From Salinibacterium sp. UTAS2018 (GTDB taxonomy: Bacteria > Actinomycetota > Actinomycetes > Actinomycetales > Microbacteriaceae): DNA of 64,000 nt. Where the stretch lies: positions 1,240,001 to 1,304,000 of the forward strand of contig NZ_CP035375.1 of NCBI RefSeq assembly GCF_004118935.1, in the 5' to 3' direction. The translations under genes and the position numbers were made by a program. The stretch's first letter is position 1, and the number at the start of each line of letters is the position of its first letter. The notes under the pieces are model-generated. The model saw only the letters and a list, made by a program, of their open reading frames with translations, did not search any database and was not told where the DNA came from. Positions 1-64,000 of this stretch are shown here, piece after piece.

Positions 1-668
1 TTGATGAACGAAATCTTGGTCGCCAAGAACGCGTTAGCCGCAACCTTGACGAGTTCTGCGGTCGCGAAGTCGGTGACGAGACGCGGGATGTCTTGGGCCA
101 GCACCGAGGCATAAACCTCGTCGAGCATGGCCACCGCGTGGTCATCGCCCGCGCGTACGCCGTACACGAGACGATCAGGGCTGATGGTGTCTTTTACGGC
201 GTAACCTTCCCGCAAAAATTCGGGATTCCAGGCCAGATGGGCTCCCACGGCTTCGATCTGAGCGGCTAAGCGCTCAGCCGTGCCGACGGGAACAGTTGAC
301 TTTCCGACCACGACGTCGCCGGGGGCCAGATGGGGAATTATCGCGTCGAAGGCAGCATCGACGAAACGCAGATCGGCCGCGTTCGAGCCCTCTTGTTGCG
401 GTGTGCCGACAGCGATGAAATGCACGGTGGCGTCGTGGGCGCTGGTGAGATCAGTAGTGAACTCGAGCGTTCCGGCAGCCAAGGTTTCCTCGAGCAGTTC
501 TGGCAATCCCGGCTCGTAGAACGGAGCGTGAGCTGAGGCTAATAAGTCGACTTTCGCCTGATCGACGTCGATGCCCACCACGTCATGCCCAAGCTTCGCC
601 AGTGACGATGCGTGGACGGCACCCAAGTATCCGCAACCAATAACTGAAATCTTCACGCTGCGCACCAT
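1..668 (-). CDS. ugd: UDP-glucose 6-dehydrogenase, N-terminal part (runs off left edge)
   Basis: Oxidises UDP-glucose to UDP-glucuronate with two NAD+, feeding cell-surface polysaccharide synthesis in the cytoplasm. The reverse strand reads a Rossmann start (ISVIGCGYLGAVHASSLAKLGH) followed by VGIDVD, GLPELL, AVGTPQ, KSTVPVGTAERL and WNPEFLREGYAV, which is the normal order of the UDP-glucose/GDP-mannose dehydrogenase NAD domain, then the start of the central helical domain (ELVKVAANAFLATKISFI). Only about 222 codons are in the window; the catalytic Cys and the C-terminal UDP domain are missing because the window ends. ATG at 668 is used; in-frame GTG codons at 665 and 656 are alternatives. 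A GalU for UDP-glucose supply is encoded at 18.6-19.5 kb. Confidence 0.9.
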   Translation of the reverse strand, partial: MVRSVKISVIGCGYLGAVHASSLAKLGHDVVGIDVDQAKVDLLASAHAPFYEPGLPELLEETLAAGTLEFTTDLTSAHDATVHFIAVGTPQQEGSNAADLRFVDAAFDAIIPHLAPGDVVVGKSTVPVGTAERLAAQIEAVGAHLAWNPEFLREGYAVKDTISPDRLVYGVRAGDDHAVAMLDEVYASVLAQDIPRLVTDFATAELVKVAANAFLATKISFI

Positions 669-740
669 ACCTGATGGGGGTTGCCAACAGGCATCTATCC
701 CCAAGCGCGGCGATCCCGCCTTAGAAAGCGGCGTGCGCCT

Positions 741-1280
741 TTAGCGCGTTCCCCAGACCGTGGTCTCGTCTGACGGATGCTCTTCTTCGCGTTGACGACG
801 CATCGACACCACGTTCTGGTTGTTCTCCATGAGGTCATGCAGAGCAGCCTGCGTAAGTGCAACAGAAGGTATATCGCGCAGCACGACCGGGTACTCGTGA
901 CCGGCGTTGATCAACAGGTCACCGCTGCCGAACATCCGCTGAATCCATGTTTGGCGAACCGTGACGTCGTAACCTCGGCTGTGAAGAAGCTCTTGACGCA
1001 CCCGCACGAAGACGCCGCTGGAGAGCACAACGCGGCGGGTAGTGATCGTGTAGTTTCTTGCCAGCCAGCTGAAGAATGGCAAAAACCAGGCGACGACGAT
1101 CAGCAGCAGCCCCACCGCGAGTAGGGCTAGATTCTGCCAGTTTTCGGGAAAGCTGCCGAAGAAGTAACCAAGCGCAGCCGCAGTCACGATGAGAACAATG
1201 CCGGGAAGGATTAGCACCCGGGCATGGGAGCGCACGCGAGCAACGATGGCTTCGCGTTGAACGCTCATCTCATGGGGCAT
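741..1280 (-). CDS. PH-domain membrane protein (bPH2-like)
   Basis: A 179-residue protein with two adjacent transmembrane helices (about residues 22-42 and 50-70) followed by a bacterial PH-like (bPH2/YdbS-type) domain. The domain begins NYTITTRRVVLSSGVF and continues with a beta-rich segment ending near residue 145. Such proteins are usual next to birA in actinobacteria; their role is not established. It lies 3 bp downstream of birA on the same strand, so the two probably share a transcript. ATG at 1280 is shown; an internal Met at 1268 is an equally good start. Confidence 0.75.
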   Translation of the reverse strand: MPHEMSVQREAIVARVRSHARVLILPGIVLIVTAAALGYFFGSFPENWQNLALLAVGLLLIVVAWFLPFFSWLARNYTITTRRVVLSSGVFVRVRQELLHSRGYDVTVRQTWIQRMFGSGDLLINAGHEYPVVLRDIPSVALTQAALHDLMENNQNVVSMRRQREEEHPSDETTVWGTR

Positions 1281-1283
1281 AGA

Positions 1284-2060
1284 TCATTCATACCGTAGGT
1301 GAGTGACGTCGCCCGCCGCGACGTGCTGCAACGAGCCGTTCGCATCATCCCGGACGACGAGCTGGCCCTGGTCGTCGACGGTTTCGGCCGTGCCGAAAAT
1401 ACGCTTACCTCCCGGCAATTCGACCCGAACGCGCCGACCAATGGTGCCGCACTCGGCCCGCACAGCATCCGCGATACCGCTGCGCACAGCATCGAGACCG
1501 CCAGCGACAAATTGGTCTACGAGAGCGACGAGTTCGGTCAGATAACGGCTGAGCGCATCGTCGAACTCGGGCTGCACTCCCTCGAGCAGCAGCGATGTTG
1601 ACACGGATGTCGGCAGTTCGTCACGTTCAATTGTGAGGTTCAATCCCGCCCCGACGATCACTCCGGTGCCGCCCGCCACAAGTTCCGAGAGCAGCCCCGA
1701 CACCTTGAGGCCCTCGATCTGAACGTCGTTGGGCCATTTGAGAGTGACCGCGCGATCGCTCACCAGAGCGCGCACGGCACGGGCCATCGCTAGACCGCCG
1801 ATCAGCGGCATCCACGACAGTGCCTCGACGGACGCGTGGGGCGGAGCTACCAGCACAGACACCGCAAAGGTTTTACCCGCGGGCGCTACCCATTCCCGCC
1901 CGAGACGGCCGCGCCCCGCCGTTTGATTGGCGGTGACGAGCGCAGCCAAGTGGCGAGTCTCGCCCCGGGCCGCACGCGCAAGCAGCTCCTGGTTCGTCGA
2001 GCCAACTTCATCGATCTGCTCGAGAAGGGGAACAACGGCGGTACTGAGTGGCAGGTCCAT
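1284..2060 (-). CDS. birA: Biotin--[acetyl-CoA carboxylase] ligase
   Basis: Activates biotin with ATP and attaches it to the biotin-carboxyl-carrier lysine of acyl-CoA carboxylase. Visible motifs are the GSTN substrate loop near residue 21, the biotin/ATP loop GRGRLGREW near residue 49, KWPNDV near residue 108, and a small C-terminal SH3-like domain (GKRIFGTAETVDDQGQLVV). At 258 residues it lacks an N-terminal HTH, so it is a monofunctional class I BirA, not a repressor. It is divergent from the carboxylase beta subunit across 126 bp, matching the common actinobacterial birA-accD arrangement; its substrate is probably the biotin domain of the alpha subunit at 9.7-11.5 kb. Confidence 0.93.
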   Translation of the reverse strand: MDLPLSTAVVPLLEQIDEVGSTNQELLARAARGETRHLAALVTANQTAGRGRLGREWVAPAGKTFAVSVLVAPPHASVEALSWMPLIGGLAMARAVRALVSDRAVTLKWPNDVQIEGLKVSGLLSELVAGGTGVIVGAGLNLTIERDELPTSVSTSLLLEGVQPEFDDALSRYLTELVALVDQFVAGGLDAVRSGIADAVRAECGTIGRRVRVELPGGKRIFGTAETVDDQGQLVVRDDANGSLQHVAAGDVTHLRYE

Positions 2061-2186
2061 CGCTTCAGCGTAGAGCTCTTCGACCCCGCGCCCACGATGC
2101 TTTTAGTGTTTCCTCAATGAATCGGCCCGCAAACTTGTGGGTTCCGCCAACCACACAAGCACCGGATGGGTGGGTAAAGTGACACA

Positions 2187-3785
2187 GTGACCGAAGACAA
2201 CTCGACTCCAGACATGTTCACGACCGCCGGCAGGATCGCCGATCTCAAGAACCGCTATCACGAAGCCGTGACCGCCAGCGGTGACGCGGCCATCGAAAAG
2301 CAGCACGCTAAGGGCAAGATGACGGCCCGCGAGCGCATCGAGCAGTTGCTCGACCACGGCTCGTTTGTAGAGCTCGACGAGTTCGTTCGTCACCGCACGC
2401 ACGCGTTCGGGATGGAAAAGAAGCGCCCGTATGGCGACGCTGTGGTCACCGGTGTTGGCACCATCCACGGTCGCCAGGTCGCCGTGTATGCCCAAGACTT
2501 CACCATCTTCGGTGGCTCGCTCGGTGAGGTTGCCGGCGAAAAGATCATCAAGGTCATGGACCACGCCATGAAGACCGGCGTTCCCATCATCGGAATGCTC
2601 GACTCCGGCGGCGCTCGCATTCAGGAGGGCGTTGTAGCTCTCGGCAAGTACGGCGAGATTTTCCGTCGCAACACTCAGGCATCGGGTGTCATCCCGCAAA
2701 TCTCCATCATCATGGGCCCGGCTGCCGGTGGCGCCGTCTACTCCCCCGCGCTCACCGATTTCGTGATCATGGTCGACAAGACCAGCCAAATGTTCGTGAC
2801 CGGCCCCGATGTCATCAAAACCGTCACCGGTGAAGACGTCGGCATGGAAGAGCTCGGCGGCGCGCTCACCCACAACAAGGTGTCGGGTGTTGCCCACTAC
2901 CTCGCTAGTGATGAAGCGGATGCTCTCGACTACGCCCGCACCCTCGTGGGCTTCCTGCCCGACAACAATATGTCGGATGCTCCCATCTACGAGAGCGAAG
3001 TTGAGTTGGAGATCACGGATGAGGATCGCAAGCTCAACGCGATCATCCCCGACAGCCCCAACCAGCCCTATGACGTGAAGACGATCATCGAGCACATTGT
3101 CGATAACGGCGACTTCCTTGAGACGCAGCCGCTGTTTGCTCCCAACATCGTGGTCGGTTTCGGTCGCGTTGAGGGCCGCTCGGTCGGCATCGTCGCCAAC
3201 CAACCACAGGCCATGGCCGGAACCCTCAACATCGAGGCCGGGGAAAAGGCTTCACGTTTCGTTCGTTTCTGTGATGCCTTCAGCATTCCGATCCTGACCC
3301 TGGTGGATGTTCCCGGTTACCTTCCCGGCACCGACCAGGAGTGGACCGGCGTTATTCGCCGTGGCGCCAAGCTGCTCTACGCGTACGCCGAGGCAACTGT
3401 GCCTCTTGTCACTGTTATTACTCGTAAGGCCTACGGCGGGGCGTACATCGTTATGGGCTCCAAGCAATTGGGCGCAGACCTCAACTACGCGTGGCCGACC
3501 GCTGAGATCGCCGTCATGGGTGGCCAGGGTGCGGTCAACATCCTGTACCGCGGTGAAATCAAAGCCGCAGAGGCCGCTGGTGAGGATGTCGCTGCCGTGC
3601 GCACGCGCCTCGCGAACGAGTACACCTACAACGTTGCCAGCCCGTTCCTCGCTGCTGAGCGTGGCGAGCTCGATGGCGTTATCGAGCCTGCCGCCACTCG
3701 CGTGCAGGTCGTCAAGGCACTGCGTGCGCTTCGCACGAAGCGCGCAAGCGTGCCGCCCAAGAAGCACGGAAACATTCCACTGTGA
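2187..3785 (+). CDS. Acyl-CoA carboxylase beta subunit (carboxyltransferase)
   Basis: Transfers CO2 from carboxybiotin to acetyl- or propionyl-CoA, giving malonyl- or methylmalonyl-CoA for fatty-acid synthesis. The 532-residue length and two crotonase-like halves are typical of actinobacterial AccD/PccB. Motifs include [11 protein letters not shown] (about residue 138) and [11 protein letters not shown] (about 177), which form the oxyanion site with [10 protein letters not shown] (about 415). The residue after GGAY is Ile. In Streptomyces coelicolor that position separates AccB (Ile, accepts acetyl- and propionyl-CoA) from PccB (Asp, propionyl-CoA), so a broader substrate range is inferred. 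Start is GTG at 2187. The stop overlaps the epsilon subunit start by 4 nt, implying translational coupling. Confidence 0.93.
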
Positions 3786-4018
3786 CCGGCAAAAATGCTC
3801 AGGATGAGCCGGCCGACATCCGCATCGTCTCTCGCAATGTCACGCCCGAAGAAGCAGCAGCGGTTACCGCTGTTGTTCGTGCTGCCCTTCTGGAGTCAGC
3901 AGAGCTTGCCGGAGCGGATGATGTGGCTCCCGTGTCGGCGTGGGCGCGCAGTCAGCGCCCCATTCGTGAGCCGCTTCATCCGGGCCCCGGGGCATGGAAC
4001 GCGAGCGCTCGGCGCTAG
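3782..4018 (+). CDS. Acyl-CoA carboxylase epsilon subunit
   Basis: A 78-residue small subunit that in actinobacteria stabilises and stimulates the beta-alpha carboxylase complex. It shows the usual pattern: a short charged N terminus, [20 protein letters not shown] (a helix that packs on the beta subunit), then [21 protein letters not shown], the conserved WARSxRxxRxPLxPGPGAW-like tail. It starts with a GTG overlapping the beta-subunit stop (GTGA), so translation is coupled. Small size and low sequence constraint in the middle are normal for the family. Confidence 0.88.
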
Positions 4019-4259
4019 CACAAGGGTGCTCGAGGCTCGATGACGGTGGTTTTCCTAGGTGTTTCGTCTAAAACCTGTGGTTTCGAAGTCGTACCCCATT
4101 CGCGGGGTTCGGATTTAGTTGCAAAGCGGGCAATTCGGGTCAATTCACACCTTGAATGCGTAAATTGTCCCCCGAGAGTCCCCCTAAAAACCGACTTTGT
4201 TAGTTGTTTGAGTGGTGCAGAATATTAACTGCTAGGTGAATCTCCATAGGAGTTACACC
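4019..4259. other. Non-coding gap downstream of the epsilon subunit
   Basis: Relatively AT-rich compared with its neighbours and without a convincing reading frame. A 62-codon frame at 4040-4228 has no Shine-Dalgarno sequence, no recognisable motif and atypical codons, so it is not called. No clear terminator was seen here; transcription from the carboxylase operon may end in the hairpin block that follows. Confidence 0.4.
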
Positions 4260-4566
4260 GCCAAAGATTGGCCGACTAGGGTAAGCGGGCCAATTCTTTG
4301 GGGGCGGATCAGGACGATATTCGGGTTATCGTCCTGATCCGGGTTCTAGCGAAGGGTCGGAGAAGTGCTTCTTATAGCCACTCCGGCCCTTCCGCCGTTA
4401 ACGGCGGAGTTCGCGCTAGGCAGCCCCGGCGGGTTGCGCAGCAATTGCGGCCGGCGGGCCGCGTAACGCCGCGAGGGCTGCTTTCAGGCCCCGCTGGTGC
4501 GCCACAGCGGGATTGGCGGGCGCATAAAAGCCGAGAGGCCCTTACAAGCATGCCTGGGGCTTGAGA
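4260..4566. ncRNA. Hairpin-rich block, candidate structured RNA (unidentified)
   Basis: Between convergent genes lies about 300 bp with at least seven good stems: 4263-4273 with 4288-4299; a perfect 13-bp stem 4306-4318 with 4328-4340 (9-nt loop); nested CTAGCG 4346-4351 with 4414-4419 enclosing 4354-4362 with 4381-4389 and the perfect hairpin 4392-4407; GCAGCCC 4420-4426 with 4475-4481 enclosing GCGGCC 4447-4452 with 4457-4462; and 4490-4496 with 4505-4511. Nesting and a G-U pair inside a long stem look like a folded RNA rather than a simple terminator. I could not match it to RNase P, tmRNA, SRP or 6S RNA signatures. Strand is undecided. A multi-part bidirectional terminator or a palindromic repeat element are alternatives. 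Confidence 0.45.
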
Positions 4567-4571
4567 GACGC

Positions 4572-5621
4572 CTAGGCGCTGACGGTATCGACGCGCGGAA
4601 TCTCCAGCCAGATGTCAACGACGTCTTCTTCGAGAGAGTCTTGGCCCAGCGCGCTTGATTCACCATCGCCGGCGCTGTGCAGTCCCACGACGGTGATCGC
4701 GACATCCGAGCCCTCGGGTACTGTGCGTGCAATCACCTTGTCGGCACTCGTCGATTGAATCGCCTGAGCGAGTCGATTGAGCACTCGATCGAGATCGTCG
4801 TCAGAGAGATCGTCGATACCACCCTCGTCAAGCAACGTAACGGTCGCACCACGACGTCGCGCGATCATGACTTGGTCTCGCACAGCATTATTGAGCAGCT
4901 TACGACCGCGGATCTCATCGCGAATCGCACCCTCAAGGTTCAGACACTCGCGTCGCTCTGCATCCGAGAGATCGCCGTCCGTCTCGCGAATTCGTTCCAG
5001 CATCTCGAGAGCCATAGTTCCGGTTTGCTCCAACCTGAACTGACGCTCGTGCACGTGAGCATCCTGCGCCGCTTGCCAGTCCGTCGCTTCCTGCTCCGCC
5101 AAGATGAACCGCTGCGCGTCTTTGGATGCCTTAGCCAAGCCGCTGCTGAGCACGTGCGACACCGCTACCCAGGATGCGCTGCCGACGATTCCGAGGCTAA
5201 ACAATCCTGCCGGGCCCACTGGCCCCAAGCTGAACGTATGCGCGACGAGGAACCCGATCCCCAGCCATGCAAAAGTATGACGACCCCGGGTCGAGGTGAT
5301 GGTGAGGAGCGTTCCGCTGGCCGCGACGTACCACGTCGCGTAGCCCGTGCCACCCTCGCGAGTGAAGTCGAGTTCGTTTGCGACCAACAGCGAGATGGCC
5401 ACCACGGTGGCGAAGTTGAACGTCGCCATCCACACGGGCATGCGCAGGGGGCCCCAAGGGAGCAAGCTCACGATGGTGGCGACGCCATAGAGAACCATGG
5501 CGATATAGATCGGTCCAGGGCGATTCGGGATATCGATCGTGTAGTTGGCCAACACGATGTGGTACGCCGAGAAGAGCGCGGCCAAGCCGACGATCAGATA
5601 GCGGGGAACTCCGATGTTCAC
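4572..5621 (-). CDS. Membrane protein with degenerate kinase-like C terminus
   Basis: A 349-residue protein with about six N-terminal membrane helices (residues 5-165), a coiled-coil/dimerisation-like helix (about 185-235), and a C-terminal region with the pattern LEGAIRDEIRGRKL...ARRRGATVTLLD...DIWLEIP. That pattern resembles the tail of NarL-type kinase ATPase domains, but the N box Asn and the DxGxG motif are absent. Its start overlaps the stop of the neighbouring histidine kinase by 4 nt (ATGA), so it belongs to the same operon as the response regulator and kinase. I infer a pseudokinase partner that modulates the sensor; no family name is certain. Confidence 0.65.
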   Translation of the reverse strand: MNIGVPRYLIVGLAALFSAYHIVLANYTIDIPNRPGPIYIAMVLYGVATIVSLLPWGPLRMPVWMATFNFATVVAISLLVANELDFTREGGTGYATWYVAASGTLLTITSTRGRHTFAWLGIGFLVAHTFSLGPVGPAGLFSLGIVGSASWVAVSHVLSSGLAKASKDAQRFILAEQEATDWQAAQDAHVHERQFRLEQTGTMALEMLERIRETDGDLSDAERRECLNLEGAIRDEIRGRKLLNNAVRDQVMIARRRGATVTLLDEGGIDDLSDDDLDRVLNRLAQAIQSTSADKVIARTVPEGSDVAITVVGLHSAGDGESSALGQDSLEEDVVDIWLEIPRVDTVSA

Positions 5622-6943
5622 AGCGTTCCCTCCCGCTCAGCCGAGGCGGCTGTCGGTGCGGACTCAGCTGCCGCAGTTGCGGCAGCTTCAGGCCTAGCTC
5701 GCATCGAGACCTCGTCGCTGAGATTGCCATGAGGCCACTGGATACAGATCTGCGTTCCCGCTCCTGGGATGGAGGCGATAGCGGTGCGCCCACCGGCGTT
5801 TGCCACGCGCTCCACTATCGACACGCGCACGCCGAGTCGCTCGTGAGGTACTCGATCGAGGTCGAAGCCGGCACCGGTGTCTGTAATGACCACTTCTATG
5901 CCGTTTCCCTCAAGACCTCGTACTTCGCAGCTGCGCATTACATCGGAGCCGCCCGCATGCTGGAGGCTGTTCATCATCGCCTGGACGGCAGCAGAATGAA
6001 CTGCTTCAGCGGCGGCAGCCGGCAAGGATCGCGCACCGACGCTCCGAACGGCACACGTGAAGTTTGAGGCAAGCAACTCAGCCGAGGTGACTACACGGTG
6101 AGCGAGGTCGGTGGCCTGAACAGTAGAGATGTCATCGGGCGAGGTCGCCGCCGCTTCACGCAAGTGACCAATTGCGTTTCCTGCCATGACCGCGGAAAGT
6201 CGTTGGGCATCCGGCGAATAGGCGCGGGCGGCCGAAATAAAGGTGGTCAGCACGCTGTCGTGCACGATCGAGTCGACCTGAACTCGCTCTACCTCGGTGG
6301 CATGTTGGCGCACAGCATTGCCGTAACGCCGCAGTGCCGTTGCTTGAGCGTTGTCGACGTTGGTCGCTGCCTGTCGAAGCATCGTGACGATGATCATGAT
6401 GGCGCTGCCCAAAATGAGCGCGTAGACGGCCTCGAGCATGGCGAGCTGCCACGGCGCGCTGCCACCAACCGGCAAGGTGCGCACGATCAGGTACACCAGA
6501 GGCGCGGCAAAGAGATAAACGGTCGCCACGATGCGGCCAAAGGCGATCGCTGCCATCGCTGTTGCAACGGTGAGGAGGTAGTTCAGCCAATGAATGCCGC
6601 TGAATACTTCGGCGCCGGGGATCACCGTAAACGGCCAGCTGATCAGCGCCAAGAAGTAGACCACGGCGAACGTTCCGTGCATCGCTCGCACGGCGCGGTT
6701 GGTGAACGACGCGACGACGACAACGATGAGAAGCCCAAAGAGGGCAGGGACAACGCTCAGCAACCACCATGGCTGAGCCTCGGCCGTTTGACCCAGCAGC
6801 CACGGCACGGTTTGCGCGCCGAAAACGACGCCGATCACCGCGACCGAACGCGAGATTACCCGTTCAACCTGCTTTCGGCTGATCGGATTTCGCGGCTGCT
6901 TCGCCGTGGGCGCCGGCCGCGCCGTCGCGAGGCTAGCGGCCAT
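5618..6943 (-). CDS. NarL-type sensor histidine kinase
   Basis: A 441-residue membrane sensor kinase. About six hydrophobic segments occupy residues 30-190. The dimerisation helix has the phospho-acceptor sequence QVDSIVHDSVLTTFISAA, followed by a HATPase_c domain with NSLQHAGG (N box) and ITDTGAGFDLDRVP (G1). The signal is unknown. It partners the LuxR-type response regulator upstream, whose stop overlaps this start by 11 nt. ATG at 6943 is chosen because it overlaps the regulator only slightly and precedes the first conserved residues; longer frames up to 7039 would run through the regulator's HTH. Confidence 0.82.
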   Translation of the reverse strand: MAASLATARPAPTAKQPRNPISRKQVERVISRSVAVIGVVFGAQTVPWLLGQTAEAQPWWLLSVVPALFGLLIVVVVASFTNRAVRAMHGTFAVVYFLALISWPFTVIPGAEVFSGIHWLNYLLTVATAMAAIAFGRIVATVYLFAAPLVYLIVRTLPVGGSAPWQLAMLEAVYALILGSAIMIIVTMLRQAATNVDNAQATALRRYGNAVRQHATEVERVQVDSIVHDSVLTTFISAARAYSPDAQRLSAVMAGNAIGHLREAAATSPDDISTVQATDLAHRVVTSAELLASNFTCAVRSVGARSLPAAAAEAVHSAAVQAMMNSLQHAGGSDVMRSCEVRGLEGNGIEVVITDTGAGFDLDRVPHERLGVRVSIVERVANAGGRTAIASIPGAGTQICIQWPHGNLSDEVSMRARPEAAATAAAESAPTAASAEREGTL

Positions 6944-7643
6944 CGCCGCCTTCAGAGTCCAAGCCGGGCAAGATACCGTCTTCGACGGCACGACGAAGCA
7001 GGTCCACCTTGGTCGGCGCCGGACGCCCAACCTCGACATACTTCACGCGAATGCGGTCGAGGTACTCGCGAGCCGTGGAATACCCAATACCCAACTGCTG
7101 CGCCGCGAGCTTGAGCGGCAGGCCCGAAGCGTAGAGGTGAAGAATTTCGCGTTCGCGGCGCCCGAGCTGTGCTTTGGAGAAGTCGCGGTCGGCGTCAATC
7201 GCGGTCGCCCACTCAAGGTTATTGAGGACCTCGCCGCGCGCCACAGTTGCCGCAGCAGCCAGAACGGTCTTCGTGGCAGATGACTTCGGAATAACCCCGG
7301 CGGCTCCGGCTGCGAGCGCTTCACGCACGCTAGCGACGCGGTCAGCAATGCTGTGCACGAGAACCGCGGACCCCGTGGCTTGTACGTTCTTCACGTTGTC
7401 GGTGACGGTCGAGCCGTCGCCGAGCGACAGGTCAAGCACAACAACGTCGACTTCGCGTCCGTTGAGACCTTCAACCAGCTCTTTCACGGTCGCCGCGGCG
7501 AGAACGAAGTCGTAGCCAGAGTCAATGAACGCCGCTTTGAGCCCCAAGCGCACTGACTCGTGGTCATCTACTACCGCAACGGCAATATTCTGATTGGCGC
7601 TCTGATCGGGCGTCTCTGTCCCGGCGGGTTCTGTCTGGGCCAT
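6933..7643 (-). CDS. NarL/LuxR-family response regulator
   Basis: A 236-residue cytoplasmic transcription regulator. Receiver domain: acidic pair VVDD (about residues 24-27), phospho-acceptor Asp in VVVLDLSLGDG, and the conserved Lys in GVIPKSS. C-terminal LuxR HTH: LGRREREILHLYASGLPLKLAAQQLGI with dimerising YSTAREYLDRIRVKY. ATG at 7643 has a strong AGGAGG 8 nt upstream. It leads an operon with the histidine kinase and a degenerate kinase-like membrane protein, so it is probably phosphorylated by that kinase; targets are unknown. Confidence 0.87.
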   Translation of the reverse strand: MAQTEPAGTETPDQSANQNIAVAVVDDHESVRLGLKAAFIDSGYDFVLAAATVKELVEGLNGREVDVVVLDLSLGDGSTVTDNVKNVQATGSAVLVHSIADRVASVREALAAGAAGVIPKSSATKTVLAAAATVARGEVLNNLEWATAIDADRDFSKAQLGRREREILHLYASGLPLKLAAQQLGIGYSTAREYLDRIRVKYVEVGRPAPTKVDLLRRAVEDGILPGLDSEGGDGR

Positions 7644-7726
7644 GGGGCGTCCTCCTGAGTTTCTGTGCCCTATCGTAGCGGCGATAGAGCGCGATCATGG
7701 TGCTTTAGTTCACTCAACACGGCTAC

Positions 7727-8959
7727 TTAGCGGCGTGTGAACGTTCCCACAGCTTCAACGTGGTGGGTGTGGGGGAAGAGATCGAAAGCGCGAACGCTCG
7801 AGAGCTCGTAGCCGCGCTCCGCAAAGAAGGCAACATCCCGAGCGAACGCCACCGGGTCACAGGCAACGTAAACGACCTGGGCAGGCTGAGCGCGAGCCAC
7901 CAGATTCACCACTTCACGACCAGCACCCGAACGCGGGGGGTCGAGAATGATGGTGGCCTTCTCAAGGCGAGTGCGTTCAGCGGCCGTCGCTTCCTTCAAG
8001 TGCTGGCGAAGCCAGTGGTCGACGCGACCGGTTTCGGCGTGAGCACCCAACCATTCCGACAGGTTGTGCGCGGCGTGGTCAGTGGCAGCGGACTCGGCTT
8101 CAACCGAGGTGATCTTGGTTGCGGGGCCGAACTTGTCACCCACGGCCGCGGCGAACAGGCCAACGCCACCATAGAGATCCAAGTTGGATGCCGCGGGGTC
8201 GAAGAGTTCGGGATCAATAGCGTCTTGCACCGCCGAGGTCAGCACTTGGGCGGCGCCATGGTGAACCTGCCAGAACCCGGAATCGAGCAGCGTGAATTCG
8301 CGCTCTCCGACGGTTTCAGTGATGACCTGAGGCTTCTGCTTTCCCATGATGAGGCGCACTCCGCCGCTGCTGGGGTTGAGCACGTCAACGCGATCGAAAC
8401 CCGAAAAGTTCTGATCGAGCGGTGCACCATTCGAAAGCTCGGCAGTGGCGAGCGGCAGATCGGCGACCGAGATAACGCGGTGTGACCGAGCCGCGAACGG
8501 ACCAACGTTTCCGTGTTCGTCAACATGCAGGCTGACGCGAGTGCGCCATCCGAGTCCCTGGCGTTCGTCGTCGCCGGGAACCGCTTCAACGACCGGCGCG
8601 AGCGTGACCTTGGCCATACGCTCAAGCGACTCGCTGAGGATCTGAGCCTTGAGCTCGCGTTGGTGGCTGAGCTCAATGTGGCCGAACTCGGCTCCGCCAG
8701 CACGGTTGTCGGGATCGCGATCAACGCTCGCCGCCGACCAGACGTGCTCTTGGCGGTGCTCACTCGGCGTGACAACCTTTACGGTCTCCGCACGCCAGAA
8801 CGACTTCTTTTTGTCGTCGGTAATGCGCGCGAGCACCCGCTCTCCCGGGATCGCGTCGGAGACGAACACGACACGGCCGTCGTACCGCGCCACACTGACA
8901 CCCCCGTGCGCAATGTTGGTAACGTCTACTTCGATCATTTTGCCCAGCAATTCACCCAT
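7727..8959 (-). CDS. TRAM-domain class I SAM RNA methyltransferase (RumA/TrmA family)
   Basis: A 410-residue tRNA/rRNA m5U-type methyltransferase. An N-terminal TRAM domain (residues 1-60: IEVDVTNIAHGGVSVARYDGRVVFV) binds RNA. The SAM domain has DLYGGVGLFAAAVGDKFG, and the catalytic end shows ILDPPRSGAG and VYVACDPVAFARD, where the Cys is the nucleophile, with final FDLFPHTHHVEAV. The four cysteines of the RumA 4Fe-4S site are not visible, as is usual in actinobacterial members. The modified position cannot be told from sequence. It is divergent from the maf gene by only 21 bp. Confidence 0.87.
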   Translation of the reverse strand: MGELLGKMIEVDVTNIAHGGVSVARYDGRVVFVSDAIPGERVLARITDDKKKSFWRAETVKVVTPSEHRQEHVWSAASVDRDPDNRAGGAEFGHIELSHQRELKAQILSESLERMAKVTLAPVVEAVPGDDERQGLGWRTRVSLHVDEHGNVGPFAARSHRVISVADLPLATAELSNGAPLDQNFSGFDRVDVLNPSSGGVRLIMGKQKPQVITETVGEREFTLLDSGFWQVHHGAAQVLTSAVQDAIDPELFDPAASNLDLYGGVGLFAAAVGDKFGPATKITSVEAESAATDHAAHNLSEWLGAHAETGRVDHWLRQHLKEATAAERTRLEKATIILDPPRSGAGREVVNLVARAQPAQVVYVACDPVAFARDVAFFAERGYELSSVRAFDLFPHTHHVEAVGTFTRR

Positions 8960-8980
8960 CCCTTGAGCATAGGAGCCTTT

Positions 8981-9625
8981 GTGCGCCTTTATCTTGCTTC
9001 CACCTCTCCCGCGCGGCTCGCAACACTGCGCGCGGCGGGCGTCGACCCCGTACTTTTGGCCTCGGGCGTTGACGAAGACGCTGTGGCTGCTGCAGCTCCC
9101 GGCCCCCTCGACGTCCCCGCGCTTGTTGAGTTGTTGGCCCGCGCCAAAGCCGAAGCAGTTGTTGGCGCGCTGGTGAACGGCGCCCCCATCGATGGCTTCA
9201 TTCTGGGGGGAGATTCCGCTTTCGAATTGGATGGCGAATTATTCGGAAAGCCGCATGAACCAGAAATTGCGCGGCAACGGTGGCACGCGCAGCGCGGCCG
9301 CACCGGCGTCTTGCACTCGGGTCACTGGCTGATCGATCACCGTGGTGGCCAAATTCGTGGCGCGACCGGTGCCGTTTCGAGCGCCAGCGTGAGCTTTGCC
9401 GCCAACATGTCGGATGCTGAAATCGACGCTTACGTCGCTACCGGAGAGCCGCTGAAGGTTGCGGGCTCGTTCACGATCGACAGCCTCGGCACCGCTTTCA
9501 TCGAACGCATTGAAGGCGATCCGCATGCTGTGGTGGGGCTCTCGGTCTCGTTGGTACGCCAACTCATGCGCGAGTTCGATGCCGAGTGGACCGATCTCTG
9601 GAACATCGATCGCCCGACTCTGTAG
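8981..9625 (+). CDS. maf: Maf-like nucleoside triphosphate pyrophosphatase
   Basis: Hydrolyses non-canonical or modified NTPs to NMP and pyrophosphate. 214 residues. Motifs: N-terminal RLYLASTSPARLATLRAAG, internal FILGGDSAFELDGELFGKP, TGVLHSGHWLI, and the tail AYVATGEPLKVAGSFTIDSLG, which correspond to the family's SxSPRR, DT/KP and GEP...AG..I blocks (some residues are changed, for instance ARL in place of RRR). GTG at 8981 is chosen because AGGAG lies 5 nt upstream and the LYLAS strand begins immediately. It sits just before the carboxylase alpha subunit, a typical actinobacterial order. Confidence 0.85.
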   Translation: MRLYLASTSPARLATLRAAGVDPVLLASGVDEDAVAAAAPGPLDVPALVELLARAKAEAVVGALVNGAPIDGFILGGDSAFELDGELFGKPHEPEIARQRWHAQRGRTGVLHSGHWLIDHRGGQIRGATGAVSSASVSFAANMSDAEIDAYVATGEPLKVAGSFTIDSLGTAFIERIEGDPHAVVGLSVSLVRQLMREFDAEWTDLWNIDRPTL

Positions 9626-9703
9626 GCATCCACAGTGCTTGTCTCAGATTTTTGTGCGCTTCTGCCCAAGGCTTCGGCCCTCCTCCCCATAAGCTAGGTC
9701 ACT

Positions 9704-11467
9704 ATGGCTCGTATTACGAAGGTACTCATCGCCAACCGCGGAGAGATCGCCGTTCGCGTTATCCGCGCGGCTAAAGACAGTGGCATCGGTTCAGTGGCGG
9801 TCTACGCCGACCAGGATCGGGATGCTCGGCACGTGAAGCTCGCTGACGAGGCGTACGCGCTCGAGGGCTCCACGAGCGCTGAGACTTATCTCGTGATCGA
9901 CAAGATTCTGTCGATCGCGCGCCGTTCCGGTGCCGACGCCATTCACCCGGGCTATGGCTTCCTCGCCGAGAACGCTGAGTTCGCTCGCGCCGTGATCGAG
10001 GCAGGCATCATCTGGATCGGCCCGTCTCCCGAAGCCATCGAGAAGCTGGGCGACAAGGTTTCGGCCCGCCACATCGCTGAGAAGGTGGGCGCACCACTCG
10101 CCCCCGGAACTCTCAACCCAGTGTCGGGAGCAGACGAGGTTCTCGACTTCGTTGACATCCACGGTCTTCCCGTTGCCATCAAGGCTGCATTCGGCGGCGG
10201 CGGTCGCGGCCTCAAGGTTGCTCGCACCCGCGAAGAAATCCCGGAGCTGTTCGACTCCGCTACCCGCGAGGCTGTTGCCGCGTTCGGTCGCGGCGAGTGC
10301 TTCGTAGAGAAGTACCTCGACCAGCCCCGCCACGTCGAGACCCAGTGCCTGGCGGATGCCCACGGCAACGTCGTCGTGATCTCCACCCGCGACTGCTCGC
10401 TGCAGCGTCGCCACCAGAAACTTGTCGAAGAAGCACCGGCTCCGTTCCTCTCTGATGAGCAGAACAAGGCCCTGTACGAGTCTTCCAAGGCCATCCTGCG
10501 CGAAGTGGGCTACCTCGGAGCCGGCACGTGTGAGTTCCTCGTTGCCAAGGACGGCACGATTTCTTTCCTCGAAGTGAACACGCGCCTCCAGGTCGAGCAT
10601 CCCGTGTCTGAAGAAGTCACCGGCATTGACCTCGTGCGCGAACAGTTCCGCATCGCTGAGGGTGGAGTTCTCGATTACGACGACCCCATCCCGCGTGGTC
10701 ACTCGTTCGAGTTCCGCATCAACGGTGAAGACGCGGGCCTGAACTTCATGCCCTCCCCCGGTCCGGTTCACGTTCTGCGCGTGCCCGGCGGCCCCGGCAT
10801 CCGCGTCGACAGCGGTGTCACGACCGGCGACGAGATCAGTGGAGCCTTCGACTCCCTGCTCGCCAAGCTCATCGTTACCGGCTCCAGCCGCGAGGATGCT
10901 CTCGAGCGTTCGCGCCGCGCCCTCGACGAGTTCGAGGTTGCTGGCCTCCCCACGGTGCTGCCGTTCCACCGCAAGATCGTTCGCGACCCTGCCTTCACGA
11001 GCGAACCGTTCAGCATTTACACGCGCTGGATCGAGACCGACTTCGAGAACGACATTGAGCCTTGGACCGGATCCCTTGCCGACGAGACTCCGGTCGTGGC
11101 ACGCCACAACGTGGTCGTCGAGGTCAACGGCAAGCGCGTCGAAGTGAATCTTCCCTCCAAGCTCGTACCGAGCACCTCCACCGGCGCAACGCTCTCGGCC
11201 GCTCCCAAGCGTCGCGCAGCATCCAGCGTCAACACGATCACTGGCGCCTCGGTCAAGGCGCCGATGCAGGCCACGATCGTGAAGGTTGCGGTTGCCGAGG
11301 GCGACAAGGTCGTCAAGGGCGACCTGATCCTCGTGCTTGAGGCCATGAAGATGGAACAGCCGCTCGTCGCTCACAAGGACGGCATCGTCTCGACTCTGAA
11401 TGCCAGCGTCGGCCAGACTGTATCCTCTGGTCACCTGCTCATGAACATCGCTGACGAGGACGCGTAA
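9704..11467 (+). CDS. Acyl-CoA carboxylase alpha subunit (biotin carboxylase + BCCP)
   Basis: ATP-dependent carboxylation of biotin for acetyl-/propionyl-CoA carboxylase; pairs with the beta and epsilon subunits at 2.2-4.0 kb. 587 residues. Biotin carboxylase domain (1-450): [31 protein letters not shown]-grasp [60 protein letters not shown] linker leads to the C-terminal biotinyl domain (about 513-585) with EAMKMEQ; Lys549 should be biotinylated by BirA. The length is typical of actinobacterial AccA3/BccA. Start ATG at 9704. Confidence 0.94.
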
Positions 11468-11488
11468 CTTCCCCGCCCTCGCAGCACA

Positions 11489-11535
11489 AGAAAGGCCGCC
11501 CATTCCGTCTCACGACGGGCGGGCGGCCTTCTCAT
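11489..11535 (+). terminator. Hairpin terminator after the carboxylase alpha subunit
   Basis: Perfect 10-bp stem AAGGCCGCCC (11492-11501) with GGGCGGCCTT (11521-11530), followed on the plus strand by TCTCATTT. It lies 24 bp after the stop codon. Confidence 0.75.
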
Positions 11536-11539
11536 TTGG

Positions 11540-11570
11540 TGCAGTTGTACAGTTCGTGCAGTTGTACAGG
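11540..11570. repeat. Two 14-bp direct repeats beside tRNA-Ala
   Basis: GTGCAGTTGTACAG occurs at 11540-11553 and again at 11557-11570, 3 bp apart, ending 3 bp from the 3' end of the tRNA-Ala gene. Each copy contains the palindrome TGTACA. Function unknown; it could be a protein site or a local duplication. Confidence 0.5.
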
Positions 11571-11573
11571 CTG

Positions 11574-11646
11574 TGGACCCTAGGAGATTTGAACTCCTGA
11601 CCTCCTCGATGCGAACGAGGCGCGCTACCAACTGCGCCAAGGGCCC
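11574..11646 (-). tRNA. tRNA-Ala(CGC)
   Basis: The reverse strand folds into a 73-nt cloverleaf: acceptor GGGCCCT with AGGGTCC (one G-U), D arm GCGC...GCGC, anticodon stem CCTCG/CGAGG around the loop TTCGCAT (anticodon CGC), variable loop, and T arm AGGAG-TTCAAAT-CTCCT. Discriminator A; CCA is not encoded. Confidence 0.93.
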
Positions 11647-11725
11647 GTACTGCTGAAGCAACAATATCACTCAGCACATGCCCGCGAAGACGGATGCTGG
11701 GCATCCGTGAATGAGAGTTGCCGCA

Positions 11726-12583
11726 CTACGGCAGAAGTCCAAGCTTGCGCGCCGTCGAGACCGCCGTGAATCTCGATGAGGCATCGAGCTTTTTCATCGC
11801 GCTGCCCAGGTATCCCTTGACCGTTTGTTCAGTGAGCGACAGCAGTGCAGCAGTGCGCGAGTTACTGTACCCGAGCGCGACGCACGACAGCACATCCGTC
11901 TCCCGGGGCGAAAGCTTCAGGCTACGTTCGCGCGACAACACTTCGGCGTCGCCAACGCTGAGCGCGTCTGTGAGCCCGCGGCCGATGTCGTGCAGCTTCT
12001 TTCTGACGTCGCGATCCTTCACCGTCGCCGCCACCTGTCGAAGCTGCGCAAACTGTTCTCGAAGATGCTCCTCTGTAACGGGAGACAACCCCCTGCTCTG
12101 ATGTGACCTCTGCGCCACCAGCCGGCGCGTCACTTCGTCACGAATAGCCAGCTCATTGCCCAGTGCAGCAGCGATCGCTACGGCTGGTCGAGCTGCCGCA
12201 GTGTCCGGCTCGACGAGAGAGTGCGATCCGGCGTAAATCAGCCCGCGGAGCCTTCCCCCCGCAATGATCGGAATCGCCAAGAGGGAGACAACGCCTTCGC
12301 CTAAGACAGCCCCATCGTAATCATGAGTGATGTCGGGCGAATGCTCGTAGTCACGCGTAAAACGTGGACTGCGCTGAGCCATGGCGAGTCCGCCAAGGCC
12401 GCGTTCTTTTCTCACTTTGAGGCCATCTAATTTGCCGGTTCGAGCACCGCTGAACGCATTCACGGTGAGTTCGATTCCGGAGGTGAGACCGCCGAACGAC
12501 AGGCTGAAGCCCGTGCTCGAGGCAATCTCTCGAGTGGCCTGCTGGATCAAATCAAAGTCACTTGGTTCAGATATCTGCGTCAT
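11726..12583 (-). CDS. GAF-LuxR transcriptional regulator, RamA-like
   Basis: A 285-residue regulator with a GAF-like domain (about residues 15-150; GLGGLAMAQRSPRFTRDY, VVSLLAIPIIAGGRLRGLIYAG) and a C-terminal LuxR HTH (LSPRETDVLSCVALGYSNSRTAALL, then TVKGYLGSAMKKLDA). The architecture matches RamA of Corynebacterium glutamicum, a regulator of acetate and propionate genes. It is divergent from a PrpE-like ligase followed by an acetate symporter, so control of that operon is inferred. No receiver domain is present; the GAF domain may bind a metabolite. Confidence 0.8.
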   Translation of the reverse strand: MTQISEPSDFDLIQQATREIASSTGFSLSFGGLTSGIELTVNAFSGARTGKLDGLKVRKERGLGGLAMAQRSPRFTRDYEHSPDITHDYDGAVLGEGVVSLLAIPIIAGGRLRGLIYAGSHSLVEPDTAAARPAVAIAAALGNELAIRDEVTRRLVAQRSHQSRGLSPVTEEHLREQFAQLRQVAATVKDRDVRKKLHDIGRGLTDALSVGDAEVLSRERSLKLSPRETDVLSCVALGYSNSRTAALLSLTEQTVKGYLGSAMKKLDASSRFTAVSTARKLGLLP

Positions 12584-12702
12584 TGCTGATTCCCAACTTT
12601 CGGGGGTATTACGTGCTGTACGCCCCTCCGTAATCTGAGGCTAGCACGGGATTCCCCAGCCCCCGCAGGGAATCCACAGCACACATTTCAAAGGAGAAAT
12701 TG
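12584..12702. promoter_or_regulatory. Shared divergent control region of the RamA-like regulator and prpE-like operon
   Basis: The 119-bp gap holds G/C runs that resemble RamA sites known from Corynebacterium: CGGGGGT at 12601 and CGCCCCT near 12621. It also holds an inverted repeat GGATTCCC (12649-12656) / GGGAATCC (12668-12675). The Shine-Dalgarno AAGGAG (12691-12696) precedes the ligase start. That the G runs bind this regulator is inference. Confidence 0.45.
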
Positions 12703-14709
12703 ATGCCAGATGCCCCTTCGCTAGAGCGAGTTTCGGCTCACAGAGTGGCCGCCCGCCTGCGACACCAATCCGATTCGTACGCCGAAATCTACGAGCACTC
12801 CACTCGTGCTCCCGATGACTTCTGGCTCCAACAAGCTGACTGCGTTGACTGGATTACACCACCAACTCTGTCTTCCCCCAGCCACGCCCAGGAGCCGGGA
12901 ACCGATCACGGCAGTTGGTTTGCCGACGGCACCATGAACATCAGCGTCAACGCGCTCGACCGCCACGTTGCTGCGGGCCGCGGCCATCATCCGGCGCTGA
13001 TCACCGACTCCGCAATGATCGGCGAGAAGAGTGTGCTCACCTACGCGGAGCTTCTTGAGCGCGTCAGAAAGTTCGCCGGTGCTCTCCACGAACTTGGTGT
13101 TGGCGCGGGCGATCGCGTGCTTATCTACCTGCCGATGATCTCCGAAGCCGTCGTTGCCATGCTGGCCTGCGCTCGGATCGGCGCCATTCACTCGGTCGTA
13201 TTCGGGGGCTTTGCCGCCAACGAGCTTGCTGTTCGCATCAACGATGCCACTCCCTCCGTCATCGTCACCGCGACGGGAGGCCTTGAGCCTTCCCGCCAGG
13301 TGGAATACCTGCCTATCGTGCATCAGGCGATCGGGCTCAGCACCGGCAGCGTGCGCTACGTCGTTGTTAAAGATCGACCCCAGATCGATGGGGACATCAC
13401 TGAATACGCCTCGGGCGCGGCCAGCGGCGGCTCTCCCGACGTCTCGTGGCTGGACTGGGATGAACTCGAGTCGAGCGCGTTACCCGCCGACGCCGTAGAA
13501 ATGCGCGCGCAGGACCCGCTCTACATTCTTTACACCTCCGGAACCACCGGAAGCCCGAAGGGTGTTGTGCGCGACACCGGCGGGTACGCTGTGGCGCTGC
13601 AGTGGGCGATGACCAATATCTACGCGGTGGGGCCCGACAGCACCATCTTTACTGCATCGGATGTCGGCTGGGTCGTCGGTCATTCCTTTATCGTTTACGG
13701 CCCTCTCCTGGCGGGCGCGGCGACGGTGCTCTACGAGGGAAAGCCGATTGGCACCCCCGATGCGGGAACGTTCTGGCGCATCATCCAGGATTACGCAGTG
13801 GATGTGCTCTACACGGCCCCCACAGCGCTCCGCGCAATCCGCCGCGAAGACCCCACGCTCGATGAGCTAGAGAAATACGACACCTCCAGCTTGCAAGCGA
13901 TCTACCTGGCCGGCGAGCGTCTCGATACGGAGACGTGGCACTGGGCCAACGACGGCATCCACGTTCCGATCGTCGACCACTGGTGGCAGACCGAAACCGG
14001 GTGGCCGATCTGCGCCAACCCGCGCGGCGTTCAGCAGCTGGAATCGAAGGCGGGCTCGACGGGCGTGCCGATGCCGGGATTCGTTCCCCGCATCCTCGAC
14101 CGCGAAGGCAATGACGTCACGAAACCGGGCACCGAGGGAAACATCGCGATCCAGTTACCGCTTCCTCCCGGCGCTCTCATCGGGCTGTGGGGAAGCACAG
14201 AACGGTTCGAAAACTCCTACCTCGCCGAATTCCCGGGCTACTACGCCACTGGTGACGCGGGTTACTTCGACGATGACGGCTATCTCTTCGTAATGGGGCG
14301 CACCGATGACGTCATTAACGTCGCCGGCCATCGCCTCTCGACGGGGTCGTTCGAGGAAGTGATCTCCCAACATCCGGATGTCGCTGAATGCGCCGTTCTC
14401 GGACTCCACGACGAGCTGAAGGGCCAGCGGGCCGCGGCCTTCATCACGATGAAGCACGGCAGGAATCGTGATGAGGGCGCCCTCGCTATTGAGCTTGTGG
14501 CGCTGGTGCGCGAGGTCATTGGGCCGGTCGCTGCCTTCCGGGACGTCATGGTTGTCGAGCGTCTCCCCAAGACCCGCTCGGGAAAGATCCTGCGCAAAAC
14601 CATTCGTCAGATCTTCGACGGCGAGGAAGTTCGCATACCGCCGACGATCGAGGATGTCACCGTGCTTGATGCGATCTACACCGCCGCTGGCCGAACCCGC
14701 ATTCAGTAG
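12703..14709 (+). CDS. prpE: PrpE-like propionate/acetate--CoA ligase
   Basis: A 668-residue ANL-family ligase forming acyl-CoA from a short-chain acid, ATP and CoA. N-terminal cap region (FWLQQADCVDWITPP, SWFADGTMNISVNALDRH), the P-loop YTSGTTGSPKGVVRDTGGYAVAL (about residue 277), WWQTETGWP, YYATGDAGYFDDDGYLFVMGRTDDVINVAGHRLSTG, and the catalytic Lys in RSGKILRKTIR (about 628). The VRDTGG after the P-loop favours PrpE over Acs; propionate or acetate preference cannot be settled from sequence. Start ATG at 12703 with AAGGAG 6 nt upstream; the TTG just before is rejected. Followed by the DUF485 protein and ActP symporter. Confidence 0.85.
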   Translation: MPDAPSLERVSAHRVAARLRHQSDSYAEIYEHSTRAPDDFWLQQADCVDWITPPTLSSPSHAQEPGTDHGSWFADGTMNISVNALDRHVAAGRGHHPALITDSAMIGEKSVLTYAELLERVRKFAGALHELGVGAGDRVLIYLPMISEAVVAMLACARIGAIHSVVFGGFAANELAVRINDATPSVIVTATGGLEPSRQVEYLPIVHQAIGLSTGSVRYVVVKDRPQIDGDITEYASGAASGGSPDVSWLDWDELESSALPADAVEMRAQDPLYILYTSGTTGSPKGVVRDTGGYAVALQWAMTNIYAVGPDSTIFTASDVGWVVGHSFIVYGPLLAGAATVLYEGKPIGTPDAGTFWRIIQDYAVDVLYTAPTALRAIRREDPTLDELEKYDTSSLQAIYLAGERLDTETWHWANDGIHVPIVDHWWQTETGWPICANPRGVQQLESKAGSTGVPMPGFVPRILDREGNDVTKPGTEGNIAIQLPLPPGALIGLWGSTERFENSYLAEFPGYYATGDAGYFDDDGYLFVMGRTDDVINVAGHRLSTGSFEEVISQHPDVAECAVLGLHDELKGQRAAAFITMKHGRNRDEGALAIELVALVREVIGPVAAFRDVMVVERLPKTRSGKILRKTIRQIFDGEEVRIPPTIEDVTVLDAIYTAAGRTRIQ

Positions 14710-14781
14710 CTCCCATCTCGTCCACCACTCACGCTCTACCCCTATCCCCCGTATCAATTGTTTGTGGCAAGGAGGCCCCAA

Positions 14782-15174
14782 ATGTCTGATGAAAGTTCCC
14801 CCACTAAGAAAGTAAGTTCCCCGCCCGGCGAGACCGCTACTGCGCCCGGTGCTCGCACCGGACTCGACTATCAAGCCGAGGAAAAGAACCCAGCATTCAT
14901 CGAACTCAAACGGCGACACCGCTCGTTCGTGTTCCCACTGACGATCTTTTTTCTGGTCTGGTACTTCGCCTACGTCATTCTCGCGGCGTACGCTCACGAC
15001 TTCATGGCGACGCCGGTCTTTGGCGTGATCAATGTCGGGCTGCTACTCGGCTTTGGCCAATTCATCACAACGTTTGTCATCACCATGACCTACGTTTCTT
15101 TCGCGAACCGCCGGCTTGATCCTCTTGCCGCCGAGCTTCGAGCCGACCTCGCAGCAAAGGAGTCTGCAGCATGA
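14782..15174 (+). CDS. DUF485 membrane protein (ActP partner)
   Basis: A 130-residue inner-membrane protein with a disordered N terminus (to about residue 40), then FIELKRRHRSFVFPLTIFFLVWYFAYVILAAY and a second helix VINVGLLLGFGQFITTFVITM, ending RRLDPLAAELR. This is the DUF485 (YjcH) pattern. Members are co-encoded with acetate symporters, whose assembly or activity they may assist. ATG at 14782 follows an AAGGAGG; its stop overlaps the symporter ATG by 4 nt. Confidence 0.87.
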   Translation: MSDESSPTKKVSSPPGETATAPGARTGLDYQAEEKNPAFIELKRRHRSFVFPLTIFFLVWYFAYVILAAYAHDFMATPVFGVINVGLLLGFGQFITTFVITMTYVSFANRRLDPLAAELRADLAAKESAA

Positions 15175-16802
15175 TTCTCTCCACGGTAAGCATGCTCGCG
15201 ACGGCCGTTGATGCCGAGTCCCAGAGCGATCCAGTACTCAATATCTCGATCTTCATCGCATTTGTGGGCATCACACTCTTCATCGTGATCCGGGCCAGTC
15301 GCAACAATGCTTCGGCCGCGGATTACTACGCCGGCGGGCGGTCCTTCACGGGCCCCCAAAATGGTTTCGCCATCACGGGTGACTATCTCTCGGCGGCATC
15401 CTTCTTGGGCATCGTGGGAGCCATCGCGATCAACGGCTACGACGGTTTCCTGTATTCGATCGGCTTCTTGGTGGCCTGGCTCGTCGCCCTGCTCTTAGTC
15501 GCTGAGCTCATGCGCAACACCGGCAAGTTCACGATGGCGGATGTTCTTTCCTTCCGCCTGAAGCAACGTCCCGTCAGAATGGCGGCAGCGGCAACCACGC
15601 TCGCGGTCTGCTTCTTCTACCTCCTGGCGCAGATGGCCGGAGCCGGTGGCCTCGTCTCCCTGCTCCTCGGCATCGACGACAAGGTTGGTCAATCAGTTGT
15701 CGTCGCCATCGTGGGCGGTCTGATGATTCTGTATGTACTCATCGGTGGCATGAAGGGCACCACGTGGGTGCAGATAGTGAAGGCGTTCCTGTTGGTTGGC
15801 GCTGCAATCGCGATGGCCATTTGGGTACTCATCCTCAACGGTTTCGATCTGTCTCGCGTGCTGCAGAGCGCCGTGGACAACTCGGTCGCCGTTCCCGCGG
15901 AAGCGATCTTGGCTCCGGGGCTGAAGTACGGCACGAACCCGCTCGACTTCATCTCGTTGTCGCTCGCTCTCGTGCTGGGTACGGCAGGCCTCCCTCACGT
16001 GCTCATGCGTTTCTACACGGTGCCTACGGCGAAAGAGGCACGACGTTCGGTCGTGTGGGCGATTTGGCTCATCGGCGGCTTCTACATCCTCACCCTGGTC
16101 TTGGGGTACGGCGCGGCGGCCCTGGTCGGTTCGGCGACGATTCTGGATGCACCGGGCGGAGTGAACTCGGCGGCGCCGCTACTGGCGCTCGAGCTTGGCG
16201 GGCCACTGCTGCTCGGCTTCGTTTCTGCGATCGCGTTCGCGACCATCCTCGCGGTGGTGGCGGGGCTCACGATCACGGCGGCGGCATCCTTCGCTCACGA
16301 CATCTATTCCAACGTGATTAAGAAGGGCAAGGGCGACCCGGATGCCGAGGTCAAGATTGCGCGACGTACTGTCGTCGTCATCGGAGTTCTGGCGGTCGCG
16401 GGAGGCATCGGAGTTCAGGGCCAGAACATCGCGTTCCTCGTGGCTCTCGCCTTCGCGGTAGCGGCGAGTGCGAACCTGCCCACGATTCTGTACTCCCTCT
16501 ACTGGAAGCGGTTCAATACCCGCGGTGCGGTGTGGAGCATGGTCGGTGGGCTCTCCGCAGCAATTCTGCTGATCGTTTTCTCCCCCGTGATGAGTGGCAC
16601 TCCCACCTCGATGCTGGGCGAGGGCGTGAACTTCGCGGTCTTCCCGCTCCAGAATCCCGGAATCGTCTCGATCCCTCTCGGGTTCGCACTCGGCTGGTTG
16701 GGCACCGTGACCTCATCGCGCACGGAAGACCCCGATCTCGCCGCCGAGATGGACGTGCGCTCCCTCACCGGCCACGGTGCTGAAGCCGCGACCGAACACT
16801 AG
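15171..16802 (+). CDS. actP: Cation/acetate symporter (SSS family)
   Basis: A 543-residue sodium:solute symporter with about 13 membrane helices, expected in the cytoplasmic membrane. Early signature RNNASAADYYAGGRSFTGPQNGFAITGDYLSAASFLG is typical of ActP; MKGTTWVQIVKA and LGTAGLPHVLMRFYTVP are conserved core segments. Substrate is probably acetate/propionate or another short carboxylate, in keeping with the PrpE-like ligase two genes upstream. Translationally coupled to the DUF485 gene (ATGA). Confidence 0.9.
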   Translation: MILSTVSMLATAVDAESQSDPVLNISIFIAFVGITLFIVIRASRNNASAADYYAGGRSFTGPQNGFAITGDYLSAASFLGIVGAIAINGYDGFLYSIGFLVAWLVALLLVAELMRNTGKFTMADVLSFRLKQRPVRMAAAATTLAVCFFYLLAQMAGAGGLVSLLLGIDDKVGQSVVVAIVGGLMILYVLIGGMKGTTWVQIVKAFLLVGAAIAMAIWVLILNGFDLSRVLQSAVDNSVAVPAEAILAPGLKYGTNPLDFISLSLALVLGTAGLPHVLMRFYTVPTAKEARRSVVWAIWLIGGFYILTLVLGYGAAALVGSATILDAPGGVNSAAPLLALELGGPLLLGFVSAIAFATILAVVAGLTITAAASFAHDIYSNVIKKGKGDPDAEVKIARRTVVVIGVLAVAGGIGVQGQNIAFLVALAFAVAASANLPTILYSLYWKRFNTRGAVWSMVGGLSAAILLIVFSPVMSGTPTSMLGEGVNFAVFPLQNPGIVSIPLGFALGWLGTVTSSRTEDPDLAAEMDVRSLTGHGAEAATEH

Positions 16803-16804
16803 AA

Positions 16805-16860
16805 GACACGCTGGGGCGTATCGCTCGGTCTAACCACCGAGCGGTACGCCCCAGTGTTAT
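16805..16860. terminator. Strong hairpin between actP and the convergent sepX-like gene
   Basis: Outer stem CTGGGGCGTA (16811-16820) with TACGCCCCAG (16844-16853) and inner stem CGCTCGGT with ACCGAGCG around CTAACC. Both flanking genes end towards it, so it can serve both strands. No long T run. Confidence 0.75.
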
Positions 16861-16892
16861 GTCCGGCGTACACGACGCGCTGGAGAGGGTGC

Positions 16893-17828
16893 TTAGCTGG
16901 CGCGACGACGAGCGAGTGCAGCGTCAAGGTCAGGGGTGCGACCATCGATTTCGATAATGCCCATACCCGCAAAGCGACTCGGTGGAGTTGCCGCCGGTGC
17001 TTGCGCCGGTGGGGCCGGCGTCTTTTTCGCTTCGCGCGCAAGCTCCGCTTCGCGCGTTGCCGCTGCCATGGCAGCGGTGTTCGCGCGCAAGGCTTGCTCG
17101 GCAGATTCCGCGGCAGCCCGCAGCTCGCTATCGATCTTTCCGGCGTGACGAGCAGCAGCGACCGCTGCCTCTGGCGCGTTGCTGCGGGTCAGGTACATCG
17201 GCTTGGGAACCGGTACTGGAGTCCAGCTGACTTTCGACGTCACGTCTTCGACGGGGGCATCGGAGGAAAGAACGACGCGACGGCGGGGTGCAGCGGTGCG
17301 AGTCGTGGGCGCGGCCTCGTTTCGGCGAGCACGCGAACGTGCGGCGAGCCGCGACAGCATTGATGTAGCGCTGATACCGGCCATAGTCGCGGCGGCAAGA
17401 ACCAGCCAGGTGCCTGAAGCGAGAGCCGCCCCGGCCGTGAAAATCATGACGACGTTAACTGCTACCACGGCCACGCTCGCGAGCAGAACCAGCGCGGTGA
17501 AAGCGCGCGTTCGGCGTAAGCGACGCGCAGACAGGGCGACAACTTCTTCCCGAGTGGGCGGGGTCACCGGGCGACCCACCGCCACCGGTCCCTGGCTCAC
17601 CTGCGCCTTGGCGAGCTCGGCAGCCTGACGCGCGACAGCTTCGGCCCGAACTTCATCCGGCACTTCGGAGGTCTGAGCCAACACACGAATAGTCTGCTGC
17701 AGTCGAACGGCATTGCGCTCGGTGGCTAGGTATTCGCGATTCTTGAACCAGTTGGGGATCAGGTACACCAACCACAGTGCCGCAGCGAGCGCGATCATGA
17801 CGCCGCCGCCGATGCTGGTGAGTTCCAT
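16893..17828 (-). CDS. SepX/GlpR-like divisome membrane protein
   Basis: A 311-residue membrane protein: one N-terminal helix (about residues 9-25, GVMIALAAALWLVYLIPNW followed by FKNREY), a hydrophilic stretch, two central helices (about 105-155), and a long Ala/Arg-rich coiled-coil-like C terminus ending GMGIIEIDGRTPDLDAALARRRAS. Topology and neighbours match SepX/GlpR of Streptomyces and Corynebacterium, a membrane receptor in cell division. In those genomes it lies with galU, a MoeA-like glp gene and rimJ; here rimJ and galU follow but glp is missing from the cluster. Assignment rests on topology and gene context more than on motifs. Confidence 0.65.
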   Translation of the reverse strand: MELTSIGGGVMIALAAALWLVYLIPNWFKNREYLATERNAVRLQQTIRVLAQTSEVPDEVRAEAVARQAAELAKAQVSQGPVAVGRPVTPPTREEVVALSARRLRRTRAFTALVLLASVAVVAVNVVMIFTAGAALASGTWLVLAAATMAGISATSMLSRLAARSRARRNEAAPTTRTAAPRRRVVLSSDAPVEDVTSKVSWTPVPVPKPMYLTRSNAPEAAVAAARHAGKIDSELRAAAESAEQALRANTAAMAAATREAELAREAKKTPAPPAQAPAATPPSRFAGMGIIEIDGRTPDLDAALARRRAS

Positions 17829-17908
17829 GGCTATACGCTACGAGCAACCGAGCGCGACAGGCCGTCGGCACGCGGCACGGATCTCAAAACTTGCTGAGAG
17901 TCCGCCCG

Positions 17909-18568
17909 CTAACGGCGCGGAAGAATCATCGGTCGAGACGCTGTTAGGCGGTCCTCGGCAGGGATGTGAGCATCCTGCTCGGGGGCTTGGCCCAGCTGCC
18001 AACGGCGGTAAACCCCCTGCGGAAGCTCCTCGACCGTGAGCGCGAAGCAGAAGTGATCGCGCCAGTCTCCGTCGATATGAATGTAGCGGCGCCGCAATTG
18101 CTCGTAACGGAACCCGAGCTTCTCTACGACGCGCAGACTTGGCTCGTTTTCGGGTCGAATGCAGATCTCCATGCGGTGAAGGCCGAGTTGGAAGAAGCAG
18201 TAGTCAGTGGCCAGCGCAACAGCGGTGGGAGTGAGCCCCTTGCCCGCAAAACGCTCAGATACCCAATAGCCGATGGATGCCGACGCCAACGATCCATAGG
18301 TGATCGATGACACGTTGAGCTGACCCGCCACTTCACCGTTGTATTCGATGACGAACGGCAGTCCGGTGCCGACTCGAGACTGCTGGAGCAGACCCCGGAT
18401 GCTCGACTTCACGTCGAACGAGGCGGGGCCGACCGGGCTCGTGGCTTCCCACTGGCGAAGCCACCTCCGGTTATCGCGGAGCTCGTTCTCTAGCGCCCTC
18501 GCGTCGCGCACCCGAATGGCGCGAATGGTGATGTTTCCTTCGCCGAGCGTCGGAATGCCGTACGCCAC
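17909..18568 (-). CDS. GNAT N-acetyltransferase, RimJ/RimL-like
   Basis: A 219-residue GNAT enzyme, probably acetylating a protein N terminus with acetyl-CoA. N-terminal TIRAIRVRDARALENELRDNRRWLRQWE, substrate strand FVIEYNGEVAGQLNVSSITYGSLASASIGYWVSERFAGKGLTPTAVALA, which holds the acetyl-CoA loop (here RFAGKGL), then LHRMEICIRPENEPSLRVVEKLGFRYE, the RimJ-type block. It starts 3 bp after galU ends and lies between galU and the sepX/glpR-like gene, the same order seen in corynebacteria. Confidence 0.87.
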   Translation of the reverse strand: MAYGIPTLGEGNITIRAIRVRDARALENELRDNRRWLRQWEATSPVGPASFDVKSSIRGLLQQSRVGTGLPFVIEYNGEVAGQLNVSSITYGSLASASIGYWVSERFAGKGLTPTAVALATDYCFFQLGLHRMEICIRPENEPSLRVVEKLGFRYEQLRRRYIHIDGDWRDHFCFALTVEELPQGVYRRWQLGQAPEQDAHIPAEDRLTASRPMILPRR

Positions 18569-18571
18569 TCG

Positions 18572-19462
18572 CTACTCCAGAGTTGCGCTGAACTGCTGCA
18601 GCCATGGGCGCAGCTCGGGACCCAGGTCGTCGCGCTCGACCGCGAGCTGAACGATGGCTTTGATGTAGTCAAGACGGTCACCCGTGTCGTAACGACGACC
18701 ACGAAAGACAACGCCAAATACTCCACCGGCAATGTCGTTTTCTGCCATCTCTTGCAGAGCATCCGTGAGCTGAATCTCGCCGCCCTTACCGGGATCGGTG
18801 CGCTCCAAGATGTCGAAAATTTCGGGACGCAGCACGTAGCGACCGATGATCGCGAGGTTAGACGGCGCGGTGCCCTGAGCTGGCTTCTCAACGAGGCCGG
18901 TGATGCGAACGACGTCAGGGTCATCCGTGGGTTCCACGGTCGCAATGCCATACATGTGGCTCATCGCGGGGTCGACCTCCATGAGCGCGATGATGGTGGC
19001 GTTACGCCCCTCTTGCTCGTCGAGCATTCGCGAGAGCAGAACATCGCGAGCGTCAATGAGGTCGTCGCCGAGCAGCACGGCGAAAGGCTGATTGCCCACG
19101 TGCATCTTGGCGCGGAGAACAGCGTGACCGAGACCACGCGGGTCTCCCTGGCGCACATAGTGCATGTCGGCCAAGTCATTGGAGAACTCGACCTTGGAAA
19201 GACGATCAGTGTCGCCCTTTTGCTCGAGAGTGGCCTCAAGTTCGGTCATTCGGTCGAAGTGATTTTCGAGAGCGTTCTTGTTGCGCCCGGTGATCATCAG
19301 CACATCGGTGAGGCCGGCAGCGACTGCTTCCTCAACAACATATTGGATGGCCGGTTTATCGACCACCGGCAACATTTCTTTCGGCATTGCCTTTGTTGCC
19401 GGCAAAAATCGAGTGCCCAGACCTGCAGCAGGGATAACCGCTTTAGTAATCTTCGTAGCCAT
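18572..19462 (-). CDS. galU: UTP--glucose-1-phosphate uridylyltransferase
   Basis: Makes UDP-glucose from UTP and glucose-1-phosphate. 296 residues. N-terminal nucleotide loop KAVIPAAGLGTRFLPATKAMPKEMLPVVDKPAIQYVVEEAV, then LMITGRNKNALENHFD, VRQGDPRGLGHAVLRA, VLLGDDLID, GLVEKPA and GGEIQLTDALQ are all present. ATG at 19462 is chosen because MATKITKAVIP fits the family start; upstream in-frame Met codons would run into the divergent fthC gene. Product can feed the UDP-glucose dehydrogenase at the left edge. Confidence 0.94.
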   Translation of the reverse strand: MATKITKAVIPAAGLGTRFLPATKAMPKEMLPVVDKPAIQYVVEEAVAAGLTDVLMITGRNKNALENHFDRMTELEATLEQKGDTDRLSKVEFSNDLADMHYVRQGDPRGLGHAVLRAKMHVGNQPFAVLLGDDLIDARDVLLSRMLDEQEGRNATIIALMEVDPAMSHMYGIATVEPTDDPDVVRITGLVEKPAQGTAPSNLAIIGRYVLRPEIFDILERTDPGKGGEIQLTDALQEMAENDIAGGVFGVVFRGRRYDTGDRLDYIKAIVQLAVERDDLGPELRPWLQQFSATLE

Positions 19463-19501
19463 GGGGTACATGCTAGTGCGCCAGTCTCGTAGAATGCGTA
19501 T

Positions 19502-20092
19502 ATGACCGACGACGTCAGTCACGACAAACGTGCACTTAGGGCCGAATTACGCGAACGCCGACGCATCTGTACCGCGAAAGAGCGGGAAGAATTTAACACA
19601 GGTGTAACAGAGAACCTCATTGACCTAGCTCAGCGTCTCGGTTCCCGTTCCATAGCGGCCTACCTATCGACCACCGACGAACCCGAAACCCGTGGTTTTT
19701 TGCGGTGGGCGTGCGAACACGACATCACCGTGTTGCTCCCCATCTCTCGTGCCGACGGCCTGCTCGACTGGGCTCCCTACGACGGCGAAGACGAAGACAA
19801 AGACCTCATCGGCATGCCCGCTCCTACGAGCGAGGTGCTCGGACCGATCGCGATCAACGATGTCGACCTTATTATCGTGCCGGCGGCATCCGTTGATCAT
19901 TCCGGAATGCGCATGGGCTGGGGTCGCGGCTACTTCGACAAAACGCTCGGCTCTATGGAGACCAAGCCTCCCGTGTACGCGGTGATCTTTGATAACGAAT
20001 ATGTGGCAGAAGTTCCCACCGAAATTCATGACCAACCAGTGGATGGCATTGTTACCCCGTCGGGGATTGTCACCATCACCGAGCACAACTAA
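19502..20092 (+). CDS. fthC: 5-formyltetrahydrofolate cyclo-ligase
   Basis: Converts 5-formyl-THF to 5,10-methenyl-THF with ATP. 196 residues. N terminus DKRALRAELRERRR (folate/ATP-binding basic helix), SIAAYLSTTDEPETRGFL, VDLIIVPAASVDHSGMRMGWGRGYFDKTL (metal/ATP site), and VAEVPTEIHDQPVDGIVTPSG, all standard. Divergent from galU by 39 bp; fmdB follows after 7 bp. Confidence 0.92.
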   Translation: MTDDVSHDKRALRAELRERRRICTAKEREEFNTGVTENLIDLAQRLGSRSIAAYLSTTDEPETRGFLRWACEHDITVLLPISRADGLLDWAPYDGEDEDKDLIGMPAPTSEVLGPIAINDVDLIIVPAASVDHSGMRMGWGRGYFDKTLGSMETKPPVYAVIFDNEYVAEVPTEIHDQPVDGIVTPSGIVTITEHN

Positions 20093-20099
20093 GGATCTC

Positions 20100-20471
20100 G
20101 TGCCTACCTACTCTTACCGTTGCACTGAGTGTGACAACGCTTTTGATATTCAGCAGTCGTTCACCGATGACTCCCTCACCGTATGCCCCGCCTGCCAGGG
20201 CAAGCTGCGCAAGATTTTCTCCGCCGTCGGCGTCACGTTCAACGGTTCGGGCTTCTACCGCAACGACTCGCGTTCCACGACGACTTCGAGCGATTCGAGC
20301 TCGGGTTCATCGAGTTCGAAAGCATCAACGTCTAAGACATCAGGCTCGAGTTCAAGCGACTCCGGATCGTCAAATTCGTCATCAACGAGCTCGTCTGCCT
20401 CGTCAGGAGCATCAAGTTCTTCCGGTTCTTCTTCGTCATCCGCTTCACCATCGGCGGCTAAAGCGTCATAG
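20100..20471 (+). CDS. FmdB-family zinc ribbon protein with Ser-rich tail
   Basis: 123 residues. Residues 1-50 form an FmdB/CxxC zinc ribbon (YRCTECDNAFDIQQSF then CPACQGKLRKIFS and VGVTFNGSGFY). The remainder is a low-complexity Ser/Thr/Ala tail (about 60 residues, mostly serine with scattered Lys/Asp). Start is GTG at 20100, close to the fthC stop, giving the canonical MPTYSYRC. Role unknown; FmdB proteins are commonly next to fthC and mscL in actinobacteria. Confidence 0.85.
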   Translation: MPTYSYRCTECDNAFDIQQSFTDDSLTVCPACQGKLRKIFSAVGVTFNGSGFYRNDSRSTTTSSDSSSGSSSSKASTSKTSGSSSSDSGSSNSSSTSSSASSGASSSSGSSSSSASPSAAKAS

Positions 20472-20501
20472 TTGACGTATCCCCCACGATTAGGAGCACT
20501 T

Positions 20502-20903
20502 ATGCTTTCCGGTTTCAAAGAATTTATTTTGCGCGGCAACGTTGTCGACTTGGCTGTAGCGGTTGTTATTGGTGCTGCTTTCACAGCAGTCGTCAACACC
20601 ATCGTTGAAGCGGTGTTCAACCCGCTGATTGGCGCCATCTTCAGCGCCGAGTCTCTCGCGACAGCGCTTCCCGTGGAGCTTGGCTCTAGCGGCGCAATCA
20701 TTTACTTCGGCGCAGTCATCGCGGCGATTATCCAGTTCGTGCTCGTCGCCGCCGTGGTGTACTTCGCCATCGTTGCTCCGATGAACTACGCCAACAAGCT
20801 CGCTGCCGCGCGCAAGCCCGTCGTGGTCGAGCCCGAAGCTGGCCCCACCGAGGCCGAGCTGCTTCTTCAGATTCGCGACCTGCTCGCTAAGCAAAACAAC
20901 TAA
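20502..20903 (+). CDS. mscL: Large-conductance mechanosensitive channel
   Basis: Pentameric membrane valve that opens under membrane tension during osmotic downshift. 133 residues: N-terminal helix GFKEFILRGNVVDLAVAVVIGAAFTAVVNTIV (pore TM1), a periplasmic loop, TM2 (FGAVIAAIIQFVLVAAVVYFAIV), and a cytoplasmic amphipathic helix TEAELLLQIRDLLAKQ. ATG at 20502 with AGGAG upstream. Confidence 0.94.
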   Translation: MLSGFKEFILRGNVVDLAVAVVIGAAFTAVVNTIVEAVFNPLIGAIFSAESLATALPVELGSSGAIIYFGAVIAAIIQFVLVAAVVYFAIVAPMNYANKLAAARKPVVVEPEAGPTEAELLLQIRDLLAKQNN

Positions 20904-20967
20904 CATGCATTAGCTCTCACTCGAGCTGCCCCCGAAGCTCGAGCCCCACGGCGAGCGGCCAAGGAAC

Positions 20968-21156
20968 TTACCCCCAATGCGGAGGTTTGTCGCCTTTGAG
21001 TCGCTCGTCGTTTTCGTTGTTCTGGTGCCGTTCCGGCTCGCCCGTCGGATGCGGATCTGATCCTGCCGGCGGGGCCGTGGTCACCCGACGACTCTTCGAA
21101 CGCTTGACCCGCGGCGCTGTGACCTCGGAGCCAGCCTCGTCACTGCGTTGCTCCAT
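20968..21156 (-). CDS. Small hydrophilic protein coupled to the helicase-like gene
   Basis: 62 residues, very hydrophilic and rich in Arg, Lys, Pro and Glu, with no recognisable domain. Its ATG overlaps the stop of the large helicase-like gene (TAATG), so coupled translation is likely, and this is the main reason for calling it. It may be disordered and act with the upstream protein; this is inference. Confidence 0.5.
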   Translation of the reverse strand: MEQRSDEAGSEVTAPRVKRSKSRRVTTAPPAGSDPHPTGEPERHQNNENDERLKGDKPPHWG

Positions 21157-24100
21157 TACTGCTGGGGGCGTTGAGCAGGCACGATCGTGATGGGCTCGGT
21201 CGTGGGAGCAGGCTCTGCTCCGAGCATCCGGGCCACCTTATCGGCCACCTGATCGGGATCACTAAACAGTTCGAACGCATGGACGCGCAGGTAATGCCAG
21301 CCGAGCCGGCGCAGCAGTTCCGGGCGCAACCGAAGCGATTCGCGCAGACTTGACTCGTGAACCATCGCATCGGTCTCGATCGTGCCGCAGCGTCCGCCGC
21401 GCGAAGCGACGAGGCCGAGTTTGGCGCGATGACCGAGTGCTACGCGCAGTCCGCGCGCCTCAAGGCGACGGGCGAGGTCAACGAGCATGGGGTCGCTGTC
21501 ATCGGGCACGGGAACCTCGGCGTAGCGGGCATCCACTTCGTCGAGCACTTCAGCCAGCGCAACAGCACCGTGCTTCATGCGACCGTCGTCGAGGTCTTCC
21601 GAGCGGAACGATGTCACGATTTCGAGCGAGCGACGAGCACGCGTCATAGCGACAGCGAGTAGACGCTCTCCCCCGGGCTCGCCGAGCGAACCAAAGTCGG
21701 AGAGCACGCGACCGTGCGGGGTGCGACCATATCCGATGGAGAAGATCACCCGGTCGCGACTCTGGGCCACGGCTTGATCGATCGTCGTCACAGTAAACGG
21801 TTCAGCACGATCGCCGATGATGACGTCGAGCAGTTCGGGGCGGCGACGGCTAACCGCATCCAGAACCGCCTGCATGACCCGCACCGAATGCACGGGGCTC
21901 GCTGTAATCACCATGAGCGATTCTTGCGGGCGCTTCGTGGCGTGGTCGAGAACGAGTTCAACGACGCGCGACACCTCGGCGTCGGGGCTTTCGACGGCTC
22001 CTGAGTCAGGATCGGGCATGCCGACGCCATCAGCGACGTAGCTGACCGCAAGGCTGCCGTGGCCGAGGAAGCTGCCAGCCCACGGCAAGGATTCGATCTG
22101 ACCGTCATAGAAACGACGGTTGACGAGTTCGGCGAGTTCTTCGCCACCCGGGCGATAGCTGCGCGTCAGGGTCAGCGTCGGAAGCAGCCCGCTGAGTTTC
22201 GCGAAAGCAGAGTCAGCGACCAGCGCCTCACGAATCTCGTCGCTCACGGGCTGCGGCAGGTCGCCGGTAGCGTCGCGCACTGCGGTGTCGAACGGGGTAG
22301 GAGACTGAATGACAGGGTCACCAATAACGATGACTTGCTTCGAGCGGCGGATGGCGCCCGCTGCTTCGGCGACCGTTACGGCGCCAGCATCAACGAGCAA
22401 AAGCGTGTCAAACGGCATCGTGTCAACAACGGAATCGATCTCGTACGGTGAGGCCAGCCAGACCGGCGCGATCGTGCGCGAGAGGTGCGGAGCAGAGGTC
22501 TGCACGTCGAAGGACGTGAGGCGATCCTTGGCGAGCGCTCGCTTGAGGGCGCTGGCCTCGTCGGGCCAGTCAACGAGACCGATCTTCCAGTTCTCGGCGA
22601 TCTGCCACGACAATTGCTTGGCATTGGCAGAGGCATGAGCTTCATCGACAAGTCGGAAATCTGCTTCAAGTCGATCGACAACAGTCGTATTGGCGTTGAG
22701 GAGGGCGCGATCAACTTCGAGCATGGAGTCGAGTGCAGACTTCCACCACGACAATTCGAGCTCAGCAGCGACCTGGTCTTGAGGAACATGACGCTCGGCC
22801 AAGTCTTCGATGAGCGGATCCAGCTTCAAGTCCCGCAAGCTCCCCATCAGAGCGGTGCGCTCTTGAAGGTTATTGAGCACGTCAGACTCCGCAGCGAGCG
22901 ACGCAACCTTTTCGATCAGGAACGGGATGGGCAGAGCCGACAAGTTGACGTGCGAATCAGCAATGCCCAATGGGATGTCGAGCAGAGCAAGGTCTTCGGA
23001 GACCTGTTGGTACGACCGTTGTACTTCACCAATTCCGACGGGTACTGCGGGGCTCGCACCCTCGGCAACGAAGCGGTGCCACAGCACCCGCTGCTTCTGA
23101 ATCCGCTTGAGGGCGCCGTGCATATCGGGCACGCGAACACCGGGGCGCACATACTCCAGCGCAAGCTTCTTGAGCCGGCGACGATTCGCGCCGGTCATTT
23201 CGGGGAAGTCACGACGCGGAGCAGTCGCCGCGATAAGTTCCGTAATGGCGCGGTCGAACACCGTCGGCACGAAACGGTCGAGCGTTTCGCGCAAGTCGAC
23301 GAGAAGACGCAGGTACACCCCGAGCTCATCGATGCTCTGGAAGGGTCGCATACGCGTGTTCGAGACCAGACGATTGGCGACACCCAGCAACTCTGACAAC
23401 TGTGAGTTAACGCGCTGGGCAACCTGATGAGCCTTGAGCGCTTCGCCACCGTTGGCAAACTGAGCGCCATACCAGGGCGAATCTCCGGGGCCGTACTTGA
23501 ATTCGCCGAGCTTGGCCGCAGCGATGATCACACCAGTAGCGGTGCTGCGATCTTTGGCAAGCTTCTCCACTGCCTCGCGCGACAACCGTGCGGTCGTCGA
23601 CGGCGGTGTGGGGAGCAACGCGAGACGGCTGAGTTCCGAGACGCAATCGAGAACCGAGACGCCAAGTACACCGTCGGTGACGGACATGGACTCGCGGTAG
23701 TCGAGCATGATCTTGCGCAGACGAAGTAGCGCGTCATCCACGTCTTCGATCTGGGGCTTGCTGGCTTTCTCACTGCGAGAAATCGAGCGGATGATGTCGC
23801 GGCGCAGCGTGCGTGGGGCAACCGAAAGACCGGGAAGCCCGATGTCGGCGAAGCGATCCGCAATCGATTGGAGCGATGCCCGACGCGGGCTCACGACAAG
23901 AACACGCTTGTTCTGGGCGACGAGAGCGCCGACGGCGTTCACGATCGTCTGGGTTCCGCCGGTGCCCGGAAGCGTACGAACGACGAGCGAGTTGCCCGCC
24001 TCAATCTGCGCAATAACATTCTCTTGCTCTGCGTCTGCGTCGAGAAGAAGGTTGTCCGTCTGCGGCGAGCGCTCGTCGGCCGAGAGCGCGGGAACGGGAG

Positions 24101-24953
24101 CGTAACCCTCCTTGATGGTCCACGCGGCAGCAGTGTTGCCGGCGAGCGCGTCGAGGATCGGATGCTGCAAATCTTCCGCATCAGCGGCAAGACCATGAGC
24201 GACATCCGCAAATGACGACACAACGAGTCGCGGGCTGACAGCGAACGCATCGAGATGAGAGGTGAGACCGCGAAGGCGATCGATCACCGGGTTGGGCTTG
24301 AAGGTTCCATCAGCATCGGCCAAAGCAACGAACGACTCAGCATCGAGGCGAAGGCGGAACTGCTCGTCGAGAGCACGAGCCAGCGCAGGGTTCAAGTACG
24401 CGCTGCCGCGAAGCTTCAGTTCGAAGTCACGACCGTGACGACGGATGGCAAGCGGGCGCAGCAAAACGGGGGCACAGAACTCGACGTCATCATGGCTCCA
24501 ACGCGCGATGCCGACACCCAAATGAACGGAGTCGATGCCGCGAGCTGTTGCGAGTTCGAGACCCTTGGCTGCCACAGCGCCTGCAGCGGTCTTAGCCGAG
24601 CGCAGCGCGACGTCGTCACGAATGAGGCTCGACAGCAGAGTGCGTTTGCCGGTGATGAACTGGGCAAGGCCGCCCGGGTGGGTTGTTGAGAGGTCGACCC
24701 GCGTACGAGGCGAATCAACGAAGTGGATGAGAGGCGAACGCCCACCCAGCTCAGATATTTGCGTACGCCATTGCGTCCATGTGGGCTCTGCGACGTTTCC
24801 AGCCATAATGTGTGGCTCACCAAAACTCAGCGTATGAGGCGCTGTTACTTGAACGTGGGGGTGCGCGTGCTCACTTTCAGCGTCGTCAACGTCGGGGCTG
24901 CCCGTTTCTGGGTCCCCCGTGAAATCATCCGAAACTTTATCTGCACGCCACAC
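21156..24953 (-). CDS. Very large SF1-helicase-like protein with altered ATPase motifs
   Basis: 1,265 residues, with helicase core patterns but non-canonical catalytic residues. The Walker A position (about 329-336) reads PGTGGTQT, so the ATP-binding Lys of GKT is Gly. The Walker B region reads LLLVDAGAV, lacking the catalytic Glu, followed by IGDPVIQSP where GDPxQLPP is usual. Motif VI is kept as AMTRARRSLEIVTSF. The last 100 residues carry SRGGRCGTIETDAMVHESSLRES...LRRLGWHYLRVHAFE, a C-terminal nuclease-like/DUF tail seen in large actinobacterial helicase-like proteins. I infer a DNA-binding protein with weak or no ATPase. The start is uncertain: GTG at 24953 or ATG at 24806, where homologous-looking sequence begins. 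Confidence 0.7.
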   Translation of the reverse strand: MWRADKVSDDFTGDPETGSPDVDDAESEHAHPHVQVTAPHTLSFGEPHIMAGNVAEPTWTQWRTQISELGGRSPLIHFVDSPRTRVDLSTTHPGGLAQFITGKRTLLSSLIRDDVALRSAKTAAGAVAAKGLELATARGIDSVHLGVGIARWSHDDVEFCAPVLLRPLAIRRHGRDFELKLRGSAYLNPALARALDEQFRLRLDAESFVALADADGTFKPNPVIDRLRGLTSHLDAFAVSPRLVVSSFADVAHGLAADAEDLQHPILDALAGNTAAAWTIKEGYAPVPALSADERSPQTDNLLLDADAEQENVIAQIEAGNSLVVRTLPGTGGTQTIVNAVGALVAQNKRVLVVSPRRASLQSIADRFADIGLPGLSVAPRTLRRDIIRSISRSEKASKPQIEDVDDALLRLRKIMLDYRESMSVTDGVLGVSVLDCVSELSRLALLPTPPSTTARLSREAVEKLAKDRSTATGVIIAAAKLGEFKYGPGDSPWYGAQFANGGEALKAHQVAQRVNSQLSELLGVANRLVSNTRMRPFQSIDELGVYLRLLVDLRETLDRFVPTVFDRAITELIAATAPRRDFPEMTGANRRRLKKLALEYVRPGVRVPDMHGALKRIQKQRVLWHRFVAEGASPAVPVGIGEVQRSYQQVSEDLALLDIPLGIADSHVNLSALPIPFLIEKVASLAAESDVLNNLQERTALMGSLRDLKLDPLIEDLAERHVPQDQVAAELELSWWKSALDSMLEVDRALLNANTTVVDRLEADFRLVDEAHASANAKQLSWQIAENWKIGLVDWPDEASALKRALAKDRLTSFDVQTSAPHLSRTIAPVWLASPYEIDSVVDTMPFDTLLLVDAGAVTVAEAAGAIRRSKQVIVIGDPVIQSPTPFDTAVRDATGDLPQPVSDEIREALVADSAFAKLSGLLPTLTLTRSYRPGGEELAELVNRRFYDGQIESLPWAGSFLGHGSLAVSYVADGVGMPDPDSGAVESPDAEVSRVVELVLDHATKRPQESLMVITASPVHSVRVMQAVLDAVSRRRPELLDVIIGDRAEPFTVTTIDQAVAQSRDRVIFSIGYGRTPHGRVLSDFGSLGEPGGERLLAVAMTRARRSLEIVTSFRSEDLDDGRMKHGAVALAEVLDEVDARYAEVPVPDDSDPMLVDLARRLEARGLRVALGHRAKLGLVASRGGRCGTIETDAMVHESSLRESLRLRPELLRRLGWHYLRVHAFELFSDPDQVADKVARMLGAEPAPTTEPITIVPAQRPQQ

Positions 24954-25068
24954 AACGCCACCTTAAGCTCCTTCTCGCAATAAATCCTGTAACTGCCGCG
25001 GGTTTCGCAAGACTCACGGGTGAGCAACACCCCCAGTTCATGCGGCACGCGACCGTAGAATACGGTGC

Positions 25069-26367
25069 ATGTTCTTTCTTGAACTACCCCTCGTCGCCGC
25101 GACCGACACCGCTGAGATCGTTCGCGGCACCACAATCGCGGTTGTCACCATTGTGGTGCTCGTGGTGGCCGTCGGAGTCGTGGCGTTCGTGACGCTGTTT
25201 CGTCGCGGCGGTGACCGCGGCATCCGCGGTACAGCCTCGCAATCGGCGCTCGAGTCGCGCGCCGCTGGACTTTTAGTCGCGCTGGATGACCGGGTTCGCG
25301 AAGCCGACCTCGAACTCGGTTTTGCGGTAGCCCAATTTGGCGCGGACGCCGCCCACGATTTTACGAGCTCCCTCGCCGAGGCGCGCGGCCAGTTAACGGA
25401 GGCATTTCGGCTTGGGCAGCAGCGCGATGACGCGGCGAGCACTACCGATCAGCGCCGTCGTGGCCTCACACTGCAGATGACTGCCCTCTGCGAAAAGGCG
25501 TTGGCGACTCTTGATCGCTTTGACGCATCGTTCGCCGCCCGCCGCCAGGACGAAGTCGAAGCTTCGGCGACCGCGCAGCAACTACGAGCGCAGGCGGTGA
25601 GGCTGCTGGATCGATTAGCGGCGGGGGCGCGCCAACTAGCAGCCGCTGAAGAGCTCTATGACGATGACGTTCTCACCGTGCCACGACGGGAACTCGCCGC
25701 TGGACGATCAGAGATCGCCGCGGCCGAAACTGCTCTGGATGCCGCTGCCGCGAACATCAGCCCTACCGGCGTCAACGCGGTCACCGACACCTTGCGCGGC
25801 GCAGCCACCGCGTTGCATCGTGCCGAGCGCGCAGCGGCAGCGACCGACCAGGCTTTCGCCGAGATCGCGGAAGCAGCTGCTGCCGTGCTGCAGCTGCGCG
25901 AGGCCACTCACAGCGATCTACTCGAAGCGCGACTCGCGGCGGAATCGGCTCCCGACCCCCAGAGCGGTGCGCGCATCCTGACGGCGATCGCCGCCAGCGA
26001 GCGGGCGCTGGAACGCACGGTAGCGGCATCCAGCAATCGTCACAGCCCGCTCGAACAGCTAGCTCTGCTGAATGATGCCCGCACAGAACTCGACAGTGCC
26101 CTCTCGACGGCCCGGAACCAGCAACAGCGGTTCGAACACGCCCGTGCCGCCTACCAAGGAACCTTGGTGGCGGCACGGAGTCAGATCTCAGTTGTTCGAG
26201 AGCTTGTGGGGCGGGGCGGAGCCAGTGCTCGCGCCCGCACCCGTCTAGCAGAGGCGGAGCGTCAGCTGATGATCGCTGAAGCCGAGACAGATCCGGTGGA
26301 GGCGCTTGACGCCATCCGCCGGTCAGTCACCCACGCTCGCGATGCTGACGCTCTTGCCCGCTACTAG
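25069..26367 (+). CDS. Single-pass membrane protein with long coiled coil
   Basis: 432 residues: a hydrophobic N terminus (about 1-45; VVTIVVLVVAVGVVAFVTLF), basic stop-transfer FRRGG, then about 370 residues of Ala/Arg/Glu-rich helix likely to form coiled coils. The composition resembles the C-terminal half of actinobacterial TPM-domain membrane proteins, but no TPM domain precedes it, so it may be a shortened relative. No catalytic motif seen; topology predicts a cytoplasmic coiled coil. Function unknown. Confidence 0.6.
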   Translation: MFFLELPLVAATDTAEIVRGTTIAVVTIVVLVVAVGVVAFVTLFRRGGDRGIRGTASQSALESRAAGLLVALDDRVREADLELGFAVAQFGADAAHDFTSSLAEARGQLTEAFRLGQQRDDAASTTDQRRRGLTLQMTALCEKALATLDRFDASFAARRQDEVEASATAQQLRAQAVRLLDRLAAGARQLAAAEELYDDDVLTVPRRELAAGRSEIAAAETALDAAAANISPTGVNAVTDTLRGAATALHRAERAAAATDQAFAEIAEAAAAVLQLREATHSDLLEARLAAESAPDPQSGARILTAIAASERALERTVAASSNRHSPLEQLALLNDARTELDSALSTARNQQQRFEHARAAYQGTLVAARSQISVVRELVGRGGASARARTRLAEAERQLMIAEAETDPVEALDAIRRSVTHARDADALARY

Positions 26368-26418
26368 CAGGAGAACGGTGACGAACTCGTCGCCACCGTT
26401 CCTGAAGCGTGTGGCTCG

Positions 26419-26700
26419 TTAGGCCTGATCGATCACGGCGAAGTTGACCGCGCCGTTCTCGCCGACGTTGGCGTCGAGCGTCTTGTCGCTGAGAGCGACA
26501 GAAGCGTTCTCTTCGAGGAAAACACGCGCACCATCTGCTTCGACGACAGAGTCGCCGGCTTCTGGAGCCGCGACAACGGCGACGGTGAGGTTGGGAGCAC
26601 CAGGCTCTCCGTTGATGCGCAGGCCTGAGGCTTGCGCATCGGGGTCTTGCTCGACGATCGTCTTGACGACCGTGGTGGCTGTTTCGGTGAGGGTGAGCAT
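26419..26700 (-). CDS. HesB/IscA-like protein lacking cysteines
   Basis: 93 residues with the HesB/IscA-type fold pattern: LTLTETATTVVKTIVEQ, GLRINGEPGAPNLTVAVV, DGARVFLEENASVALSDKTLDA, AVNFAVIDQ. The three conserved cysteines that bind Fe-S clusters in IscA/ErpA are all absent (no Cys in the protein), so classical Fe-S transfer is unlikely. Such Cys-free members are common in actinobacteria. ATG at 26700 has AAGGA upstream. Confidence 0.75.
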   Translation of the reverse strand: MLTLTETATTVVKTIVEQDPDAQASGLRINGEPGAPNLTVAVVAAPEAGDSVVEADGARVFLEENASVALSDKTLDANVGENGAVNFAVIDQA

Positions 26701-26955
26701 ATGTTCGTCCTTCCAGGTTCAGCGAAATGAAACCCCCACGCTGCCTTAGTGAGCGGCGGTCAGCAACCTACAGCACTGATTGTGAGGCAACTCCCATAGT
26801 CAGTGGAGCGTGCGGTCAGGATGCACCGCGCTGTACCCGCGGCATGGTGCAGGCGCTCAGGTGCTCACGCGGTAGAATTGGGGCTTGAGTGCCGGGAAGT
26901 CTGGTCGGCGATTGCGTCGGCGACCCCGCTGACGAACCTCAACGTCTGGAATTTT

Positions 26956-28218
26956 GTGACCACATCCACTAAGAAGCTGAGCCCCCGCAAGCGAGTACGC
27001 CGGTGGGTGACCATGGAAACCACCAGCGGCATCCTGCTGATGGTGGCCGCCGCGATCGCGCTCATCTGGGCTAACTCCCCGTGGCGCGAAGGCTATGCAG
27101 CCCTTGCCGAAACCACCATCGGTCCCGAGTCACTTCATTTGAACCTCACTCTCGCCACGTGGGCTGCAGACGGCCTGCTCGCGATCTTCTTCTTCGTCGT
27201 AGGCGTCGAGCTCAAGCAAGAGCTCATCGCGGGCAGCCTGCGTAAACCACGCGAAGCCGCTGTTCCTGTCTTCGCCGCCATCGGTGGCATGCTCTTTCCC
27301 GCCCTGCTCTTCACGCTGATCATTCTGATCTCCGGTGACTCGACGGCACTCGGCGGCTGGGCCATCCCCACGGCCACCGACATCGCGTTTGCCCTGGCGG
27401 TACTCGCTATCTTCGGCCGTGGCCTTCCGCGAGCGCTCCGCACCTTCTTGCTTACAATGGCCGTGGTGGATGACCTGCTCGCGATCATCATCATCGCTCT
27501 GTTCTACACCGAGAGCATTGACCTGCTTTCGCTGCTGTTCTCGCTCGTCGCTATCGTGCTCTTCGGTCTTGTCGTCCGCTCACGCAAGCCGCGCTGGTGG
27601 CTCTTGGTCCCCCTCGCTCTCGTCGCCTGGGCGTTCATGCACGACTCGGGCGTTCACGCGACCATCGCCGGTGTGGTTCTGGGCTTCACCGTTCCGGCCA
27701 AGCTCGTGCACGGCGAAAAAGACACCCGCACCCACGCGTTCGACGATGCTGTAAGGCCCACGTCATCCGGAATCGCACTCCCCGTCTTCGCGTTCTTTGC
27801 GGCTGGAGTTTCACTCGGCGGAGATGAGAGCGTCAGCGATGTGCTCGTGCAGCCCGTTGTCGCCGCCATCATTGTCGGCCTCGTCGTCGGAAAGATCATT
27901 GGTGTGCTCGGCACGACGGCGTTGATCACCAAGGTCACCAAATTCCGCCTTGCGGACTCCATCGGACTTCGAGACCTGCTGCCCATCGGGTTCCTCACAG
28001 GTATCGGCTTCACCGTGTCGCTGCTCATCTCGGAACTCTCGTTCCCCGATAGCGAGCACACCACCGGCGCCAAGCTCGCCATTCTTATTGGCACCGCTCT
28101 CGCTGCTGTTCTCGCCGCGATCAGCCTGCGCTGGGACTCCCGTCTCGCTCGCAAGCGCGACATGAACGAGGATGGCATCCCCGACAAGAACAAAACCCTC
28201 ATCGAAGACGAGGACTAA
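26956..28218 (+). CDS. nhaA: Na+/H+ antiporter NhaA
   Basis: Exchanges Na+ for H+ across the cytoplasmic membrane for pH and salt homeostasis. 420 residues, about 12 helices. FFFVVGVELKQELIAGSLRKPREA, GWAIPTATDIAFALAVL, the ion-binding Asp pair in LTMAVVDDLLAI, ALVAWAFMHDSGVHATIAGVVLG, and GFTVSLLISELSF are the standard NhaA blocks. GTG at 26956 is chosen since the family starts shortly before the first helix; a 471-residue reading from 26803 adds an unlikely leader. Confidence 0.9.
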   Translation: MTTSTKKLSPRKRVRRWVTMETTSGILLMVAAAIALIWANSPWREGYAALAETTIGPESLHLNLTLATWAADGLLAIFFFVVGVELKQELIAGSLRKPREAAVPVFAAIGGMLFPALLFTLIILISGDSTALGGWAIPTATDIAFALAVLAIFGRGLPRALRTFLLTMAVVDDLLAIIIIALFYTESIDLLSLLFSLVAIVLFGLVVRSRKPRWWLLVPLALVAWAFMHDSGVHATIAGVVLGFTVPAKLVHGEKDTRTHAFDDAVRPTSSGIALPVFAFFAAGVSLGGDESVSDVLVQPVVAAIIVGLVVGKIIGVLGTTALITKVTKFRLADSIGLRDLLPIGFLTGIGFTVSLLISELSFPDSEHTTGAKLAILIGTALAAVLAAISLRWDSRLARKRDMNEDGIPDKNKTLIEDED

Positions 28219-28269
28219 AACCCCCAGCGGACTGCGGCGGGATGCAGCCCGCCGTCGAAAGGATCCACC

Positions 28270-28911
28270 GTGTCCGACCCATTGAGCCAACACACCGACT
28301 ACGGCCAACTGCCGCTCAATGATTCGGATGTGCTCACTGATCCGATCGACCAGTTTCGATTGTGGTTAGATAACGCCAGCGAGGCGGCCGTCTATGAGCC
28401 GAACGCGATGGTGCTCTCGACGGTGGATGCGGACGGCTCCCCCAGTGCGCGAACAGTTCTCCTACGCGCGATCGATGAAGCTGGCTTTGAGTTCTTTACC
28501 AACTACAGCTCGATCAAGGGACAAGCACTTCTCGCGAACCCTGCCGCGGCACTGGTCTTCCCGTGGTATTCGATTCACCGGCAGGTACTCGTGCAAGGAA
28601 CCGCTCGGCCCGTCGCCGCAGCTCTTTCAGACGACTACTTCGCCACGCGACCGCGAGGCAGCCAGATCGCGGCGCACGCCAGCGAACAATCGCAACCCAT
28701 CGCATCCCGAGCCCTCTTGGAGCAGCGAGTGACAGAACTCGAAGCAGAGTTCGAGGGGCGCGATGTGCCGCGTGCCGCTGACTGGGGCGGCTTCGTTGTC
28801 GAACCCCACTCGATCGAGTTCTGGCAGGGCCGCAGTTCGCGCCTGCACGATCGGGTGCGTTTCGGGCGCACGGAGTCGGGCGGCTGGGAACGGCTGCGCC
28901 TTCAGCCGTAG
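28270..28911 (+). CDS. pdxH: Pyridoxamine 5'-phosphate oxidase
   Basis: FMN enzyme making pyridoxal 5'-phosphate (vitamin B6). 213 residues. AMVLSTVDADGSPSARTVLLRAIDEAGFEFFTNYSSIKGQ (FMN binding), FPWYSIHRQVLVQGTA, FATRPRGSQIAAHASEQSQPI, and C-terminal WGGFVVEPHSIEFWQGRSSRLHDRVRF are diagnostic. Start GTG at 28270, 51 bp after nhaA. Confidence 0.92.
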   Translation: MSDPLSQHTDYGQLPLNDSDVLTDPIDQFRLWLDNASEAAVYEPNAMVLSTVDADGSPSARTVLLRAIDEAGFEFFTNYSSIKGQALLANPAAALVFPWYSIHRQVLVQGTARPVAAALSDDYFATRPRGSQIAAHASEQSQPIASRALLEQRVTELEAEFEGRDVPRAADWGGFVVEPHSIEFWQGRSSRLHDRVRFGRTESGGWERLRLQP

Positions 28912-28977
28912 AGCTTCGACCGCACGTTCCCTGAGACACAACTCACTCTCGACACAACACAGTCTCGGACACAACGA

Positions 28978-29014
28978 AACCCCGCTACCGTGGCGTAATG
29001 CCCGGTGCGGGGTT
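28978..29014 (+). terminator. Hairpin downstream of pdxH
   Basis: 8-bp stem AACCCCGC (28978-28985) with GCGGGGTT (29007-29014), followed by CTTCGGTT on the plus strand; 66 bp after the pdxH stop. Confidence 0.6.
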
Positions 29015-29028
29015 CTTCGGTTAACACC

Positions 29029-29066
29029 AAAAGAGGGACACAACCGCGATAACAGTTGTGCCCCTC
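29029..29066 (-). terminator. Rho-independent terminator of amtB
   Basis: On the minus strand the stem GGGCACAAC pairs with GTTGTGTCCC and is followed by TCTTTT; it lies about 15 bp after the amtB stop. Confidence 0.75.
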
Positions 29067-29081
29067 CCGAGGTTGTGGGCT

Positions 29082-30299
29082 TTACTCAGCCGGCACGGAT
29101 CCCCGTGCAGACATTGCGTAGCCCGACTCGCCGTGGACAGCGAGGTCGATACCGGCGATCTCTTCTTCAGAAGTGACGCGGAATCCGATGGTCTTCTGAA
29201 TCGCGGTGCCGATCAGCCACGAAGCGGAGAAGGAGAAGATAGCGACGGCGAGAACGCTGATGGTCTGAACTACCAGCTGGCCAGCGTCTCCACCGACGAA
29301 GAGTCCGGTGTCGGTGGCGAAGAAGCCGAGGTAGATCGTTCCGAGGATACCCGCGACGAGGTGGAGGCCAACGACGTCAAGCGAGTCATCGAAGCCGAGG
29401 TTGAACTTGAGCTCGATGGCAAGAGCGCAAATTGCACCGGCGATCAGACCGAGGATGAGCGCCCAACCGGGCGTCAGGTTTGCACAGGCCGGCGTGATCG
29501 CAACGAGTCCAGCAACAACACCCGAGACGGCACCGACGGCGGTGGCCTTACCGGTGCGAAGCTTCTCGACGAAGATCCAGCCGAGAATACCGGCGGCGGG
29601 AGCGGCGAGCGTATTGAACACGATCAGACCGGCTTCGTCAGGGTCGCTCGCGGCACCGGCGTTGAATCCGAACCATCCGAACCAGAGCAGAGCGGCACCG
29701 ATCAGTACGAGAGGAACGTTGTGGGGCTGCGTGATGTCCTTGCTGAAGCCAACGCGCTTTCCGAGAACCAGAGCGAGACCAAGAGCAGCGGCACCAGCAT
29801 TGATGTGAACCGCGGTACCACCGGCGTAGTCGATCACGGCGGGAAGGCCGCCGAGGATGTCACCGAGGTTCTGAATCCAGCCGCCGCCCCAGACCCAGGC
29901 TGCGACGGGGAAGTAAACGAGAGTTGCCCAGACGCCGGTGTAGATCATCCACGGACCGAAGCGAGCACGGTCAGCGATGGCACCAGAGATAAGGGCGGTG
30001 GTAATGATCGCGAAGGTTCCACCGAAAGCGACGACGAGGAGGTCGGAACCGGCAACGCCTTCTTGACCGAAGTTGCTGAACGGGTTTCCGGAGAACGACC
30101 AGACCGAACCGTCGATCGAGCTCATGTTTGCACCGATGAGGATCCAGAGAACGGCGACGAGACCGAGAGATCCGAAGCTCATCATCATCATGCTGACTAC
30201 GGACTTCTCTTTGACGAGTCCACCGTAAAAGAATGCCAAACCGGGGGTCATAAGCAGCACTAGTGCAGTGCTAATGAGTACCCAAACCACTGTATCCAT
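29082..30299 (-). CDS. amtB: Ammonium transporter
   Basis: Membrane channel for NH3/NH4+ uptake. 405 residues, 11 helices. DTVVWVLISTALVLLMTPGLAFFYGGLV (family N terminus), LIGANMSS, FGGTFAIITTALISGAIADR, AVIDYAGGTAVHINAGAAALG (twin-His region), LLWFGWFGFNAGAA, and the second pore His in LDVVGLHLVAGILGTIYLG. ATG at 30299 is used: the helix begins there and AGAGG lies upstream. No glnK follows. Two GlnR-like boxes lie 137-172 bp upstream, pointing to nitrogen control. Confidence 0.93.
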   Translation of the reverse strand: MDTVVWVLISTALVLLMTPGLAFFYGGLVKEKSVVSMMMMSFGSLGLVAVLWILIGANMSSIDGSVWSFSGNPFSNFGQEGVAGSDLLVVAFGGTFAIITTALISGAIADRARFGPWMIYTGVWATLVYFPVAAWVWGGGWIQNLGDILGGLPAVIDYAGGTAVHINAGAAALGLALVLGKRVGFSKDITQPHNVPLVLIGAALLWFGWFGFNAGAASDPDEAGLIVFNTLAAPAAGILGWIFVEKLRTGKATAVGAVSGVVAGLVAITPACANLTPGWALILGLIAGAICALAIELKFNLGFDDSLDVVGLHLVAGILGTIYLGFFATDTGLFVGGDAGQLVVQTISVLAVAIFSFSASWLIGTAIQKTIGFRVTSEEEIAGIDLAVHGESGYAMSARGSVPAE

Positions 30300-30435
30300 C
30301 TCAACCTCTTTCGCTTTGTGTGCCTGGTGCACACTTATCGCTGTGGCGGATTTCGGTGAGTGTCGGGTTATTCCACTCCCACCGACCCGCACGACAAAGC
30401 ATCGCGGCTCGGCATTTCGGCAGGCCCTCAGTTAT

Positions 30436-30471
30436 GTTTCGCGGACGTTAAACGTGTCGCGTGGGTGTTAC
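30436..30471 (-). promoter_or_regulatory. Tandem GlnR-like boxes upstream of amtB
   Basis: On the minus strand: GTAAC-N6-GCGAC then, 4 nt on, TTAAC-N6-GAAAC. The actinobacterial GlnR consensus is gTnAC-N6-GnAAC, so the second box is a near-perfect match and the first is close. Position 137-172 bp before the amtB ATG is plausible for activation under nitrogen limitation. Binding itself is inferred. Confidence 0.55.
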
Positions 30472-30626
30472 GGGTGAGTTTCCAGACGCCGAGGAACGCC
30501 TCATATTTCGGCTCTGAATGTTTCCGCGCGTGCAATTACAGATGCAGTGTGAGATCGTTCGCGATCAAACCGTCGGTCGCGGTGTCATTTGTTCGCCGGA
30601 GCAGCCGGAGAACATAGAGTTGCCCC

Positions 30627-30926
30627 ATGGACGACATCTCCCCCGCATCATCACCCGAAGACGCGGCCCCGGCAAAGACGTCGCTACTGCGCACGCGCAT
30701 CCGTCAGCTCACAACGCCGTGGTGGCGCCTAGCGTGGCTCATTGGCGGATTGGCCTGGGCCGTTGTGTTCAACGTCGTGTATGTCACCACCGGTGGAACT
30801 CAGGAGTGGTGGGGCATCGTCTCGGTTGTTCCCATTGCGCTGCTGCTGCTCGATCTCCTGCGTCTCGAACGTCTCGAACGGGCTGCCGAACAAAAACGCC
30901 AGGCCGAACTCAAAAAACGAGGCTAG
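30627..30926 (+). CDS. Small two-helix membrane protein
   Basis: 99 residues: short acidic N terminus, helix LAWLIGGLAWAVVFNVVYVT (about 36-55), GGTQEWWG loop, helix IVSVVPIALLLLDLL (about 64-79), then a charged tail ERLERAAEQKRQAELKKRG. No named domain recognised. Codon use is like neighbouring chromosomal genes. Stands alone, convergent with the surface-protein gene. Confidence 0.6.
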   Translation: MDDISPASSPEDAAPAKTSLLRTRIRQLTTPWWRLAWLIGGLAWAVVFNVVYVTTGGTQEWWGIVSVVPIALLLLDLLRLERLERAAEQKRQAELKKRG

Positions 30927-31034
30927 CGCGCACCCGGCGCGAGCAAGCCACTCTTGGCCACCTTAAACACCCTGATAGTCCTGGCCATCGCGTTCCGGGC
31001 CTGAACACGTGCCCGCCGTCTCGGGACGTTGACG

Positions 31035-32297
31035 TCAATGCCCCGCGTCACGCGATTCGGGGCCGGCGGGCTGTCGTGCTGTCGTGCGCCGCGCGTGCGT
31101 CAGGCTCAGAACTAACGCGCCGCCGACGAGCAAAAGAATACCCGCGACAAGCGTCGCGACTTTGGGCTCAGCACCCGTTGCGGCCAGCTGCGCCGACGGA
31201 GGGGTAACCGCAGACTCGGGAGCAACGCCCGGTTCGGTAAGCTGCGAGACAGTCGGATTAGCCGAAGGAGTCGCCGTCGGCTCCGTCGGCGTAGGTGTTG
31301 GTGTTGGTGTTGGTGTTGGTGCCGTCGGCGTAGGTGTTGGCGTAGGTGTTGGTGACGGTTCGGGTTCGACGGTCAATTCGAATTCGAACACCTGAGTGTT
31401 GGGCACGGAGCCTGCGAAACTCAGCGTGTACGTGCCCGCGGCGGCTGTTGCATCCGGATGTTGGTAGGTGAACGAGATCTGGCCGGCGGCATCGGCATCC
31501 ACCGTACCCACAACCGATGGTGTCCCCTCAGAAGTGAGCGTCACCACGATGCCGGTCTCATTGGGCCGAAACCCGCTTGAGGTGATCGTGATGCCCGAGC
31601 TGATGAAATCGCTGCGCGTGATCGTTGTTGGGGCGACGAATACCGGCACCGGTGTAAAAATGAATTGCACGCCGTTGGCAGTGAAACTGCTGAGCTGTTC
31701 GGCGCCCGGTGCCGCGTTGAAGGCACTGACCGCGTCGACGAACCCACCCACGAAAGTGGGATCTGCCGCCAGTTGGGCGTCGAAGTCTGCGAGAGAGCGC
31801 TGCGGATCACCCAGCACCCACGGGGTGATGTTGCCGATGGCGCTCGTTGCAATCCACTTCACTGACGGGTCGCTGAAGTCTTGGCTTGGCGACTGCGAGT
31901 AGAGGATGATCTGCGTGCCCGTACCATTCTGGATGAAGATGCTCGCGTAAAACTGTGTGGGTGCAGTTGTCGTGAACGACGTTGTCGCGGCCAGCTCGAC
32001 CAAGGAACTGCCCGTGTTCACGGGCAGCGTCGGCGCAAAACCGTAGCTTGGCTGACCTCCCGAGGGTATTTCGAGCCCCGCGGTTGTGCTCACCAGCGCC
32101 CCCGCCGAAAAGTTTTGATTGCTCCACCCGTCGGTGCCGAAGGGGGCACCTTCCGCAATACCGGAATCGACCACGTAGGTGGCTCCGGGAGTCGCTGCCG
32201 TCGCCGACGACGCAATCGCCAACAAGACCACGAACGCGATGCCAAGAGCAACGACTGCCACTGAACCGCGCCGTACACTCGCCACAAAGGCCACCAT
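31035..32297 (-). CDS. Secreted surface protein with Pro-Thr stalk and LAATG anchor
   Basis: About 420 residues. Signal peptide (VVALGIAFVVLLAIASSATAA), a globular region containing GYTYVV-like beta strands and about 220 residues without a recognised domain, one Ig-like/filamin-type repeat (ITITSSGFRPNETGIVVTLT...GTYTLSFAG), a Pro-Thr repeat stalk with about 20 PT units, then QLAATGAEP followed by a hydrophobic helix and RR. LAATG resembles the LAxTG motif of class E sortases in actinobacteria. No sortase gene is in the window. ATG at 32297 is preferred over 32312. Confidence 0.7.
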   Translation of the reverse strand: MVAFVASVRRGSVAVVALGIAFVVLLAIASSATAATPGATYVVDSGIAEGAPFGTDGWSNQNFSAGALVSTTAGLEIPSGGQPSYGFAPTLPVNTGSSLVELAATTSFTTTAPTQFYASIFIQNGTGTQIILYSQSPSQDFSDPSVKWIATSAIGNITPWVLGDPQRSLADFDAQLAADPTFVGGFVDAVSAFNAAPGAEQLSSFTANGVQFIFTPVPVFVAPTTITRSDFISSGITITSSGFRPNETGIVVTLTSEGTPSVVGTVDADAAGQISFTYQHPDATAAAGTYTLSFAGSVPNTQVFEFELTVEPEPSPTPTPTPTPTAPTPTPTPTPTPTEPTATPSANPTVSQLTEPGVAPESAVTPPSAQLAATGAEPKVATLVAGILLLVGGALVLSLTHARRTTARQPAGPESRDAGH

Positions 32298-32468
32298 GAG
32301 CCTTCCTTCCAATTCGGGTCACGCTGAACGCTCGCTACATTTTATGTCATCCGAGTTCCATCCGACCCTATGGAAATATCGGGGCACGATGCCTGACCAG
32401 ATCGAGCGCCACACGTGGGCATCCCACAGCGCCAAAGTGACGCTGAGCTCGGGAATCTAGAAAATTGT

Positions 32469-32498
32469 GAAAGTGCCCCTGGAGGGATTCGAACCCCC
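32469..32498. repeat. attL: Left attachment site of the ICE (tRNA-Arg 3' end copy)
   Basis: The 30 bp here are identical to 63525-63554 at the far end. They reproduce the 3' acceptor and T-arm part of tRNA-Arg(CCT), ending at the T-stem (GGATTCGAACCCCC). Only this fragment of the tRNA is present, so it is the duplicated half created by integration, and the intact gene lies at the right end. Confidence 0.93.
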
Positions 32499-32556
32499 GT
32501 CGCCGCCCCCGGAAGGCCGGATGAGTGCCCCAAAACCCCGCAAATTCGGAGTTATT

Positions 32557-32629
32557 GAGTGACCACAGCCATGAATGATCTGCATTGTTTGCCCACAGTT
32601 GTGGGCAAAATGTGGGCAGAACGAGCAAC
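32557..32629. repeat. Attachment-arm module, copy 1
   Basis: Contains TTTGCCCACA (32589-32598) facing TGTGGGCAAA (32600-32609), then TGTGGGCAGA (32611-). GTGGGCAAAATGTGGGCA at 32601-32618 recurs exactly at 63440-63457 near the other end. About 70 bp of surrounding sequence recurs, at roughly three-quarters identity, at 33290-33361. Likely integrase or excisionase arm-binding sites. Confidence 0.6.
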
Positions 32630-32653
32630 CTTGAATTAGGGCGTGGGCTGTCG

Positions 32654-32989
32654 CTACTCGCTGTCGCGCCCCTCGAAATGCGAGCAAAATTCCGAATTCT
32701 CACTACACTCGTCGCATCGCGGGATCGAGGCGGTGCGACCCAGCCAAACCATTAACCCATCGTCGCTCTCCGACGCTCCGACGGTGATGCTCTCGCCTTC
32801 GCTCTCAACCGTCAATTCGTCAGGGGCGTGCAAGCGGGTGTCGTCATAGAAAAAACTCCAGCCCCAGGCTTCTTCCTCAGCGGCATAAACCTTGGGGTAG
32901 TCGAGTTTCTTGATGCGTTCTGCATAGAAGGTAAGCAGGAGCCCTGCCCTGTCTTTGCTAATCCGTGAACTGCTGTTGTCGACTGCCAT
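32654..32989 (-). CDS. Hypothetical protein near the left ICE end
   Basis: 111 residues, acidic, with AEEEAWGWSFFYDDTRLHAPDELTVESEGESITVGA and a Cys-containing tail (RCDECSENSEFCSHFEG, a CxxC...C arrangement that could bind metal). No domain recognised. The lack of a good Shine-Dalgarno sequence lowers confidence; codon use looks coding. Confidence 0.45.
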   Translation of the reverse strand: MAVDNSSSRISKDRAGLLLTFYAERIKKLDYPKVYAAEEEAWGWSFFYDDTRLHAPDELTVESEGESITVGASESDDGLMVWLGRTASIPRCDECSENSEFCSHFEGRDSE

Positions 32990-33145
32990 AAAGTTCAGCT
33001 TAGGGGCGCGCCCTCAGCAATCGCGCTGTTCGCAGCCTCGTATAGGAACAGAGTCCGGATACCAATCACTTAGGGGCAGCTCGGGCTGTTGAAACGCAGT
33101 CAGACTCCCCTATTCACCAAACTGAGCGATTCGAAGCTCATTGAG

Positions 33146-33301
33146 TCAGAAGTGCTCGTAGAGGCCTCTCAGATTGCCCTTTACTTGAAAGTCTTCTATC
33201 ACCCGTCCTGAGGAGGCGGGCAGATTCAGCGCCATATAAGTGACGGCCGGAAGAAGCACGAAACTCACCCAATACGTTTCGGTACCATCGGGCGACCCCA
33301 T
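33146..33301 (-). CDS. Possible small ORF beside the second arm copy
   Basis: A short frame from ATG at 33301 (51 residues: ETYWVSFVLLPAVTYMALNLPAS then SSGRVIEDFQVKGNLRGLYEHF). No domain. The longer frame from 33370 would begin inside the repeated arm sequence, which argues against its use. Could be chance. Confidence 0.25.
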   Translation of the reverse strand: MGSPDGTETYWVSFVLLPAVTYMALNLPASSGRVIEDFQVKGNLRGLYEHF

Positions 33302-33361
33302 CCACGAATGATCAGCATCGCTTGCCCATGATTGTCGGCAGATCGTGGGCGAAGCGCGAAA
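33290..33361. repeat. Attachment-arm module, diverged copy 2
   Basis: Aligns without gaps to 32557-32629: shared blocks include GAATGATC, TTGCCCA, GGCA and GTGGGC. The TGTGGGCA cores are eroded (TGTCGGCA, CGTGGGCG), suggesting an older, inactive copy. Confidence 0.55.
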
Positions 33362-33453
33362 GTCCCGCATTTCGGATCATCAGTGCATTCATACTTCACG
33401 CTCTGACGACTCAGCTGAAACGGAACTCCGCATCCCCAGCTTTGGCCATACGC

Positions 33454-33882
33454 CTAGTCGCCGATAAACTCTCGATGCTGGTTACTGCTGTTCTCAAGCA
33501 AGATAGTGAAGTTGCTTTTGTGGAGCAACCATTTCCTCCCGATCCGCCATCCCGTCGGAGCAAGGCTCCCAGCTGCAAGCCACCTGTATACAGTTTGTTG
33601 AGTCTTACCGAGCAACGTCGTCAAGTCCGCGATCGTGAGCTCTTCCGAATATGCCTCAAGGAACTTCGTAGGCAAATTCACTTTCGTTGACTCGCCGCCG
33701 TTGTCAGCCCACGCCTGAAGCTCCTCACGGTAGACAATCCAAGCATCCGCGATGCGGTGCGCTGGGATCTTCCCGCTATTCAACATTCGCCATACCGTGA
33801 CGTCAGAAACCCGAGTGATCTCTGCGACCTCAGCAACACTGAGGACTTGGGGGAACCGCGTCCAATAACTCCTGTCAGGCAT
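33454..33882 (-). CDS. Tandem MerR-like (HTH_17) excisionase-type protein
   Basis: 142 residues made of two excisionase-type winged-helix units: VLSVAEVAEITRVSDVTVWRMLNSGKIPAHRI...YREELQAWAD (about 14-64) and ELTIADLTTLLGKTQQTVYRWLAAGSLAPTGWRIGRKWLLHKSNF (about 85-130). Duplicated HTH_17 units in one small protein next to the att end suit a recombination directionality factor. ATG at 33882 is chosen because the first unit starts shortly after; a frame from 33921 would add a hydrophobic leader without a ribosome site. Confidence 0.6.
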   Translation of the reverse strand: MPDRSYWTRFPQVLSVAEVAEITRVSDVTVWRMLNSGKIPAHRIADAWIVYREELQAWADNGGESTKVNLPTKFLEAYSEELTIADLTTLLGKTQQTVYRWLAAGSLAPTGWRIGRKWLLHKSNFTILLENSSNQHREFIGD

Positions 33883-34369
33883 CACGTAAACCAGCAATAC
33901 GTGGGCGACGAGAAGCCACAAGGTCGACGTAAGAAATTACGTCTCTTTTGGAGCAAAAGGAAATTGGAACCAACACTGCCAACCGTTTCTTCACGCAAAT
34001 AGAGCTTCTTGTCCTTGCATTATGTCGCGGAGTAGAGAGTTCGCCGGGGAAAAGCGCTGTCGATGCCGAGTATCTGGGGTCACCGCCCATGCTGCAGCGA
34101 GCTACTTAGTAAGGATCGGCCGTTGCGCTACCGTCGCGGCGAGCACTAAGGAGTGAAAGATTTAGTTGTTTAAACGTGTGATTCATTTTCTAATGAAGTA
34201 ATATCACTATGAAAAGCGACAATCGCCGCCGGGTTGCCGGAATTTTTGGCGACGTGGACAACAAAAGTGGAACCAAACGTCTACCCCCCAGAATAGGGTG
34301 ATACGAGCGTTACGCGAAGAAAACTCGGGCAAAAGGCTCGGCGTTTATCGCTTAAAGGAGAAGTTTCGA
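33883..34369. other. 487-bp region upstream of the T4SS operon
   Basis: AT-rich relative to the genes around it. It contains an inverted repeat ATTCATT-TTCT-AATGAAG near 34180-34198 and a 30-codon frame at 34209-34301 (ATG to TGA) with a basic N terminus that could be a leader peptide. This is the likely promoter region of the conjugation operon. No longer coding frame is convincing. Confidence 0.4.
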
Positions 34370-35152
34370 ATGACGAATGAGCGAACAGAGGCACAGCAGA
34401 AGACTCGACGACTGATCGCCATAATTTTGGTCGTTCTTCTTGGTCTAGCTGCCGTAGTTGCCATCGTCCTGTCACTTGTTTCGGCCTCCTCAAACAGCGG
34501 ATCAACGGAACCCACGGATTCTGCCTCTGGGACAGAGACTTCACCAGCGGAAGCGACAGCGGATCCCGGAGACCCACGCGGGGAAGTGGTCGACTCCACA
34601 GTCACCGAACAGGGACTCGTGGCACAGCCGATCACCGATGACATGCGCGAGTACGCGATCGAGGCAGCAAAAGCGCTCGTCACAGTCGACTCGACAAAAG
34701 TCGACCGTACTCAATTCAAGGAGTACATCGCAGGCTGGGTTGGATACGACCAGCGATATGGAACTGAGCTCTCAGAACTCGAAAGTGTCAGATCAGATCG
34801 TCTCAACGAAATATATAACCGGCTGATTGGCGATACGTCGCGATGGGACCTTCTTGCTCGAGATAACTCGGTCATTGTCGGAGCCTTCGCCGATGACCTC
34901 AAAGTGGACTACGACCACGCAACGTTTGACGATGGCTCTTTAGACGATCTGATAGCAGTCGACCTCCACACCATCACTGTCGGCTTAGAAATCACGACCA
35001 CGGCAGACCAGAGCGGCAACTCGCTCGAGATCACAGACCCGCTGAGCGTATCTATGCAGATCCAGTGCAAGGGTTCTTACCCTGTGCCCCCCACTACACA
35101 GGCCCCTGGAGACTGCACCGTTATTCGCTACTTTCCGGAATTTTTCAACTAA
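34370..35152 (+). CDS. T4SS membrane protein, VirB8-like candidate
   Basis: 260 residues: short basic N terminus, one membrane helix (LIAIILVVLLGLAAVVAIVLSLV, about 16-38), a Ser/Thr/Glu linker, then an extracellular domain of about 180 residues ending CKGSYPVPPTTQAPGDCTVIRYFPEF with a likely disulphide. Position at the head of the operon and bitopic topology suggest a VirB8/TcpC-like channel component, but no diagnostic motif is seen. ATG at 34370 has AAAGGAG 9 nt upstream. Its stop overlaps the M23 peptidase start. Confidence 0.6.
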   Translation: MTNERTEAQQKTRRLIAIILVVLLGLAAVVAIVLSLVSASSNSGSTEPTDSASGTETSPAEATADPGDPRGEVVDSTVTEQGLVAQPITDDMREYAIEAAKALVTVDSTKVDRTQFKEYIAGWVGYDQRYGTELSELESVRSDRLNEIYNRLIGDTSRWDLLARDNSVIVGAFADDLKVDYDHATFDDGSLDDLIAVDLHTITVGLEITTTADQSGNSLEITDPLSVSMQIQCKGSYPVPPTTQAPGDCTVIRYFPEFFN

Positions 35153-35757
35153 TGGCCGCTCCTCTCGTAGCGAAGTTCGCACTTTCTCAAGGGCTGAAGC
35201 CAGCGCTGCGGATTCTCGTGTTTGGCGTAGCAGGAATTGCAGGAGCCCTGCTGCTCTCGCTCCCGCTCGCTTTAGGAGTCGTCAGCGCCAGTACCGTGCC
35301 GACGCCGCCCGCGAACGCGGCCGGCGGGCCGCTCATCGTCGGGGACTGGGGTGCCCCTCAGAGCGGCTACTACGAAACTGCGCACTTCGGGTACCCAGAC
35401 CGATCCGACTGCTTCGTATGCTCCACGTTCCACAAGGGGATCGATCTCACTGCCGGCTGCGGAAGCCCGGTTTATGCGGCTGGCTCAGGAACAGTAGTGG
35501 CAGCCGGTTGGAACTCAGGAGGCTACGGCAATTGGGTCAATATCGACCACGGCGGCGGGTACGTCACCGTTTACGGACACATGCCGAACGGCGGGGTCCT
35601 AGTCCAGGAAGGCCAGACCGTGGTTGCCGGCGATCAGATCGGCCTGGAAGGTTCGACTGGTTTCTCCACTGGATGCCACCTGCACTTCGAGCTCGACATC
35701 GACGGCGTGCCCGTTGATCCGAGACCTTTCATGCTGCAACACGGCATTTCGCTCTAG
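35152..35757 (+). CDS. M23 (LytM-type) peptidoglycan endopeptidase
   Basis: 201 residues. N-terminal membrane helix (about 23-45), then an M23 domain: HKGIDLTAGCGSPVYAAGSGTVVAAGW (zinc ligands His and Asp), NIDHGGGYVTVYGHM, GDQIGLEGSTGFSTGCHLHFEL (the HLH zinc motif). It likely opens the cell wall locally for the transfer channel, as VirB1 does. Begins with an ATG sharing 1 nt with the preceding stop. Confidence 0.87.
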   Translation: MAAPLVAKFALSQGLKPALRILVFGVAGIAGALLLSLPLALGVVSASTVPTPPANAAGGPLIVGDWGAPQSGYYETAHFGYPDRSDCFVCSTFHKGIDLTAGCGSPVYAAGSGTVVAAGWNSGGYGNWVNIDHGGGYVTVYGHMPNGGVLVQEGQTVVAGDQIGLEGSTGFSTGCHLHFELDIDGVPVDPRPFMLQHGISL

Positions 35758-35785
35758 CAATCAATCGCTCACAAAAGGAATAGAA

Positions 35786-36100
35786 ATGATTCACTTCGCA
35801 ATCGAATTACTCGGCAGCCTTCCGGCTGATGTCGAGGTCCCTCAGATCGATCCGGATTTTTCCGCACCTTTCATGGTCGGAGTCCAAACAGTTGTTTCCT
35901 ACATTCTGGGCGCCGCTCTTGTGATCATGTTCGGCATCTTGATTGTCGCCGTGGCCTCTTTGGGCTTCAAGTCAATCGTCCCGGAACGGATGCAAAGCTG
36001 GGCTGGAGAGAACGTAGCAACAGTCGCAATTGCGACAATCATTCTCGGCAGCATCTCGGGCATTTTTGCGTGGCTCGTCAACTTCAACTTCGGATTCTAA
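35786..36100 (+). CDS. Small T4SS membrane protein (DUF6112/VirB2-like)
   Basis: 104 residues with a short amphipathic start, two helices (about 32-58 and 78-98) and a basic loop FKSIVPERMQSW between. Size, topology and position between an M23 peptidase and TrbL are those of the DUF6112 proteins of actinobacterial ICEs, thought to be VirB2/TrbC-like. ATG at 35786 with AAAAGGA upstream. Confidence 0.7.
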   Translation: MIHFAIELLGSLPADVEVPQIDPDFSAPFMVGVQTVVSYILGAALVIMFGILIVAVASLGFKSIVPERMQSWAGENVATVAIATIILGSISGIFAWLVNFNFGF

Positions 36101-36106
36101 AACAGC

Positions 36107-37531
36107 ATGAGGATCTCAAAACTGGCGATGCTGGGGATATCGGGGGCTGTCGCCGTCGGCATCGGTCTGCTCGCCGCAGCACCGGCAGCTGCGGGTCCAA
36201 TCGAAAACCACAAGACAGCCGTGGTTTCGGTTGCTCAGGGAGAAGTAACGGGTCAAGAGTGGAGTGCTCCTGCAGCTGACGTCGAGTGCATCAGGACTGG
36301 CATCAGGATCACGTGCGCCCCCAAAGAGCTCGCGAGTTCTGTGGAAGAACGATGCTTCAACAAAGTGCTCATCGACGGCAAATCGAACACTGTATGCACC
36401 TCCGCGGAAGACAATATTGACGACATCAAGGCCGCTGGAGGGGAAGAGCTCAAAATCGATTTCAAATGCGCTTTGCTCGATCCGTCATGCACCCTTGGGC
36501 AAACAGTGGCTAGCGCATTAGCAGGGTCAATCGGGATGCAGCTCAGCTGGGCAATTGGCCAAACTAGCTTTAATTCGGATTCCCGCATCTGGGATGCATC
36601 GGTAACTGAATGGGCATGGTGGCAAGGCGCCATCGTCTTGGTCATTCTTGGCGCCGGGGTTGTCGCCATCGTTACAGCTGTAGCGACCGGCGATCGCAGC
36701 GATCTCGTCACGGCAGTAGGGCGTTTTGCGCTAGCTCTACCGCTGTCGGCCGCCTCTCTTTGGATGGTAGGCACGCTGTTAGACATCGTCGATCTCATGA
36801 CTGAACCACTCATCAACCGCACCAATGGCGACGGCGGCCTTGAGAAGTTTATGGAGAACTTGATTTTTGGCGGCGGTGGCGGCAACTTCTTTGCTGCGAC
36901 CGCCACTCTTGGCGTCATGATGATTGCCTGTGGCGTCCTTGTCGCCGTTTTCTCTTTCCGAAACTTCGCTTTGGCTGCTCTGATCTCTATGGGGCCGGTG
37001 GCGTGGATGCTTTTCCCTACGTCCTTTGGGAAGCAGTGGGTAGTGCGTTACTTTTCCGCGGTGATCGCGCTGATTTTGACCACGCCGCTCACGCTCGGCC
37101 TACTCGGGCTGGTCATTACAGGCATTGGAGAAGTTGACACTCTCTGGAGCGTTCAGGCGCTGCCCTTTGCCATCGGACTATGCATGATCGCGTTTGTGCC
37201 AATCGCTGCATTCAGCATGTTTAGTTTCATCGGCGGCACCGCCGCTGACGCTGTCGGCTCACGCTTGGGTTCCGGCGCAACTCGGCAAGTTAGCCGTGGC
37301 GTTTCGATGGCGCGAGGCGCTGCTAGCAGGTCTAGCGCTGCCCGTCGGAAAGCCAGTCAACCGCGCTCGTCCGCGCCGCGCACAACATCTCCTTCGGTTT
37401 CCAACCAGAAGCCTCAAAGCCATCGAAGCGCAGGGGCTAGTTCTTCACAGCCCAAAGTCTCCTCAGGGGCCAATCCAGTGGCACCTACTTCACCCCGATC
37501 AAGCGTCGCCCCACGAAATGGAGCTAGCTAA
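36107..37531 (+). CDS. TrbL/VirB6-like conjugation membrane protein
   Basis: 474 residues. Signal-like N terminus (AMLGISGAVAVGIGLLAAAPAAAG), an extracellular domain with paired Cys (about residues 50-130), about six helices (170-380), and a Ser/Arg/Pro-rich disordered cytoplasmic tail (390-474). This is the layout of actinobacterial TrbL proteins, part of the inner-membrane channel. Its TAA shares 1 nt with the next ATG. Confidence 0.78.
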   Translation: MRISKLAMLGISGAVAVGIGLLAAAPAAAGPIENHKTAVVSVAQGEVTGQEWSAPAADVECIRTGIRITCAPKELASSVEERCFNKVLIDGKSNTVCTSAEDNIDDIKAAGGEELKIDFKCALLDPSCTLGQTVASALAGSIGMQLSWAIGQTSFNSDSRIWDASVTEWAWWQGAIVLVILGAGVVAIVTAVATGDRSDLVTAVGRFALALPLSAASLWMVGTLLDIVDLMTEPLINRTNGDGGLEKFMENLIFGGGGGNFFAATATLGVMMIACGVLVAVFSFRNFALAALISMGPVAWMLFPTSFGKQWVVRYFSAVIALILTTPLTLGLLGLVITGIGEVDTLWSVQALPFAIGLCMIAFVPIAAFSMFSFIGGTAADAVGSRLGSGATRQVSRGVSMARGAASRSSAARRKASQPRSSAPRTTSPSVSNQKPQSHRSAGASSSQPKVSSGANPVAPTSPRSSVAPRNGAS

Positions 37532-39027
37532 TGTCCAGTAATACTGACATCTACAACCGTCCGGTTCGTCTCAGCCGGCGATCGTCTCAAGGGGTCTTCC
37601 TTGGACTCGACGGCTGGGCGTTCACTTCTATCGCTGCCGCTTTAGCGATCGCAGTCATCTCTGCAACTCGATATGGGTTTATAGGATTCTTTGCAAGTGC
37701 TGTCATTTGGGCGCCGCTAGCAATAGCGTCGTTCATTCCACTCCAAGGAATGCCCGCATCGAAGCTCGCTGCGCTCTGGATCTCAAAGCAGGTTAGGCAC
37801 ACGACAGGTGGAACAAAGACTCGATTCCGCCCTGAACGCCCGCGCATTGCCGCGACTCTGAACCTTCCCGGCAAACTGGGCAACATCCAACTGTGGGACT
37901 CGAACGATTTCACCTCGGCCTATAACCCCAGCGATCGAACCGTCTCAATCACGGCCGAACTAGACGTCGACGGCTTTCTGATGATGGACAATGCCGACCG
38001 GTATGACCTGTCGCAGCAGCTTGCGTCCGTGCTCACCTCCTTCACACAGCGCCCCGGCATCAAACGGGTTTCGTTGCAAGAGCGCACGATGCCGACGACG
38101 ATTCGGCCGGCACGGCAACACTTCGAAGACACGCTCGCGCGCCGAGGAACAGACGGTTCAACCGCCGTCGCACAGAACTACCTCGATGTCATGGACAACG
38201 CAGAACGCTTCGCGGTCTCACACCGCAACTACCTCACGTTGACCATCGACCTCGTGGCGCTCCAGGCGCAGCTGAAGAGTCTTGGCGGTGGAAAGCAAGC
38301 AATCCAGACGCTCGCAAAGCTAGAAGCCGGCAACGTGTCAGCCGCCCTCGCAGCAGCAAATATCAACGTCCGCCGTTGGCTCGATTCGCGTCAATGGGCA
38401 GCCCTAGCGCGCACCGCGCTCGACATTGACTCTGTACCGATGATCCAAGACCGCTCTGATGAACAGTCGGGAGTTTCGGTGGACGCGATCGGGCCGATGG
38501 CTTTCGATGAGCCACGTGGAAACAACGGTGTGGTTCGAGCTGACGGAGCTTGGCACTCCACTATGTGGATTCACGAGTGGCCACGGAGCATGGCGCAGGT
38601 GGGATTCATCGAACCCATCGTCTTCGCCCGTGACCCATCTACCGATGACGCGATCAGCCACATTTTCACCCTCGTCCTGACTCCGGTTTCCGTGAAGGCG
38701 GCCCTCAAGCGCATCCGCACAGAGAAGAAGGTCTGGCGAGGAAACCAACGCTTGAAAGCGAAACGCAACGACAGCGATTCGGCCGAGGACCGCGCCGACT
38801 GGCAAGCGCTGGATGACCAAGAAGAGTCCATCGTCCAGGGACACGGCGAATACCGTTACGGCGGCTACCTCACGGTGAGCGCCCCCACTGAGGAACGTCT
38901 CGCGTCCGGAATTGCCGGCATTCGTAACGCCATGTCTCGGGTCGGCATGGAAGGCCAGATTCTTTACTGCCAGCAAGCAGAGGCATTGCTGATCAACGCG
39001 ATGCCACTCGGAACGGGATTGAAATAA
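37531..39027 (+). CDS. SCO6880-family T4SS protein
   Basis: 498 residues: two N-terminal helices (about 28-75) preceded by NRPVRLSRRSSQGVFLGLDGW, then a soluble domain with VSITAELDVDGFLMMD, RHYFEDT-like and HRNYLTLTIDLVALQAQ. It fits the SCO6880 family, found between TrbL and VirB4 in actinobacterial conjugative elements and likely to combine VirB3-like membrane and VirB4 N-terminal-like functions. Coupled to both neighbours by 1-nt stop/start overlaps. Confidence 0.75.
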   Translation: MSSNTDIYNRPVRLSRRSSQGVFLGLDGWAFTSIAAALAIAVISATRYGFIGFFASAVIWAPLAIASFIPLQGMPASKLAALWISKQVRHTTGGTKTRFRPERPRIAATLNLPGKLGNIQLWDSNDFTSAYNPSDRTVSITAELDVDGFLMMDNADRYDLSQQLASVLTSFTQRPGIKRVSLQERTMPTTIRPARQHFEDTLARRGTDGSTAVAQNYLDVMDNAERFAVSHRNYLTLTIDLVALQAQLKSLGGGKQAIQTLAKLEAGNVSAALAAANINVRRWLDSRQWAALARTALDIDSVPMIQDRSDEQSGVSVDAIGPMAFDEPRGNNGVVRADGAWHSTMWIHEWPRSMAQVGFIEPIVFARDPSTDDAISHIFTLVLTPVSVKAALKRIRTEKKVWRGNQRLKAKRNDSDSAEDRADWQALDDQEESIVQGHGEYRYGGYLTVSAPTEERLASGIAGIRNAMSRVGMEGQILYCQQAEALLINAMPLGTGLK

Positions 39028-40655
39028 TGGCACGGAAAGTATTCAGCGTCACGCCCTCGTCGTTGACGCGCCGCGAACGCCGCCAGCGAGCGAAAGAGAT
39101 CGCCGCCTTGGCCTCACAGGTAGATGAGCCCAGCCAGAGCCAGAGCACACTGAACTTGCCTCCCGCGGCCGTCCCCGGAATGTTCGGGCCGGGGGTTCGA
39201 ACTGGCGAGTACTGGAACCTGATGCGGTTGCAGCAGCCCCACCATCAAGCCACAAGCCATAACGTCGCCGGCATCTACCCGTTCATCGCCGACCGCGGAC
39301 TTGGCCATCGCGGCCCCATCCTCGGTGTTGACCTCAACGCTGACTCGTTGTGGCATTTCTCACCGTGGGACCTCTACACCGACACCACGTCTCGAGCGGC
39401 ACTATCAACGAACATTCTCGTGCTCGGAGCCTACCGATCCGGCAAGTCCGGAGTGTTGAAGATGCTGACAACCCGAAGCATCCCTTTCGGGCACCAGGTC
39501 GTCGTTCCCTCTGATTCCAAGGGCGAGTGGGTTGCCGTGTGCGAAGCAACACCAGGCGGAAAAGTTATCCGCGTCGGTGGACCACACACGGACGCCCGAA
39601 TCAATCCGCTAGACGGTGGCCCTCGACGCTCGAATGCCAGCGACGACGAGCACATACAAATGGTCCACGACCGCCGGCACGGAACGTTGCGGAGCATCAT
39701 TGAGCTCACGCTCAGCGGGCAACCGCCACTGACCCCGATGGAGCACGCTTCCATCAGCTGGGCGCTCGACACCGCGATCGAAGTCACCGGCGACCGCCCA
39801 ACCTTGACGGCGGTGTCCGAGCAGCTAGAGAACCTCGATCCAACGTCCTCTCTCCGAGCCGAGAAGCTGTTCAACGAAGGTGAACGCGCACGCTACGTTC
39901 TCAAACGCTTCATTGACGGCGATCTTCGTGGTCTCTTCGAAAACGAATCGACCGTGAAGTTTGACGATGAAGCGCCCATGGTTGTCGTCGACACTTCCGA
40001 GCTCTTCCAACGGGGAAACCTCGTTGCGCAGCTAACCCAACTCTGCACAAGCGCATGGATCCAAGCAGTCATCTCAGACAGGGCTGCCAAGCGCACCCGC
40101 TACTTGATTCGTGAAGAGGGATGGCGCGACATGTCCTCAGTGGCAGCGCTGCAGACGCTTCAACAGTGGTTGAAGCTGTCACGCCACTACGGCATCAGCA
40201 ACGTCCTGATCCTGCACAAGTTCTCCGACCTCGACGCCGTCGGCAAAGAAGGCTCAGAAGAGCGTGCACTGGCGTACTCAATCGCCGCTGACATCGAGAA
40301 CAAGTTCATCTTCCGTGTGAACCAGCAAGAAGAAGACAACCTCGTCAAACGACTGAAACTACCACCGCAGCATGTGCTGATCGCCCGCCGTTTACGGTCG
40401 GGAACCTTCATCGCTTACGTCGGCCTGTACTCGTACTTGGTCGACGCATTCGTCACCTCCACCGAGTGGGAGTACGAACTCTTCAAGACTGACGACGCCA
40501 TCGAAGGCGCCGCGGACATTGTCGACAACCCCATCGCTGAGCTGGATTTCAGGACGCAGTACCTTGACGATCTCTGGCCACTCGATGAACCCAACCTGGA
40601 CCAAATCTGGCCCTCGACCGTGCCCGTTGAGGGCCACAAGGAGAAGTCCGCATGA
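39027..40655 (+). CDS. VirB4-like T4SS ATPase
   Basis: 542 residues, cytoplasmic ATPase driving assembly of the transfer channel. Walker A ILVLGAYRSGKSGVLKML (about 134-146) and PSDSKGEW; a Walker B-like strand RYLIREEGWRDMSS in the position of VirB4's DEAW, with Arg-Glu in place of the usual Asp-Glu; then VLILHKFSDLDAVG and ALAYSIAADIENKFIFRVNQQEE. N-terminal membrane helices are absent (they are in the preceding protein). Overlaps the ParA-like gene by 4 nt. Confidence 0.8.
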   Translation: MARKVFSVTPSSLTRRERRQRAKEIAALASQVDEPSQSQSTLNLPPAAVPGMFGPGVRTGEYWNLMRLQQPHHQATSHNVAGIYPFIADRGLGHRGPILGVDLNADSLWHFSPWDLYTDTTSRAALSTNILVLGAYRSGKSGVLKMLTTRSIPFGHQVVVPSDSKGEWVAVCEATPGGKVIRVGGPHTDARINPLDGGPRRSNASDDEHIQMVHDRRHGTLRSIIELTLSGQPPLTPMEHASISWALDTAIEVTGDRPTLTAVSEQLENLDPTSSLRAEKLFNEGERARYVLKRFIDGDLRGLFENESTVKFDDEAPMVVVDTSELFQRGNLVAQLTQLCTSAWIQAVISDRAAKRTRYLIREEGWRDMSSVAALQTLQQWLKLSRHYGISNVLILHKFSDLDAVGKEGSEERALAYSIAADIENKFIFRVNQQEEDNLVKRLKLPPQHVLIARRLRSGTFIAYVGLYSYLVDAFVTSTEWEYELFKTDDAIEGAADIVDNPIAELDFRTQYLDDLWPLDEPNLDQIWPSTVPVEGHKEKSA

Positions 40656-41968
40656 GCACCCTCGAAATGACCGCTGACGTTGCACCCAACGGCACCGAAG
40701 CTACCGTCAGCGTTGCCGGCCAGCCGACAGAAACAGTTCAGTATGCGCGCGAGGATCAGCTGCGCACCGGGATCATTCAAAGAGCGTCGGAGATCGCACG
40801 CGAGAACGGGACCGACGTTCGGCTGACTTCGAAACAGTCCAACGGAGTATTCCGTCTGTTGGTGTCTGGCGACGGTCGCGTTAGCCCCGACAACAGAGTG
40901 GAACTGCAGGAGCACACCGCACCCGTAGAACCACTACGTAGGACTCGACCGATGGTCGTCGAGCGCGAGATCCAAACACCTGCGGCCCCTGAAGCAGAAC
41001 CGACACAGGAGGCAGTCGAGGAGGCTCCCGAAGAGGGACGCCGCTCATTCCTCGCCGATGACAGCGCAGCTCTACCGCCAGCCACAGGATGGCGCGGGCT
41101 CGTCACGCGCACAACCGGAATCAAGATCGCACCTTCGCTTGCGGAGCAAGAACGTCTCATGAATGTTCGAGCCGTCAGCCAGCACTGGGCAGGCGGCCGC
41201 TCTATTTCCGTTGTCAACGGCAAAGGTGGCGTCGGAAAAACGCTGACCACAGCAATGCTGTCCGCCGTATTTGCACGTCACGGCGGCTCGGGAGTGATCG
41301 CCTGGGATAACAACGACACCCGCGGAACACTCGGCTGGAGGACTGAACGCTCCAGCCACAACGCCACCATCCAAGACCTTGGCGGTGTGACCGAACAGCT
41401 CATGCAGCCCACAGCGACCATCGGAGATTTGGCTCTCTACGTCCATCATCAGAGCGCTGATATGTATGACGTGCTTCGCTCAAACCCCAAGCTTCTGGCC
41501 TCCGATCAACGCCTCACTGCCGCCGAATTTGATGCGCTCAATGAAGTCATCAAGAAGTACTCGCGAATGGTCATCTTCGACACAGGCAACGATGAATCCT
41601 CCGAGCGGTGGCTCCGGATGATCGACCACAGCGACCAACTCGTGGTTCCCACCAGCCCCTCGGGGGAAGCCGCAGAGTCAGCAGCATTGTTGCTCGAAGA
41701 GCTGAGTCAACGAGATGAGCGTTCCGCAAAGCTAGTAAAGAATGCTGTCGTCGTCGTCACAGTCGCGGAGCGCTCCACGCCGGCCGCTGAAGTAGCCCGC
41801 ATCGTTTCCGGGTTTGAGAAGGTTGCACCACGTACTGTCGTGATTCCTTTTGATCCCAGTTTGAAGTCCGGCGCTCTACGCTTCGACAGCTTGAAGCCAG
41901 CAACCAAGAACGCATGGATCGCAGCCGGCGCCGCCGTCGCCGCCAGCTTGAACGAGCAGAACGCATGA
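40652..41968 (+). CDS. ParA/MinD-like ATPase of the conjugation operon
   Basis: 438 residues. An N-terminal region (1-170) with no recognised domain leads into a deviant Walker A SVVNGKGGVGKTLTTAML (about 188-202), AWDNNDTRGTLGWRTE in place of ParA's DxDxQ, and VIFDTGNDESSERWLRMID. It is inside the T4SS operon, distinct from the partition pair at 59.2-60.3 kb, so a role in positioning the apparatus is more likely than plasmid partition. ATGA overlaps at both ends. Confidence 0.78.
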   Translation: MSTLEMTADVAPNGTEATVSVAGQPTETVQYAREDQLRTGIIQRASEIARENGTDVRLTSKQSNGVFRLLVSGDGRVSPDNRVELQEHTAPVEPLRRTRPMVVEREIQTPAAPEAEPTQEAVEEAPEEGRRSFLADDSAALPPATGWRGLVTRTTGIKIAPSLAEQERLMNVRAVSQHWAGGRSISVVNGKGGVGKTLTTAMLSAVFARHGGSGVIAWDNNDTRGTLGWRTERSSHNATIQDLGGVTEQLMQPTATIGDLALYVHHQSADMYDVLRSNPKLLASDQRLTAAEFDALNEVIKKYSRMVIFDTGNDESSERWLRMIDHSDQLVVPTSPSGEAAESAALLLEELSQRDERSAKLVKNAVVVVTVAERSTPAAEVARIVSGFEKVAPRTVVIPFDPSLKSGALRFDSLKPATKNAWIAAGAAVAASLNEQNA

Positions 41969-43800
41969 ACACTGCGAAGAACTGGTGGGTAACCCCAGTT
42001 CTTGGACTCGTGGCCGTGATCCTCGTGATCAACTTCGCCTGCCAGGCGGTGACGACCCTCGTCACAAAGATCATCTGTGACAGCAGTGCAGCCCCGCAAT
42101 CCATGTTCGCAGGTCTCGGGTTCGTCTTTCTGGGTGACACCTCCAGCTATGTCGTCGACGCAAGCTGTTCCTTCCCCGCAACGGCAGCACGTATCGCCGG
42201 CATCGCCGTCATGATTATTTGCGTCCTTGCGGTAATCGCCGCGACCATCATGTGGTTCCGATACCGCCAGTCGGATGGCTATTTCATCCAGCAACTACGC
42301 GGGCGTGAAGGATTCGCCAAGGGCAGCGAGATCACCAAGCACCTTTCCGCAAAAGCCGTGCTGAAGCAGGCAAAGACACTCCGCCCCAACCTGCACAAGC
42401 CTGCCGCCACAGACGTGGGATGGAGAGTCGGACGTTCGTCCGGCGTTGACGTCTACGTCTCGATCGAAGACTCGGTAGCAGTCGAAGGTGCCCCCCGATC
42501 CGGCAAGGGCTACCGCATCCTCATCTCGGCGATCCTCGACTGGGCAGGCCCACTGGTCACGACGTCGACCACCAACGACAACTTGGCCGCAACGATGCGA
42601 CCGCGCGCTGAGCGAGGCCGCGTGACGGTCTTCGACCCGCAACAACTTTCAGGTGTCGGTTCAGCGCTACGCATTTCACCGATCACCGGATGCGACGATC
42701 CTCTGGTCGCTGACCAACGAGCCCAAGCGATCATTGCCGGAACAGCTCTCGGTTCCAGCCAGTCAAACCAAGAATGGGCAGGTGCAGCCTCCAGCGTTCT
42801 GGCACAACTCCTTCACGCAGCCGCAGTCTCCGGAGGCGGAGTCGAGCAGCTGTACCACTGGGGTTCAAACCCCGGCCTTGCCCGTGGGGCGGTCGATATT
42901 CTGCGCACTGACGGCGCACCAGGATGGGCCGAAAGCCTCAACGGTGTTCTCGGCGGCGACCCCAAGCTTCTGTCGTCGTCGTGGTTCGGAGTCGCAGCAG
43001 CCGTTCGACCGTTGGGCATTCCGAGCCTCAGAGAAGCTCTCTCGCCAAAGCGTGGCGAAAACTTCGACGCCGACGAATTCCTCTCTGGCGAAAACACTCT
43101 CTACCTGATCGGCTCCAGCGGCGGCTCGGGTGCGATGGGCGGCTTCCTCGGCGCCCTCCTGGACGACGTGGTTGAAACCGCACGCCGCAAAGCACTAGCA
43201 ACACCCGGCTCACGGCTCGACCTGCCACTAGGACTGATTCTCGACGAGATCGCGAATATGTTCGCGTGGCCAGCGCTGCCACGAGTCATGGCTGACGGTG
43301 GCGGCCGAGGAATCTGCACAATGGTCGTCCTTCAGGCACTCTCACAAGCCGAGACTGCCTGGTCAAAGGCAGAAGCAGACACCATCTGGTCGGCAGCAAC
43401 GGCAAAGATTCTGCTCGGCGGAGCTTCAGATATGGGGCACCTGCGCGATATTGAAGCCATGCTCGGAACGCGACAGCTAAAGCGATCTTCCTACAGCTAC
43501 AACCAGCAGGGAGCCTCGACCAGCAACCAGCTCGAGCGAGTTCCGCTAATGACCGTCGACGAGATCCGTCGTATGCCGCAATCGATGGGATTGCTGGCCT
43601 ACCGAAACCGTCGTGGAGCACTTCTCGATCTGCGCGGATGGACTGATCGTGCTGACAGCAAGAGCATCTCGACGGGCAAGCGCACAACCGAAGCAGAGCA
43701 GCAGGAACAGTTCCGCACGCAGTTCGCCAAGGCCGAACCGCTCGCGCTTTCTGAGCCCGAGGAAACCCTCGAGCTGGACTACGAGGAAACCCAGAACTGA
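41965..43800 (+). CDS. VirD4/TraD-type coupling protein
   Basis: 611 residues. Two N-terminal helices (about 8-30 and 75-97), then an ATPase with Walker A VEGAPRSGKGYRILIS (about 172-187), Walker B LILDEIANMFAWPALPRVMADGGGRGI, and AKILLGGASDMGHLRDIEAMLG, the coupling-protein signature. It brings the relaxase-DNA complex to the secretion channel. ATG at 41965 overlaps the preceding stop by 4 nt; its stop overlaps the next ATG. Confidence 0.88.
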   Translation: MNTAKNWWVTPVLGLVAVILVINFACQAVTTLVTKIICDSSAAPQSMFAGLGFVFLGDTSSYVVDASCSFPATAARIAGIAVMIICVLAVIAATIMWFRYRQSDGYFIQQLRGREGFAKGSEITKHLSAKAVLKQAKTLRPNLHKPAATDVGWRVGRSSGVDVYVSIEDSVAVEGAPRSGKGYRILISAILDWAGPLVTTSTTNDNLAATMRPRAERGRVTVFDPQQLSGVGSALRISPITGCDDPLVADQRAQAIIAGTALGSSQSNQEWAGAASSVLAQLLHAAAVSGGGVEQLYHWGSNPGLARGAVDILRTDGAPGWAESLNGVLGGDPKLLSSSWFGVAAAVRPLGIPSLREALSPKRGENFDADEFLSGENTLYLIGSSGGSGAMGGFLGALLDDVVETARRKALATPGSRLDLPLGLILDEIANMFAWPALPRVMADGGGRGICTMVVLQALSQAETAWSKAEADTIWSAATAKILLGGASDMGHLRDIEAMLGTRQLKRSSYSYNQQGASTSNQLERVPLMTVDEIRRMPQSMGLLAYRNRRGALLDLRGWTDRADSKSISTGKRTTEAEQQEQFRTQFAKAEPLALSEPEETLELDYEETQN

Positions 43801-44195
43801 TGTCGAACTCTCGCCGGCTGGCACGAGGCAATAAATACCGCACCGGTTATCTGCGCTCACGCGCATGGTTCGCCCGCCGAGCCCGATGGTTCGCCGAGGA
43901 GACCGCAGCCGGCAACGAGTTGCGCTGCGCCGCCTGCAACCGAACTGCGAAAGTCCGTGAGCTCGAGCTCCACCACATCGACTACTCAGGAGTTGCTGAA
44001 ACTCCCACTGGTTGGAGAGCAGAGGAAAGCCACGCTGACCTCGTGAGTCTGCACCCTGCACATCACGAGCTACTGCATCGCCTTCTCGAACGCGACCAAG
44101 TACTGCGCACTATGCGCAGCCGCCGAGTCGCAAGCGCATTCGCCCTCCGCGTTCTACGACGCAAACTGACCACAACCACCACGGAGCAACCATGA
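43800..44195 (+). CDS. HNH-type nuclease-like protein
   Basis: 131 residues. Cys pair LRCAACNRTA, then LELHHIDYSG and LVSLHPAHHELLHRLLE, giving the HNH order with metal-binding Cys and His residues. Arg-rich N and C termini suggest DNA binding. It is translated from the coupling protein's overlap, so it belongs to the transfer operon. A role in DNA processing is inferred. Confidence 0.72.
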   Translation: MSNSRRLARGNKYRTGYLRSRAWFARRARWFAEETAAGNELRCAACNRTAKVRELELHHIDYSGVAETPTGWRAEESHADLVSLHPAHHELLHRLLERDQVLRTMRSRRVASAFALRVLRRKLTTTTTEQP

Positions 44196-44641
44196 GCTAC
44201 GACGATTTTGACATCGACGACGTCCTCGCCGAAGAAGAAAGCGACCGCGATCCAGACTCTGAAGAGATCGCAGCAATCGCAGTGAACTGGCGAACACTGC
44301 CGGACGAAGAAGCCGCCAAGAAGTGGGAGGAATTGCGCGCGTGGGTCGAATGGATCAGCGCACGCTACGCAATTGACGAAAGCATCATCCCTGACTGCTG
44401 GTGGAAGCACGGCGCCCTCGTAGAAGAGCTCTCCGCGTTGCAGACAGCATGGACGGTTTCTTACGACATCACCGACGCAGGCTACGGACCCATCGGCTTC
44501 ATTGAACGCTGGCACAACGCACAATCTCGCCTTCGGCAGATATCGGGAGGGTCCTGCACACAAGGCCATCGCCCCGACCGCATTCGCGTCTTTTCGACTG
44601 ACAGCGAGTGGTCACGCTGGAGCACTACCCGTCACGCTTGA
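44192..44641 (+). CDS. DUF4913-like protein
   Basis: 149 residues. An acidic N terminus (residues 1-30), then KKWEELRAWVEWISARYAIDESIIPDCWWKHGALVEELSALQTAW, the DUF4913 pattern (W-x-x-LRxWV...CWWxHxxLVEELxAL), and a basic C terminus. Widespread in actinobacterial mobile elements near T4SS genes; role unknown. Overlaps the HNH gene by 4 nt. Confidence 0.75.
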   Translation: MSYDDFDIDDVLAEEESDRDPDSEEIAAIAVNWRTLPDEEAAKKWEELRAWVEWISARYAIDESIIPDCWWKHGALVEELSALQTAWTVSYDITDAGYGPIGFIERWHNAQSRLRQISGGSCTQGHRPDRIRVFSTDSEWSRWSTTRHA

Positions 44642-44661
44642 AATGACAGCAGCAATAGCTG

Positions 44662-45150
44662 CTACGAGTTGTACCAAAATGTAAAAGCGTGAAACGCTCC
44701 CACACCAAGAACAATTGCTCCGGCAAGCTCAAGGCCTATTACAAACGCATCCCAGCGAGCCGCGAATTTCACAGCCTTGATCAAAACCTTAGAGTCATTT
44801 TTCTTCGCTGGGCACGAAGTCGCGGTCGCGGAAAATTCACCGTAACCGCGGCGATGCAGCCGGTACGAATCATGCTCGAAGTATTCGGGTTGCAGTTGCT
44901 TGAACAATGTCGAAACCGCAATGAGAAACGCCCCAATTGCAGTAAACAATAGGGGCGCCCCTAGCGAGACATCACTAGGGCTCCCGTCGGTCAAAAGGGA
45001 AACGAAGAGCCCAACCAGCCCAACGGCCGAGACGAAAAGCGTGATGAGGAACGTCGGTATGCTTCGGTGGCTAAAACTGAGCCAGCCGTCTTCCTCTTTA
45101 TCTACGGCCGGTTTACGGACCACGTCGCCTTCTTTTTTCCCTACGACCAT
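44662..45150 (-). CDS. Four-helix membrane protein of unknown function
   Basis: 162 residues with hydrophobic segments at about 33-52, 62-83 and 135-158 (three or four helices) and a Cys/Lys-bearing middle loop. Not recognised. It lies opposite the T4SS operon and in line with the relaxase, 85 bp downstream of it in the opposite order, so it is probably a late insertion or cargo gene. AT content is higher than in neighbours. Confidence 0.5.
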   Translation of the reverse strand: MVVGKKEGDVVRKPAVDKEEDGWLSFSHRSIPTFLITLFVSAVGLVGLFVSLLTDGSPSDVSLGAPLLFTAIGAFLIAVSTLFKQLQPEYFEHDSYRLHRRGYGEFSATATSCPAKKNDSKVLIKAVKFAARWDAFVIGLELAGAIVLGVGAFHAFTFWYNS

Positions 45151-45234
45151 TCGCTGCTCTCCAATAAACGTGTAGTTGAGAATAGATTACTGCTGGGGAG
45201 CAGGGACACTGCCTCTCGTGACATTTTGGGGCCT

Positions 45235-48200
45235 TTAGATCGAGAGACCCGGTTCGTCTGCATTCGCTGTGGCCTGTGGCAGGTTCAGTGATGTTGATGT
45301 CTTGCGCGCCGTCTGCTTCACATCCGCGTTCTCTAGATCGTTGCTCAGCTTGCGGTAGCGCGCAGCGAACTGGCTTCGCTGAGTTGTGTCGCGCTCGATT
45401 CTCTCGATAACCTTCAGCTTGGCCGCTTCCAATATGTCTATGGACTCCGGCTTTCCATCACTGATCTGCGCGCTGTGGTTGCGCGCTGCGCGCGTGGCTA
45501 GGCGCGCGTCCAGCTCGCGAACTGTCTGGCGATCGCGCGTGAGTCGGCTCGACACCTTCTCCAGCTGCTCATGCACCTCTGCACGCGCAACGAGGACCGC
45601 AGGACGTCGCGGATCGTCCGCAGGAATACCCACAACTAGCTCGGGCTCGTTACCTTCATGGGTGCGCGCAGCGCGGGCCAGCTCTGATGCTGCAGCGGCG
45701 CGAGAGTCATCAATAGTGATCTCCACACGGCCACGGCGCATCGACTCCGCAATCGTGTCAACGGCCTGACTACGGTTGCCCGCGACCACAACACTCTCGT
45801 TGTGGCGCCGTCCACGAGTCATCCCAACATATAAACCAGCAGCGTCGACACCCGGGCCAACGATGGCAACGTCAGTTGTTTCCCCCTGGATGCCGTGCAC
45901 CGTGGATGCGTAGGCAAGGTGCAGGTGTTTTGTGCCGTACTCGCGAGTAACGATCCGGGTGTCGCCGGCTTGCGCAGCGTTCTCCAGCACGATCTCTTCC
46001 GAGCGGATCTTCTTCACGACCCACAAAGCACGGTTCTCAACGCCAGTATTCGAATCATTGCGGCGGGTCTGTACGACATCGCCTTCCAAGAGGCGTTGTC
46101 CTTCTTGGCCTTCGGCCAGACGATTGATTGTCAGTTGGCCACGAGCAACGCGTTCGCTCTGGATGCTCTCATTTACGAGTTGTGCGTCAGAATTTGTGCC
46201 GGTGACTAGGGCGATGCTCTGGCCTGCTCCAGCGGCTTGGAAGTATCCCGAGACCATGTGGGCGCGTGCGTCGATGTCGTTAGTGACGCACGCAACGTGT
46301 CCGCCGTCGTAAAGTTCGCGGGCAACATCCGTGGCAGCTTCTTCGCTGCCGGGGTCGCGCAGTCGCATTGACAGGCGCCCATATTCGGCATCCTTGAAAC
46401 GGTGAATTGCGGTCAGCTCGACCACAGCGGTGGAGCGCTGTTTGGTCAACGCCATTGCGCCGGAGTGTCCGACTGGGGCGGCCTGCAGGTGGTCGCCGAC
46501 CATCGCAATCCCTGCTCCCGTTTGCTCGGCCAAGATCGCCAGTGCGCGTGCCGCGTTCAGGTCGATCATTCCTGCTTCGTCGACGACGATGCGATCGCCG
46601 GGGTGAAGTACGTGCTTGCGAGGGCCTTCATAAATGGCACCGGTGTCGGCGCTCACTGAGCCGACCTCCAGCTGCGACCAACGTTGGACACCGGCAGCGT
46701 CCGGTCCAAAACGCCACCCGTTGTCGTACAGCAGACCGTGCAGCGACGATGCCGTCGCGCCCGTCTCACGACCAGCGACGCTAGCCGCTTTCTTAGTCGG
46801 GGCAACGACGACGAGCTGGCGACCCTGCTCCGTCAGCGATGCCGCTGTGACCTTCAGCATGGTCGTCTTACCAGTACCGGCAGGTCCAGTGACTGTCACC
46901 AAACGGTCGGTGCCGGCGATCGCTGCAGCGGCGTTCGTTTGCCCTTCATCCAGTCGGCGGCCGTCGTCCAGAACACGACTAGCGATGGTGTCGATCGCGC
47001 CAACGGCAACGGGCTCGCCTGCCTCAATGAGCAGGTCGAGCTGGTCTGCAAGCTGCGTTTTAAGCACCGCAGTATCGGCAGCCATGAAGTGCTTGACGTG
47101 ACCCGGAAGAGCATCCACATCTTCAGAAAGTTCGACAGTCTCAGCCGAAACTGCTCGAGCAACGACGTCCTCGAGAAGCTCGGAAACAAGTGCCCGGTCA
47201 AGAACAATTCCGCTAGCGGCGACGGCACGACCTGCACCGGCACGGATGTCGTAGTGACTAAATCGACCACCGGTACCAGCCGAACGGCGATCAGCATCGG
47301 CGATCGCTTGGGCGGCCAAAAGGTCACGGTCAAGCTCTCCGATATGAACTGCAGCTACCCCAGTAGCGACTCGCGCCCCCAACACTTTGGGGTCGAGTTC
47401 CAACAGTTCGTCACGCACAATCTCAGTCCAGCGAGCCTCGTCAACCTTGCCGGGCTTGTTCGGGCGCCCTGCCGCCCAGGCCCAACGGTCGATCGCAGTC
47501 AGCACGTTGTGGTCAGGTTCCTGACCCGGATTGGCGGCTTTCCAGTCAGCAAGTTTCAGCGCCCGGTTCGCCTCAATTTGGTTCGAGCGACGCGACAGCG
47601 GACGCACCAAATGAGCCAGCTGCTCGATCTCTCCAGAGGCATCCAAAGTGAACCCTTTCGCCGCCAACGCAGCGATCCATTCTGGGTCAGTACGGGCGGC
47701 CAAATCGCCCTCAGAATTGACCACAGTTTGGAAGCGTAAAGCCACCCGTGAATCGACGTTTGACCATCGTCCGTCGACGCCACGAACCTTCATGTTCAGC
47801 CACAGATGACGGTGCTTATGAGGGTCCAAAGAACGCGACCGTTCGTGCTTGAGTTCCACCACTTCAATGCGGGAAAGCTCTTGCCGGATTGCCCCGCCAG
47901 CGCCGCGCCGAGCGTTGAGTTCGGACTGCCAGGTAAGCAGCACACGGTCGCGCAGGCGGTCTTGGAGATACTCGAACTCGGCCGCCAACTCGGCATCGAG
48001 AAGAGCCGCTAGCGAAAAGGACTTCGGAGAATTGACCGTTGCATCCAGCAAGAGGTCGGCTTCTGGAGACGGAAGTTCGCGCCCGCGGTGCTCGCCGGTT
48101 TCGGGATCAGAACCACCGATCCACGCCTTCAATTGGTCACGGCTGAGCGAGTCAGAGAACGTTACACCGTCCTCGACCACAAAGCGTTCCATCACACCAT

Positions 48201-48339
48201 TGGTGTAGCCGGCTGCCGCTTCGGCCCCTGCCGATGCAGTTATGTGCGAGTCGCAGGTGCCACCAAACGCGTAGTCAAGAGCTTGCCGGACACCCTGAGA
48301 AGCGACCCCTCGCTTCCATCTGGCTATCCCTCCGCGCAT
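45235..48339 (-). CDS. traA: MobF relaxase-helicase (TraA/TrwC-like)
   Basis: 1,034 residues. N-terminal relaxase: Tyr residues near 23 and 45 are nucleophile candidates, and the metal site is HKHRHLWLNMKV (about 173). C-terminal SF1 helicase: VTGPAGTGKTTMLKV (about 485), VVVAPTKKAA, HPGDRIVVDEAGMID, VGDHLQAAPVG, ASTVHGIQGETTDVAIV, and YVGMTRGRRHN. It nicks oriT, stays on the 5' end and is delivered by the coupling protein while the helicase unwinds. Unlike classical TrwC there is no YY pair near the N terminus. The opposite strand to the T4SS operon. Confidence 0.88.
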   Translation of the reverse strand: MRGGIARWKRGVASQGVRQALDYAFGGTCDSHITASAGAEAAAGYTNGVMERFVVEDGVTFSDSLSRDQLKAWIGGSDPETGEHRGRELPSPEADLLLDATVNSPKSFSLAALLDAELAAEFEYLQDRLRDRVLLTWQSELNARRGAGGAIRQELSRIEVVELKHERSRSLDPHKHRHLWLNMKVRGVDGRWSNVDSRVALRFQTVVNSEGDLAARTDPEWIAALAAKGFTLDASGEIEQLAHLVRPLSRRSNQIEANRALKLADWKAANPGQEPDHNVLTAIDRWAWAAGRPNKPGKVDEARWTEIVRDELLELDPKVLGARVATGVAAVHIGELDRDLLAAQAIADADRRSAGTGGRFSHYDIRAGAGRAVAASGIVLDRALVSELLEDVVARAVSAETVELSEDVDALPGHVKHFMAADTAVLKTQLADQLDLLIEAGEPVAVGAIDTIASRVLDDGRRLDEGQTNAAAAIAGTDRLVTVTGPAGTGKTTMLKVTAASLTEQGRQLVVVAPTKKAASVAGRETGATASSLHGLLYDNGWRFGPDAAGVQRWSQLEVGSVSADTGAIYEGPRKHVLHPGDRIVVDEAGMIDLNAARALAILAEQTGAGIAMVGDHLQAAPVGHSGAMALTKQRSTAVVELTAIHRFKDAEYGRLSMRLRDPGSEEAATDVARELYDGGHVACVTNDIDARAHMVSGYFQAAGAGQSIALVTGTNSDAQLVNESIQSERVARGQLTINRLAEGQEGQRLLEGDVVQTRRNDSNTGVENRALWVVKKIRSEEIVLENAAQAGDTRIVTREYGTKHLHLAYASTVHGIQGETTDVAIVGPGVDAAGLYVGMTRGRRHNESVVVAGNRSQAVDTIAESMRRGRVEITIDDSRAAAASELARAARTHEGNEPELVVGIPADDPRRPAVLVARAEVHEQLEKVSSRLTRDRQTVRELDARLATRAARNHSAQISDGKPESIDILEAAKLKVIERIERDTTQRSQFAARYRKLSNDLENADVKQTARKTSTSLNLPQATANADEPGLSI

Positions 48340-48649
48340 GCGTCAAGAGTACCTCACACTCAATAGTGCCTGCGTGCATCACACTATCTTTCTCTCTTAA
48401 TCGTTACTCGTCTCCTTTACTCGTCATCTCGTAGAGGGCATGTGTCATCGTGCATTCTGCACGTCCTTTTCTCTTCTGCTCCGACGTCGCTTCTTCGTCG
48501 GGGCAGAAGAGGCTTTAGTCAGCTCGGCGCTATCGCGCCCGCTGACAGCGACCACCAACCCACGCAGCGGACATCCACGAGCAAGCTCACCGAATAACAG
48601 CAGAGCAGCAATGAAGGGAAGTCGGGCACACCGGCCCGCGCTAATGAAA
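48340..48649. other. Candidate oriT region upstream of the relaxase
   Basis: A gap of about 310 bp without a convincing gene. Near the relaxase start it contains an inverted repeat ATAGTG (48363-48368)/CACTAT (48382-48387), then two direct repeats TTACTCGTC at 48404-48412 and 48417-48425 with 13-bp periodicity, in a TC-rich stretch. Inverted repeats followed by direct repeats beside a relaxase gene suit an oriT; no known nick sequence was recognised. Confidence 0.4.
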
Positions 48650-48682
48650 GTGGCCTTGCCGACGCAATGTCGGCAAGGCCAC
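48650..48682 (-). terminator. Perfect 14-bp hairpin
   Basis: GTGGCCTTGCCGAC (48650-48663) and GTCGGCAAGGCCAC (48669-48682) with a 5-nt loop. On the minus strand it is followed by TTTCATT, so it would terminate transcripts from the decayed gene just upstream on that strand. Confidence 0.7.
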
Positions 48683-48705
48683 GAACGAAGTGCACAGGGC
48701 GGCGG

Positions 48706-49230
48706 TTACCAGCCGACCTCGTGCGTCGATACCGCGGTGGGCTGTTGAGTCCGGTTACCCGGAACCTCGGGACCCGGCCCGGAACGCCGAACGCCCGGCG
48801 CAGGCTCGGCGTGCTTCTCCGTATCCTTCTCCGCCTGCTGAGCGGAGAGCACATCGTTCACCGAACGCTGCCGTTGGCGAGCCGAGGCGAGAGTCAGCTT
48901 CGAGAATCTCGGACTTGAGCGCGGCGTCTTCTTGCTGGATTTCACCGATGATTCTGGGCACTGCCAAGGCTCGATTTCCGAGCTGACGGAAAAGCCCTAA
49001 ACCACCTCCCAGGAGCTCGCTACAAGACACCTTCAAACTCGACCGAGGCACACCATCAAGACGCACCGCGAGGTACGGCTCTTGCCCCATTCCAGGATCG
49101 CTCTGACCTTCACTTCGAAACCTCCATCCGACCCAAGCGTTCCGAAATTGGTTCTCGCCGTTCGGGGTGAAGAATTCGGATCTAGGCTCTCGCGGACGAG
49201 CTTCGATGCTCTACCTCGATAGTTCAACAT
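48706..49230 (-). pseudogene. Remnant of a large ICE helicase/methylase gene, C-terminal end
   Basis: Three overlapping minus-strand frames join into one plausible protein. First GTLGSDGGFEVKVRAILE, then (shifted) EPYLAVRLDGVPRSSLKVS...GLGLFRQLGNRALAVPRIIGEIQQEDAALKSEILEADSRL, then (shifted) ASARQRQRSVNDVLSAQQAEKD, ending at 48706 just before a terminator. The run GGF-x-V...L-x-V...LGLFRQLxNRAL..LP..I...E.E...LK.EI resembles the C terminus of the large SNF2-helicase/N12-methylase proteins of actinobacterial ICEs. At least two frameshifts and loss of nearly all the 5' end mark it as decayed. The family assignment is from pattern memory and is uncertain. Confidence 0.4.
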
Positions 49231-49274
49231 TTAAAGCGTCCCCTCAAATTCCACCCGATAGAAATTATTGCTGC

Positions 49275-49300
49275 TTCGTACGAAGAAAAAAATATTGACA
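49275..49300 (+). promoter_or_regulatory. Possible promoter and palindrome before the lipoprotein gene
   Basis: Palindrome TTCGTACGAA (49275-49284) is followed by an exact TTGACA (-35-like, 49295-49300) in an AT-rich stretch. The -10 element is unclear. The palindrome may be an operator. Confidence 0.35.
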
Positions 49301-49396
49301 ATACCTCGGGGTGGTGTTTCTATCTCAATACGCAGAGTTTTATTCACCATCCGTTTGTTCAGTCGGACACACGGAGAGCTGATAGGGGAGTTTCAA

Positions 49397-49888
49397 ATGC
49401 TCAGTAGGCGCCGGAAAGTACTCACAAGTCTCGTTGCTCTTGCCTTATTTACTGCGCCTCTGAGCGCCTGCACGGCACCATTGCCTGGAGGCGCTGGAAA
49501 CTGCCAGTTGAGCGCTGACTACCCTCACAAGTCCAGCACAAAACCCGGGTTTATAGATGGAAAAGGCAAAGTCACTTGCAAATTCACTACGGGAAGTCTC
49601 ACAAGTCTAAAAATCGAGACACGTATTCAGAAGTGGAACGGTTCGGCGTGGACTACCGTCGCAAATACAACGAATTCGACGACCAAATCCACCGTTAAAT
49701 CTAAAGTGACATATACAGGAGTTAGCCTCTTCATTGTTTGCCAGACCGGCACTTTCCGAACTCAGTCGAGAGCTGGCGGCTATCTCGATGGCGTGTATTC
49801 AGGTCTATCAACCTGGGAAACCACGGCTTACAACACAGGCATGAAGAATCCTTGTTCTGCTAAGCCGACCGTAGTGACTGTTCCGTAG
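49397..49888 (+). CDS. Small lipoprotein/secreted protein
   Basis: 163 residues. Basic start LSRRRKVL, hydrophobic core LVALALFTAPLSAC, then Cys: PLSAC looks like a lipobox, so a lipoprotein is likely. The mature part has Cys pairs (GNCQLS...VTCKF...VCQTGTF...NPCSA) suited to disulphides and is rich in Thr and Ser. No named domain. ATG at 49397 is preferred (AGGGGAG upstream). It starts a three-gene cargo cluster with a CPBP protease; low GC suggests separate acquisition. Confidence 0.6.
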   Translation: MLSRRRKVLTSLVALALFTAPLSACTAPLPGGAGNCQLSADYPHKSSTKPGFIDGKGKVTCKFTTGSLTSLKIETRIQKWNGSAWTTVANTTNSTTKSTVKSKVTYTGVSLFIVCQTGTFRTQSRAGGYLDGVYSGLSTWETTAYNTGMKNPCSAKPTVVTVP

Positions 49889-49897
49889 CGACACCGT

Positions 49898-50695
49898 GTG
49901 CTTGAGAGCAGTGACCTAAACCCAACCATGCCACGAGTAAGCGCACTCCATTTTCTAAGTCGTCTTGGGCCTGTACTCGCCGTTGTATCCATAATGGGGA
50001 TCTACTTAGATCCGCCACTTTCCATCACAGGCTCAGTGGTCGCGCTTCTCGTACTGGGAGCCTTGGCGGGCACCTACTACGCGAGAAGGGAGTTCGAGCG
50101 CGCTGCCATTCTCGGGATGCTGTTCATCATTTTCTTGCCAGGTCTCGCGAATTGGGACCTTGCAACTCCAGCTATCGGCGCCGCTCTCCTTCTAACCGCC
50201 AGCGTCATTTATCGACCCTGGCGGAGTGCATTCGCTTTAAACTCGTCTGTAGCGGTGGTGGTCAGTGCGTTCGCTGTTGTCCTTGGCGTCGTGGGTTTCC
50301 AAATCGTAAATAGCCTGAGAAGCTCTTCCAGCACGTCTATAGGCTGGACTGAGTTACCAGGTCAGGGCAATATCACTGCGACAGTTTTCTTCGTGCTGAT
50401 CGCTTCGGCGATTAACGCAACCTTCGAAGAGCTCCTGTGGCGTTTTGCAATCCCGCTTCTATTCCGAAGCTCGAAAGGGATGATCATCCAGTGGATTCTG
50501 GTGTCGATCTGTTTCGGAGTGGCCCATCTCCATGGCACGCCCGGCGGTATGCTGGGCGTGCTGTTCGCATCGATTTTCGGCTTTATGATGTGCGTGCTGA
50601 GGCACCTATCCCATGGGTCGATTACGTGGGTCATCGGTGTTCACTTTTTCGCGGATGTTATTTTGATTGGAGCGCTATATGGGATTTTCTTTTAG
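49898..50695 (+). CDS. CPBP-family intramembrane protease
   Basis: 265 residues with about eight helices. Motif 1 TFEELLWRFAIPLLF (paired Glu and Arg), motif 2 FGVAHLHGTPGG, motif 3 VHFFADVILIG: the conserved Glu/His/Asp set of CPBP (Abi) glutamic endopeptidases. Members process prenylated proteins or confer bacteriocin immunity in other bacteria. Start GTG at 49898, or ATG at 49928. Lies 9 bp after the lipoprotein gene. Confidence 0.82.
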   Translation: MLESSDLNPTMPRVSALHFLSRLGPVLAVVSIMGIYLDPPLSITGSVVALLVLGALAGTYYARREFERAAILGMLFIIFLPGLANWDLATPAIGAALLLTASVIYRPWRSAFALNSSVAVVVSAFAVVLGVVGFQIVNSLRSSSSTSIGWTELPGQGNITATVFFVLIASAINATFEELLWRFAIPLLFRSSKGMIIQWILVSICFGVAHLHGTPGGMLGVLFASIFGFMMCVLRHLSHGSITWVIGVHFFADVILIGALYGIFF

Positions 50696-51110
50696 TGACC
50701 AATTCGCAGAAATCGTTCGTCGGGCGAGGAACCCGGCTAAGGCTTATCTCTGTGATGGCGACCCCACTTCTGCTGTCGTCTGGGATATCGACAACGAAAT
50801 TACGATAAGACTTTCGCTAAAGGACGATGAGGTCTGGCTGATCGCGGGCTCTGGAACCATGGTCCGGTTCGTGGCAGACAGCAACGGCGACTTCGATCAC
50901 GACGGCATCGACTTCGTGATTAGCTCGATTCTCCTCTCTGAAGTGGTCGAACACTTTGGGGCCGCAGGAAAAATCGAATACGACTTTGTCGTCACTGGGC
51001 ACCGCATCGGACCGATGAATGAATACTCGGGTGGGTTAGCTGCTGAGGAATCGAAATTTCAGGCACGGATTGCGGGACCAATCGCTGCCGCCCAGATCGT
51101 GACCGAATAA
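50679..51110 (+). CDS. Hypothetical cytoplasmic protein of the CPBP cluster
   Basis: 143 residues, acidic, without membrane helices: GFSFSDQFAEIVRRARNPAKAYL, IRLSLKDDEVWLIAGSGT, FVADSNGDFDHDGIDFVISS. No recognised domain. ATG at 50679 has GGAG 7 nt upstream and the gene overlaps the protease by 17 nt, so the two are probably co-expressed. Function unknown. Confidence 0.55.
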   Translation: MGFSFSDQFAEIVRRARNPAKAYLCDGDPTSAVVWDIDNEITIRLSLKDDEVWLIAGSGTMVRFVADSNGDFDHDGIDFVISSILLSEVVEHFGAAGKIEYDFVVTGHRIGPMNEYSGGLAAEESKFQARIAGPIAAAQIVTE

Positions 51111-51253
51111 CAGGACGACGCCAAGGAGAAGCAGGCGGTGCGTCAACGCGCAACTCACTGCATCCCGAACCGCTTGATACGGATGAAATGTTGAGCTGAC
51201 GGCTGGATACGGAAAACTTGCAAGCGTCAATTTCGAGTACACCCTAAACAGAC

Positions 51254-51356
51254 GTCAAGGTAGGCCACCACTCCCCCAGCAACTACGTGTCAAGCTGAAG
51301 CCGCAATCGGCATTCTTGACACTAGCTGCAATCAGCTCTTAGAGTTCCCTTGACAC
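51254..51356. repeat. res-like site of the resolvase
   Basis: Repeated heptamers just before the resolvase start: GTCAAG at 51254, GTGTCAAG at 51287-51294, CTTGACAC at 51315-51322 and CTTGACAC at 51349-51356. The middle pair forms a 36-bp inverted repeat. This arrangement is like the multiple subsites of Tn3-type res sites. One TTGACA could also serve as a -35 box. Confidence 0.5.
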
Positions 51357-51363
51357 TATCGAG

Positions 51364-51933
51364 ATGGGAACAGTGGTGCAAACATTCGGCTACATCAGAG
51401 TCAGCACGTTGGACCAAAACTCCACCCGGCAACTAGACGGAGAGATCCTCGACCGGGTCTTCATGGATAAAGCATCCGGCAAAGATCAGAACCGCCCGGA
51501 GCTGGCGAAGCTCATCGATTTTGCTCGAGACGGTGACACCGTGTTGGTCCACTCGATGGATCGGCTGGCTCGCAACCTCGACGACCTCCGAGCGATAGTT
51601 CGGCAGCTGACGGATAAGAAGGTGCAGGTTCGATTCGTGAAAGAGAATCTGACCTTCACCGGAGACGACACCGCGATGGCCACGTTCCTACTCTCCGTGA
51701 TGGGGGCGTTCGCCGAGTTCGAGAGAGCGCTCATTCGTGAACGACAACGAGAAGGCATCGCCCTGGCCAAAAAGGCCGGCGTTTACAAAGGGCGGGGCCG
51801 TTCACTCAATGAAGATCAAGCGTCTGAAGTCGCGAAGCGTGCCGCGGCAGGAGAATCGAAAGCAGGACTCTCCCGTGAGTTCGGCGTTAGCCGCCAAACA
51901 ATTTACCAGTATCTTCGACCAACGTCGCGGTAG
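51364..51933 (+). CDS. Serine recombinase (resolvase/invertase family)
   Basis: 189 residues. Catalytic domain: TFGYIRVSTLDQNSTRQL with the active Ser in YIRVS (about residue 13), HSMDRLARNLDDLRAIV, ENLTFTGDD, GAFAEFERALIRERQREGIALAKK; HTH at the C terminus: SKAGLSREFGVSRQTIYQYL. Size fits a small Tn3-like resolvase/invertase. A multimer resolution or inversion role inside the ICE is inferred; the res-like repeats lie immediately upstream. ATG at 51364. Confidence 0.9.
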   Translation: MGTVVQTFGYIRVSTLDQNSTRQLDGEILDRVFMDKASGKDQNRPELAKLIDFARDGDTVLVHSMDRLARNLDDLRAIVRQLTDKKVQVRFVKENLTFTGDDTAMATFLLSVMGAFAEFERALIRERQREGIALAKKAGVYKGRGRSLNEDQASEVAKRAAAGESKAGLSREFGVSRQTIYQYLRPTSR

Positions 51934-52039
51934 ATGAAGGTTATGGCGGAAGTTGAAGCGCGGATATCATCAACGGCTAACAAGAAAGTCTCCGAGCCCG
52001 TAACGCTAATGGTCAATATTCGCTTCGCTAGCGCGCTGG

Positions 52040-52450
52040 TCAGCCACGGTCGGGGAAGCCGCCCTCATAGTCATTCCACATTCCCGCCAACATCTGCATC
52101 GCGTGCAACTGTTCCTGCACTGAAGCATCTTTACCAGCGAAGTCCATAACGATGTAGTTGATGACGAAGCCATCTTCAACGGACGAACCGAATGCCTCCG
52201 CATCATCACGAGAATCAAAACGATAGTAGTTAGCTTCTGCCGTGCTGTACGCCTCGACACAGTCAATAAGCGTTGCACACGCAGTGTCCGTGATGTCCTC
52301 GGCCTGGGTGGTCACATCGACGCCCTCTTCCACGTTCACTAAATCGTGCAGGGTGAGCTGGCCCTGTGGATCCAACAACGAACATCCAGCGAGAACCAAC
52401 ACGACGAACGCTAGACCCCCCATGCGGAAAGCAGTATGGCGTGAGTTCAT
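52040..52450 (-). CDS. Putative lipoprotein
   Basis: 136 residues. Lipobox VLVLAGCS (Cys about 23) after a hydrophobic stretch, then ACATLIDCVEAYSTAEANYYRFDSRDDAEAFGSSVEDGFVINYIVMDF, with two Cys. Secreted, membrane-anchored; no recognised domain. The DDAEAFGSS segment resembles the C-terminal parts of surface-exclusion or substrate-binding lipoproteins only loosely. Confidence 0.6.
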   Translation of the reverse strand: MNSRHTAFRMGGLAFVVLVLAGCSLLDPQGQLTLHDLVNVEEGVDVTTQAEDITDTACATLIDCVEAYSTAEANYYRFDSRDDAEAFGSSVEDGFVINYIVMDFAGKDASVQEQLHAMQMLAGMWNDYEGGFPDRG

Positions 52451-52556
52451 CTCATGATCCTTTCAGAAAGCCGCAAAGAGTGCGACTTGGGGGCACACTC
52501 TTTCGACGCGCGCATTGCAGTTGACAATCTCTAGTCTATATAGGTAGCTTTGCAGA

Positions 52557-52874
52557 ATGAAAGCTCTAGGTCGTTCCACTTCCGCTACAGCAGACGTCCT
52601 TGAGGTGTTTTTGTCTTCTGCAGAGCCAATCTGGGGTTTGAAGATCGTCAAGTTAACACAGCGACCCGCCGGAAGCGTCTATCCGATCTTGGAGAGGTTG
52701 GAAAACCTGGGTTGGACATCTTCGCAATGGGATAGCGACGCTGATCGCGCCGGACCGCGCCGGAGGCTTTATTCCCTTTCGACTGCGGCTCGAGCGGAAG
52801 CTCACGCCGCAGTCGCGGAGGTCAGAAGGCGAGAACTCAGAACTGCGGCCTCGAGGGTGGCGACGACAGCATGA
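52557..52874 (+). CDS. PadR-like transcriptional regulator
   Basis: 105 residues of winged-helix type: ATADVLEVFLSSAEPIWGLKIV, RPAGSVYPILERLENLGWTSSQW, and GPRRRLYSLSTAARAEA, the PadR/HTH pattern (SVYPxLxRLExxGW...GPRRRxYxLT). Truncated after the recognition wing with a short Ala/Arg tail. Coupled by ATGA to a membrane protein gene, a usual PadR-cargo arrangement; it likely represses that pair. Confidence 0.82.
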   Translation: MKALGRSTSATADVLEVFLSSAEPIWGLKIVKLTQRPAGSVYPILERLENLGWTSSQWDSDADRAGPRRRLYSLSTAARAEAHAAVAEVRRRELRTAASRVATTA

Positions 52875-53467
52875 ACCTCCCGGAGAAACTGATCAGAGCA
52901 ACCTCTCGAACACTGCCGCCGATCGCCAAATCTAGATATCGCGAAGAATGGTTAGCTGACTTGGCTGGTGCCGCTGAACTTGGGCTATCTCGCTGGACAG
53001 TTGTCGGCGGAGCTGCAATGGCGGCTTTCTCCATCGATCGCAAAAGTCCACGGACGGTACGGACTGAAAAGAATAGGAATTCTGTCAACCGATTCCAATG
53101 GGCTTCAGCCGCAGTCGGAAGTCTAGCCACGTTAGGTGTGGCGCTGTTTCTTTGGGGAGGCTACGAATCTTTCGAGATAGCTTCGATAATTTTCGGCGTT
53201 CAAGTATTGGTGATTTTTCTTGGGACGTTTGCACTCATCCCCTTATTAGGAGCGCTAATTCCAGCCTCCCGTTCTCCTCGCAAACGGGGGCTGCCCACGC
53301 TGACCTTCCTCATAGGTGTGGCCGCAGCACTTATTCTTTGCGCGGCGGGAACGTTATCGTTTCCCGCGCTCCTCACGGCTCCGATTGTTGTTATGGCCGC
53401 TCTCACGTCCGCAGTTGCGGCAACCATTATCGCAATAAGCAACAAAAGCAACCAACGAAGAATTTAG
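52871..53467 (+). CDS. PadR-coupled membrane protein
   Basis: 198 residues. Soluble N terminus with RYREEWLADLAGAAELGLSRWTVVGGA (seen in PadR-associated membrane proteins of actinobacteria), then four helices (about 75-195). ATG overlaps the regulator stop by 4 nt. Probably the target of the PadR-like protein; substrate or function unknown. Confidence 0.7.
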   Translation: MNLPEKLIRATSRTLPPIAKSRYREEWLADLAGAAELGLSRWTVVGGAAMAAFSIDRKSPRTVRTEKNRNSVNRFQWASAAVGSLATLGVALFLWGGYESFEIASIIFGVQVLVIFLGTFALIPLLGALIPASRSPRKRGLPTLTFLIGVAAALILCAAGTLSFPALLTAPIVVMAALTSAVAATIIAISNKSNQRRI

Positions 53468-53510
53468 ACAGCCGCGTACTGCGATCTGCAGCTTGTCAAA
53501 ACGATTTCTT

Positions 53511-53553
53511 AAAAAGGTTGAGCAGCTGCGAAAGCTACTGCTCAACCTTTTTT
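53511..53553. terminator. Strong bidirectional terminator
   Basis: AAAAAGGTTGAGCAG (53511-53525) pairs with CTGCTCAACCTTTTTT (53538-53553), a 15-bp stem bearing an A run and a T run, so it works on both strands. It lies between the PadR pair and the convergent DUF2599 gene. Confidence 0.88.
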
Positions 53554-53618
53554 GAGATACATCCCACGCCGAACCGCTGGCGAGGCTCTCCTGCTTCGGC
53601 GGCTCGGCTATGGCCTCA

Positions 53619-54635
53619 TCAATACCGGTAAGAAGTAGTCCAGTTGCAATGATGAATAGCGACACCATAGCTCCATAGAGCCGTACGGTTGGGCCGGAAT
53701 TTCTCTAGGTTCCAATCGCCAGCGAAGGCAGAGCCAAATGCATGACAGTCAAACTGCTGACGCATCGACGCTTTGCTCGTCAATACACTCTTCATCAGTG
53801 CACTACGGCCCAAGGCTTCCGGCCAACCGTAGTCGATTAGGATCCATGGAAGTTGGTGACTTGCGCCCCAGGCGGAAAGACGTAGGTTAACGCGTTGGTC
53901 ACCATTGTAGAAGTCAATGCTGCTGGAACCCCAAAGGTTTTGATTAGCATATGGGTCGGCAGAAATCGGGTACACAAAATCGCCGGATTGATGCTCCACT
54001 ACCTGCGTGAGAGTTGATCCAAGGACTTCAAAGTGAGTAGGAACGGCAGTCCCTTCTGAGTCAAACGCCCACGGGCTAGCGACGCCACCGAGCCAACCAC
54101 CAGCCTCATCGAGAACAATAACCATGCCGTTTTCCTGAAGGTTCAGCGTCACATCCGAAGTGCTGGAAAAATCGTAATCGAATCGCTCCGGCGACTCGGA
54201 GCTGTCCAAAATGGTGACGAGTTGAACGGCTCCATCGTCTTGCGGCAACGGCACCACTGAGTAGTCCGCGTTGGATTCGAATACTGCAGAACCCTTGTCT
54301 GCGATAGAAACGGAGCCCGGAAGTGCTGCGTCTATCCTTAGAGGTTCGTAAAAATCGGAGCTGAGCTCAATAGCTGGTGCATCGCCCGACTCAATGATGA
54401 GCCGCGCATTGTCCGTCTCACTCACGAGACTTCCATCCGACTTCTGTAGGAATGTCCCAGCGTCAGCAATCGGGCCTGTCTCAGGAGTAAAGACCAGTGA
54501 ATTAACTGTGTCCTCTGCCAAGTCCACCCCATCGAGCTGCGGTGCCGCAAACGCTGGTGACGTAGTCATGACCATACTGGCGGCGGCAAGAAAGGCGATC
54601 GGAACACCCGCAGCCTTTCGTGATCGATTTTTCAT
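53619..54635 (-). CDS. Secreted DUF2599-domain protein
   Basis: 338 residues. Signal peptide (AAGVPIAFLAAASMVMTTSPAFAA, cleavage after AFA), an acidic middle of about 180 residues without a recognised domain, and a C-terminal DUF2599-like region: SADPYANQNLWGSSSID and MRQQFDCHAFGSAFAGDWNLEKFRPN...IHHCNW, with two Cys. ATG at 54635 has GGAGG 7 nt upstream. Function unknown; exported by a Sec-type route. It is cargo, convergent with the PadR pair. Confidence 0.72.
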   Translation of the reverse strand: MKNRSRKAAGVPIAFLAAASMVMTTSPAFAAPQLDGVDLAEDTVNSLVFTPETGPIADAGTFLQKSDGSLVSETDNARLIIESGDAPAIELSSDFYEPLRIDAALPGSVSIADKGSAVFESNADYSVVPLPQDDGAVQLVTILDSSESPERFDYDFSSTSDVTLNLQENGMVIVLDEAGGWLGGVASPWAFDSEGTAVPTHFEVLGSTLTQVVEHQSGDFVYPISADPYANQNLWGSSSIDFYNGDQRVNLRLSAWGASHQLPWILIDYGWPEALGRSALMKSVLTSKASMRQQFDCHAFGSAFAGDWNLEKFRPNRTALWSYGVAIHHCNWTTSYRY

Positions 54636-55151
54636 TTGTGTCCTCCACATCGCTCGAGAATTCTCCGAATGAGATCCCGATTGCCTAAAGGCTCACATAT
54701 GGCGAACTAAAAGTACAGATAAATTCTCAGGTTGTTCTGGCAGCGGGATTACCAAAGCGAAAAACTTCCGACCTCGGCGGGGAAATCAGGATAAGCGTGA
54801 TTGCGCATCTAGAGGGCTTGAATATGCGCCCCACCGCCGATACCGTGGCAGCTGAAGGCACCTTCCCGGATCTTGCCTTCGGGATGAACGGTGCGCACAA
54901 CCCTTGGAGCCTTCCCAAGAGAGCTACCAGTAAAGCTTCATCGTCCATCGAGAGCGCAGGGCGACCAGAGCGGCAAATCGCCGACAATACGAAGCGGCAT
55001 TAAAGATCAGAAAAGTCCTCTCTCGTGCCGCCCATGCGCCGGCTCCGCTTCTCGACATCACGCACGTCCGCTAGATTGTGCGTTAGAAAATATAGAGCGC
55101 TTGAAAACACAACTCGAGAGGGCTGTCTCCGCCGCCCCCTCGAGTTTCTTG
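54636..55151. other. Gap with a possible recombinase-tail remnant
   Basis: No gene is called. On the minus strand near 54945-54987 a frame reads SGRPALSMDDEALLVALLGRL, which loosely resembles the linker/HTH part of serine recombinases, but it continues without a convincing HTH and has no start context. It may be a decayed fragment. Confidence 0.25.
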
Positions 55152-55370
55152 CTATTGACTCTTGCGATGCTGGAGCGTGTCCAGGATCGTGATTGACCCG
55201 TCTCCCTCGACCTTCAAGGTCGACAGAAGCTGGTACCCAAGGTTTCCGTACATCGCCAGATCTACTGCTCGCCCAGCCAGCTGCTCGCTCTTTCGGAACG
55301 TGCTCACTCGGGTACCAATGGTGGTGGAGACGGTCACGATATCGAAGGTCTCGTCCTGTGAGTTAGCCAT
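55152..55370 (-). CDS. Hypothetical small protein
   Basis: 72 residues: MANSQDETFDIVTVSTTIGTRV, FRKSEQLAGRAVDLAMYGNLGYQLLSTLKVEGDGSITILDTLQH. The pattern of a beta-rich small protein (DUF4177-like: GYQLLSTL...GDGSITILDTL) is visible. Role unknown. ATG at 55370; an inverted repeat TCTCTATTG/CAATAGAGA flanks the upstream region (55376-55434). Confidence 0.55.
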   Translation of the reverse strand: MANSQDETFDIVTVSTTIGTRVSTFRKSEQLAGRAVDLAMYGNLGYQLLSTLKVEGDGSITILDTLQHRKSQ

Positions 55371-55609
55371 TGTTTCTCTCTCTATTGGGTTATCAGATTC
55401 GCGGTGCCGATTTGGCACGTAGAGCAATAGAGAGTGGAGGAGGCGGAGTGCCCGTAGAGAGCGGTTGCTAAGCGGGGGAACGCAGTGGAGGAGTCTGCAA
55501 ATAGCGAACGGAGGGTCGCAGCCGAGAGAGCGAACTATGGTCGTAGAGACAAATTGGCGTCGCGAATCTACCCACCAACAGACGCAGCAATGGGGGTACC
55601 CTCATGTGC

Positions 55610-56293
55610 ATGTGTGGACGGTTTGCTCTAGACGACAAGGTCAATGCTCTGATCGAGGAATACGTCGCCGCCGGCGGCGACTACCGTCAATGGGCAGGGT
55701 CCTGGAACATCAAACCCATCACCCAAATTCCGATCCTCTTCGAGGATGAAGAACATGGGCACCGCTCCGAGCTTGCTCGGTGGTCCTTGGTCGCTCCGTG
55801 GGCGAAGGATCTCTCCCAGAAGTTCCCCACGTTCAATGCCCGCTCGGAGAACATCACCGAGAAAGCCACGTGGAAGAACCCGGTAAATACGAAGCGGGCC
55901 ATCGTGCCGGCGACCGGATACTTCGAGTGGGTCACCGAAGGCAAAACGAAAACACCCAACTTCATCTACGACCCCGCCGGCGAGATGCTCGGTTTCGCGG
56001 GACTGTACTCCTGGTGGAAAGACCCCACCAAAGAAGAGGACGATGCGTGGTTGCTCTCAACCACGATCCTCACAATGGCGACAGTTCCAGAGCTGGCGCA
56101 TCTGCATGATCGAAACCCGGTGACACTCCCCCGCGATTTCTGGGACGAATGGACCTCGCCCACGACAGTGGGCGATCAAACTTTGGTCGATGCCGCTGTC
56201 GCGGCAGCAATCCCTGTCGCAAGCGCACTCACTTCCCACCAGGTCGCACCGCTGACGGGAAATGACCCCAGCCTCATCCAGCGAGTGACCTGA
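55610..56293 (+). CDS. SRAP (SOS response-associated peptidase, YedK/HMCES)
   Basis: 227 residues. Catalytic Cys2 must be exposed after removal of Met, giving CGRFALDD; then NARSENITEKATWKN, RAIVPATGYFEW (conserved PxxGYYEW-type motif) and LAHLHDRNPVTLP with the active-site His. It forms protein-DNA crosslinks at abasic sites in ssDNA. On an ICE it may shield single-stranded transfer intermediates; that is inference. ATG at 55610 is preferred to 55604 since only this start puts Cys second. Confidence 0.9.
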   Translation: MCGRFALDDKVNALIEEYVAAGGDYRQWAGSWNIKPITQIPILFEDEEHGHRSELARWSLVAPWAKDLSQKFPTFNARSENITEKATWKNPVNTKRAIVPATGYFEWVTEGKTKTPNFIYDPAGEMLGFAGLYSWWKDPTKEEDDAWLLSTTILTMATVPELAHLHDRNPVTLPRDFWDEWTSPTTVGDQTLVDAAVAAAIPVASALTSHQVAPLTGNDPSLIQRVT

Positions 56294-56451
56294 CAAACAG
56301 CATCTGCTGCCTAGGTATCTGGTCATCAACAGCCAACCGCCGACGGCTGTTATCCCCAACAACACTCATTCGATCTACGCACCTCGAGCACTACTTAGGC
56401 TGCATAGATGGGAAGGTCATCGGACTAAACGGCAAGGCTATTGATCCATTG

Positions 56452-56868
56452 ATGCTGTCTATCCGAACAGCGCTACTGGCCGAAGGTGCCGCTTCGCAGC
56501 TCCTGAAAGGGATACCCGTTTCTGCCGATGATTGGCGGAGGAAAGCGCGCGTCGTGGCGCGAGAGCTTGGACGTCCCGTCCGGACATTCGTTTCCGTCGA
56601 AGCAGTCCACGCCGTGCTGCGTGACTGGCCGGCAGACGATCGCGAATCGCAGATTCATGACCGCGCGCTCGAAGAGGCGGTCGAACTCAGCAAACTGGCA
56701 ACTGAAATGACGACCCCCATCGAGAAATGCCCCTCGTGCGGTGAAGAGCGCCATTGGCGATCAAGTGACCGCTTAGACAAAGCCAGCACCATCGTTTGCG
56801 GTCACTGCGGAATCGTGGAGCTTCAACCTCTCCCCCAGCGCGCCAGAGATCTCCCGCCGGGCCGATAG
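56452..56868 (+). CDS. Hypothetical protein with C-terminal zinc ribbon
   Basis: 138 residues. Helical N-terminal part (DDWRRKARVVARELGRPVRTFVSVEAVHAVLRDWP) and CPSCGEERHWRSS...CGHCGIVEL, a CxxC...CxxC zinc ribbon. Not assigned to a named family. ATG at 56452, with a weak ribosome site. Confidence 0.5.
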   Translation: MLSIRTALLAEGAASQLLKGIPVSADDWRRKARVVARELGRPVRTFVSVEAVHAVLRDWPADDRESQIHDRALEEAVELSKLATEMTTPIEKCPSCGEERHWRSSDRLDKASTIVCGHCGIVELQPLPQRARDLPPGR

Positions 56869-56898
56869 TTAGTCGGCGGCCCCACCTATGGTGTTCCC

Positions 56899-57207
56899 GT
56901 GGGCAGCAACAAGCGCTATGCGCGTCAAGTAGACGCACGGATGGATACGAGCATCGTTGAGCGCATCATGGCCTCCAGCGCCCCGGAATCACTCAGCGAC
57001 GAAGAACTGGAACTGAGTCGCTTCGACCTCACCCAAACACGAAACCCACGCCCCGTCTGGGCATGGGTTCGATATACAGACGGCGCCCTCCAAGTCGAAG
57101 CAGACGCCGTTGCTTGGACAGAACGTGCAGTAGCGATCAAGTGGCAGACCATCAGCGGACAACCACACCGCGCTTGGGTGTGGGGCTCTGCCGTCGAATC
57201 ACGCTGA
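56899..57207 (+). CDS. Small conserved ICE protein, unknown function
   Basis: 102 residues: KRYARQVDARMDTSIVERIMAS, DLTQTRNPRPVWAWVRYTDGALQVEADAVAWTERAVAIKWQ, AWVWGSAVESR. The W-rich PRPVWAWVRY...A.AWT.RAV.I.W pattern is known in actinobacterial mobile elements without a function. GTG at 56899. No membrane helix. Confidence 0.55.
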   Translation: MGSNKRYARQVDARMDTSIVERIMASSAPESLSDEELELSRFDLTQTRNPRPVWAWVRYTDGALQVEADAVAWTERAVAIKWQTISGQPHRAWVWGSAVESR

Positions 57208-57250
57208 CGAAGTCAGCGCGAAATGCCGGCCAGTGGCCGACACCAGCTGC

Positions 57251-57337
57251 CTACTGGCAGCTATCGCACTGCAGGTCTTCCATCGGGTCGATAGGGACCA
57301 TGTACTCGTCGACGTCAGCTTCTGGCTTCTTGTTCAC
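57251..57337 (-). CDS. CxxC-tailed mini-protein B (28 aa)
   Basis: A 28-residue frame too short for usual gene calling. GTG start at 57337 is preceded by AAGGAG with 6 nt spacing. The C-terminal core E-Y-x-V-P-x-D-P-M-x-D-L-x-C-x-x-C ends at Cys27 with a final Gln. The plus-strand frame at 57752-57835 shares the core at 11 of 17 positions and 6 of these 11 residues use different codons, so the protein sequence, not just the DNA, has been kept. The two are divergent across 414 bp. The tail suits a metal site or thiol switch, but function is unknown. Confidence 0.65.
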   Translation of the reverse strand: MNKKPEADVDEYMVPIDPMEDLQCDSCQ

Positions 57338-57751
57338 AATGCGCTCCTTGGGTTGATGGGCTGTTGGTTAGAGACGCCCAACAGCTCTGGTCCGCTCGCA
57401 GTGCAACCCACCGTGGCAAAAGTTTGCGCAGCCAAGTTTTCCGCGAAAGGGGTTGCGGTGCGGGCGGCGGAGCTAAGTCTCTTCGCTACCAACGGCCACT
57501 ACCCAAGATCAGACACAAGAAGGTCTGACGACGCTCGTTGATAACGAGCAATTGGTGAGCCGGAGGCTCCTGTGTTCTAGCAACTTCGTTGTCTTTTTTC
57601 GCTGGAGGAGTGTAAGCACGATTCCTCTCTTCGCAAGTGCTTTCGCGGCATATCCTCGCGGAGCTCCGGTATTCCACGGTCACTGGCGAATTCACCCCAT
57701 CGCGCCATTTCGCACTTTGTGTCGAAAAAGACATGGGAAGGGATAAAGAAA
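57338..57751. promoter_or_regulatory. Divergent control region between the two mini-proteins
   Basis: 414 bp without a convincing gene. It contains a palindrome GCTCGTT-GAT-AACGAGC (57534-57550) that could be an operator. Minus-strand frames here lack family motifs or ribosome sites. It is the shared upstream region for the two divergent CxxC mini-proteins. Confidence 0.4.
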
Positions 57752-57835
57752 ATGCAAAGAGACACAGAGAACGTAGGCGAGTACCAGGTGCCCGTCGATC
57801 CGATGGACGACTTGAACTGTGAGGCGTGTGAATAA
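57752..57835 (+). CDS. CxxC-tailed mini-protein A (27 aa)
   Basis: A 27-residue frame from ATG at 57752, preceded by GAAGGGA. It carries the same E-Y-x-V-P-x-D-P-M-x-D-L-x-C-x-x-C core as the divergent copy at 57251-57337, with Cys23 and Cys26. The stop overlaps the next ATG (TAATG), so it is coupled to an HTH protein and then a DprA-like gene, forming a small operon. The coupling plus the conserved partner are the basis for the call. Confidence 0.68.
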   Translation: MQRDTENVGEYQVPVDPMDDLNCEACE

Positions 57836-58074
57836 TGGCTACCGAGACACGGGAAAAGCGGGACGAGCACTATTTCCTCACGCCCGTCGAAGCCGCCGAG
57901 AACCTCGAACTATCAGTTGAAGACCTCCGGACGATGCGGGCTGCGGGAACTGGCCCTAGGTTCATTTCCCTCACCACTCGAACTGTGCTCTACTTCGCCT
58001 CATCCTGCCTCCCCAGTTACCCTCTTTTCGAAGACGATGGGAATGATCAGTCTGAGGAGGGTCACTCACTGTGA
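57835..58074 (+). CDS. HTH_17 excisionase-like protein
   Basis: 79 residues. HYFLTPVEAAENLELSVEDLRTMRAAGTGPRFISLTTRTVLYFAS is a MerR/excisionase winged-helix; the paralogue at 61034-61240 shares the xGRGPxFxxxTxRTVLY section. The last 25 residues diverge and end acidic, so the tail may be altered by a frameshift. ATG shares 1 nt with the mini-protein A stop; overlaps the DprA-like start by 4 nt. May regulate this operon or excision. Confidence 0.6.
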   Translation: MATETREKRDEHYFLTPVEAAENLELSVEDLRTMRAAGTGPRFISLTTRTVLYFASSCLPSYPLFEDDGNDQSEEGHSL

Positions 58075-58961
58075 ACGCCAACTCATTATCACCTTCCATC
58101 GCGACTACGACGGGTGTGCTGGATGACGACACCAAAGCTCGGATTGCTCTTTCCTGTGCAGGGGTCAGCGGGGATCCAACTGTCGCTGTCGGAATCGACA
58201 TGCTCGGGGGTCCCGTTGCTTTCGTCGCGGCGGTCCACGATGGACGGGATCGGCTCGCTACCTTGTCACCTCTCGTGCGTCAGCGGATTCGTGCGCTTGC
58301 GTCAGCAGTTCGTGTGGCGGATGCGCTGCGCTCCATGACCTGCGGTGGTGGGCGCGTGTTGACTCCAAGAGATATGCATTGGCCGAGCCAGGTAAGTGCG
58401 CTCGGCCGAGGCGCCCCCCTTGTACTTTTCGCTCAAGGTGATGTAACGACTCTGAGACTTCCCTCGGTCGCGATCACAGGAACAACCGCTCCCAATACCC
58501 ACGAAACCCACATGACGATCGAGTTAGCGACTGGTCTTGCTGATCGGCGATGGGTTATTGCTTCCGGAATGGCCCAAGGCATCGATCAGTTGTCCTTATC
58601 TGCCGCAACTGCAATGCGCGGAAGAACGATCATTGTCGGGGCAGAGATGCTGCGCGACACTGAGGTTGTTCATGATTCGGTTCGGGTCAGCGAGTTGCCG
58701 CTTACGAAGGCCGTCACGGCGCGAGAGCAGCACCGATCCAGACTTCTGCTTGCCGCAATCGCGACGAAAACTATCGTTGTAGAGACCGGCGAATCCTCCA
58801 ACGCGTTTCTCGCTGCGGAGGCCGCTATCGCGATTCACCGCCCCGTTGGAATCCTGGCGCAAGCAAGCATGAAGAAACCCGGAGCAGAGAGGATCGACCC
58901 ACACTCGCGTCGCAGCATGGTGCGAATCGCGTCTGTCACGGACGCCGATAGGCTCCGATGA
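58071..58961 (+). CDS. DprA/Smf-like Rossmann protein
   Basis: 296 residues. N-terminal helical part (about 1-85), then a DprA-type Rossmann fold: LPSVAITGTTAPNTHETHMTIELATGLADRRWVIASGMAQGIDQLSLSAATAMRGRTIIVGAE, and IATKTIVVETGESSNAFLAAEAAIAIHRPVGILAQ, matching VAIVGxR...SGxAxGID...T.VVxA...S. Chromosomal DprA loads RecA on incoming ssDNA; here it may aid establishment after transfer. GTG at 58071 overlaps the preceding stop. Confidence 0.78.
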   Translation: MNANSLSPSIATTTGVLDDDTKARIALSCAGVSGDPTVAVGIDMLGGPVAFVAAVHDGRDRLATLSPLVRQRIRALASAVRVADALRSMTCGGGRVLTPRDMHWPSQVSALGRGAPLVLFAQGDVTTLRLPSVAITGTTAPNTHETHMTIELATGLADRRWVIASGMAQGIDQLSLSAATAMRGRTIIVGAEMLRDTEVVHDSVRVSELPLTKAVTAREQHRSRLLLAAIATKTIVVETGESSNAFLAAEAAIAIHRPVGILAQASMKKPGAERIDPHSRRSMVRIASVTDADRLR

Positions 58962-59145
58962 TCAAACCCTCGCACTGCACACCCTGAGCAGGTTTTGACA
59001 ATCGCAAGCCTACGAGAGCTCACTATTACAGGGCTGATGCACAAAGGTCACAAGCGGTGGATCAGCGCCTCTTCAATACTGAAAAGCGACGGGTGGTCTT
59101 GTCGAGGGAGGTTCGAGTCGAGCGTTGAGCCGCGCGTACTGGCAC

Positions 59146-59174
59146 GGCGGGCAGCAGTCAGAAGGCTGCCCGCC
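59146..59174. terminator. GC-rich hairpin downstream of the dprA-like gene
   Basis: GGCGGGCAGC (59146-59155) pairs with GCTGCCCGCC (59165-59174) around a 9-nt loop. It sits between the convergent DprA-like and ParB-like genes. No T run, so termination is plausible only. Confidence 0.5.
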
Positions 59175-59216
59175 GGCCACCAGATACGAGGACGTTGTCG
59201 CGGAGGTATTCGCAAA

Positions 59217-59645
59217 TCATGACGTCAACGACTTGCGGATCGAGTCCTCGTCGTCGCCTGCCGCTGCGTCAATCTGTGTAAGAAGCAAGTCGATCGCGAT
59301 CCTTATGAGGGAGTTTTCAGTGATCCGAGCCCCCTGGCTTACTTTCGCCCTGTTGAGGCGTCTAGCTTCGACTGTAAGTTGGTTCTGCTGGTCTTCCCGG
59401 ATCCTCGTTTCTTTCCTCACGAAACGTAGATAGGTTGGCACAGCGTCATCAGACGCTGGCCGCATGGGCACATTGTTTACCTTTGGCACCCTCTTCTTTC
59501 GGCCCGAAGATCGAACCGGCTCAACCACGATCTGATCGGCCCCAGGAGCGCCGATTTCGATCCGAGCTTTATTTGGCCGGGGCAATGTGGAGGGTCCTGC
59601 ATCACCGACATTGCCAAGCAAATGGCCGAGATTTGCGCGAACCAT
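59217..59645 (-). CDS. Ribbon-helix-helix centromere-binding protein (ParB-like)
   Basis: 142 residues. Disordered basic N terminus, then TYLRFVRKETRIREDQQNQLTVEARRLNRAKVSQGARITENSLIRIAIDLLL, the beta strand and two helices of an RHH domain (about 80-135). It starts with an ATG overlapping the parA stop (TAATG), the standard ParA-RHH ParB pairing. Stabilises the extrachromosomal form of the ICE by binding centromere sites upstream of parA. Confidence 0.7.
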   Translation of the reverse strand: MVRANLGHLLGNVGDAGPSTLPRPNKARIEIGAPGADQIVVEPVRSSGRKKRVPKVNNVPMRPASDDAVPTYLRFVRKETRIREDQQNQLTVEARRLNRAKVSQGARITENSLIRIAIDLLLTQIDAAAGDDEDSIRKSLTS

Positions 59646-60295
59646 TAGCCACTCGCAGTGGCGGCGTTGGCCCAAATAGACATCAGCTCGAGTGCTACAG
59701 CACGGTAGTCGTCGATAGACTTCGCGGTCTGCTTGAATTCGGGGTACTGGGTGACTACTTTGCCTTCGATCGGGGCGTCCGCGTGGATCTTGTAGCGGCG
59801 AATCGCTCGTCCGAACCGAGGCAGCCCGAGTTCGTCCACAAGCCGCTCGGCGTCTTCAAGCTGCCCTGGCACCCTCATGTCGATCTTGCTCAGCAAGACG
59901 CGAAACGGGGTCGAGGTCGGCTCAATGAAGGTCCTCACGGTTCGTATCATTGGCGGAATACACAAGGCTTCCGGCTCTGTTGGGACGATCGCAAAATCTG
60001 CGACAGTCAGAACTGAAGACAGGATGTCACTGTCAGTTAGATTGCCCGGGGTATCGACGAAAACCATGTCATATGGCAGGTCCCTCATCCGGGCCAACGT
60101 TGCCGGGTCGGTGTCGTCGGCGAAGTCGAACGGCAGCCCGTCTCCTGCGGTCGAGGCCCACCACGTCGTCGATTGTTGGGGGTCAACGTCCACGACTAGA
60201 ACGCGCGAGTTTTCCGCGGCGATTGCCGCGAGATTCATTGTCGTGGTGGTCTTACCCGCTCCTCCCTTCTGGTTGGTTACAGCCACAATCCTCAT
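59645..60295 (-). CDS. parA: ParA-family partition ATPase
   Basis: 216 residues. Deviant Walker A VAVTNQKGGAGKTTTTMNLA, DVDPQQSTTWW, Walker B YDMVFVDTPG, and LSKIDMRVPG. Small class Ib-like ParA without an N-terminal HTH. Partition of the circular ICE intermediate is the likely role. Followed by an RHH ParB-like gene; centromere-like repeats lie immediately upstream. Confidence 0.88.
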   Translation of the reverse strand: MRIVAVTNQKGGAGKTTTTMNLAAIAAENSRVLVVDVDPQQSTTWWASTAGDGLPFDFADDTDPATLARMRDLPYDMVFVDTPGNLTDSDILSSVLTVADFAIVPTEPEALCIPPMIRTVRTFIEPTSTPFRVLLSKIDMRVPGQLEDAERLVDELGLPRFGRAIRRYKIHADAPIEGKVVTQYPEFKQTAKSIDDYRAVALELMSIWANAATASG

Positions 60296-60570
60296 GAGCG
60301 AACCATCCTCAGTAGTCCCAAAGTCGCGAACTTCGGAACTTCGGAAGTTCGTGTGTTTGTAAGTCCCGAAGATCGGATGTTCGGATCATAAGCGCGGGTC
60401 AGCGTGGCGGCACCGCGACTGTCGGACTGCGTAAGTTCGACAGTGTCGAACTTCGTAAGTGTGGAACTCCGAAAGTCACAACCTTCATCGCCTGCGCGTA
60501 CTGGTTCTGTTTTGTTCATTTCTGCTCTCTTCCTGTTAAGGGATCCCATTTGTAGCCCCCTATCTGACAA
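60292..60570 (-). CDS. Doubtful ORF within centromere-like repeats
   Basis: A 92-codon frame whose stop overlaps the parA ATG (ATGA). The repeat array at 60320-60480 reads as RSSxLTKFxTVEL and RSSGLTNTRTSEVPKFATLGL, so the codons follow the DNA repeats rather than a protein fold. A shorter version from 60516 could be translated. Considered more likely a by-product of the repeats. Confidence 0.3.
   Translation of the reverse strand: MSDRGLQMGSLNRKRAEMNKTEPVRAGDEGCDFRSSTLTKFDTVELTQSDSRGAATLTRAYDPNIRSSGLTNTRTSEVPKFATLGLLRMVRS
60320..60480. repeat. Centromere-like (parS) repeat cluster upstream of parA
   Basis: Repeated GAACTTCG/CGAAGTTC-type words: GAACTTCG at 60328-60335 and 60336-60343, the palindrome GAACTTC-GGAAGTTC at 60336-60350, GATGTTCGGATC near 60377, and an inverted pair AGTTCGAC (60434-) / GTCGAACT (60445-), then AACTCCGAAAGT. 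Clusters of such repeats next to parA-RHH genes act as centromeres and parA operators in plasmids; function here is inferred. Confidence 0.55.
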
Positions 60571-60591
60571 CTTTTCGGTCCCCTTAGGGGA

Positions 60592-61014
60592 CTAGAAAGT
60601 TGCCCTCTGCGGGTACCATTCCTTGGCCCCCTGGCCGCCGATGAACGGCAAGACATTCGGATCGTTTGTCTGGCGCCGTGTGGTCTGCGGTCGTGCACTA
60701 TCCAGCATCAGTTCGTACTCTGAAGTCAGCCCCCTGCCGCCAGCACGCAGTCGGGTGATTGCGCCACTCTCGACAAGTTCGCGGACTGCACGCTTGACGG
60801 CCCTGTGCGCCGCTGCGCTACCGTTCTCTGGCGCTAGAAACCCGAGGGCAATAGCCGACATCTCTCGGCCACCGAAGTATCTTCGCGGCTCTTGAGCGTC
60901 TCGCTTCTCGTCCCAGCATTCCAACGCCATGTGAAGAAGCAAGCGGGCAGCGGTGTTGCCAAGCCTCAACCTCGCAGCCACGAGGATCGCGCTCTTCGCC
61001 GCGTATAGACCCAT
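60592..61014 (-). CDS. Winged-helix replication-initiator-like protein
   Basis: 140 residues: MGLYAAKSAILVAARLRLGNTAARLLLHMALECWDEKR, RRYFGGREMSAIALGF, AAHRAVKRAVRELVESGAITRLRAGGRGLTSEYELML, a winged-helix with basic recognition helix. Resembles small initiator/HTH proteins of actinobacterial ICEs and plasmids. ATG at 61014 is chosen since homologous-looking sequence starts there and it overlaps the preceding gene only slightly; no upstream oriV was identified. Confidence 0.6.
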   Translation of the reverse strand: MGLYAAKSAILVAARLRLGNTAARLLLHMALECWDEKRDAQEPRRYFGGREMSAIALGFLAPENGSAAAHRAVKRAVRELVESGAITRLRAGGRGLTSEYELMLDSARPQTTRRQTNDPNVLPFIGGQGAKEWYPQRATF

Positions 61015-61033
61015 CACTCGAGCACCCGTCGAC

Positions 61034-61237
61034 TCATACGAAGGCTGCCGAACCCGTGCGAGTCTGAGCGCTGGCCTCGACCCATGCAATGACTTCGGAA
61101 CGTTTGTAAAGGACCGTCCTCGGTGTTGGTTTGTAGAAGCATGGTCCACGACCTTGATAGCGAAGCTGAGCAAGTGCGGTAACCGTCAGCCCGGTGATCT
61201 CCGCCACCGTCGAGGGTTGGATAAATTCCTCTGACAT
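61034..61237 (-). CDS. HTH_17 excisionase/AlpA-like protein
   Basis: 67 residues: QPSTVAEITGLTVTALAQLRYQGRGPCFYKPTPRTVLYKRSEVIAWVEASA, a complete MerR/excisionase winged-helix. Likely the ICE excisionase or a regulator. Divergent from the XRE gene; 16-bp repeats lie just before its start. ATG at 61237 (or the Met one codon earlier). Confidence 0.72.
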   Translation of the reverse strand: MSEEFIQPSTVAEITGLTVTALAQLRYQGRGPCFYKPTPRTVLYKRSEVIAWVEASAQTRTGSAAFV

Positions 61238-61244
61238 CATTCTC

Positions 61245-61316
61245 CTGTCGATTTCACAACTAGATTGAGTTATGGTTGTTGTTATGACGCTAGATCACAA
61301 CTGTCGATTTCACAAC
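61245..61316. promoter_or_regulatory. Repeated 16-bp operator between the HTH and XRE genes
   Basis: CTGTCGATTTCACAAC occurs at 61245-61260 and 61301-61316, 56 bp apart (start to start), one beside each divergent start. AT-rich spacer with GTTGT repeats. Suits autoregulation by the XRE or HTH protein. Confidence 0.6.
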
Positions 61317-61333
61317 CTAAATGGCTGTACCCT

Positions 61334-61918
61334 ATGGAAATGGCTGATTTTCGTTCTGAGTCGAGCTTGGGCGCTCGTATTCGAACCGCCCGACGCGCCC
61401 GCGGATTACGGACAGCACGGGACCTCGCCGACGCGATCGTGGGCGGCACACTGTCAGAGGCGATCATCGAGAACATCGAGACAGGGCGAAAAGTCTCCCT
61501 TGACGTCAGCCAGCTCTTGAATATCGCCATGGCTCTTCGGGTTCCCCTGAGCTATCTTCTCGCGCCTCTTGGCGAACCGGAGCGCCCCCTCGATCTACCG
61601 AACTTGAGTCAAGCGTTTGAGGGAATGACTGCGATTGAATTCGACTCGTGGCTAACGGCGTCGAAGGACGGCAGCTATCGACCCGAATCAATAGAAGAAC
61701 GTAACGCCACCTCAGAATTGCAAGCACTTCGCGAGTGGTCCGCGCTGACGCGCGAAGTTGCGCGGTTGCAGACGATGTTCGAGTTAGAGACGGCGACCAT
61801 GTCATCAGCGGACGCAGGTGACGCGCTGCTTCGCACCACGGAAGCCCGTCTAGTCGATGCGCGACGTGAGTCTGCCCGGCTCGCCAGCTACTTGGAATCA
61901 GCCGGCTGGAAGCTCTAG
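61334..61918 (+). CDS. XRE-family transcriptional regulator
   Basis: 194 residues. N-terminal Cro/C1 HTH (about 8-70): SLGARIRTARRARGLRTARDLADAIVGGTLSEAIIENIETGRKVSLDVSQLLNIAMALRVPLSYLLAP; C-terminal coiled coil (about 115-190). Probably represses its own promoter and the divergent HTH-Rep-ParA operon, and so may control ICE excision. ATG at 61334; Met at 61340 also possible. Confidence 0.85.
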   Translation: MEMADFRSESSLGARIRTARRARGLRTARDLADAIVGGTLSEAIIENIETGRKVSLDVSQLLNIAMALRVPLSYLLAPLGEPERPLDLPNLSQAFEGMTAIEFDSWLTASKDGSYRPESIEERNATSELQALREWSALTREVARLQTMFELETATMSSADAGDALLRTTEARLVDARRESARLASYLESAGWKL

Positions 61919-62036
61919 CCGCGGCAAATCGCATCGATTTGTTGCGTCGATAGCGTCCTTACGAATTTCAATATCCTGGCCGGCCCAAGAGCTTAACCGA
62001 TTCGATCTGTTAACCCAACTGCCGTTTGGAGTGACC

Positions 62037-63143
62037 GTGGGTTCGATAACCGCATACGAGACAGCGGCGGGAAAGCGGTACCGCGTACGATATCGCAAGC
62101 CCAACCGCGCGCAGACTGACAAACGCGGGTTCAAGACTAAGCGCGATGCCGAGCTGTTTCTTGCAGCTACAGAGGTGCGCAAGGCCACTGGCGAATTTAT
62201 CGACGCTACAGCGAGCCGCATCGCGATAAGTGAACTCGGAGTCGCCTGGCTACAGGCTCAAGCACATCTCAAACCCAGCTCGTTCGCAGTGGTCGAGGTA
62301 GCGTGGCGCGTCCACGTCGCGCCGCAGTGGGGCTCACGAATGCTTGGCGAGATCCGCCATAGTGAGGTGCAAGCATGGGTCAGCGAACTTGCGTCAAGGA
62401 AGAGCGCTACCGTGGTGATTCGTGCGTACGGGGTACTCGCGGGAATTATCGACGTTGCGGTTAAGGATCGCAGGCTACCTTCGAATCCAGCTCGTGGAGC
62501 CAACCTGCCTAGAAAAACGGGCAAAGAGCGTCACTATCTCACGCACCAACAGGTGCAACTTCTCGCGACCGAGTCTCGACACAACGGGACTCTAGTCCTG
62601 TTCCTGGCGTATACGGGCTTGCGATGGGGTGAAGCCGTCGGACTCAGGGTTCGAAGCGTCGACATGACTCGACGCCGCGTGCTCGTCCAGGCAAACGCAG
62701 TGAACGTGAGAGGCACGATCATTGCGGGTACACCTAAGAACCACGAAGCCCGAAGCGTCCCATTTCCGGAGTTCCTTGCCAGACCGCTCGCGCGACTATG
62801 TCTAGAAAAGACGAGAGAGCAGCTTGTGTTCGGGGACGGTGACGCATATTTATCCACGCCAACTCCCAATGACGGCTGGTTCTACGGTGCTCGAAAGCGA
62901 GCGTGCCTATTAGATGCAAATTTCCCGCCCAACCTCACTCTTCACGATCTAAGGCACACCGCAGCTTCACTGGCGATCTCTGCAAGCGCCAATGTCAAGT
63001 CGGTGCAGAGAATGCTCGGACATGCGTCCGCCGCGATGACTCTCGACACCTACGCCGACCTTTTCGACGATGACCTAGACGCTGTCGCCACCGCCTTAGA
63101 TCGCGCGAGAGCCGAAGGACTGTCGGTTCTTCCGACGCACTAG
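62037..63143 (+). CDS. int: Tyrosine-type site-specific integrase
   Basis: 368 residues. N-terminal arm-binding domain (GSITAYETAAGKRYRVRYRKPN), core-binding (SELGVAWLQAQAH to about residue 160), catalytic domain with Arg in AYTGLRWGEAVGL (about 195), HDLRHTAASLA (about 303), QRMLGHASAAMTLDTYADLF with catalytic Tyr (about 339). Inserts the ICE at the tRNA-Arg(CCT) 3' end, 386 bp from the intact tRNA. GTG at 62037 is preferred: GGAG lies 5 nt upstream; a 428-codon reading from 61857 overlaps the XRE gene. Confidence 0.92.
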   Translation: MGSITAYETAAGKRYRVRYRKPNRAQTDKRGFKTKRDAELFLAATEVRKATGEFIDATASRIAISELGVAWLQAQAHLKPSSFAVVEVAWRVHVAPQWGSRMLGEIRHSEVQAWVSELASRKSATVVIRAYGVLAGIIDVAVKDRRLPSNPARGANLPRKTGKERHYLTHQQVQLLATESRHNGTLVLFLAYTGLRWGEAVGLRVRSVDMTRRRVLVQANAVNVRGTIIAGTPKNHEARSVPFPEFLARPLARLCLEKTREQLVFGDGDAYLSTPTPNDGWFYGARKRACLLDANFPPNLTLHDLRHTAASLAISASANVKSVQRMLGHASAAMTLDTYADLFDDDLDAVATALDRARAEGLSVLPTH

Positions 63144-63524
63144 TTCTCTTCAAAATTGGGTGAGGATGGATTCCGGCGGAAATTGCTGTCGCACTCGGTC
63201 TCGGTGAGCGACGAAGTGAAGCCACTCTTGGCCGGAAGCCGTGACTATTCCGATGATGCAAATACCTCTGACAGCCGTAGGTTCCCCCACGGCTTTCCAC
63301 GCCCACCAGTCCGCACGTGCTAGAAAATACGGAGCTGAACGCGGTACCTGCGACGAGGTTCTAACCATCACCGTCACGTCTAAGAACTAGGCGTTGGATC
63401 GTTTCCAGTATTGCAAGATCACCGAAACGCTCGTGGAATGTGGGCAAAATGTGGGCAAATCCAGAATATCCACTTAATAAAGGCCCTTGGATCCCAGTGT
63501 TTATAGGGGATTGTCGCGCGAGCA
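63144..63524. other. Gap between int and the right attachment site
   Basis: Contains a possible 75-codon minus-strand frame at 63150-63377 (RADWWAWKAVGEPTAVRGICIIG) with no recognised domain or ribosome site (confidence about 0.3). At 63439-63459 lie the arm-type repeats TGTGGGCAAAA-TGTGGGCAAA. Confidence 0.4.
63439..63459. repeat. Arm-type integrase repeats, right end
   Basis: Two direct copies of TGTGGGCAAA with 11-bp spacing. GTGGGCAAAATGTGGGCA (63440-63457) is identical to 32601-32618, on the other side of the element, and lies 68 bp from the right att core (103 bp on the left). Confidence 0.65.
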
Positions 63525-63554
63525 GAAAGTGCCCCTGGAGGGATTCGAACCCCC
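63525..63554. repeat. attR: Right attachment site of the ICE
   Basis: 30 bp identical to 32469-32498, overlapping the 3' end of the intact tRNA-Arg(CCT) gene at 63530-63601. The element between the repeats is 31,086 bp counted from the first base of the left copy to the last of the right. Confidence 0.93.
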
Positions 63555-63601
63555 AACCTGCTCCTTAGGACGGAGTTGCTCTTCCGTTGAGCTACAGAGG
63601 C
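63530..63601 (-). tRNA. tRNA-Arg(CCT), intact integration target
   Basis: Minus-strand cloverleaf of 72 nt: acceptor GCCTCTG with CAGGGGC (with a T-G pair), D arm GCTC...GAGC, anticodon loop GTCCTAA (anticodon CCT), T arm GGGGG-TTCGAAT-CCCTC with wobble, discriminator A. The 27-43 pair is a mismatch. Its 3' 25 nt form the ICE att core, so the gene is regenerated after integration. Confidence 0.88.
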
Positions 63602-63682
63602 TGGCGATTCGAGTGTAGCGGAGAGCTCTGGCCGCAAACGGCACACCAGCCACCTCTCAAGGAAAGTCAGTATCGTCAGCTC

Positions 63683-64000
63683 ATGATGTCACTGAGCGGA
63701 TTATCAATTCTCGTTGTTGGGTCATCGGGAGGCCTAGGTTCAGCGATCTCGCGATGCTTAGCCGACGAAGGCGCCCGCCTCACTCTTCACGCGCGGTCAG
63801 AAGCATCGAGCACCGCGACCGCCGCGCTCGGTACTTCTGTGTATGCAGACCTGCGTGATCCGGCTGCTGCCGGCGCACTGGTGGCTGCGGCGCTAGACGC
63901 TTACGGGCAGCTCGACGGCGTCGTTAACGCCGCAGGGCTGGTTGCCTTCGGACCGGCGGCGCTCGCCTCCGTCGACACCGTCGATGACCTCTTTGCCGTC
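63683..64000 (+). CDS. SDR-family oxidoreductase, N-terminal part (runs off right edge)
   Basis: About 106 codons in view. Rossmann N terminus LSILVVGSSGGLGSAISRCLADEGARLTLHAR (the TGxxxGxG-type loop as GSSGGLG), DLRDPAAAGALVAAALDAYGQLDGVVNAAG (the NNAG motif as NAAG). The catalytic Ser-Tyr-Lys is beyond the window. Substrate unknown. ATG at 63683 or 63686. Confidence 0.87.
   Translation, partial: MMSLSGLSILVVGSSGGLGSAISRCLADEGARLTLHARSEASSTATAALGTSVYADLRDPAAAGALVAAALDAYGQLDGVVNAAGLVAFGPAALASVDTVDDLFAV

Follow-up and report, generated by a model that had tools for sequence, protein, structure and literature searches.

In class I ribonucleotide reductases (RNRs), the cysteines of the C-terminal tail reduce the active-site disulfide and are in turn re-reduced by thioredoxin or glutaredoxin (PMC5704485, PMC9669993), and almost all of these enzymes are described as having such a double-cysteine motif on the C-terminus of the enzyme itself (PMC9669993). 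The redox cysteines of the split class II RNR of Pseudomonas, NrdJa/NrdJb, are located on a second polypeptide (PMC4520616, PMC5704485); NrdJb does the same work from a separate chain, is needed in vivo, and in 2015 NrdJab was called the only split RNR of a non-viral organism (PMC4520616). It differs from the locus described here in being a class II (B12) enzyme whose NrdJb, of 229 residues, has a cysteine-rich zinc-binding domain and is encoded in one operon with nrdJa (PMC4520616, PMC5704485). The system considered below is not a split class II enzyme: its alpha subunit does not pass the NrdJ_Z cut-off and its redox piece has 22-40 aa. Another likeness is offered by the NrdA of Demequina (loci L358-L362), with the same end, PVDPM.xLQCESCQ, and the cysteine pair in the same place after the NrdA linker; there, however, the tail is covalently part of alpha, whereas in Microbacteriaceae with the NrdA considered here it is a separate product. 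In phage Aeh1, nrdA is reportedly split by a mobile endonuclease gene, so that this class I NrdA is divided as well, but reportedly inside the catalytic part and without a free tail. The folded redoxins NrdH, glutaredoxin and thioredoxin likewise use a cysteine pair to supply RNR with electrons, but they reduce the tail and are not the tail; a glutaredoxin fused to NrdB has been reported (PMC6187632). Searches of the open-licence PMC literature turned up no account of a class I RNR tail in detached form.

The window analysed here is a stretch of 64,000 nucleotides from Salinibacterium sp. UTAS2018 (NZ_CP035375.1, positions 1,240,001 to 1,304,000). A preliminary description, made from the letters alone, had pointed to two small frames with ribosome sites, one per strand, and both are present (Table 1). 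Its comparison of the two 17-residue cores is exact, with 11 identical residues, six of which (V, P, D, L, C and C) use differing codons, and so is the stop/start coupling, with an overlap between the TAA that ends the plus-strand copy and the ATG that opens the HTH-like frame; the DprA/SLOG-type gene overlaps the HTH-like gene in its turn. The description knew of no family for these peptides, and indeed they match no Pfam family over its cut-off and nothing in NCBIfam or PHROGs. Nevertheless, a homologue exists, namely the redox tail at the C-terminus of class Ia RNR. Against tail profile A1, of which both are themselves rows, copy 1 gives E=3.2e-14 and copy 2 E=1.1e-15, and the detached tail is homologous to the fused tails VACPVDPMEALQCESCQ of Demequina and ACPVDPQERLQCESCQ of family f25. 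The peptides are thus, as far as sequence can tell, almost certainly an RNR tail detached by descent, and the terminal CxxC, for which a thiol role had been suggested, would by this homology be a thiol pair.

Table 1. Features of the window, with positions counted from its first letter
Feature	Position	Strand	Remarks
Likely attachment site (far end)	32469..32498		30-bp direct repeat
TraG/TraD-type coupling protein of the element	41914..43800	+	PF12696 E=2.3e-29
TrwC-type relaxase/helicase of the element	45235..48339	-	PF08751 E=5.9e-27
Putative detached RNR tail, copy 1	57251..57337	-	28 aa, GTG start, C-terminal CDSCQ, AAGGAG upstream
Shared upstream region	57338..57751		414 bp, between both tail copies
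Putative detached RNR tail, copy 2	57752..57835	+	27 aa, ATG start, C-terminal CEACE, GAAGGGA upstream
Weakly HTH/excisionase-like protein	57835..58074	+	79 aa; HTH_17 E=0.089, phrog_66 E=0.034, both weak
DprA/SLOG-type protein	58071..58961	+	296 aa; PF02481 E=5.4e-24; TIGR00732 below its cut-off
ParA-type ATPase of the element	59645-60295
Phage-type integrase of the element	61857..63143	+	PF00589 E=7.5e-18; start codon uncertain
Likely attachment site (near end)	63525..63554		30-bp direct repeat, located at the tRNA-Arg(cct) 3' end
tRNA-Arg(cct)	63529-63601	-

The first proposal, a regulatory peptide, toxin or ssDNA-entry factor, suits small mobile frames that adjoin HTH-like and DprA-like genes. 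With the RNR evidence presented below, the lack of database matches and recurrent chromosomal neighbours that are nrdA/nrdB and hadA/hadB/murB, it is practically untenable. Other candidates were rejected as well: a zinc finger, for which the only Pfam match (zf-C2H2) has E=0.12; a redoxin of the NrdH, Grx or Trx kind, since 27-28 aa are too short for a thioredoxin fold and Pfam gave no match over cut-off and NCBIfam none; and chance ORFs, ruled out by four copies in the same genome, by matches in 26 of 27 genomes of the genus and by the pN/pS values reported below. The divergent arrangement is a fact of the window, but the pairing is not conserved as a functional unit. Among the four loci with an HTH-like neighbour that were read (the window, L007, L008 and L009), two copies stand close together only in the window and L009, and no second copy was found within the 1.5-kb flanks of the L007 or L008 tail. 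The HTH and DprA neighbours are confined to some elements; in two other genomes of the genus that contain the HTH-dprA locus the peptide is 96% identical, the HTH-like protein 66% and DprA 72-73%. Searched against plasmids, the DprA-like protein gave distant matches only (<60% identity), with no account of the peptide. Two further frames lie nearby in the window: one at 55604-56293 begins MCMCGRF and presumably belongs with the SOS-associated (SRAP/HMCES-type) peptidases, and one of 139 aa at 56449-56868 contains two CxxC pairs and matches zinc ribbons weakly.

A six-frame search of the 3.0-Mb genome found four tail copies, the window pair and two others at 2,513,298 and 2,679,142. The latter is placed between the alpha and beta genes of a class I RNR. 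Its alpha subunit, NrdA, has 812 aa and ends in ..SAPARRGFGGFAKKAE, with no cysteine there, and the next ORF, in another reading frame, encodes MNRENTTDDYFVPVDPMDDLQCDSCQ; the beta subunit follows. Alpha passes the cut-offs of the NrdE_NrdA and NF005101 models and stays below that of NrdJ_Z. Its best PDB match is 5im3, which we take to be P. aeruginosa NrdA, and it retains, on reading by eye, LANCFV, SNLCTEI, SVCNLAS and KTTYYLH, presumably the catalytic motifs of class I alpha. The copy at 2,513,298, MDNENDTVGGYAIPVDPMDLLQCDSCQ, has a strong ribosome site and stands upstream of three genes that we take, from their sequences, to be hadA, hadB and murB.

The same arrangement extends over the genus and the family. 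In the genus, the peptide matches at E<=0.01 in all genomes (own genome included) except G007, where the best match has E=0.29. The single PF02867 match of G007 (locus G007:C2:8183-9739) is a class Ib NrdE (TIGR04170, 1249 bits) with a fused CVSCML tail, as if this genome had swapped RNRs. In the family, profile A1 matches 136 of 299 genomes and 42 of 85 genera, and NrdA of this type was found in 49 of 110 sampled genomes and 41 of 85 genera. Comparison of the tables by eye shows that the genera with NrdA are the genera with the peptide, 41 each, plus g79 with the peptide only. This extra genus rests on one marginal match (G166, E=6e-4, its sequence not read), and the RNR of that genome carries its tail in fused form. 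It is worth noting that the script regexes demanded two cysteines, whereas profile A1 did not strictly do so and yet gave the same genera as NrdA. All 49 NrdA genomes contain the peptide. The reverse is also seen: among 14 genomes with another RNR examined by PF02867 (G007 and 13 of other genera, including G166), all 15 large-subunit loci read have a fused CVSCxL tail, and 13 of the genomes give no peptide match, the remaining one being the marginal G166. One genome that is 85% complete (G126) has the peptide and only a partial match to the RNR large subunit.

The peptide ORF follows nrdA directly in 47 of 49 genomes (30/30 plus 17/19; seven of the 30 escaped the regex but are evident on reading the translation). 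In 48 of 49, no cysteine occurs among the final 40-60 residues of NrdA. The one left outside these 48 is G035 (L079), in which the NrdA frame continues past its usual end, over the peptide, either by an assembly error or as a real extension. Eighty named loci, among them Salinibacterium (the closest), Leifsonia, Microcella, Aurantimicrobium, Alpinimonas and Frigoribacterium, comprise 69 split and seven fused ones, two that run off the contig and two without an adjacent peptide; in the last group, L352 lacks one beside nrdA and the contig of L356 ends right after nrdA. The detached tails have 22-40 aa and two cysteines, and the terminal CxxC is present in every nrdA-linked peptide and hadA-type copy read, among matches to regexes that themselves demanded two cysteines.

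In many genomes the peptide starts at most a few bases away from the stop of nrdA, and this closeness might mean that the separate gene is only apparent and that programmed frameshift, readthrough or peptide ligation unites peptide and NrdA. The frame of the peptide relative to that of nrdA is, however, 0, 1 or 2 depending on the genus, which argues against a frameshift product, and the distances from stop to start differ as well. Moreover, the hadA-linked copies have ribosome sites of their own, and those on phages and plasmids occur by themselves. In two genomes, nrdA is not followed by any copy: in G041 the sole peptide at E<=1 adjoins hadB and murB, 34 kb from nrdA on the same contig, and in G079 it is upstream of hadA, on a different contig from nrdA. 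A joined tail is therefore extremely doubtful. The tail is not covalently part of alpha, and the two are separate ORFs. Since the only tail found in G041 and G079 is so far from nrdA, it should work in trans, if these NrdAs work.

Relatives outside the split group indicate where the peptide may have come from. The tail is fused in all seven Demequinaceae-like NrdAs, five ending in ..VACPVDPMEALQCESCQ and two in ..MERLQCESCQ. In the class sample, which lists 76 NrdA places, 46 of them outside the reading, 15 of 17 NrdAs of families f25 and f32 have a fused tail ending in ..CP[VI]DPQE..CESCQ or similar (the other two, L104 and L110, are incomplete sequences). Ten of 12 more distant loci (L111-L122) have fused CEACQ ends, and the other two, L118 and L120, were misread by the script. 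A tree was built from 46 chosen NrdA pieces, namely 28 of the split type (three without an adjacent copy), 17 fused and one from a phage. The 28 split-type NrdAs fall on one side of a branch with support 91/84, which is moderate, and 95/87 when the phage NrdA is included. A single fission is the simplest reading, in which the tail would have broken off as a gene of its own at the base of the NrdA-using Microbacteriaceae. In the NrdA linker, repeated [RK][RK]GFG motifs are frequent (L006 at about 8080-8122, L064-L093, L358-L365), and they are kept ahead of a fused tail as well as, in split NrdAs, close to the new C-terminus; they are a possible docking motif.

The second chromosomal copy has an operator pair in common with nrdA. 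Upstream stretches were searched for pairs of operators resembling the NrdR-box consensus ACACWATATATWGTGT. Before the hadA-type copies, a pair with <=11 mismatches in total occurs in 36 of 36 distinct stretches against 3 of 720 shuffles, and one with <=10 mismatches in 34 of 36 against none of 720, these stretches being related and so not independent; all but one of the 36 pairs have a spacing of 33 bp. Upstream of nrdA, a pair with <=10 mismatches is found in 60 of 77 stretches, mostly 32-33 bp apart; of the other 17, nine were misplaced by the script, their match starting elsewhere than at 2501, and the remaining eight have scores of 11-12. No convincing pair of this type precedes the window copies, the best one in their shared upstream region having 15 mismatches. 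From the operator pair common to the hadA-type copies and nrdA, the second chromosomal tail is most likely a member of the RNR regulon, to which the window copies would not belong. Selection on the peptide, claimed in the preliminary description from codon differences alone, is evident on a broader basis and is purifying: pN/pS over the 17-codon core is 0.06 for 26 hadA-type and 0.23 for 84 nrdA-linked sequences, and the third codon positions are the variable ones among homologues. For 105 viral cores the value is 0.18, biased since the search pattern fixes residues.

The linkage to hadA, which lies within the fetched flank at 25 of 28 hadA-type loci, and the HTH-dprA linkage at three loci, would also be expected if the peptides now carried thiols for some other enzyme in a general way, as partners of the DprA-like protein or of HadAB, for instance. 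Such a change of role is very improbable, given that the hadA-linked copy has the operator of nrdA and is the only tail found in two NrdA genomes, and that 13 of the 14 fused-tail RNR genomes examined give no peptide match.

Following the flexible tail of other class I enzymes, which restores the active site after each turnover, the free peptide, itself expected to be disordered, would dock on NrdA and hand two electrons to the active site, and a thioredoxin-type donor would then re-reduce it, so that RNR turnover would depend on the concentration of the peptide. By analogy with the described enzymes, action in trans as an RNR reductant is very probable. The reading as a whole, a detached class Ia RNR tail that re-reduces RNR, is likewise very probable, with a chemistry that we infer, and its mobile copies would raise the dNTP supply. 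This reading would mean that a class I RNR with its redox tail as a free peptide occurs across 41 sampled genera, and it makes an old question testable, that is, whether the swinging tail of RNR can serve as a diffusible shuttle and what benefit tethering brings. Similar detached functional tails may hide elsewhere.

The mobile-element setting proposed for the window pair is borne out, and homologous small frames were found in related elements, as the preliminary description had anticipated. Region 32469-63554 is likely an integrative conjugative element of ~31 kb at tRNA-Arg, judging from the 30-bp repeats, the integrase, the TrwC relaxase and the TraG-type coupling protein; HTH-like proteins are also seen within it. 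Three isolated phages, CN1A and CMP1 of Clavibacter and phiPsal1 of Pontimonas, contain the tail ORF, which is not annotated as a gene there and lies next to their lysis genes or in their vicinity. Their E-values are weak (0.09, 0.004 and 1, respectively), so that the complete ORFs, as read, make the case for them; a match in a Gordonia phage at E=5 was left out of the count. Among plasmids, 19 records match at E<=10 (15 Clavibacter, three Leifsonia and one Gryllotalpicola), four of which were read. On the Leifsonia plasmid NZ_CP065038 (L126, 3983-4084), the 33-aa tail is annotated 'ribonucleotide-diphosphate reductase subunit beta', which is wrong but gives a clue to where the tail came from.

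In IMG/VR, at least 189 distinct viral stretches, in 167 distinct contexts, contain the tail. A stop codon comes right after Q in all 189 matches listed, a result that only the first 120 test, as the other 69 were found with the stop (TAG) written in the pattern; the pattern with A, C or G as the next base gave no match. Among the first 120 stretches listed, often partial contigs, nrdA and nrdB are absent at E<=1e-5 from 117; one contains the peptide, a tail-less nrdA and nrdB in a row, and two contain nrdB.

Regarding the role of these copies, the two in the window element, outside NrdR control, could keep RNR turning over during transfer or replication and thus provide more dNTPs, and phages and plasmids might do the same. 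Our judgement tips slightly towards such RNR boosters, a role that we infer. It counts against it that the plus-strand copy ends in CEACE, not in the usual CxSCQ; from this end and the missing operator pair, a drift of the element copies towards some other function is conceivable. On the same two grounds, the element and phage copies might be decoys or brakes, which compete for thioredoxin or for the NrdA site and so lower host dNTPs or block a rival, the chromosomal copies alone being RNR tails. This is rather improbable: the minus-strand copy retains the CDSCQ end, C[DE]SCQ is kept in 105 distinct viral cores of standard length while other positions vary (the search pattern fixed most of this motif, though S not fully), and the viral stretch that encodes a tail-less NrdA encodes the peptide too. 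To return to the booster role, its strongest form, in which a diffusible redox peptide of ~25 residues sets RNR turnover dose-dependently and, being so small and detached, has turned into a currency of mobile DNA, with a gene of roughly 80 bp on phages, plasmids and conjugative elements that lifts dNTPs past NrdR repression, is an evenly balanced proposition. Were the dose-dependent reading true, this would be an auxiliary metabolic gene that is usually too small for annotation to detect. The data suggest that a metabolic booster as short as about 25 codons, which gene callers mostly skip, can be carried on phages and plasmids.

The surroundings of the viral copies deserve a comment. Among the same 120 stretches (L166-L285), a terminase-type protein lies upstream in 39, a portal protein downstream in 36 and a holin directly upstream in 18, the neighbour families having been named from one representative each; a terminase/portal neighbourhood in about a third of them is odd for a metabolic gene. 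Finally, viral contig L202 contains, at about 9961-13299, an nrdA of the tail-less type in two pieces, with a gap of about 0.9 kb around residue 440 that is possibly an intron or an inserted gene.
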